From the NCBI GenBank assembly GCA_030606505.1, contig JAUWGI010000002.1, positions 1 through 21,842 of the forward strand: DNA of 21,842 nt. Reading direction: 5' to 3'. The position numbers and the translations under genes are program-made. This stretch comes from Deltaproteobacteria bacterium (GTDB taxonomy: Bacteria > Chloroflexota > Dehalococcoidia > Dehalococcoidales > BS750m-G39). Positions 1 to 21,842 of the stretch are shown piece after piece. The notes beneath the pieces are model-generated. The model saw nothing but the letters and a program-made list of their open reading frames with translations. It did no database searches and was not told the origin of the DNA. Each line of letters starts with the position of its first letter. Positions within the stretch are counted from its first letter, which is position 1.

Positions 1-206
1 ACGGCCAGGGCCAGTATCACCCCGCCGATGCCGATAATTACCCAGGTTAAGGCTCTCCGGGTGCCTTCCATTTGCTCCTGCCACTGCTCGGGGAATAGCT
101 TTTGCACCCACTGGAAAACCCAATGGCGGAAAACGAAGAACAGGACGAATCCCACCACCACCGCCAGCAGTATCCAGACCCCGTTAGCCGTAAACCATTC
201 CCACAT
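1..206 (-). CDS. Membrane protein, mechanosensitive channel (MscS)-like, N-terminal part only
   Basis: Only the first 68 codons lie in the window; the rest runs off the left edge. The reading starts at ATG 206 and gives a protein that begins MWEWFTANGVWILLAVVVGF. It has one clear hydrophobic segment at about residues 9-26, then an amphipathic basic/acidic stretch (about 28-50) and a second hydrophobic segment (about 54-68). This membrane-helix, charged-linker, membrane-helix start is what small MscS-family channels show ahead of their pore domain, but the pore and beta domains are not visible. The start is supported by a purine-rich ribosome binding site (GGAAGGTGG) and a TATAAT box about 35 bp upstream. 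The membrane location is well supported. The channel assignment is inference and it could be another two-helix membrane protein. Confidence 0.5.
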   Translation of the reverse strand, partial: MWEWFTANGVWILLAVVVGFVLFFVFRHWVFQWVQKLFPEQWQEQMEGTRRALTWVIIGIGGVILALA

Positions 207-238
207 GGCGACCACCTTCCTTGAGGACAACTTGCCAT

Positions 239-244
239 ATTATA
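239..244 (-). promoter_or_regulatory. -10 box (TATAAT) for the leftward membrane-protein gene
   Basis: On the minus strand the sequence reads TATAAT about 33 bases before the ATG at 206. This leaves a short leader that carries the GGAAGGTGG ribosome binding site. No good -35 hexamer is visible at 16-18 bases upstream. Confidence 0.45.
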
Positions 245-282
245 CTACAACAGGTCTGGTCATAATGCTAGACTTAAATTGA

Positions 283-378
283 GCCAGATGTTATATATTA
301 AGTGTGTTCCAAGTCTCCCAGGACATAACCGACCTGCAGAAGATAAAGGGGGAGAAGCGGCTGCTGGATGTGGACTAG
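283..378 (+). pseudogene. Possible 3'-end remnant of an AAA/DUF4143-type ATPase gene
   Basis: This short open stretch, without a proper start, ends at TAG 376-378. Its last part reads VFQVSQDITDLQKIKGEKRL followed by LDVD. That composition looks like real protein and resembles the C-terminal end of AAA ATPases with a DUF4143 domain, which usually finish with a strand like 'qVsyDl', an acidic turn and a basic helix. An in-frame stop at 280-282 and the lack of any upstream coding sequence show that the rest of the gene is gone. The match is from memory and short, so it may be chance. Confidence 0.25.
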
Positions 379-382
379 TCCC

Positions 383-1603
383 CTACCTCGATAAGCTCGG
401 CGTCTGCAGGGTGTAGCCCTCCCCACCCCCGGGAAAGATATCCTTTAACTTTAATGTCCGCCCCGTCTGGATGGCGGTAAAGCCGTATTTTTTGCGGATG
501 CGGTCGATGGCTTTATTCAACTGCTCCTGCCTCTGAGCGGAGATGTCCAGCATAGCCAGCTGCCCCCCCGCCGCCACCAGCTCGGCCACGCCGGTGCCGA
601 TGAGGCGCACCAGTTGTTTTTCCCCGGCCAGCTCCCGGTTCAACAGCTTTAGCCCGGTGTCAAAGATGGTCTGGTCGCTGTCGGTGGTCTGGCTCAAAGT
701 CTGGCGGCAGGTGATGGTGGTGAAGTCGGCGTATCTCAGCTTTAAGGTGACACACCTGGCCCGCTTGCCCTTCCGGCGCAAATCGGCGCCCACCCGCTCC
801 CCCAGGTAACGGAGGGTGGCTTTGAGCAGGGAGCGGTCGCGGCTATCCCTTCCGAAGGTGGTCTCCCGGCTGATGGACTTGGCAGCGGCCGGTGGTTCCA
901 CCTCCCGGTCATCAATGCCGCTGGCGAAGCGTTGTAGCATCTCACCAGACGCGCCAAAATGGCTTTTCAGCGTGCTTAGAGGCATAACAGATAGTTTGCC
1001 TAGGTTAGTGATGCCCAGGCGCTTTAATTTCCGTTCCGTCTTCTGGCCTATCCCCGGCAGTCTGGCGATGGGTAGCGGCGCTAGGAAAGAGCCTTCTTTG
1101 CCCTCGGCCACCTCCAGTAGCCCGTCGGGCTTACTCATCTCGGAGGCGACCTTGGCCACCACCTTGCCGCCGGCGATGCCTATCGAGGCGGTCAGCCCCA
1201 GCTCTTCTTTAACCCGCTGCTTTATCTTGACCGCCATCTGCTTAACCGAGCCGTGGATGGATTCAAAGCCGGTGGCGTCGAGGTAGACCTCGTCCAGCCC
1301 CATGGGCTCAAGGAAGGGGGAGAAATCGGACAGGATAGCCATGAACTTCTGCGAGGCGTCGCGGTAGCTGGGGAAACTGCCCTGGATGAAGATGGCCTGG
1401 GGGCAGAGCCGGCTGGCGGTGACCAGGGGCATACCGGAGTGCAAGCCGAAAGCCCGCGCTTCGTAGGAGGCGGCGGCCACCACCCCCCGCCCCTGGGGCC
1501 TGCCCCCGACCACCACCGGCTTACCCTTGAGCTTGGGGTTGGCCACCTGCTCCACGGAGACAAAGAAAGCGTCGAGGTCGATATGCATGATACGGCGCGT
1601 CAT
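383..1603 (-). CDS. dinB: DNA polymerase IV (Y-family, DinB)
   Basis: This 406-residue protein is a translesion DNA polymerase that copies past damaged bases in the cytoplasm. The N-terminal palm carries MHIDLDAFF with metal ligand Asp9 and the steric-gate Phe pair just after it. The second catalytic acidic pair is Asp104-Glu105 in MGLDEVYLDATG, where the usual Ser is Gly. SIGIAGGKVVAKVASEMSKP matches the family's 'SIGxAxNKxxAKxAS' motif with Gly for Asn. A helix-hairpin-helix (LPGIGQKTERKLKRLGI) and the little-finger domain follow. The length is slightly above the family norm (about 350-400). Two starts are possible: ATG 1603, or ATG 1588, which would give the classic MHIDLD beginning. Neither has a good ribosome binding site, and the -10 box lies only about 8 bases before the first ATG, so the mRNA may be leaderless. 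The first codons are duplicated at 12625-12680. Confidence 0.95.
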   Translation of the reverse strand: MTRRIMHIDLDAFFVSVEQVANPKLKGKPVVVGGRPQGRGVVAAASYEARAFGLHSGMPLVTASRLCPQAIFIQGSFPSYRDASQKFMAILSDFSPFLEPMGLDEVYLDATGFESIHGSVKQMAVKIKQRVKEELGLTASIGIAGGKVVAKVASEMSKPDGLLEVAEGKEGSFLAPLPIARLPGIGQKTERKLKRLGITNLGKLSVMPLSTLKSHFGASGEMLQRFASGIDDREVEPPAAAKSISRETTFGRDSRDRSLLKATLRYLGERVGADLRRKGKRARCVTLKLRYADFTTITCRQTLSQTTDSDQTIFDTGLKLLNRELAGEKQLVRLIGTGVAELVAAGGQLAMLDISAQRQEQLNKAIDRIRKKYGFTAIQTGRTLKLKDIFPGGGEGYTLQTPSLSR

Positions 1604-1636
1604 ACGCCTTTATTATACCAGTTAAACCGTGCGTGG
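1581..1636 (-). repeat. 56-bp direct repeat, left copy (dinB 5' end and promoter)
   Basis: This stretch is 53/56 identical to 12625-12680 in the same orientation, with differences at only three positions. It holds the first eight dinB codons, the TATAAT box (1612-1617 on the minus strand) and the T/A-rich area upstream. Sequence similarity stops abruptly at both ends of the two copies. Together they bracket the 11-kb flavoprotein block. Confidence 0.9.
1612..1617 (-). promoter_or_regulatory. -10 box of dinB
   Basis: The minus strand reads TATAAT and ends 8 bases before ATG 1603, so transcription should begin two or three bases upstream of the start codon. The same hexamer is preserved in the right-hand repeat copy at 12656-12661. 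No recognisable -35 hexamer is present at normal spacing. Confidence 0.5.
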
Positions 1637-1699
1637 GATATCAACGTAGCTCAGCTTCTATCTTTACTGAAGGTTGGCTCTTTCAGGGTCAAACAACCT

Positions 1700-1732
1700 C
1701 CTTAAGTTAAGGATACCGTGGTATGGTATAAT
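1700..1732 (+). promoter_or_regulatory. Promoter with two adjacent palindromes upstream of the PEP-utilizing gene
   Basis: A perfect -10 box TATAAT sits at 1727-1732, 41 bases before the ATG at 1774. Directly upstream lie two abutting dyads: CCTTAAGTTAAGG (1700-1712) and ATACCGTGGTAT (1713-1724). They occupy the -35 and spacer area, where a good -35 hexamer is missing. That arrangement is typical of a promoter controlled by a DNA-binding dimer, but the regulator is unknown. The ribosome binding site AAAGGAGAT precedes the ATG at normal spacing. Confidence 0.45.
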
Positions 1733-1773
1733 AAAAACTGATTTGTGGTTAGATTGTTAAAAAAGGAGATAAA

Positions 1774-3483
1774 ATGGGAGAAAAAAGAGTGACGGTGTGG
1801 GATGGCGTGCCGGGGTTTGAGTTCATCCCGGAGGTTGACCTGCGCGATTTTCATTCCTGGTTCTTGGATGGCACGCATAGTGTGCCACCCTGGACACACC
1901 TTTTCGGCTGGTTCTGGGTCAATCACTGTCCCCACGGTACCAAGGCGGTTTGTGATGTAATGCTGAGCATTCCTACCTGCAAGGGCTGGGAGATGCGTTA
2001 CAAGAACGGCGGCTCCTATAATGCTTTCCACATAGTACGGGACAAGGCAGAAATAGCCGAGCGGGAGAAGAAGTTCCGCGTCGCCATACGCCCGTATCTG
2101 GAAAACTTTGACGGCTTTTGGTCGGATGGTAAGAAGAAGCTACTCGGCATGTATCAAAAGCTCAAGGAGCTTGACGTCGAACACGCCACCACTCTTGAAT
2201 TATTCCATCACCACCACGACCTGATAGAAACCTACGCGCGGATGTGGGAAATACACCACGAGGGGCTTTTTTCTTCCCACGCTGCCTATCTGATGTTTGC
2301 TGAGTTATGCCAGGAGAAATTCGGCCTAAGTGACCAGGACCCGGCCTTCCAGAACATGCTGCGCGGCTTCCCCAACAAGGTCTATCAGATGGACAAGGAC
2401 ATGTGGCAGTTTGGTCAGCTGGCCCTAAAGATGAAACTGGGGGATACCTTTAGGGATAATGAGCCGGAAGCCCTGCTGGTCAAGCTGCAGCGGGAAGCCA
2501 GGGGCAAGGAATGGCTGGAGAAATTTATGGACTATATGAATACTGATGAGGTCGGAGGCTGGCGGATGAGGCGTGCCAACGACTTCACCGAGCCCTACTG
2601 GCTGGAGGACCCGGCCACGCCCATAGGAGTGGTCAGGAATTACATTATCCATGGGGCCGGCTATGCGCTTGAGGCTACCCAAAATGAACTGGCCAAGCAG
2701 AGGGAAGAGGCAATAGCCGCTTTCCTCAATAGGGTGCCACCTGTGGAGAGAGAATTATATAGAGGCCTGATAGATTTATCGGGTAAAATAAGTGCCTTCA
2801 GCGAAGAGCATGACCTATATTGCGAGCTGATGGTGCAGGCCTTAATGCGCCGCGGCTATCTGGCCATGGGGAGAAGGATGGCCGATAAGGGGACAATAGA
2901 CTTGCCCGAGGATATCTTCTTCCTGAGCCCGGACGAAATTGACCGCGTGATACTGGTTCCTGAATCCTATGACATGCGCTGGTTTACTAGGCGGCGGCGG
3001 GCTGACTGGGAGGGGTGGTTGACAGAACAGAAGGCTCCCATCATCACCAACCGGGACAGCTTTGAAGAGGCGGTAGAGAAGGACCTGCTGGCGTCAAAGG
3101 ATGCCATAGCCATCAAGGTTATCGTCGGTGAACAGCCTCGGCCAAAGCCCGGTATGAATGCCGACCTGTGGGGTCTGACGGGCTGTGCCGGTGAGGCAGA
3201 AGGGATAGCCCGGGTCGCCATCAAGTATGAAGACCTGAGGAACGTAGAGCCAGGGGAGATTCTGGTCTGTGCCAACACCAATCCGGCTTGGTCACCGGTG
3301 TTTGGAATAGTCAGTGCTATTGTGACTGATAGTGGAGGAACACTCTGCCATGCAGCTATCATTGCCCGCGAGCATAATGTCCCTACCGTTTTGAACACCC
3401 AAACCGCTACCCGGACAATAAAGACCGGACAGCGCATCAGGGTGGATGCCACCAACGGAGCGGTTTTCATACTGGATAAATAG
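1774..3483 (+). CDS. PEP-utilizing enzyme family protein with C-terminal phosphohistidine (mobile) domain
   Basis: This 569-residue protein has one recognisable domain: the swivelling phosphohistidine domain of PEP synthase/PPDK-type enzymes at about residues 455-569. Its signature SGGTLCHAAIIAREHNVPTV contains the phospho-accepting His526. The N-terminal 450 residues are not familiar to me. They are rich in Trp and His, with four consecutive His at 145-148 and a pair at 161-162, and look helical and soluble. No ATP-grasp domain is present here or nearby, so it cannot be a complete PEP synthase. In phenylphosphate synthase the His-bearing subunit and the ATP-binding subunit are also separate proteins, and similar stand-alone proteins occur in anaerobe catabolic clusters. 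A role in phosphorylating or otherwise activating a substrate of the neighbouring reductases is inference. It is the only plus-strand gene of the cassette and converges on the GlcG-like gene (46 bp gap). Confidence 0.75.
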   Translation: MGEKRVTVWDGVPGFEFIPEVDLRDFHSWFLDGTHSVPPWTHLFGWFWVNHCPHGTKAVCDVMLSIPTCKGWEMRYKNGGSYNAFHIVRDKAEIAEREKKFRVAIRPYLENFDGFWSDGKKKLLGMYQKLKELDVEHATTLELFHHHHDLIETYARMWEIHHEGLFSSHAAYLMFAELCQEKFGLSDQDPAFQNMLRGFPNKVYQMDKDMWQFGQLALKMKLGDTFRDNEPEALLVKLQREARGKEWLEKFMDYMNTDEVGGWRMRRANDFTEPYWLEDPATPIGVVRNYIIHGAGYALEATQNELAKQREEAIAAFLNRVPPVERELYRGLIDLSGKISAFSEEHDLYCELMVQALMRRGYLAMGRRMADKGTIDLPEDIFFLSPDEIDRVILVPESYDMRWFTRRRRADWEGWLTEQKAPIITNRDSFEEAVEKDLLASKDAIAIKVIVGEQPRPKPGMNADLWGLTGCAGEAEGIARVAIKYEDLRNVEPGEILVCANTNPAWSPVFGIVSAIVTDSGGTLCHAAIIAREHNVPTVLNTQTATRTIKTGQRIRVDATNGAVFILDK

Positions 3484-3529
3484 CCAATAGCCGGTAAGGT
3501 AAACAAGAGATTCTAGGGCCAGGTATAGT

Positions 3530-3979
3530 CTAGGCAAACTTTATTGCTTTTAGCCCGGCAAGGGCAATCTGCTCGTCTTCTTCCCCGGAGCGGCCACTGA
3601 CACCAATACCGCCGAGCACCTTACCTTGTTTTGGACCAAGGGGGAGGTAGCCTTCACCGGACTTGATAATACACAGCCCTCCCCTGGTCGTGGTGAGCCT
3701 GCTATCTGTCCACATTGCCAGGTCTCTGCCCTTTTCCTTAAGCCAATCGCCGAAGGAGGCAGTATCCCGCTGCATACGGGCGGCGGTGTAGGCTTTGTTT
3801 ATCGCCATGTTGGTAAACATGGGCAGCGCCCCGTCCATTCGGGCAAAGTAGATAAGGTCACCCCGGTCATCGACGACGGCAATAACCTGGGGGCGATGTG
3901 GTTCCTTGCTGGTCTCGGCCAGGGCCGCTTCAACCGCAGCTCGAGCCTCGGCCAGGCCCAAGACTTCTCGTTGGTACAT
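3530..3979 (-). CDS. GlcG/HbpS-like (heme-degrading domain family) protein
   Basis: This 149-residue protein is a complete single-domain member of the GlcG/HbpS fold. The family pattern is clear: an early helix 'AxAxVEAALAE', the strand 'VIAVVDDRGDLIYFARMDGA', the helix 'NMAINKAYTAARM', and the terminal 'GGIGVSGRSGEEDEQIALAGL', where the conserved Gly-Gly-x-Gly-Val-Ser-Gly loop ends the domain. Members bind heme or flavin-like ligands, or act as accessory proteins of dehydrogenase and diol-dehydratase operons; the true function is often unknown. No signal peptide is seen, so it is cytoplasmic. The start has an excellent ribosome binding site (GGGAGG). It is the last gene of the minus-strand flavoprotein series, 69 bp after the C_GCAxxG_C_C gene. 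Confidence 0.8.
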   Translation of the reverse strand: MYQREVLGLAEARAAVEAALAETSKEPHRPQVIAVVDDRGDLIYFARMDGALPMFTNMAINKAYTAARMQRDTASFGDWLKEKGRDLAMWTDSRLTTTRGGLCIIKSGEGYLPLGPKQGKVLGGIGVSGRSGEEDEQIALAGLKAIKFA

Positions 3980-4048
3980 TTTAGCCTCCCTTTTTGATAG
4001 ATTACCTCTGCTATCTCAACCGCAGGTGGTACTGGCTTTCTCATCGAT

Positions 4049-4663
4049 TTACAAGATTCTAAACTGGCCCATCAGGGTTCCCTTTTCCAGTTCCTCCAGA
4101 ATATATTGGCTAGCCCACATTGCAGCCAGGGCAATAGTACAATCGGGGGTAAGACACACCGCCCTATCCGGTGTTCTCTGGCTGATATCAAAAACTCCTG
4201 AGGTTCTCACGAATTCCTCGCTTAACTCCGGCCGAGTTAAATCCCAGGCTTTACCGAAAGTTTTTCTCTGTACATCCTTGCACAGTATGGAATTGTATCT
4301 ATCAACGAATTTGTTCACCACACCCTGTTGCACGGCGGTATAGCCTTTTCGCCTGAGGCTTCTGTTTTCCAGTTGCTTCTTGGGGGTAATTCCCAGGGCC
4401 AGGCCTATGGCTAGACCGCTACCGGTTACTGCCCCGCAGGTACCGTTCCCCGTCATACCCACGCCACCGGAGAGCACGGTCAGTCCGGCGAGGAGTTGTT
4501 CTTCTACGTCCTCGGGTATGAGTTCCAGGCCACCCCACCTTAGAGCATCAACTACGGCACCAAAGCTGCACTGGGCACAGCCTTGGTAGTTCCTCTCATA
4601 CTCCACCCCCAGCTCCCTAGCCTTGTTAACAATCTCTTCTTTGGTTTTCTTGAGCTTAACCAT
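4049..4663 (-). CDS. C_GCAxxG_C_C family redox-active protein
   Basis: This 204-residue protein has the cysteine pattern of the C_GCAxxG_C_C family: GCAQCSFG (Cys29, Cys32), GTCGAVTGSGLAIGLALG (Cys76 in a Gly-rich helix start), then Cys128, Cys170 and Cys175. The family is typical of anaerobes. It is believed to be redox-active or metal-binding, but no reaction is established. I chose ATG 4663 over an in-frame ATG 24 bases upstream because AAAGGAG lies at ideal spacing only before the internal one. It follows the second OYE-type gene by 39 bp and is probably co-transcribed. An accessory redox function for the cassette is inference. Confidence 0.8.
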   Translation of the reverse strand: MVKLKKTKEEIVNKARELGVEYERNYQGCAQCSFGAVVDALRWGGLELIPEDVEEQLLAGLTVLSGGVGMTGNGTCGAVTGSGLAIGLALGITPKKQLENRSLRRKGYTAVQQGVVNKFVDRYNSILCKDVQRKTFGKAWDLTRPELSEEFVRTSGVFDISQRTPDRAVCLTPDCTIALAAMWASQYILEELEKGTLMGQFRIL

Positions 4664-4702
4664 GATTTCTCCTTTCAGATTACTCAATGCATATAAGTCG
4701 GC

Positions 4703-6667
4703 TTATAGCCATCGCCCCACACGGGTTCCATCCCAGATTGAGTCTGGGAGAAGTCGTGGCGAGAGACACTGGCCCACGGCATAAATTTCCTTTACCTCAC
4801 CCTTCAGGGCACGGTATAAAGTGTCATCTGCCTTTCCAATTGCAGCAAAAACTACGCTATCAACCCCCTCTATCCGTCTTTCAACACCCGTCAACACGTT
4901 TAAAGTAACCACGGCATGCTCTTCTATCTCCTTTACCCGGGTTAGGGGGGTTATGGCCCCGCCTTTGTTCAGCAACTGGCCGTACATGAATCCCATGGTT
5001 CCGCTGTCTAACTCAATGCCAGAGTAGAGACAATGAGTGATTAGTTCTACCCTTTTCCCCTTATTGGCCAGGAAGTTGGCCACACCTAATGCCTGCTCAT
5101 GGTGCTCGGCAGCAATCACCACCACCTTTTCACCCACCGCTACCTCTCCCCGGAGTACGTCGCGTACCCACACCACATTGGCTCTGTCACCTCCCGGTAC
5201 TGGGGGGCGACTGGGTACTGAGCCCGTGGCTATTACCATAGCGTCAGGTTTCTTCTCCTTTACCATTTCCACAGTCACTGTTGTTTCCAGAAAAACCTCA
5301 ACGTCGAGATGATTCATCTGGTAGGCATAATACCTGGGAACCTCGGCGAAGTCCTCCCTCTTTGGTATCTTGGCGGCTATGTTTAACTGCCCCCCCAACT
5401 CCTTTTCCTTCTCATAGAGGGTAACCTTATGACCTCGCAGGGCAGCAACCCTGGCTGTCTCTAGACCGGCGGCTCCCCCTCCAATCACCATCACCTTCTT
5501 CTTAGTCGCGGCGGGGACTATTGTTGCCAGTTCCTTTTCTCTACCCGCCGCTGGATTGAGAGTGCAGCTTATCGGCAGCCTCTTTTGGAAGTTTCCGTAG
5601 CAACCCTGGTTGCAGGCGATGCACTTACGAATCTCATCTAGCCTTCCTTCCCGCGCCTTGTTTGGCCATTCCGGATCGCAAATAAGGGCTCTGGCCATCC
5701 CCACCAAGTCTGCCTGATTATCACTTAGTGTCTGCTCTGCCTGAGCCGGGTCGTTGATCCTACCATGGCATATCACCGGCAGGTTTACCACTTCCTTGAC
5801 CCCAGCGGCCAGATGAACGAAGCATCCCAAAGGGAAGTGCATGGCCGGGATATGCCCCGCCCGACCAGCACAAATACTCAAGTAGTCCACCTTACCGCTG
5901 GCTTCCAGTTTAGCCGCCAGCACTTTAGTATCATCCAGGGTGGTGCCGCCGTCAACCAGCATGTCTCCAACCAGCCTCATGCCTACCACGAAATCAGAAC
6001 CTACCGCTTTCCTGACAGCATCGATGATTTCCGTATGCAATCTAAAGCGATTCTCTAAGCTGCCACCATACTCATCAGTACGCCTATTGGTAAGAGGAGA
6101 CAGGAATGAGATAAGCAACATGCCGGCGCCCACAGCGGAAGAGATTTCGACGCCGTCATATCCTGTCTCCCGCATCCTGTAGGCCGTATCGGCATAAGAG
6201 GCCACAATCTGCTTGATGTCGTCGTTGTCCATCTCATGAGGTATATCACTGCCTAATATGCTTGGTAGCAGCCCTGATATCCCACCTACGGCAGACGCGG
6301 CCAGCCCGGCTCCTCCACTCTCCAGGACACCGATGTCCGGGCCTAAGTGTACTAGCTGCGCCACCGCTTTCGCTCCATGCTCATGGATAGCCTGGCTGAT
6401 CATCTCAAAAGCGGGCATCGCCTCATCATCACGAGTGGCAACATGACCACCGCTCGTACTTGGCGGCCACACCATGTTCGGTGTCGTTACGATCAGCCCA
6501 GCCCCACCCTTGGCTCTAGCGGCAAAGTAATGCATCATCTTCTCGTTAGGTGCTTCATGTGGAGAAAAAAGCCACGTCCAATGAGCAGGGAAGACTATTC
6601 TATTACGCACCGTCATAGTCCCTATCTTAATTGGGGAAAATAGATGTCTAAACTCTGGCTCTGCCAA
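4703..6667 (-). CDS. OYE-type NADH:flavin oxidoreductase fused to FAD/NAD(P) domain (2,4-dienoyl-CoA reductase-like), paralog 1
   Basis: The protein has 654 residues and the full 2,4-dienoyl-CoA reductase/trimethylamine dehydrogenase architecture. An FMN TIM barrel covers about 1-340. A [4Fe-4S] site follows with Cys349, 352, 356 and 368 (CIACNQGC plus 11 residues then C). The FAD/NAD(P) module has GGGAAG at 396-401 and a second nucleotide-binding region near 500. The family reduces enoyl-type double bonds, passing electrons NAD(P)H-FAD-[4Fe-4S]-FMN. The segment after GYDGVEI, which normally contains the catalytic HGYL/EGYL motif, reads SSAVGAGMLLISF here (about 176-188): two residues longer and without His or Tyr. 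The substrate is therefore uncertain. The start is TTG 6667, supported by GGAGG six bases upstream. It is paralogous to 10531-12489, with closely similar C-terminal ends. Confidence 0.88.
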   Translation of the reverse strand: MAEPEFRHLFSPIKIGTMTVRNRIVFPAHWTWLFSPHEAPNEKMMHYFAARAKGGAGLIVTTPNMVWPPSTSGGHVATRDDEAMPAFEMISQAIHEHGAKAVAQLVHLGPDIGVLESGGAGLAASAVGGISGLLPSILGSDIPHEMDNDDIKQIVASYADTAYRMRETGYDGVEISSAVGAGMLLISFLSPLTNRRTDEYGGSLENRFRLHTEIIDAVRKAVGSDFVVGMRLVGDMLVDGGTTLDDTKVLAAKLEASGKVDYLSICAGRAGHIPAMHFPLGCFVHLAAGVKEVVNLPVICHGRINDPAQAEQTLSDNQADLVGMARALICDPEWPNKAREGRLDEIRKCIACNQGCYGNFQKRLPISCTLNPAAGREKELATIVPAATKKKVMVIGGGAAGLETARVAALRGHKVTLYEKEKELGGQLNIAAKIPKREDFAEVPRYYAYQMNHLDVEVFLETTVTVEMVKEKKPDAMVIATGSVPSRPPVPGGDRANVVWVRDVLRGEVAVGEKVVVIAAEHHEQALGVANFLANKGKRVELITHCLYSGIELDSGTMGFMYGQLLNKGGAITPLTRVKEIEEHAVVTLNVLTGVERRIEGVDSVVFAAIGKADDTLYRALKGEVKEIYAVGQCLSPRLLPDSIWDGTRVGRWL

Positions 6668-6715
6668 ATTTCCTCCTTCCTACCCTTCTTCCGGCACTCC
6701 CACTTATGCCCTGCT

Positions 6716-7006
6716 TTAGGTCTTCTGGATATAAGCTTGGCGCGAAATGTCGTTAGCAAAGCTATAGAAGAGGTCTACAAACGGTTTGCCCTCGCCCTTG
6801 GAAAGCGCCTTGGTCTTCTGCATTGAATCCATGTCTTCGAAGAACATTGTTTTTATGAAGCTCGTCCTGCTTTCGGCTGCCTGCCACACATCATAAGATT
6901 TGCAGCCGCGGGATTCCCAGAATGGCTTGATTTTCTCAGCGGTAACCTTAAGGTATTGGCTGTGCTTCTCCGTCGGAACTTCATAAGTATAAACCATTAT
7001 GACCAT
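6716..7006 (-). CDS. Small NIPSNAP/ABM-like dimeric alpha-beta barrel protein
   Basis: This 96-residue protein begins with MVIMVYTYEVPTEKHSQYLK. A short beta strand, a helix with aromatic and charged residues (KIKPFWESRGCKSYDVWQ), a middle strand (SFIKTMFFEDMDSM) and a C-terminal helix (KPFVDLFYSFANDI) match the dimeric ferredoxin-like alpha-beta barrel of NIPSNAP, antibiotic-monooxygenase and EthD-type proteins. Such proteins often bind hydrophobic substrates or assist neighbouring enzymes; no catalytic residue can be assigned here. The start is ATG 7006 after GGGGGA; ATG 6997 in frame is a weaker choice. It lies between etfB and the second OYE-type gene, in the same direction. Confidence 0.55.
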   Translation of the reverse strand: MVIMVYTYEVPTEKHSQYLKVTAEKIKPFWESRGCKSYDVWQAAESRTSFIKTMFFEDMDSMQKTKALSKGEGKPFVDLFYSFANDISRQAYIQKT

Positions 7007-7081
7007 TGCTTCCCCCTTCTCCTCTGCTCATTTGGCCACAGTTGACAATACTCCTTAAGCGCCATGTAAATCAAGAGCCAT

Positions 7082-7960
7082 CTATTGAGGTAGCAATTTC
7101 TCTTGTCTGAGAAATTGAATCAATCTTGAGGCAAGTTCTACCGGCTCGCCTTCAAGCAAGTCACCCTTCCTTTCGGCAATACCTCCAGACATAATCAGCC
7201 GCATCCTTTCTGCTGCCGAGAGGCTGCTATCGGGGGTGAAAATCTTTCTTGGCCTTGGCTTAGATGGTGACAATCGGACGGTGTGAGTTCTGGCTCCCCT
7301 GGAGCCAACCTCGTTCAAAGATAAACCAAGACCCTTTATATTGTATCGCTCGATCTTCCCCCTTTGTGCCGCTATCATAGAGGGCAAGCCTGGATATGTC
7401 GGCTTATTAAGCCCGGCTTCAACAGTAAGTAAAGCTGGAAGTGGGGTTTCCAATACCTCTCTATTGCCTCCTTCAAGCTTTCTTTGTACTACTACCTTCT
7501 TTTGGTCGGCCAAAACTTCAATTTTAGTGACCCCGGTGACCAGCGCTATGCCCAGCATGGCGGCAATGGCGCTGCCAACCTGACCGGCATTGGTATCAAT
7601 AGCTCGGACACCACAAAGGACGAGATCATATTGAAAAAGAGCGATCGCTTTCGCCAGCACCGTTGCGGTAGCATAGCCATCAGAGTCAGCAAAAGCAGGA
7701 TCACAAAGGAGAATTGCTCTATCAGCGCCAAAGGCGAGGCACTTGCGTAGGGTCATCTCAGCTGAGGACTCCCCCAGGCTGGTAAGAATCACCTGACCAT
7801 TGGTCTTTTCCTTGATGCGCACCGCCTCTTCTACAGCCAGCATATCGTAGGGGTTAACTATGTAGGCCAGCTCTTCGTTGACGATAGAATTTGTCTCTGG
7901 ATCTAGCTCGATGGGAATATTTATATCAGCTACTTGCTTTACACAGACCACTATGTTCAT
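7082..7960 (-). CDS. etfB: Electron transfer flavoprotein beta subunit (EtfB/FixA)
   Basis: This 292-residue protein has the EtfB hallmarks: N-terminal NIVVCVKQVADINIPI, NPYDMLAVEEAVRIKE, GADRAILLCD, and the nucleotide-binding loop GVRAIDTNAGQVGSAIAAMLG (about 120-140), the position that binds AMP or, in bifurcating members, FAD/NAD(H). It forms a dimer with EtfA encoded three genes upstream. It is longer than mammalian-type EtfB (about 250), as FixA proteins are. The ATG at 7960 is preferred over TTG 7966 because the GAGGG site is six bases before the ATG. The neighbouring FixC and FixX point to a FixABCX-type complex, which is known for flavin-based bifurcation. Whether this one bifurcates cannot be read from sequence alone. 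Confidence 0.92.
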   Translation of the reverse strand: MNIVVCVKQVADINIPIELDPETNSIVNEELAYIVNPYDMLAVEEAVRIKEKTNGQVILTSLGESSAEMTLRKCLAFGADRAILLCDPAFADSDGYATATVLAKAIALFQYDLVLCGVRAIDTNAGQVGSAIAAMLGIALVTGVTKIEVLADQKKVVVQRKLEGGNREVLETPLPALLTVEAGLNKPTYPGLPSMIAAQRGKIERYNIKGLGLSLNEVGSRGARTHTVRLSPSKPRPRKIFTPDSSLSAAERMRLIMSGGIAERKGDLLEGEPVELASRLIQFLRQEKLLPQ

Positions 7961-7979
7961 GACCAACCCTCAAAAATTG

Positions 7980-8249
7980 TTAACCATAGCGCAGGCAGAC
8001 GCCAAAACCGCCCCTGGGATAGCTCCAGTCGATAGCGCCTTTAAGGCAAGCTATACGACAGGCGCCGCATTCTACACAGCTATGCCAGATAAAAGTAACC
8101 TCGCCATCTTTCAAGGTATAGTTCTGAACTGGACAGACATACAGGCATGGCTTGTCAGCGCAATCCTGGCAGACCTCGGAATTGACCCTGATATGGGGGA
8201 CTTCATCCACGCTGAATCTGGTCTGTCTCAGCTTATCCTCTATTATCAT
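7980..8249 (-). CDS. fixX: Ferredoxin-like protein FixX
   Basis: This 89-residue iron-sulfur protein carries electrons from the FixC flavoprotein. Eight cysteines fall in two groups: Cys27, 30, 35 and 39 (CQDCADKPCLYVCP) and Cys58, 61, 64 and 68 (CVECGACRIAC). The tail GAIDWSYPRGGFGVCLRYG is diagnostic: FixX and the C-terminal end of ETF-quinone oxidoreductase share W-x-Y/P-R-G-G-x-G-V. Its ATG overlaps the fixC stop (ATGA), so translation is coupled, as expected for subunits of one complex. Eight cysteines could hold two clusters, although classic FixX proteins may keep only one. Confidence 0.93.
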   Translation of the reverse strand: MIIEDKLRQTRFSVDEVPHIRVNSEVCQDCADKPCLYVCPVQNYTLKDGEVTFIWHSCVECGACRIACLKGAIDWSYPRGGFGVCLRYG

Positions 8250-9547
8250 AGCAGTGCCCGCCAGGCCTTTATAATATCTTTGACCGCCTGCAATAGCGAA
8301 ATCCTGCCTCTCATTTCATCTTTGACTAAAGCCAGCCATCTTTTCCGTGGTTGACCGTCGACACGAAAAAGCCTGTGGGCTGTTCCACAGGCCAGGGCAG
8401 GATACAATTCATAAAGCCGGGATTTTGCCAGAAGACCTGGAGTGCGTCTGAAGTTTTTGAGATCTTGAAGGACGAAGCTGCCGTTGAGCAGGGTCTCATA
8501 GTAAGCCAAGCTCTTCTTGGAGAAATCTCCGGCTTGCCTCGCCTTCTTCGCCGCCTCAGCGGCGGCAAAACCGGAGGCGATGGCAAAGTTCATCCCCTCC
8601 AGCACTAACCCGGTGGAGTATACTAAACCGGCAGCGTCGCCTACCAAAATGATGCCATCGCCGTAAAGTCTGGGCATGGCTTTCAGCCCACCCTCGGGGA
8701 TCAGATGACCGGAATACTCCTTAATAGTAGCGCCCTTTAGTAGTTCCTTGAGCACAGGGTGCTCCTTAAAGCTGTCTAATAGCTCGGCGATAGATAGTTT
8801 GCTTTCCCGGAGGCGATTCAAATTGGCCACTATCCCGATGGAGATGCTGGCCTTATTGGTATACAAGAATGCTCCTCCCTGGATGCCCTCAGTGCACGAG
8901 CCCACAAATTCACTGGCAACCCCTTCATCAGGGGAGAGATTGAACCTTTCCTCGATGGTTCTGCGGGGTAAGGCCAGTAGTTCCTTGGCGGCGACGGCGA
9001 AATCAGCCGGCGACGTTTTGTCCCTCAGCCTTGCCTTCTCGGCGAGGAGGGAGTTGGCCCCATCGGCAACAATAACCACGTCAGCGTACAACTCACCTTC
9101 ATCCCTTCTCGTCTTGATGCCAACCACCTTACCATCAGCCCAAAGAAGGTCATCAACCACCGTCTCCGGTATAAGCAGGGCTCCAGCCTGTTGTGCTTTT
9201 TGCGCATACCAACGGTCAAATTTGGCTCTCAGCAGGGTGAATCCATTATAGGGGGGATGGCCAAAGTCAGTATCCTTAAAGTCGAGTGATAGGGAAGCGG
9301 TCGGGGTGAGGAAGGTGGTGGTGTGCCTCGTTATATATCTCTCCACCGGGGCTTCGTGCCAAAAGTCGGGGACGAGTTTATGCAACACCTCGCTATAATA
9401 TAACGCGCCGCCAGACATGTTCTTTGCCCCGGGAGTCTCGCCCCGCTCAACGAGGGCGACTTTTAACCCCGCTTGTGCCAATACCAAGGCGGCGGTGGCA
9501 CCGGCTGGCCCAGCACCGACCACCACTGCATCAAACTTCTCTGTCAT
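8246..9547 (-). CDS. fixC: FixC-type FAD-dependent ETF:quinone oxidoreductase
   Basis: This 433-residue flavoprotein begins MTEKFDAVVVGAGPAGATAA, with the FAD GxGxxG at 11-16. The 'ERGETPGAKNMSGGALY' stretch is the FixC/ETF-QO signature. GDGIILVGDAAGLVYSTGLVLEGMNFAIASG near residue 310 is the second FAD contact and the membrane-side helix typical of the family. FixC oxidises or reduces ETF and passes electrons to quinone and, with FixX, to ferredoxin or flavodoxin. It starts one base after the etfA stop and overlaps fixX by four bases, so the three are one transcription unit. The C-terminal Fe-S domain fused in eukaryotic ETF-QO is separate here as FixX. Confidence 0.93.
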   Translation of the reverse strand: MTEKFDAVVVGAGPAGATAALVLAQAGLKVALVERGETPGAKNMSGGALYYSEVLHKLVPDFWHEAPVERYITRHTTTFLTPTASLSLDFKDTDFGHPPYNGFTLLRAKFDRWYAQKAQQAGALLIPETVVDDLLWADGKVVGIKTRRDEGELYADVVIVADGANSLLAEKARLRDKTSPADFAVAAKELLALPRRTIEERFNLSPDEGVASEFVGSCTEGIQGGAFLYTNKASISIGIVANLNRLRESKLSIAELLDSFKEHPVLKELLKGATIKEYSGHLIPEGGLKAMPRLYGDGIILVGDAAGLVYSTGLVLEGMNFAIASGFAAAEAAKKARQAGDFSKKSLAYYETLLNGSFVLQDLKNFRRTPGLLAKSRLYELYPALACGTAHRLFRVDGQPRKRWLALVKDEMRGRISLLQAVKDIIKAWRALL

Positions 9548-9548
9548 T

Positions 9549-10559
9549 CTATTGCTCCACCGATATCTCTCGTAAGCGTTGGGTTAGAGCCGCCAGCATC
9601 TCTTGGTAATCGCTCACAATGCCCATATCGGCCAGCTTGAAGAAGGGCGCATTTCGATCGTTATTAATAACCACAATAACTTTAGAGTCTTTCATGCCCA
9701 TAGTGTGGTAAATTGAGCCCGAGATGCCAAAGGCAAGGTATAACTTGGGAGCGGCGGTAAGGCCCGTTTGCCCGATCTGCTTCTCTAAGGGAACCCACCC
9801 TTTATCCACCGGCACACGTGATGCCCCGACACATCCGCCCAAAAGCTCGGCCAAATCCTTTAGCAGCTGAAAGCTCTCCTGGCTGTCTATTCCGCCGCCG
9901 CCGGCTATAATAACCTCAGCCTCATCAAGGCGAAGAGTTCTCGGGTCAGCTTTTATAAAGCCCGTTGTCCGGCTGCGTGTTGTCGCCGGTTGAGGCTCAA
10001 CCGTGATAATCTCTACCTTGCCATCGCTCTTGGCAGGTTTGGCATCAATGATGCCAGGTCGCATAGTGGCAATTTGGGGTCTGGATACAGGGCTGATAAC
10101 GGTAGCATCTAACTGGCCACCGTAAACAGGCCTTAGCGCCGATAGCAGGCCATCATCGCTTACCTCTAAAGCGGTGCAATCTGAAGCCAGTCCGGTCTTT
10201 AGTCGAGCTGCCAGCCTGGAGGCGAGGTCTCTGCCGAACACGGTGGCGCCGAACAATATCACTGCGGGGGTTTGTTCAGTGGCCAGGGTCGAAAGTGCCT
10301 CAGTGTATGCTTCAGGGGGATAGCCCGTTAGCGGCCGGTCATTGATAAAATAGACCTTATCGGCTCCATAACGTGAAAGCTCAGATGCCAATCCGGCGGC
10401 GTTATCCCCAAAAAGCAGGGCGCTAAGTTCCTCATCGAGCCTGTCAGCCAGCTTTCGCCCCCAGCAGACTAACTCCAGCGAAACCTCTTGTAGCTCGCCC
10501 AGCCTCTGTTCGGCCAGGACCCAGACCCCTTTATAGTTGTCTTCCGACACGGGCACCAT
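9549..10559 (-). CDS. etfA: Electron transfer flavoprotein alpha subunit (EtfA/FixB)
   Basis: This protein of about 336 residues is the FAD-binding partner of EtfB. The C-terminal FAD domain is unmistakable: GGGGIDSQESFQLLKDLAELLGG, GASRVPVDKGWVPLEKQIGQTG, then APKLYLAFGISGSIYHTMGM and VINNDRNAPFFKLADMGIVSD. The N-terminal half follows the usual alpha-domain pattern with FGATVFGRDLASRLAARL. The gene overlaps the 3' end of the preceding OYE-type gene, and the start is uncertain: GTG 10574, ATG 10559 and GTG 10550 are in frame. I give the ATG; GTG 10550 with GGGGATGG ahead is also plausible. The gene order etfA-fixC-fixX-etfB differs from the usual fixABCX, with etfB placed last. Confidence 0.92.
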   Translation of the reverse strand: MVPVSEDNYKGVWVLAEQRLGELQEVSLELVCWGRKLADRLDEELSALLFGDNAAGLASELSRYGADKVYFINDRPLTGYPPEAYTEALSTLATEQTPAVILFGATVFGRDLASRLAARLKTGLASDCTALEVSDDGLLSALRPVYGGQLDATVISPVSRPQIATMRPGIIDAKPAKSDGKVEIITVEPQPATTRSRTTGFIKADPRTLRLDEAEVIIAGGGGIDSQESFQLLKDLAELLGGCVGASRVPVDKGWVPLEKQIGQTGLTAAPKLYLAFGISGSIYHTMGMKDSKVIVVINNDRNAPFFKLADMGIVSDYQEMLAALTQRLREISVEQ

Positions 10560-12489
10560 CCCCGATTGAGTCACGGAGCTTGCGCGGTGAGAGACACTGA
10601 CCTACGGCATGAAGCTCCTTCACCTGCCCCTTGAGGGAGCGATACAGGGTATCGTTAGCCTCGCCACCTGAAGCGATAACCACCGTATCTACCCCTTTGC
10701 GCTCTCTTTCAGCTTTGGAAAATACATTGAACACGACTACTGTATCCCCTTTTATCTCCTTTACCTTGGTCAGTGGTGTTATGATAACCCCTTTACCTAG
10801 TAATCTATCATAAATGGCTACCAGAGTGCTTTCATCCACCTGGCTGCCAGCAAAAAGGGTCTTGGTCAATAGTTCAACCTTGGCCCCCCGGTCGGCCAAG
10901 AAATCGGCGACCTCTAATGGCTGCATGTGATACTCCTCATCTACCACCACTACATTGTTCCCCACCTTGACTCTTTCCTCGATAACCTCACGAATCTCTA
11001 CCACGTTGACCTTATCTGACCCCGGTAATTTCGGCTTGGCCGGTAGCGAGCCGGTGGCGACGACCACAACATCAGGGTTCTTGAGCTTAACCATGTCGGC
11101 AGTTACCTCGGTTCCTAAATGAACCTCAACGTTGAGTAACTTCATCTGGAATGTATAGTATCTGACAACTTCGGCGAAATCTGCCCTCCCCGGGGCTTTG
11201 GCTACTATATTCAGCTGTCCGCCCAGCTGCTTCTCTTTCTCGTAGAGAGCAACCTCATGTCCCCTCAAGGCGGCAACCCTGGCTACCTCCAGGCCGGCTG
11301 CCCCGCTGCCGATAACCATTGCTCTCTTTTTCTCGATCGCTGGCTTTAGGGCAAGTTCAGCCTCCCTCCCCGCCTCCGGATTGATGGCGCAGGTAAGAGG
11401 TACCGTGGCCTCAAATAGCGGGGGCCAACAGGCATCGTTGCAGGCAATGCATTTGCGAATCTCATCTAGCTGCCCTTCTCGTGCCTTATTTGGTAGCTCG
11501 GGGTCAGCGATGAGAGCTCTGGTCATGCCAATCATATCCGCCTGGTTATTGGCGAGGATAGTCTCCGCCTGTATCGGATCGTTGATCCTGCCTCCACAGA
11601 ATACCGGCAGGCTCACCACTTCCTTAATACCAGCGGCCAGGTAGGCAAATGGCCCCAGAGGGAAATACATGGGAGGAACATGGGGTGTGGGGTATGCCCC
11701 GGCAGCGATGTTCAGATAGTCCAGCTTGCCCGTGGCTTCTAATTTTTGGGCAATCACCTTGGTATCATCCAGGGTCAGCCCGTCCTCGATATACTCGTCA
11801 CCGTCCATCCTCATACCGACTACAAAATCAGACCCTACAGCGGCTCTAACGGCATCGATTACCTCGAGAGGGAGTCTGAGCCGATTCTCCAGGCTGCCGC
11901 CATATTCATCAGAGCGCTTATTAGTTGCCGGAGACATAAATGAGCCAAGGAGGAAGCTGATGACGGCTGAGATTTCAACGCCGTCGTATCCGGCCTCTCG
12001 CATCCTGGAAGCAGCGCTACCGTAGGCTTGTACTATCCCTTTTATTTCATCGATGTCCATTTCATGGGGCATTTCATGTGCGCCCAGGAAACTGGCCGGC
12101 AGGATGCCCTCCATTATCGGAGATGGAGCCAACGCCGCCCCTCCGTAGGCTCGAGGGCTGGCGTATTTACCCGAATGGTGTAGCTGTATGACCACCCTGA
12201 CATCATATTCTTGGATGGCTTTTACCATGGAGGCGAAGGCAGGGATGGCATTATCGTCCTGCGTTGCTACCAGGCGGTGTACTGTAGTGTACGGCGCGAC
12301 TCCGGCGTAAGGCATTATGATTAATCCCACCCCGCCCTTGGCTCTGGTCACGTAGTAACGCATCGCCCGCTCATTTGGCGCACTTATAGACGAGTGAAAT
12401 CTATGGGCGTGGGCATTCATAACTATTCTGTTGGGCACCGTCATTGGCCCGATCTTGAGCGGCGTAAACAGATACCGATATTGGTCCAC
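10531..12489 (-). CDS. OYE-type NADH:flavin oxidoreductase fused to FAD/NAD(P) domain, paralog 2
   Basis: This 652-residue paralog of 4703-6667 has the same plan: an FMN barrel (about 1-340), a [4Fe-4S] site with Cys347, 350, 354 and 367 (CIACNDAC, 12 residues, C), an FAD Rossmann fold with GSGAAG at 394-399, and the same C-terminal end (DSIGDGARVGRQL). The active-site segment after GYDGVEI reads SAVISFLLGSF (about 174-184). It has the normal family length, but Phe replaces the catalytic Tyr and no HGYL or EGYL motif remains. It is the first gene of the minus-strand series. It starts at GTG 12489 and overlaps etfA, so a direct electron link to ETF is a fair inference. Candidate reactions are reduction or oxidation of an enoyl-type or cyclic substrate; the substrate is unknown. 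Confidence 0.87.
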   Translation of the reverse strand: MDQYRYLFTPLKIGPMTVPNRIVMNAHAHRFHSSISAPNERAMRYYVTRAKGGVGLIIMPYAGVAPYTTVHRLVATQDDNAIPAFASMVKAIQEYDVRVVIQLHHSGKYASPRAYGGAALAPSPIMEGILPASFLGAHEMPHEMDIDEIKGIVQAYGSAASRMREAGYDGVEISAVISFLLGSFMSPATNKRSDEYGGSLENRLRLPLEVIDAVRAAVGSDFVVGMRMDGDEYIEDGLTLDDTKVIAQKLEATGKLDYLNIAAGAYPTPHVPPMYFPLGPFAYLAAGIKEVVSLPVFCGGRINDPIQAETILANNQADMIGMTRALIADPELPNKAREGQLDEIRKCIACNDACWPPLFEATVPLTCAINPEAGREAELALKPAIEKKRAMVIGSGAAGLEVARVAALRGHEVALYEKEKQLGGQLNIVAKAPGRADFAEVVRYYTFQMKLLNVEVHLGTEVTADMVKLKNPDVVVVATGSLPAKPKLPGSDKVNVVEIREVIEERVKVGNNVVVVDEEYHMQPLEVADFLADRGAKVELLTKTLFAGSQVDESTLVAIYDRLLGKGVIITPLTKVKEIKGDTVVVFNVFSKAERERKGVDTVVIASGGEANDTLYRSLKGQVKELHAVGQCLSPRKLRDSIGDGARVGRQL

Positions 12490-12547
12490 TGCGTACTCTT
12501 TTCTTATAAACAGGGGTAATTAAATGTACCTGAGCTTAAACCTTCTC

Positions 12548-12576
12548 ATTATTAATCACATTCTATCAGATTGCAA
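12548..12576 (-). promoter_or_regulatory. Candidate promoter of the OYE-ETF-Fix series
   Basis: On the minus strand TTGCAA (12571-12576) and AATAAT (12548-12553) are separated by 17 bases, about 60 bp upstream of the GTG at 12489. Both hexamers fit the sigma-70 consensus moderately. It lies inside the block, to the left of the right-hand repeat, so the cassette would carry its own promoter. The rest of the 203-bp gap holds the repeat and no other clear element. Confidence 0.35.
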
Positions 12577-12624
12577 GCTGTGTGTCGTCAGCAAGAAAGG
12601 GACACTTGGGGGGCTTGCTAAAGA

Positions 12625-12680
12625 ATATGCATGATACGGCGCATCATACGTCTTTATTATACCGGTTAAACCGTGCGTGG
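12625..12680 (-). repeat. 56-bp direct repeat, right copy (orphan dinB start and promoter)
   Basis: This copy is 53/56 identical to 1581-1636. On the minus strand it carries TATAAT and the start of dinB, giving a stub that reads MMRRIMHIL and then stops at 12618-12620. It lies 12 bp beyond the stop codon of the hdr operon. Two dyads are more perfect here than in the left copy: ATGAT-7-ATCAT (12631-12647) and CGGTTAAACCG (12663-12673). These could be a recombinase or repressor site. Confidence 0.9.
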
Positions 12681-12692
12681 AACGGGCTATCG

Positions 12693-13793
12693 TTAATCTA
12701 CAGTGGCGGCAAACTCTTCCGGCTTGAAGGTGGTAACCGGTAGTCCCTCGTCCAGGTCTCTCCCCGGCAGGTAATCAAAGGCGTTCTGGACCGCCCCGCC
12801 TGTTTTCAGGGCGACAGCCCAGAGCGGGATATTAACCGGGCACACGTCGCCACATAGGCCACAGCCTATGCAGGATATGCTCACGTGGAATAATCTTACC
12901 AGCTGGTAGAATGTCGGGGCGGGCAGGACGGGCGCGTACCCCTTCTTCCCCATCTCTGTTTCGTAGTAACGCTGGTCGTGCTCATCGCCGCCTGAATCGA
13001 AGAAGCATACCTTGCAGTAACAAACCGGGCAGACTTTATTGCAGTTACGGCAAACGATGCATTTCTCAAAGACCTTCTGTATGTCGGAGTCTTCCACCCC
13101 GAACTCATCAAGTAGCTCTTGTTTTCTGGCTTGCCTTTTAGCTCTGAGACTGTCAACTACCTCCGATTTAGCTTCTCCCTGGCTGAGCTCTCCGGCCAGG
13201 CCATCGGTAAACTGCTCTGCTTTATCGGTGTTCAGCTGTATCAGGCACTGTTTATCCAAGTCCTTGTTGCCAATCAGAGCCAGGGTTATATCGGCGTTAT
13301 AAGGCACGAAGTGCTCGCAGGCGGCGCAGGCGGGTCTTATGTCGGCAGCAATCTCGCCCTTTTTAACTGCCTCCCAGTATCCGGGGAGCTTCTCGCCGAT
13401 ATTCCCGTTGACACCTGTTTCCAGCGGGTAGACTCCGCCGCAGGTTGAGCTTATCAGCAGGAGATTGTCCAGGCTTCCCTGGCTTCGTTTGATAAGTTCC
13501 GTCAGCGCCCTCAGTTCGCAGGGTCTGACCACGGCGGCGATAGGCTCGGCGGCCGGTTCTACCAGTGTCAGGCGGGAAAGCACCTTGGCCGCGTCTACCG
13601 GCATCAACGGGAAAAGGGGCAAGGCCGCTTCGAGTGCGGCCGGGTCGGTAATGAGCGAATAGGCTACTCCGCCGCTTTCGCCTACCTTGCTGAAGGTAAA
13701 AACCCCCTTGACCTTGCCTCTTTCTAAAAGGAATCTGAGCAGTTCCAGCAGACATTGCTCGGCGCCTTTATTCAGTTTCAGTACCTTAGCCAT
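12693..13793 (-). CDS. FrhB/FdhB-like iron-sulfur oxidoreductase subunit, paralog 1
   Basis: This 366-residue protein resembles the beta subunits of F420-hydrogenase/formate dehydrogenase (FrhB/FdhB), which bind flavin and Fe-S clusters and pass electrons between complexes. The N-terminal half has VVRPCELRALTELIKR (90-102), ISSTCGG (Cys118) and RPACAAC (Cys156, 159). The C-terminal half has Cys245, 248, 251 and 255 (CIVCRNCNKVC), a CYCKVCFF extension (Cys258, 260, 263) and a second cluster at Cys308, 311, 314 and 318 followed by a Pro. No CCG domain is present, so it is not HdrB. The start has AGGAGG and overlaps the preceding paralog by eight bases. It is the last gene of the operon. The family placement is by motif memory; the precise electron partner is unknown. 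Confidence 0.65.
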   Translation of the reverse strand: MAKVLKLNKGAEQCLLELLRFLLERGKVKGVFTFSKVGESGGVAYSLITDPAALEAALPLFPLMPVDAAKVLSRLTLVEPAAEPIAAVVRPCELRALTELIKRSQGSLDNLLLISSTCGGVYPLETGVNGNIGEKLPGYWEAVKKGEIAADIRPACAACEHFVPYNADITLALIGNKDLDKQCLIQLNTDKAEQFTDGLAGELSQGEAKSEVVDSLRAKRQARKQELLDEFGVEDSDIQKVFEKCIVCRNCNKVCPVCYCKVCFFDSGGDEHDQRYYETEMGKKGYAPVLPAPTFYQLVRLFHVSISCIGCGLCGDVCPVNIPLWAVALKTGGAVQNAFDYLPGRDLDEGLPVTTFKPEEFAATVD

Positions 13794-14946
13794 CTCGCGC
13801 CTCCTGTTTGGCGGGGACCGCGGCGTGGGACTGCTCCACCTCTTCGAACTCCTCCTCCTGATAGACCCTCAGGGGGGGAGGTTCATCCCGGCTCCGGCCG
13901 GGGATATAGTCAAAGGCTTCCTGGTTTCTGTTCCCCACCAAGCTAAAGACCTGCGCCACCGGAATGGCGGTGGGGCAGGCGTCTTCACAGGCTCCGCAGG
14001 ATACACAGGAGAGAGACATGTGTAACATGCGCCCGATATGGAAGAGCAGGGTGTCGGGCGGCAGTCTCAGCCCGCCGGCTGCCTCCGCCCTCTTGAGGTA
14101 GTCTTCAAATGAGAATTGCATGTTGTCCGACTCGAAGAAACACTGCCGGCAGTAGCATATCGGGCAGACCCTCATGCAGTTATGGCAGTTTATGCACTTG
14201 CTGAAGGTATCAAGCAGTTTATCCAGGCCTTTACTCTTGGCTTCCAGCTCCTTCTGGGCCTGCCTTTTCTTTTCTACTCTGGCCCCGGTCAGTTTATCCA
14301 CCTGGTCCTTCCACCCGGATATGTCCTCTCCTGCGGCAATGCCGAGGCAGTCCAGGATGGCCTCACCCTTGGGGCTGTTGGGGATGAGTAAAATACCGCT
14401 AGCCTCTTTCCCCGGTACCCCTATGTGTAAATCTTCCGCCCCGGTGGTGGAGAATTTATCGCATATCTGGCAGATTGGCCGTATGCTCTCGCTAGGCCCC
14501 CCTTTAAGAATTTCGGCAAAGGCGTCTTCGGCTTTCTTTGGGTCCTTGGCCCATTCGGCCAGCGGCAGCGCCCCGGGACAATCGATACTGATGAGCCAGA
14601 TATTCTCTAAGTCCACCTGCCCCAGTTTGAATAGCTCAACCGTCGCCCTTAGTTCGCAGGGCCGTATCAGGGCGGCTATCTTCTTCTTCCCCTTGCCAGA
14701 CCGGGTGAGACTGGAAATGGCTTTGGCCCCCTGCACTGACATAACCGGGGGCAGGGGATAGGCATTTTTCAGGAGCTGCCCGTCTCCAATCAGTGAATAA
14801 GCGAATGAATCAGTCCCCGGCGCTTTGGCTGGCATGAGGACAGCGTCAAAACAACCCTGGCTGATTGCCTTTTGCAGGAAAGCTATAACCCTTTCTCTTA
14901 CCCCGCCTTCGGCGGGAAAAAGCGCACCTTTGTCATCGGGAGCCAT
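13786..14946 (-). CDS. FrhB/FdhB-like iron-sulfur oxidoreductase subunit, paralog 2
   Basis: This 386-residue tandem paralog of the next gene has the same motif order: LIRPCELRATVELFKL (94-109), ISIDCPG (Cys123), RPICQIC (Cys159, 162), CINCHNCMRVC (251-261), CYCRQCFF (264-271), and a second cluster at Cys314, 317, 320 and 324. Both end with a related FDYxPGR segment, then diverge; this one has a longer acidic tail (EEEFEEVEQ). The ribosome binding site GAGGT precedes ATG 14946. Tandem, translationally overlapping paralogs suggest a heterodimer, or two versions of one docking subunit for the HdrA proteins encoded upstream. I cannot tell which cofactor donor it serves (NADH, F420 or formate dehydrogenase). 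Confidence 0.65.
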   Translation of the reverse strand: MAPDDKGALFPAEGGVRERVIAFLQKAISQGCFDAVLMPAKAPGTDSFAYSLIGDGQLLKNAYPLPPVMSVQGAKAISSLTRSGKGKKKIAALIRPCELRATVELFKLGQVDLENIWLISIDCPGALPLAEWAKDPKKAEDAFAEILKGGPSESIRPICQICDKFSTTGAEDLHIGVPGKEASGILLIPNSPKGEAILDCLGIAAGEDISGWKDQVDKLTGARVEKKRQAQKELEAKSKGLDKLLDTFSKCINCHNCMRVCPICYCRQCFFESDNMQFSFEDYLKRAEAAGGLRLPPDTLLFHIGRMLHMSLSCVSCGACEDACPTAIPVAQVFSLVGNRNQEAFDYIPGRSRDEPPPLRVYQEEEFEEVEQSHAAVPAKQEARDG

Positions 14947-14982
14947 ATCGACACCTCTTATCGTACACTCTGGTCATTTGGC

Positions 14983-16689
14983 CTATCGTAATACCTCTTT
15001 AAGCTCTTGGTAAATCTGTGGGAAGGTAAAGTGCTTCAGTCTGGCCGCCCCCGAAGGACAGGCGGCGGCGCAGTTGCCGCAGCCGTGGCATAAGACCTCG
15101 TTGACCACTGATATCCGCCGGTCTTCATCGAAGGTAATGGCGCCGTAGGGGCAAACTTCGATGCAGGTCTTGCAGCCGGTACAGAAGCTCTCTAATATCT
15201 GGGAAGTTTTGACTTCCAGTTCTAATTTCCGGCCGGGAACCAGGGCGGAGAGTATCTTGCCGGCGGCGGCCTCGGCCTGCACTATCGACTCGGCGATACT
15301 CTGCGGCCCCCGGGCGCAGCCGATAACGAATACGCCCTCCACCGCCGATGCCACCGGGGAAAGCAGCTGGTGCTCCTCGGCCAGGAAGCCCTTGTCGTCT
15401 TGAGGGATGTTCAGCATTTCGGCAAACTTCCTGGCGTCACTACTGGTTTCCATCGCCGGCAGGAGGATTACCATGTCTACCGCCAGGTCACCTTTGGCGC
15501 CGGTTTCCGTTTCATATTTGACAGTCAGCCCCTTATCACCGCCGGCGATTTCGGTCACCGCCGAGCGGACAAACTCAACCCCGGATTCTCTGGTATCTTC
15601 ATAAAATTTCTGGTTGGCTTTGCCGGGGATACAGAGGTCGGAGTAGAAGTGGGCTATCTTTACTCCCGGCAGCTGGGACTGTAGCATCCGGTCGAACTTG
15701 AAGGAGTAGAGACAGCATACCTTGGAGCAGTAGCCCTTCTCGGCCCGCCCTACGCAGTGGATGATGGCCGCCGACTTGGGCGGCTGGCCGTTTTTGAGCA
15801 GGACTTTGCCTTGAGTCGGGCCGTCGGCGAGGTTCATCTCCTCAAAGTCCAGACTGGTGTAGACATCGTCGAGTGTGCCGTAGCCGTACTGGGGCAGCCC
15901 TTTGGCGTCGAACAGCTCGAATCCGGTAGCCAGCACCACCGCGCCGACATTGAAGTTTTGTTCTTTGTCTTCTTTATCCTCGGCCTTGCTGACCACCTTG
16001 ACCTCAAAATTGCCCAGGAAGCCCAGAATCTGCTCGGCCTCGCTCTCGGTAAGCACCTCGATGTTCTTGCTTTTCTGGAGGCGCTCTATCTCCCCGGCTA
16101 TCAGGCCCGGCCCCGATTCCATATTGACAAAAAGCTTGCTGAAACGCTTGGTTTTGCCTCCCAGGGAGGCGGTTTTCTCGACTAAATAGACCTTCCGGTC
16201 AGGGGCGGCCAGTATCTGGCTGGCTTTAATGCCGGCAATGCCCCCGCCGATTACCAGGACGTCGGGATTGCACTCCATCCCTTTCTTCTCCAGGGCGGTG
16301 TGGTAGTGGACCCGGCTGATGGCGGCCCTTATCTGCCTTATCGCCTTGTCGGTGGCTTCTTCCCCATCCGGGGTGACCCAGGCGCACTGCTCGCGTATAT
16401 TAACTAGCTGGAAGAGGTAGGGGTTAAGGCCGGCCTGCTCGCATACTTTCATGAAGGTGGTTTCGTGCTGCTTGGGTGAACAGGCGGCCACCACCAGGTG
16501 GGTTAAGCCGTTCTCGGTGATACTTTGCTTCAGGTACCCCTGCCCGTCGCCGGAGCAGAGCAGCTTGTATCTATCGGCAACCTCTACGTCTTTAAGCGCC
16601 GAGACCGCCGCCAGCACTTTGTCGATGTCCACTTTATCGGCGATGTTAGTCCCGCACTCGCATACGTATACGCCCAGTCTCTTGGCCAT
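14983..16689 (-). CDS. HdrA-like flavoprotein 1 (N-terminal and C-terminal Fe-S domains)
   Basis: This 568-residue protein is related to heterodisulfide reductase subunit A, the FAD protein that can bifurcate electrons in Hdr complexes. The HdrA N-terminal domain is present (VYVCECGTNIADKVD with Cys10 and Cys12; CSGDGQ at 45; AACSPKQHETTF at 68-79; NIREQCAWV). A Rossmann FAD fold with GGGIAG at 148-153 follows. The conserved GRAEKGYCSKVCC segment comes next. It ends in a two-cluster ferredoxin with Cys503, 506, 509, 513, 534, 537, 540 and 544. The ferredoxin inserted in the middle of classic HdrA, and the CxxC after the FAD loop, are missing (NMESGPGL replaces the usual DCxxC). The ribosome binding site is GAGGT. 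HdrA1 plus a separate MvhD resembles QmoB, which joins these two parts in one chain. Confidence 0.88.
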   Translation of the reverse strand: MAKRLGVYVCECGTNIADKVDIDKVLAAVSALKDVEVADRYKLLCSGDGQGYLKQSITENGLTHLVVAACSPKQHETTFMKVCEQAGLNPYLFQLVNIREQCAWVTPDGEEATDKAIRQIRAAISRVHYHTALEKKGMECNPDVLVIGGGIAGIKASQILAAPDRKVYLVEKTASLGGKTKRFSKLFVNMESGPGLIAGEIERLQKSKNIEVLTESEAEQILGFLGNFEVKVVSKAEDKEDKEQNFNVGAVVLATGFELFDAKGLPQYGYGTLDDVYTSLDFEEMNLADGPTQGKVLLKNGQPPKSAAIIHCVGRAEKGYCSKVCCLYSFKFDRMLQSQLPGVKIAHFYSDLCIPGKANQKFYEDTRESGVEFVRSAVTEIAGGDKGLTVKYETETGAKGDLAVDMVILLPAMETSSDARKFAEMLNIPQDDKGFLAEEHQLLSPVASAVEGVFVIGCARGPQSIAESIVQAEAAAGKILSALVPGRKLELEVKTSQILESFCTGCKTCIEVCPYGAITFDEDRRISVVNEVLCHGCGNCAAACPSGAARLKHFTFPQIYQELKEVLR

Positions 16690-16699
16690 TTCTTAACCT

Positions 16700-17980
16700 C
16701 TATCCCGATCGGGAAAGTATTCTGCCTGCCGTGGCTTCCGCCTCGGCTATCGTCTCGGCTATATCTTTAGGGCCCTGGGCACAGCCGGCAATAAATATAC
16801 CGTCCTGCGCCGTGGCCACCGGGGTAAGGTCCGGTTCCTTCTCGCTGAAAAACCCCTCCCGGCTCTGGGGGATATTCAGCATCCCGGCCAGTTTGGCCGA
16901 GTCGGCCCCCGGTTCCAGCGCCGGGTTAAGGATAACCATATCCGCCGCCAGGGTATTTTCCTTGCCCTCGTCGGTTTTATATTTAACCGCCAGTTCTTTT
17001 GCTGACTCTGAAACTCCGGTTACTTCAGCCCGGATGAAATCAACCCCGCTCTCTTTTACCTTCTGGTAGAATTGTTGATAGGCTTTACCGGGAATGCAGA
17101 GGTCGGAGTAGAATTGGGTTATCTTCAGTTCGGGCAGTTTGTTCTTTAAGAAGTGACAAAGCTTGAGAGCGGCCATACAGCATACCGAAGAACAATAGCC
17201 CTTTTCCTCCCGCCCCACGCAGTTGATGATAGCCACCGACTTTGGTGCCTCTCCGCTCTGGAGGGTAATCTGCCCCTGGGTGGGGCCGTTGGAGGCGCAT
17301 ATCCGTTCAATCTCCATGGCGGAGTAGACGCCGCCCAGCTTCTTATAGCCGTACTGGCTGGTTTTGTTGATGTCGAACATGCTGAAGCCGGTGGCGACGA
17401 CGATGGCGCCGACCTTAAGCTCAAGTTCCTTGTCCTGCTGGTTGAAGTCGATAGCCTCGAAGGCACAAGCTTCCTGGCAGGCCTGGCAATCCTGCCCTTT
17501 GAAGCGCAGGCAGTTCTCAGTATCAATGACGGGGACATTGGGCAGGGCCCCGGCACAGGGAATATAGACTGCCTTTCTCTTGGTGAGCCCTTCCTCGAAT
17601 TCGTTGTCCACCTCTACCGGGCAGGGGTCAAAGCAGGCGCTGCAGCCGATGCAGTTGACCAGGTCGATATATCCGGCCTTTTGTTTGATTTTCACCGAAA
17701 AGTCGCCGGCAGCGCCGCTGACCGCCTCAACCTGGCTGAGCGTCAGCAGCTCGATGTTCTCGTCGGCCAGCAGCTCCTGCTGCTTGGGGGCTATCATGCA
17801 GGTGGCGCAGTCCATGTTGGGGAATACCTCTTCGAACTTGATGACGTTGCCGCCGATATAGGATGTCTTCTCGATGAGGTATACCTTTCTCCCCGAGTTG
17901 GCCAGCAGCAGGCTGGCCTCAATTCCGGCAATACCGGCCCCGATGACCAGCACCGGGGCGTTTTCTTTTTTATCAGTCAT
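16700..17980 (-). CDS. HdrA-like flavoprotein 2 (short, QmoA-like)
   Basis: This 426-residue HdrA-type protein begins directly with the FAD fold (VLVIGAGIAGIEASLL, GxGxxG at 14-19) and lacks the HdrA N-terminal domain. It keeps what HdrA1 lacks: FPNMDCATCMIAPK (Cys58, 61) and an inserted ferredoxin with Cys110, 113, 116, 120 and Cys157, 165, 168, 172. VGREEKGYCSSVCC is shared with HdrA1. It has no C-terminal ferredoxin. Length and plan recall QmoA. ATG 17980 is chosen because GGTGAG precedes it; ATG 17998, which overlaps the mvhD stop as ATGA, is nearly as good. Longer upstream starts would run deep into mvhD and are rejected. It lies 10 bp ahead of hdrA1. Confidence 0.87.
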   Translation of the reverse strand: MTDKKENAPVLVIGAGIAGIEASLLLANSGRKVYLIEKTSYIGGNVIKFEEVFPNMDCATCMIAPKQQELLADENIELLTLSQVEAVSGAAGDFSVKIKQKAGYIDLVNCIGCSACFDPCPVEVDNEFEEGLTKRKAVYIPCAGALPNVPVIDTENCLRFKGQDCQACQEACAFEAIDFNQQDKELELKVGAIVVATGFSMFDINKTSQYGYKKLGGVYSAMEIERICASNGPTQGQITLQSGEAPKSVAIINCVGREEKGYCSSVCCMAALKLCHFLKNKLPELKITQFYSDLCIPGKAYQQFYQKVKESGVDFIRAEVTGVSESAKELAVKYKTDEGKENTLAADMVILNPALEPGADSAKLAGMLNIPQSREGFFSEKEPDLTPVATAQDGIFIAGCAQGPKDIAETIAEAEATAGRILSRSG

Positions 17981-17994
17981 CGCACTCTCACCGG

Positions 17995-18420
17995 TCATAG
18001 TGAAATTTTTGTCTTCATGGGGTTGGGCCCCAGTTCCATAATCTGCCCGGCGAATTGGTTGGCTACCTCCCCGAATCTCTGCCCCTCGGAGGCCGATACC
18101 CAGGCCAGCATGAGCCTTTCCGTGTCCAGCCCCAGGGTCTCCAGGGTTTTCTTTAACAGGGCGAATCGGCGGCGGGCATAGTAGTTCCCTTCTCTGTAGT
18201 GGCAATCGCCCGGATGGCATCCGGCGATAAGCACGCCGTCGGCTCCCTGTAGCAGGGCGGTGGCCACCAGCACCGGGTCAACCCGGCCCGAGCACATCAC
18301 CCTGATAACCGATAGCGATGCCGGGATTTCCAGCTTGGCCGCCCCGGCCAGGTCGGCGCCGGCATAAGAACACCAGTTACAGAGAAAGCCAACTATCCGC
18401 GGTGTGAATCCTTCTCCCAT
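17995..18420 (-). CDS. MvhD-like [2Fe-2S] hydrogenase/heterodisulfide reductase delta subunit, paralog 1
   Basis: This 141-residue protein matches the MvhD/FlpD family, which passes electrons from a dehydrogenase or hydrogenase to HdrA. The motif series is complete: RIVGFLCNWCSYAGADLAG (Cys14, 17), RVMCSGRVD (Cys43), GVLIAGCHPGDCHYREGN (Cys68, 73) and LMLAWVSASEG. The start at ATG 18420 is fixed by GAGG seven bases upstream; in-frame codons further up lie within the tusA gene. It is immediately upstream of hdrA2, as expected for its docking partner. A second copy, sharing the FLCNWCSYAGADLAG run, begins the operon. Confidence 0.93.
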   Translation of the reverse strand: MGEGFTPRIVGFLCNWCSYAGADLAGAAKLEIPASLSVIRVMCSGRVDPVLVATALLQGADGVLIAGCHPGDCHYREGNYYARRRFALLKKTLETLGLDTERLMLAWVSASEGQRFGEVANQFAGQIMELGPNPMKTKISL

Positions 18421-18430
18421 CGATACCTCG

Positions 18431-18655
18431 TTAGAACTGGATTTGCGCTTTGTGCTTGCCGCCGCCCTCATCCAGACAGAAGAGCAGCGTCTTGTTCATC
18501 TTGCCACACCAGGCTTCGACATCTTTGGGAAAAGACTCACAATCAGCCATTACTTCTACGGTGTCTCCAGCGGGAATACTTTTAGCCATTATGGCCAGCT
18601 TCAACACCGGTTGGGGACATTTTAGCCCCAGGACATCCAGGGTATGTACAGCCAT
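18431..18655 (-). CDS. tusA: TusA-family sulfur carrier protein
   Basis: This 74-residue protein carries sulfur as a cysteine persulfide. The family motif GLKCPQPVLKLA has the active Cys13 in Cys-Pro-x-Pro near the N-terminus, as in all TusA proteins. DCESFPKDVEAWC (Cys39, Cys50) is the common second motif in TusA-like proteins of anaerobes, and Cys60 is additional. A perfect AAGGAGGT lies before the ATG. Its neighbours are a DsrE-like protein and MvhD/HdrA, a setting in which TusA would deliver or accept sulfane sulfur for an Hdr-like complex rather than modify tRNA. That role is inference. Confidence 0.92.
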   Translation of the reverse strand: MAVHTLDVLGLKCPQPVLKLAIMAKSIPAGDTVEVMADCESFPKDVEAWCGKMNKTLLFCLDEGGGKHKAQIQF

Positions 18656-18708
18656 AGTTACCTCCTTATTGTTATAGCCTTTACTTCTATGTATTTCAGA
18701 AGGGTATT

Positions 18709-19062
18709 TTAGAAAGAGAAGGTTATATTAGCGTCCGCAATTGAGGCCATAAACGAAGTCGCCCCCACTATTTCCACGCCTTCCCTGAAGTCCTCGGGCT
18801 TCAGGTCCTTATTCTCTAGTGCAAGCTCGCAGACCAGTATCTTGCCGCCCAGCTCAACTATACCGTTGTACAGCTCCACGATGTCGGGCAGGCCCTTACC
18901 GGAGATTTTCTCCAGCTCCCCTTTGACCATGGTCGGGGCGCCGCCGGGGCAGCAGAATATGGTTAAATCATCCCCGCTGCCAGCCGCGCTGGAGCCCAGA
19001 ATCATGGGCGGAAAAATGTTAGATGGTTCTGAACCATTGACTGTGATTGCTACTTTAGCCAC
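18709..19062 (-). CDS. DsrE-family sulfurtransferase-like protein
   Basis: This 117-residue DsrE/DsrF-type protein has the beta strand AKVAITVN at the start, a mid-chain DLTIFCCPGGAP (Cys37, Cys38), and the conserved LGGKILVCELALE with Cys78 in the position of the persulfide-bearing Cys of the family. The C-terminal GATSFMASIADANITFSF completes the fold. The start is GTG 19062, backed by AAAGGAGG. DsrE-like proteins exchange persulfide sulfur with TusA, encoded next. The GCC-rich loop makes it nearer to the DsrE2-like group than to DsrE of the DsrEFH hexamer, but I see no membrane segment. Confidence 0.85.
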   Translation of the reverse strand: MAKVAITVNGSEPSNIFPPMILGSSAAGSGDDLTIFCCPGGAPTMVKGELEKISGKGLPDIVELYNGIVELGGKILVCELALENKDLKPEDFREGVEIVGATSFMASIADANITFSF

Positions 19063-19118
19063 GTAAAACCTCCTTTTAAAAATCTTTGTGACCAGGCTAA
19101 ATGCCAGAGTCTTGTCCC

Positions 19119-19574
19119 TCAGCCAGCCGTCGCTTCTTGTAACCGTTCACTATCTCTGGATAAGCCCTTTCTAATTGGATTGGGGCCAAGCTCCTTTATC
19201 GTCTGGGTAAAATTATTCACTGTTTCGGCCATCTTGGGCCCTTCAGAGGCTGATACCCACTCCAGTCTGAGTCTGTCTTTGCCGATACCCACCGCCTCCA
19301 GGAAGGGGAATAATCCGGTCATTTTTCTTCGGGCGTTTAGATTTCCCTTCTGGTAGTGGCAATCTCCGGGGTGACAACCGCAGACCAGGACACCATCGGC
19401 GCCGGCGACAAAGGCTTTCAGTATCAACCTTTCGTCAACCCGGCCCGAGCACATCACCCTTATCACTCTCATGTTGGGCGGGTATTTTTTTCGCGAGGTA
19501 CCGGCCAGGTCAGCGCCGGCATAGGAACACCAGTTACAGAGGAAACCGATTATCCTTGGTTCAAATTCAGCCAT
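19119..19574 (-). CDS. MvhD-like [2Fe-2S] delta subunit, paralog 2
   Basis: This 151-residue MvhD/FlpD homolog is the first gene of the operon. The motifs are RIIGFLCNWCSYAGADLAG (Cys13, 16), RVMCSGRVD (Cys42), GVLVCGCHPGDCHYQKGN (Cys65, 67, 72) and LRLEWVSASEG. Compared with paralog 1 it has one extra Cys (65) and a longer C-terminal tail with basic residues. ATG 19574 aligns with the start of paralog 1; GTG 19580 two codons upstream is the alternative. It is separated from hdrA2 by dsrE, tusA and the other mvhD, so it may serve a different partner than paralog 1. Confidence 0.92.
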   Translation of the reverse strand: MAEFEPRIIGFLCNWCSYAGADLAGTSRKKYPPNMRVIRVMCSGRVDERLILKAFVAGADGVLVCGCHPGDCHYQKGNLNARRKMTGLFPFLEAVGIGKDRLRLEWVSASEGPKMAETVNNFTQTIKELGPNPIRKGLSRDSERLQEATAG

Positions 19575-19657
19575 TATCACCGTCTCAGACTATCAATCTG
19601 CCCGCCGGCAGCATTATATGTTAAAATTAAGTATGGTAAAAGTAACAGCCAGAAAAG

Positions 19658-19663
19658 TATAAT
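19658..19663 (+). promoter_or_regulatory. -10 box of the CsoR/CstR-family regulator gene
   Basis: TATAAT on the plus strand lies at the left edge of the operator, so transcription would begin inside it and be autoregulated. The -35 area is weak. The leader to ATG 19732 is about 60 bases. Confidence 0.45.
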
Positions 19664-19688
19664 ACCCTATAGGGGTATGGTACGTCAA
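19659..19688 (-). promoter_or_regulatory. Promoter of the mvhD-dsrE-tusA-hdr operon
   Basis: On the minus strand TTGACG (19683-19688) and TATTAT (19659-19664) are spaced by 18 bases, about 85 bp upstream of the ATG at 19574. The -35 hexamer matches five of six consensus bases. The spacer and -10 are covered by the CsoR-type operator at 19662-19678, so a bound repressor would block RNA polymerase directly. Confidence 0.7.
19662..19678. promoter_or_regulatory. CsoR/CstR-type operator
   Basis: The 17-bp sequence ATACCCTATAGGGGTAT is a near-perfect dyad: ATACCC and GGGTAT arms around a TATAG centre. It has the A/T-TACCC...GGGTA form known for CsoR-family repressors that recognise a G/C tract within flanking A/T. 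It is centred between divergent genes for a CsoR-family protein and a sulfur-carrier/HdrA operon, and it overlaps both promoters. Confidence 0.8.
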
Positions 19689-19731
19689 GTCAATAGGCAG
19701 TTAAGAATTAAATTAACTTATGGAGGATAGC

Positions 19732-20013
19732 ATGGCTGAGCAAGAGGTGTCGAAAGCAATGCTGGTTAATCGTCTCAAAAAGATTGAAGGGCAGATTCGC
19801 GGTATTCAGAAAATGCTCGGAGATGACCGTGAATGCGAGGGTATTCTTACCCAGTTGGTGGCAGTACGCGCTGCTATTGAGAGTGTCGGTGCCCTGGTGT
19901 TGAATAACTATATGAAGATTTGCTTCCGTAAAGGTGAGGAGACGGAAGAGGATAGTATCAGTTCGTTAGCCCGTTGTGTGGCTCTTTGGGGCAGGGTGCA
20001 TGTCGGGGAATAG
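19732..20013 (+). CDS. CsoR-family repressor, CstR-like (persulfide-sensing type)
   Basis: This 93-residue all-helical repressor of the CsoR/RcnR/CstR family has KAMLVNRLKKIEGQIRGIQKML (about 8-29), then RECEGILTQLVAVRAAI with Cys35 and NNYMKIC with Cys64. The two Cys are 29 residues apart, as in CsoR and CstR. At the position of the copper-binding His (four before the second Cys) there is Tyr60, so the Cys-His-Cys copper site is incomplete while both reactive cysteines remain. This is the CstR pattern, in which persulfides link the cysteines and release DNA. Cys82 is additional. The start is fixed by GGAGG before ATG 19732. It is divergent from the sulfur operon and shares an operator with it. 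Confidence 0.88.
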   Translation: MAEQEVSKAMLVNRLKKIEGQIRGIQKMLGDDRECEGILTQLVAVRAAIESVGALVLNNYMKICFRKGEETEEDSISSLARCVALWGRVHVGE

Positions 20014-20019
20014 GCTACT

Positions 20020-20211
20020 TCACAAATCATGTTGTCGGGAGATAAAGTCTTTAACCCGGCGCTCGAAAGTCGGGCGCTTGAGCAGCACCCGGCGCTGGCA
20101 TTTGAGGCATCTGATGCCGATGTCGGCGCCCACCCTTACCACCTGCCACTGGTCACTGCCGCAGGGGTGCCGTTTCTTGAGGCGGACGATATCACCCGGG
20201 CTTATCTCCAT
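20020..20211 (-). CDS. DUF951 family protein
   Basis: This 63-residue protein matches DUF951, a small basic family found mostly in Firmicutes and Chloroflexota. The match covers [20 protein letters not shown], then [26 protein letters not shown]. His15, Cys17, Cys35 and Cys38 could form a small zinc site, and the many Lys/Arg residues suggest RNA or DNA binding; no function is established. It sits 10 bp after pyrF in the same direction and is probably co-transcribed, and it converges on the repressor gene (6 bp gap). Confidence 0.88.
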
Positions 20212-20221
20212 GCCGGCTACC

Positions 20222-21043
20222 TCAGGGAGTCAGGGTGAGGGTGGAACGGTAGTAGTTGATTCTCTCCCGCAGGTCGGCGGCCACCCGCCGCGCCGCCTCG
20301 GCGAAGTCCTTGTCCTGGGAGGCGTATATAACCTGCCGTGACGAGGTTAAGATAGCTTTCCGGCCCATGGCGTTGACCCCGTAGCGCACTGACGAAGCCA
20401 GGTCGCCCCCCTGGGCACCGATGCCGGGTATAAGCAGTAGCATGTCGGGGTGGCTCTGCCTTATTAGCTTTAGTTCCTCGGGGTAGGTGGCGCCCACCAC
20501 CAGCCCGATGTTACCCTGTTTGTTCCAGAGGGCGGCTCTGATGGCCACTATCTCGAAGAGGGAGAGCTGCGCCTTCTCGGTCTCGAAGCGCAGGTTCTGG
20601 AAATCGACGGCGCCGGGGTTGGAGGTGCGGCAGAGGACGAAGACTCCCTTGTCCCAGTACTCGATAAAAGGCTCTATCGAATCAAAGCCGAGGTAGGGGT
20701 TGACGGTAGCGGCGTCACAGCCCAGAGTGACAAAGATAGCCCTGGCGTAGGCCCGGGCGGTGTTGCCGATGTCGCCCCGTTTGCCGTCGCCGATTACCGG
20801 GATATGTTCCGGTATGCATTTAATGGTGCGCTTGAGGATATCGATGCCGTCGTCGAGGGCTTCGTAGAAGGCGAAGTTGAGCTTGTAGGCGCAGACCAGC
20901 TCCGAGGTGGCGTCGATAGTTGACTTGTTGAATTTAAAAACGTCCACTTTAGGCGGCATCAGCTCCGGGTCGTGATCAAGCCCGATGCAGAGCAGGCTGT
21001 TGTTCTTATCGGTGGTATAGTTCAGCTTTTCGTCGAAGTTCAC
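20222..21043 (-). CDS. pyrF: Orotidine 5'-phosphate decarboxylase (type 2)
   Basis: This 273-residue enzyme converts OMP to UMP, the last step of de novo pyrimidine synthesis. The catalytic charged network of the type-2 form is seen: [10 protein letters not shown] (Lys54) and [18 protein letters not shown] (Asp86, Lys88, Asp91). [12 protein letters not shown] and [10 protein letters not shown] follow, and near the C-terminus comes [10 protein letters not shown], the phosphate-binding loop. The start is GTG 21043, preceded by AGGGGG at good spacing. A longer in-frame start at 21139 is rejected because the promoter (TTGACG-17-TATCAT) lies within that extension. Confidence 0.95.
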
Positions 21044-21061
21044 CTCACACCCCCTGCGTTG

Positions 21062-21090
21062 ATGATACCAGCCGCTAATATAGGCGTCAA
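21062..21090 (-). promoter_or_regulatory. Promoter of pyrF
   Basis: The minus strand shows TTGACG (21085-21090), a 17-base spacer, and TATCAT (21062-21067), 18 bases before GTG 21043. It is the best sigma-70-like promoter in the window and decides the pyrF start. Confidence 0.75.
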
Positions 21091-21103
21091 GTGGGTTATT
21101 AAA

Positions 21104-21132
21104 TTGTGGCTGGTTGGCGGCGGTGCTATAAT
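21104..21132 (+). promoter_or_regulatory. Promoter of folC, close to the start codon
   Basis: TTGTGG (21104-21109), 17 bases, TATAAT (21127-21132). The -10 ends nine bases before GTG 21142, so the transcript would have almost no leader. It overlaps the upstream region of the divergent pyrF promoter. Confidence 0.6.
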
Positions 21133-21141
21133 TAGCCAACC

Positions 21142-21842
21142 GTGAACTACCAGCAGGCTATAGACTACATCAACAGCTACACCGACTACGAAAAAATAGG
21201 CATGCCCCACGACCCCGCCTTCTATGACCTCCGCCGTGTCGATGAGTTATTGTCTCTTTTAGGCAACCCCCACCAGAAAGCTGGCTCTATCCATATCACC
21301 GGCACCAACGGCAAGGGTAGCGTGGCCGTCATGGTGGCCTCGGCGCTGGCCGCATGCGGTTATACCACCGGGCTTTACACCTCCCCCCACTTCCACACCT
21401 GGCGGGAGCGAGTCCAGGTTGACGGGGAGCTTATCTCCGAGGACAAATTGGCCCAGCTGGTGACCGAGCTTAAGCCGCGGGTGGAAGTGGTCAATGAGAA
21501 GGCTACATATGGTAAGCTGACCACCTTCGAGTTCCTCACCGCGCTGGCCTTCGCTTACTTTGGCCAGAAAGGGGCCGAGTTGCAGGTGCTGGAGGTGGGG
21601 CTGGGTGGCAAGTTCGACGCCACCAGTGTGGTCACCCCACTGGTCTGTATTATCACCCCCGTTGACTTTGACCACATGGATGTGCTGGGCAATACCTTAA
21701 CCGAGATTGCCGCCGAGAAGTGTGGCATTATCAAGCCCGACAGCATGGTGGTGACCGCCCCCCAGCCCCCCGAGGCCGCCGGGGTAATCAAGGAAGCCTG
21801 CCGCGAGCGCCGGGCCAAGCTGCTCACCGTGGGTAAAGATGT
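21142..21842 (+). CDS. folC: Dihydrofolate synthase/folylpolyglutamate synthase, N-terminal part
   Basis: The first 233 codons are in the window; the gene runs off the right edge. FolC adds glutamate to dihydropteroate and folates using ATP. The sequence shows the N-terminal helix with NYQQAIDYINSY, the P-loop HITGTNGKGSVAVMVASAL (54-60), LYTSPHFHTWRERVQVDG, the Ω-loop region TTFEFLTALAFAYF, and LEVGLGGKFDATSVVTP, where the family normally has GGRLDATN. VDFDHMDVLGNTLTEIAAEKCGIIK continues the ATPase core. The GTG start at 21142 has no ribosome binding site, and the -10 box is nine bases upstream, so a leaderless mRNA is likely. Confidence 0.93.
   Translation, partial: MNYQQAIDYINSYTDYEKIGMPHDPAFYDLRRVDELLSLLGNPHQKAGSIHITGTNGKGSVAVMVASALAACGYTTGLYTSPHFHTWRERVQVDGELISEDKLAQLVTELKPRVEVVNEKATYGKLTTFEFLTALAFAYFGQKGAELQVLEVGLGGKFDATSVVTPLVCIITPVDFDHMDVLGNTLTEIAAEKCGIIKPDSMVVTAPQPPEAAGVIKEACRERRAKLLTVGKD

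Follow-up and report, generated by a model that had tools for sequence, protein, structure and literature searches.

A conserved operon linking TusA and DsrE-like sulfur carriers to a split HdrA pair in Dehalococcoidia and other anaerobes

The 21,842-nucleotide stretch of DNA analysed here (the window) raises the question of what is achieved by an operon that joins sulfur carriers and a putative persulfide-type repressor to a bifurcation core. It may represent a hitherto undescribed route by which sulfur serves as an energy source or is disposed of, and in uncultured sediment anaerobes without DsrA or AprA over cut-off (Dehalococcoidia, Aminicenantes, WOR-3 and others) it offers a concrete, testable candidate for the handling of reduced sulfur.

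Gene content of the operon

The original prediction described one leftward operon encoding MvhD, DsrE-like, TusA, MvhD, two HdrA and two FrhB/FdhB-like proteins. All eight genes were found in place on the minus strand with their families matched (Table 1), separated by gaps of 10 to 56 bases with one 8-base overlap (mvhD2 start as tabulated). In Pfam/NCBIfam searches, the two MvhD proteins matched the FlpD/MvhD family (E 8e-54 and 3e-52), the DsrE-like protein matched DrsE_2 and DsrE (E 1e-9 and 6e-5), and TusA was matched at E 8e-16. For HdrA1 and HdrA2 the top NCBIfam match was HdrA2 (E 1e-130 and 1e-154), under the full-length cut-off. For hdrA1 the longest open frame would begin within mvhD2, at 18220; the tabulated protein corresponds to the start at 17980. 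FrhB1 and FrhB2 are 35% identical; FrhB1 has no PF04432 listing, matches by profile the FdhB of Hdr complexes with known structures (6e-35), and has a poor fold model (pLDDT 59.8). As predicted, none of the 23 window proteins matched a CCG/HdrB, HdrC, hydrogenase or sulfite-reductase family (Pfam; 19 also NCBIfam), which separates the operon from that of a canonical HdrABC heterodisulfide reductase with its HdrB and HdrC. Misbinning of the contig was ruled out, its pyrF being 91–93% identical within the same genus.

Table 1. Positions of the operon genes, the divergent repressor gene and the candidate operator in the window
Feature	Position	Strand	Description
mvhD1	19119..19580	-	FlpD/MvhD family, [2Fe-2S] electron-transfer subunit; start GTG 19580 or ATG 19574
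dsrE-like	18709..19062	-	sulfurtransferase, 117 aa, DsrE/DrsE_2; Cys78 invariant
tusA	18431..18655	-	74 aa; persulfide Cys13 (CPxP) and second invariant Cys39, in loop after strand 2
mvhD2	17995..18420	-	FlpD/MvhD family; ATG 18420 (scans run from 18426)
hdrA1	16700..17980	-	426 aa, HdrA-type flavoprotein
hdrA2	14983..16689	-	568 aa, HdrA-type flavoprotein
frhB1	13786..14946	-	386 aa, FdhB/FrhB-like Fe-S protein
frhB2	12693..13793	-	366 aa, frhB1 paralogue; PF04432 over cut-off
CsoR/RcnR-family repressor gene	19720..20013	+	97 aa, divergent from operon; PF02583
candidate operator	19657..19683	.	11-nt inverted repeat, 82% complementary, 5-nt spacer

Conservation and linkage across genomes

The operon is a conserved module. 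The proposed search for the same gene order was run, and the order recurs in bacteria and archaea; the arrangement is therefore not a matter of chance. In all 18 fetched loci with at least 1.6 kb of upstream sequence, as in the window, tusA and dsrE lie within 1 kb upstream of the split hdrA pair, so that their feared absence from homologous clusters was not borne out. The split pair was counted in 26 rows, equal to 24 distinct loci (L023/L120 and L025/L122 are duplicates), 23 of them from the locus scan and one (L121) from the class search, in which 9 of the 13 class genomes with 36–41% HdrA2 matches were inspected. Eight rows with less than 1.6 kb upstream were left out of the tusA/dsrE count: L047 has both genes, L030 and L032 have tusA on contigs that begin before dsrE, and L023, L025, L028 and the duplicates L120 and L122 begin too near to show upstream genes.

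Fused-HdrA loci were scored in the same way, with loci that also bear a split pair excluded. Neither a DsrE match nor a CPxP TusA was detected in these 39 loci, some of them short (38 distinct contigs, L072 and L125 sharing one); four gave weak TusA-like matches (L053, L054, L057, L096), and the three that aligned lacked the CPxP cysteine. L029 and L085 are near-identical, and L142, used in the TusA comparison, is the locus of L037 fetched again. Five cysteines are kept in 111–112 of 112 MvhD rows across all fetched loci. The second mvhD stands at the operon end in most relatives, unlike in the window, and the operon is absent from two genomes of the same genus. The 32 carrier genomes used below include picks on partial loci (among them L026, L031, L048, L055, L056, L060 and L091, the last showing frhB1-frhB2-mvhD only). 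The combination had been called unfamiliar as a described system, and no published description of it was found in the literature searched.

Complementary domains and ancestry of the HdrA pair

HdrA1 has a thioredoxin-reductase-type FAD domain, an inserted two-cluster ferredoxin domain, the FAD-side cluster motif and a DCxxC (Cys197-type) motif, and lacks the N-terminal and C-terminal Fe-S domains. HdrA2 has the N-terminal Fe-S domain, a FAD domain with the FAD-side cluster motif and a C-terminal two-cluster ferredoxin domain, but neither the inserted ferredoxin domain nor the DCxxC motif. Every HdrA1 row (25/25) keeps the eight inserted-ferredoxin, four FAD-side and both DCxxC cysteines and, at 417–466 aa, is too short for an N-terminal domain. 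In HdrA2 the four N-terminal cysteines are kept in all 23–24 rows that reach them and the FAD-side and C-terminal cysteines in 25/25, while the DCxxC positions hold cysteine in none of the 24 rows with letters there (four have one at a neighbouring position); these HdrA2 counts omit L025/L122 (broken frame), L046 and partial genes. HdrA1 and HdrA2 are thus close paralogues that have lost complementary domains and jointly retain one complete bifurcation half. The pair is a natural experiment, with one complete half left, that could simplify the study of HdrA function.

The same N-domain/Cys197 complementarity, found here between HdrA1 and HdrA2, marks the heterodimers proposed for HdrA (PMC9012536). 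Tandem or fused HdrA of ANME (HdrA5/6, 12/13, 3/4; PMC9012536) and bacterial HdrL share this layout, which implies a heterodimer, and have FdhB-like neighbours. The word TusA is absent from the main text of PMC9012536, and the HdrL halves sit elsewhere in the HdrA tree than the module pair. That tree contains no ANME sequences, and the module pair and the ANME tandem HdrA may be of common origin.

In the tree, HdrA1 and HdrA2 grouped firmly together with one full-length HdrA, L049_10 (support 100/99). Without L049_10, the pair was supported at 93 in one tree and at only 85/42 in the other, and the HdrA1 rows did not always form a single clade (support 51 in one tree, two groups in the other). 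In one tree the length-based HdrA2 label also caught L037_2 and L046_3, which lie outside the module clade and were omitted from the second tree.

The HdrA genes had been introduced as relatives of QmoA and QmoB. QmoABC is indeed similar in having two HdrA-like subunits, one of about 425 aa, and an MvhD-like part in QmoB. However, QmoA and QmoB form a clade of their own (support 100/100), and joint clades were rejected by AU test for HdrA1 with QmoA (p 9.8e-5) and HdrA2 with QmoB (p 4.4e-5), so this kinship did not stand; the module pair is a separate duplication, the window encodes no QmoC, and AprA passed the cut-off in none of the 32 carriers. An orthology of HdrA1 to the N-half of HdrL was likewise rejected (p 0.004), and HdrA2 and the HdrL C-half stand apart in the tree. 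It is accordingly extremely improbable that the operon represents a variant of Qmo, or a fused HdrL that has been split, to which TusA/DsrE were added locally, despite a complementary layout like that of bacterial HdrL (full motif pattern in 22 of 43 fused proteins) and the similar sizes of QmoA and HdrA1 (423 and 426 aa).

Compared with the flavin-bifurcating HdrABC-FdhAB/Elp-Hdr complexes of methanogens (PDB 7bkb, 8rvu, 9t1s), the module is alike in that its HdrA homologues jointly hold all cluster ligands and are accompanied by an MvhD and FdhB-like arm. It differs in that HdrA is split into a complementary pair, the operon has neither HdrBC nor FdhA, DsrE and TusA are added, and CofE is matched in just 2 of 32 carriers.

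Sulfur carriers, electron route and repressor

The module TusA belongs to PF01206, bears the CPxP cysteine and has the TusA fold (TM 0.88 to E. coli TusA; model pLDDT 93.4), in which Cys13 and Cys39 each follow one of two consecutive strands. Cys39 is present in 24/24 module rows and in 120/120 homologues among the matches listed, while six non-module CPxP TusAs have Asp or Tyr there. Cys78 of the DsrE-like protein is kept in 22/22 module rows.

We give an even chance to the reading that the products of the operon make up a soluble HdrA-type flavin complex that acts as a persulfide (sulfane-sulfur) oxidoreductase, reducing TusA-bound sulfur, which would fit sulfur respiration and detoxification alike; complex formation, reduction as the direction, bifurcation, donor, disulfide step, substrate and sensor ligand are inferred as follows. 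HdrA2 and HdrA1 would form one asymmetric pair, a complete bifurcation-capable half, in which the N- and C-terminal Fe-S domains of HdrA2 would carry the electron arm (FrhB1/FrhB2 and MvhD), while the inserted ferredoxin domain, the flavin and the cluster beside it would come from HdrA1. Sulfane sulfur would be delivered by DsrE and TusA; Cys39 of TusA would resolve the Cys13 persulfide, releasing sulfide and leaving a Cys13–Cys39 disulfide, which the complex would reduce with electrons from a non-F420 donor at the FrhB flavin(s). A low-potential electron could optionally pass to ferredoxin, and the CstR-like repressor would open the operon once persulfide builds up. The path from arm to FAD', C-terminal shuttle cluster and inserted ferredoxin is described for Elp-Hdr in the available part of PMC12350162. 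Two MvhD and two FrhB proteins exceed the needs of one arm, which counts against the proposed complex. Of the soluble, persulfide-coupled two-HdrA complex first suggested, the TusA/DsrE linkage thus stands and a two-HdrA core with MvhD/FdhB-like arms is the best reading, the coupling itself being presumed.

A further, rather doubtful step is to view the module TusA as a miniature DsrC with its own resolving cysteine; a heterodimeric HdrA complex capable of flavin bifurcation would have the internal disulfide of this TusA as its dedicated substrate. The second cysteine suggests that this TusA belongs to a new type of disulfide-carrying protein, alongside DsrC and CoM-S-S-CoB. If true, this would mean energy-conserving sulfur reduction independent of dissimilatory sulfite reductase and F420, common to Dehalococcoidia, Aminicenantes, WOR-3-type bacteria, Cloacimonadota and Thermoplasmata. 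Of the 32 carriers, 6 encode DsrC, and TusA therefore need not be the sole redox sulfur carrier there.

TusA serves tRNA thiolation in other bacteria. The carriers could thus work in sulfur trafficking with no energy role, for biosynthesis or relief of persulfide stress (tRNA thiolation, cofactor or Fe-S assembly, clearing of excess persulfide), and the available text of PMC9918477 describes a CstR-type regulon with tusA/dsrE homologues that guards against sulfide and sulfane sulfur. Yet eight genes are invested in a bifurcation-type core, and the biosynthetic task could fall to another TusA of the ordinary type, L001, which the genome of the window also encodes and which has Asp at position 39; we regard this alternative as distinctly improbable.

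The claim that the system works without HdrB or HdrC held for the operon itself and failed for the genomes. An HdrB-like gene (E <= 1e-40) is present in 29 of 32 carriers, in two of them over the family cut-off, and HdrB is frequent in the class sample in any case (86 of 148); its absence from the operon is therefore no argument. HdrB lies near the module in 6 of 31 loci (L027, L037, L045, L046 at about 5 kb, L048, L058), and in G426 the only HdrB-like gene adjoins it. Pairwise identity assigns these neighbours to at least three lineages, and the association thus seems to have originated more than once. A partner HdrBC may therefore do the disulfide chemistry: the module would be an accessory of an ordinary HdrABC, nearby or in trans, which reduces the TusA/DsrE-derived disulfide, with the split HdrA and FrhB/MvhD only feeding electrons. 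However, no HdrB was seen in what was fetched of the other 25 of 31 module loci, several of them short; in the class, HdrB is widespread also where the module is lacking; and no HdrB-like match in the window's genome (67% complete) is better than E 2.6e-14. We consider the accessory role unlikely.

Sulfane sulfur from TusA/DsrE could also be oxidised, with electron confurcation to ferredoxin/NAD(P) in the manner of sHdr-type sulfur oxidation, with which the module shares Hdr genes beside TusA and DsrE-type sulfurtransferases and a two-Cys sulfur-responsive repressor. In the available parts of the sources, Hdr-like genes of sulfur oxidisers have genes for TusA and DsrE-type proteins beside them (PMC4175335, PMC11582611) and oxidation operons elsewhere are under two-Cys sulfur-sensing repressors (PMC10451225, PMC9918477); reverse running of HdrA reactions has been proposed (PMC9012536). 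Against this, the module operon holds no HdrB/HdrC pair, where sHdr has two, and profile searches found neither DsrA nor AprA over cut-off in any of the 32 carriers (AprA: weak matches in 11, best 3e-12). Among five Desulfobacterota-type control genomes, DsrA passed in three, with a fourth in two pieces, and AprA in four. Oxidative use is thus improbable.

For the proposed reductive complex, F420 was rejected as the usual donor, a CofE match being found in just 2 of 32 carriers (one over cut-off); three archaeal control genomes gave matches. A YeeE/YedE transporter with a TusA stands beside the module in three relatives (L023, L046, L055), and YeeE-type importers occur in only 8 of 32 carriers; import of this kind was rejected as a general part of the module. 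The YTD cluster of sulfur disproportionators (yedE, tusA, dsrE, chp1-3) is similar in its tusA and dsrE. Membership was rejected, since YTD is defined without hdrA, mvhD or frhB in the available text of PMC8780430 and PMC12998232, and PF04143 is absent from the window and from G000.

The divergent repressor gene and an inverted repeat upstream of the operon are additions to the original prediction. The repressor matches PF02583 (E 2e-23) and has Cys39 and Cys68, 29 positions apart; a Tyr occupies the position of the His in InrS and CsoR and of the Asn in 7mq1. The cysteines of CstR (Cys31/Cys60; PMC9774590) have the same spacing. Membership of the CsoR fold family, two cysteines 29 apart and absence of the Cu-binding His suggest a CstR-like persulfide sensor. 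In sulfane-sulfur operons controlled by CstR/YrkD, dsrE/tusA homologues likewise belong to the regulon of a two-Cys repressor of the CsoR family; these operons pair with SQR/persulfide dioxygenase in the available text of PMC9918477, whereas the module pairs with an anaerobic Hdr-type complex. The inverted repeat lies between two promoter-like hexamers for the leftward operon, a -35 that starts at 19688 and a -10 that ends at 19659, and might tentatively serve as operator. Operator and promoter are consensus matches (three promoter-like sites versus 0.8 in shuffles), and the letters of the repeat occur once in the window when searched with its own sequence. The other fetched loci, that of the relative L121 included, gave no match to the CstR-like gene, and of 7 Aminicenantes loci, 6 have a two-Cys gene of the ArsR family in its place.

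Composition, conservation and genomic setting of the operon

The operon contains the eight genes named in the original prediction, for two MvhD proteins, a DsrE-family protein (117 aa), TusA (74 aa), two HdrA-type proteins (HdrA1, 426 aa; HdrA2, 568 aa) and two FrhB-like proteins (FrhB1, 386 aa; FrhB2, 366 aa), with intergenic spacings of 10 to 56 bases and a single overlap of 8 bases. The claim that the window holds no HdrB, HdrC, hydrogenase or sulfite reductase was borne out, with 0 matches among the 23 window proteins scanned.

Features of the window and of related loci
Feature	Location	Strand or orientation	Details
Leftward operon	19580-12693	minus	MvhD1, DsrE-family, TusA, MvhD2, HdrA1, HdrA2, FrhB1, FrhB2
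CsoR/RcnR-family repressor gene	19720-20013	divergent from operon	missing from the gene list of the original prediction
Inverted repeat	19657-19683		between promoter-like hexamers of the operon
Apparent Etf-linked reductase set	4703-12489	same strand as operon, downstream	two OYE/BaiCD-like Fe-S flavoenzymes, EtfA/EtfB, FixC-like, FixX-like, small ABM-domain protein
C_GCAxxG_C_C putative redox-active protein	4049-4687		PF09719, E 1e-11
PEP-utiliser mobile-domain protein	1774-3483		PRK08296 group, matches below cut-offs
DNA polymerase IV gene	383-1603		remnants only in two same-genus genomes
Stretch absent from same-genus genomes	1070-20035		about 19 kb, whole operon
Insertion in L120 (=L023), a locus of a close relative	3263-4622		additional TusA carrying Tyr at position 39, plus YeeE/YedE sulfur transporter, between hdrA2 and frhB1
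Genes immediately behind the module in L046	12745-18619		YeeE/YedE transporter and ordinary TusA (both also in L055); additionally rhodaneses and MpsC-domain gene
ArsR-family gene with two invariant Cys	L037, L038, L041, L044, L050, L060		directly upstream of dsrE

FrhB1 had 1693 homologues at E ≤ 1e-3 among 7995 candidates scored, and the best 120 of these showed 67-92% identity. We used the FrhB1 alignment to scan GTDB species genomes and retained the best 80 of 98 relatives. At 24 distinct loci (retained relatives plus L121 from a class search), a gene of HdrA1 size is followed by one of HdrA2 type; the records are labelled Dehalococcoidia, WOR-3, Stahlbacteria, Aminicenantes, Cloacimonadota, Thermoplasmata/Euryarchaeota or simply 'bacterium'. 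The commonest order was dsrE-tusA-mvhD-hdrA1-hdrA2-frhB1-frhB2-mvhD; in the window, the second mvhD sits at the front. Both tusA and dsrE lay within 1 kb upstream on the same strand at all 18 split loci with at least 1.6 kb of upstream sequence (19/19 with the window), which supports the view that the two carriers belong with the split HdrA cluster. The fused-HdrA comparison set comprised 39 loci (38 contigs) with an HdrA of about 1000 aa and without the split pair. Among these loci, some of them short, dsrE was found in 0/39 and weak TusA-like matches in 4/39, and the CPxP cysteine was absent in the three matches that aligned.

The window's assembly (835 kb) is 67% complete, and its named relatives belong to Dehalococcoidia/Chloroflexota. 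The pyrF gene from its contig showed 91-93% identity in two same-genus genomes, both of which lack the operon-bearing stretch at the syntenic place; there, fragments of 1-1069 lie nearly adjacent to the complete 20036-21842 in the alignment. This arrangement and the polymerase IV remnants suggest loss in these two genomes, probably by deletion, rather than gain in the window's genome. A close HdrA2 was detected in 4 of 393 class genomes, an even draw from a larger group: the window's own and G273, G129 and G195 (71-81%). Thirteen further class genomes matched HdrA2 at 36-41%, and all nine inspected were other HdrA contexts. Clusters in other genomes of the class (L127-L131) contain two to four HdrA-type genes (539-1133 aa), in most cases also MvhD and proteins of about 380 aa, and are distinct from the module.

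Cysteine patterns and ancestry of the HdrA pair

HdrA1 aligned to residues about 146-561 of HdrA in solved Hdr complexes, inserted ferredoxin domain included, and retained both DCxxC cysteines, eight inserted-ferredoxin cysteines and four FAD-side cysteines in 25/25 rows. HdrA2 retained four FAD-side and eight C-terminal cysteines in 25/25 rows and four N-terminal cysteines in all rows reaching them (23/23 or 24/24). At its DCxxC site, either position was cysteine in 0/24 rows with letters there, with a cysteine at a neighbouring position in 4. In the M. wolfeii complex, the N-terminal cluster of one HdrA is described as ligated by Cys197 of the other, and ANME tandem HdrAs with the same complementary loss were interpreted as heterodimers (PMC9012536). 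In the route described for Elp-Hdr, FdhB-like ElpB and MvhD-like ElpC pass electrons to the partner HdrA at its FAD, from where a C-terminal shuttle cluster carries them to the inserted ferredoxin of the partner (PMC12350162). By analogy with this wiring, the complementary motifs suggest that HdrA1 and HdrA2 together would form one complete half of an HdrA complex.

Trees were built from the FAD-domain part (115 rows and 44 rows), with QmoA/QmoB sequences taken from beside aprA in Desulfobacterota-type genomes. HdrA1, HdrA2 and L049_10, a full-length HdrA (644 aa) adjoining a split module, formed one group (100/99), apart from QmoA/QmoB and both halves of fused HdrL in both trees. AU tests rejected HdrA1 with QmoA (p 9.8e-5) and HdrA2 with QmoB (p 4.4e-5), so the suggested kinship with QmoA/QmoB did not hold; HdrA1 with the HdrL N-half was also rejected (p 0.004). 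The separate grouping and rejected constraints indicate that the pair probably arose by its own duplication. HdrL resembles the pair in domain layout, but its halves lie elsewhere in the tree, and the shared layout is probably a parallel change. HdrA1 rows alone were not a firm clade, and HdrA1 plus HdrA2 excluding L049_10 received support of 93 in one tree and 85/42 in the other. L049_10 may give a picture of the unsplit ancestor.

Sulfur carriers and carrier genomes

Cys78 of DsrE was invariant (22/22 rows). In TusA, Cys13 and a second cysteine, Cys39, were present in 24/24 module rows and Cys60 in 22/24, and all three in 120/120 of the homologues listed (best 120 of 250). Position 39 was Asp in five and Tyr in one of six non-module CPxP TusAs, one of which is the second TusA encoded by the window's genome, and Asp in E. 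coli TusA by alignment. In the module TusA model (pLDDT 93.4; TM 0.88 versus E. coli TusA), Cys13 follows strand 1 and Cys39 follows strand 2 within a beta-alpha-beta unit; as these strands are consecutive, both cysteines are predicted at the same edge. DsrC is a known two-cysteine carrier. A DsrC-family gene was present in 6/32 genomes carrying the module or part of it (G433, G435, G436, G437, G443 and G449, without DsrA over cut-off), all reached via Aminicenantes loci.

Among these 32 genomes, some selected on partial loci, DsrA over cut-off was found in none (one weak match, 4e-4) and AprA likewise in none (11 weak matches, best 3e-12). In five Desulfobacterota-type controls, AprA exceeded the cut-off in 4/5 and DsrA in 3/5, a fourth DsrA being in two pieces. 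Sulfate reduction by Dsr/Apr is thus unlikely in the carriers, as is F420 use, since CofE matched in only 2/32. YeeE/YedE occurred in 8/32. An HdrB-like gene at E ≤ 1e-40 was present in 29/32 carriers (2 over the family's cut-off) and in 86/148 genomes of the window's class. HdrB lay near the module in 6/31 loci (L027, L037, L045, L046, L048, L058; in L048 the CCG domain was confirmed, and the other five were assigned by similarity), representing at least three lineages by pairwise identity, and in G426 this neighbour was the genome's only HdrB. The predicted absence of HdrB and HdrC thus applied to the operon and window, not to carrier genomes, and a partner HdrBC is possible.

The gene content and its linkage, the patterns of domains and cysteines, and the ancestry are observed. 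The best reading is that a heterodimeric HdrA complex would reduce TusA-bound sulfane sulfur, possibly with bifurcation to ferredoxin; here we infer the direction (reduction), the electron donor and the Cys39 step. Among the open-access papers listed by the searches, mostly judged by titles and abstract openings, none was recognised as an earlier description of the module, which within this scope appears undescribed.

Two-cysteine regulators

The window repressor matched InrS, CsoR and 7mq1, and its two cysteines are spaced 29 residues apart, as reported for Cys31 and Cys60 of CstR (PMC9774590). 7MQ2 and 7mq3 are given as CstR structures (PMC9774590, PMC8879271), and 7mq1 and 7mq2 have one common sequence entry. 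Four residues before the second cysteine, InrS and CsoR have His, the window repressor Tyr and 7mq1 Asn. No relatives of this CstR-like gene were found in the other loci searched. In 6/7 Aminicenantes loci, an ArsR-family gene immediately precedes dsrE, with both cysteines invariant (6/6). A two-cysteine ArsR repressor is reported to sense sulfane sulfur in Hyphomicrobium (PMC10451225, PMC11582611), and the CstR-type YrkD to control a cluster containing dsrE and tusA homologues (PMC9918477). Because two unrelated two-cysteine regulator families occur at the same place, we favour sulfane sulfur as the probable signal for module regulation.
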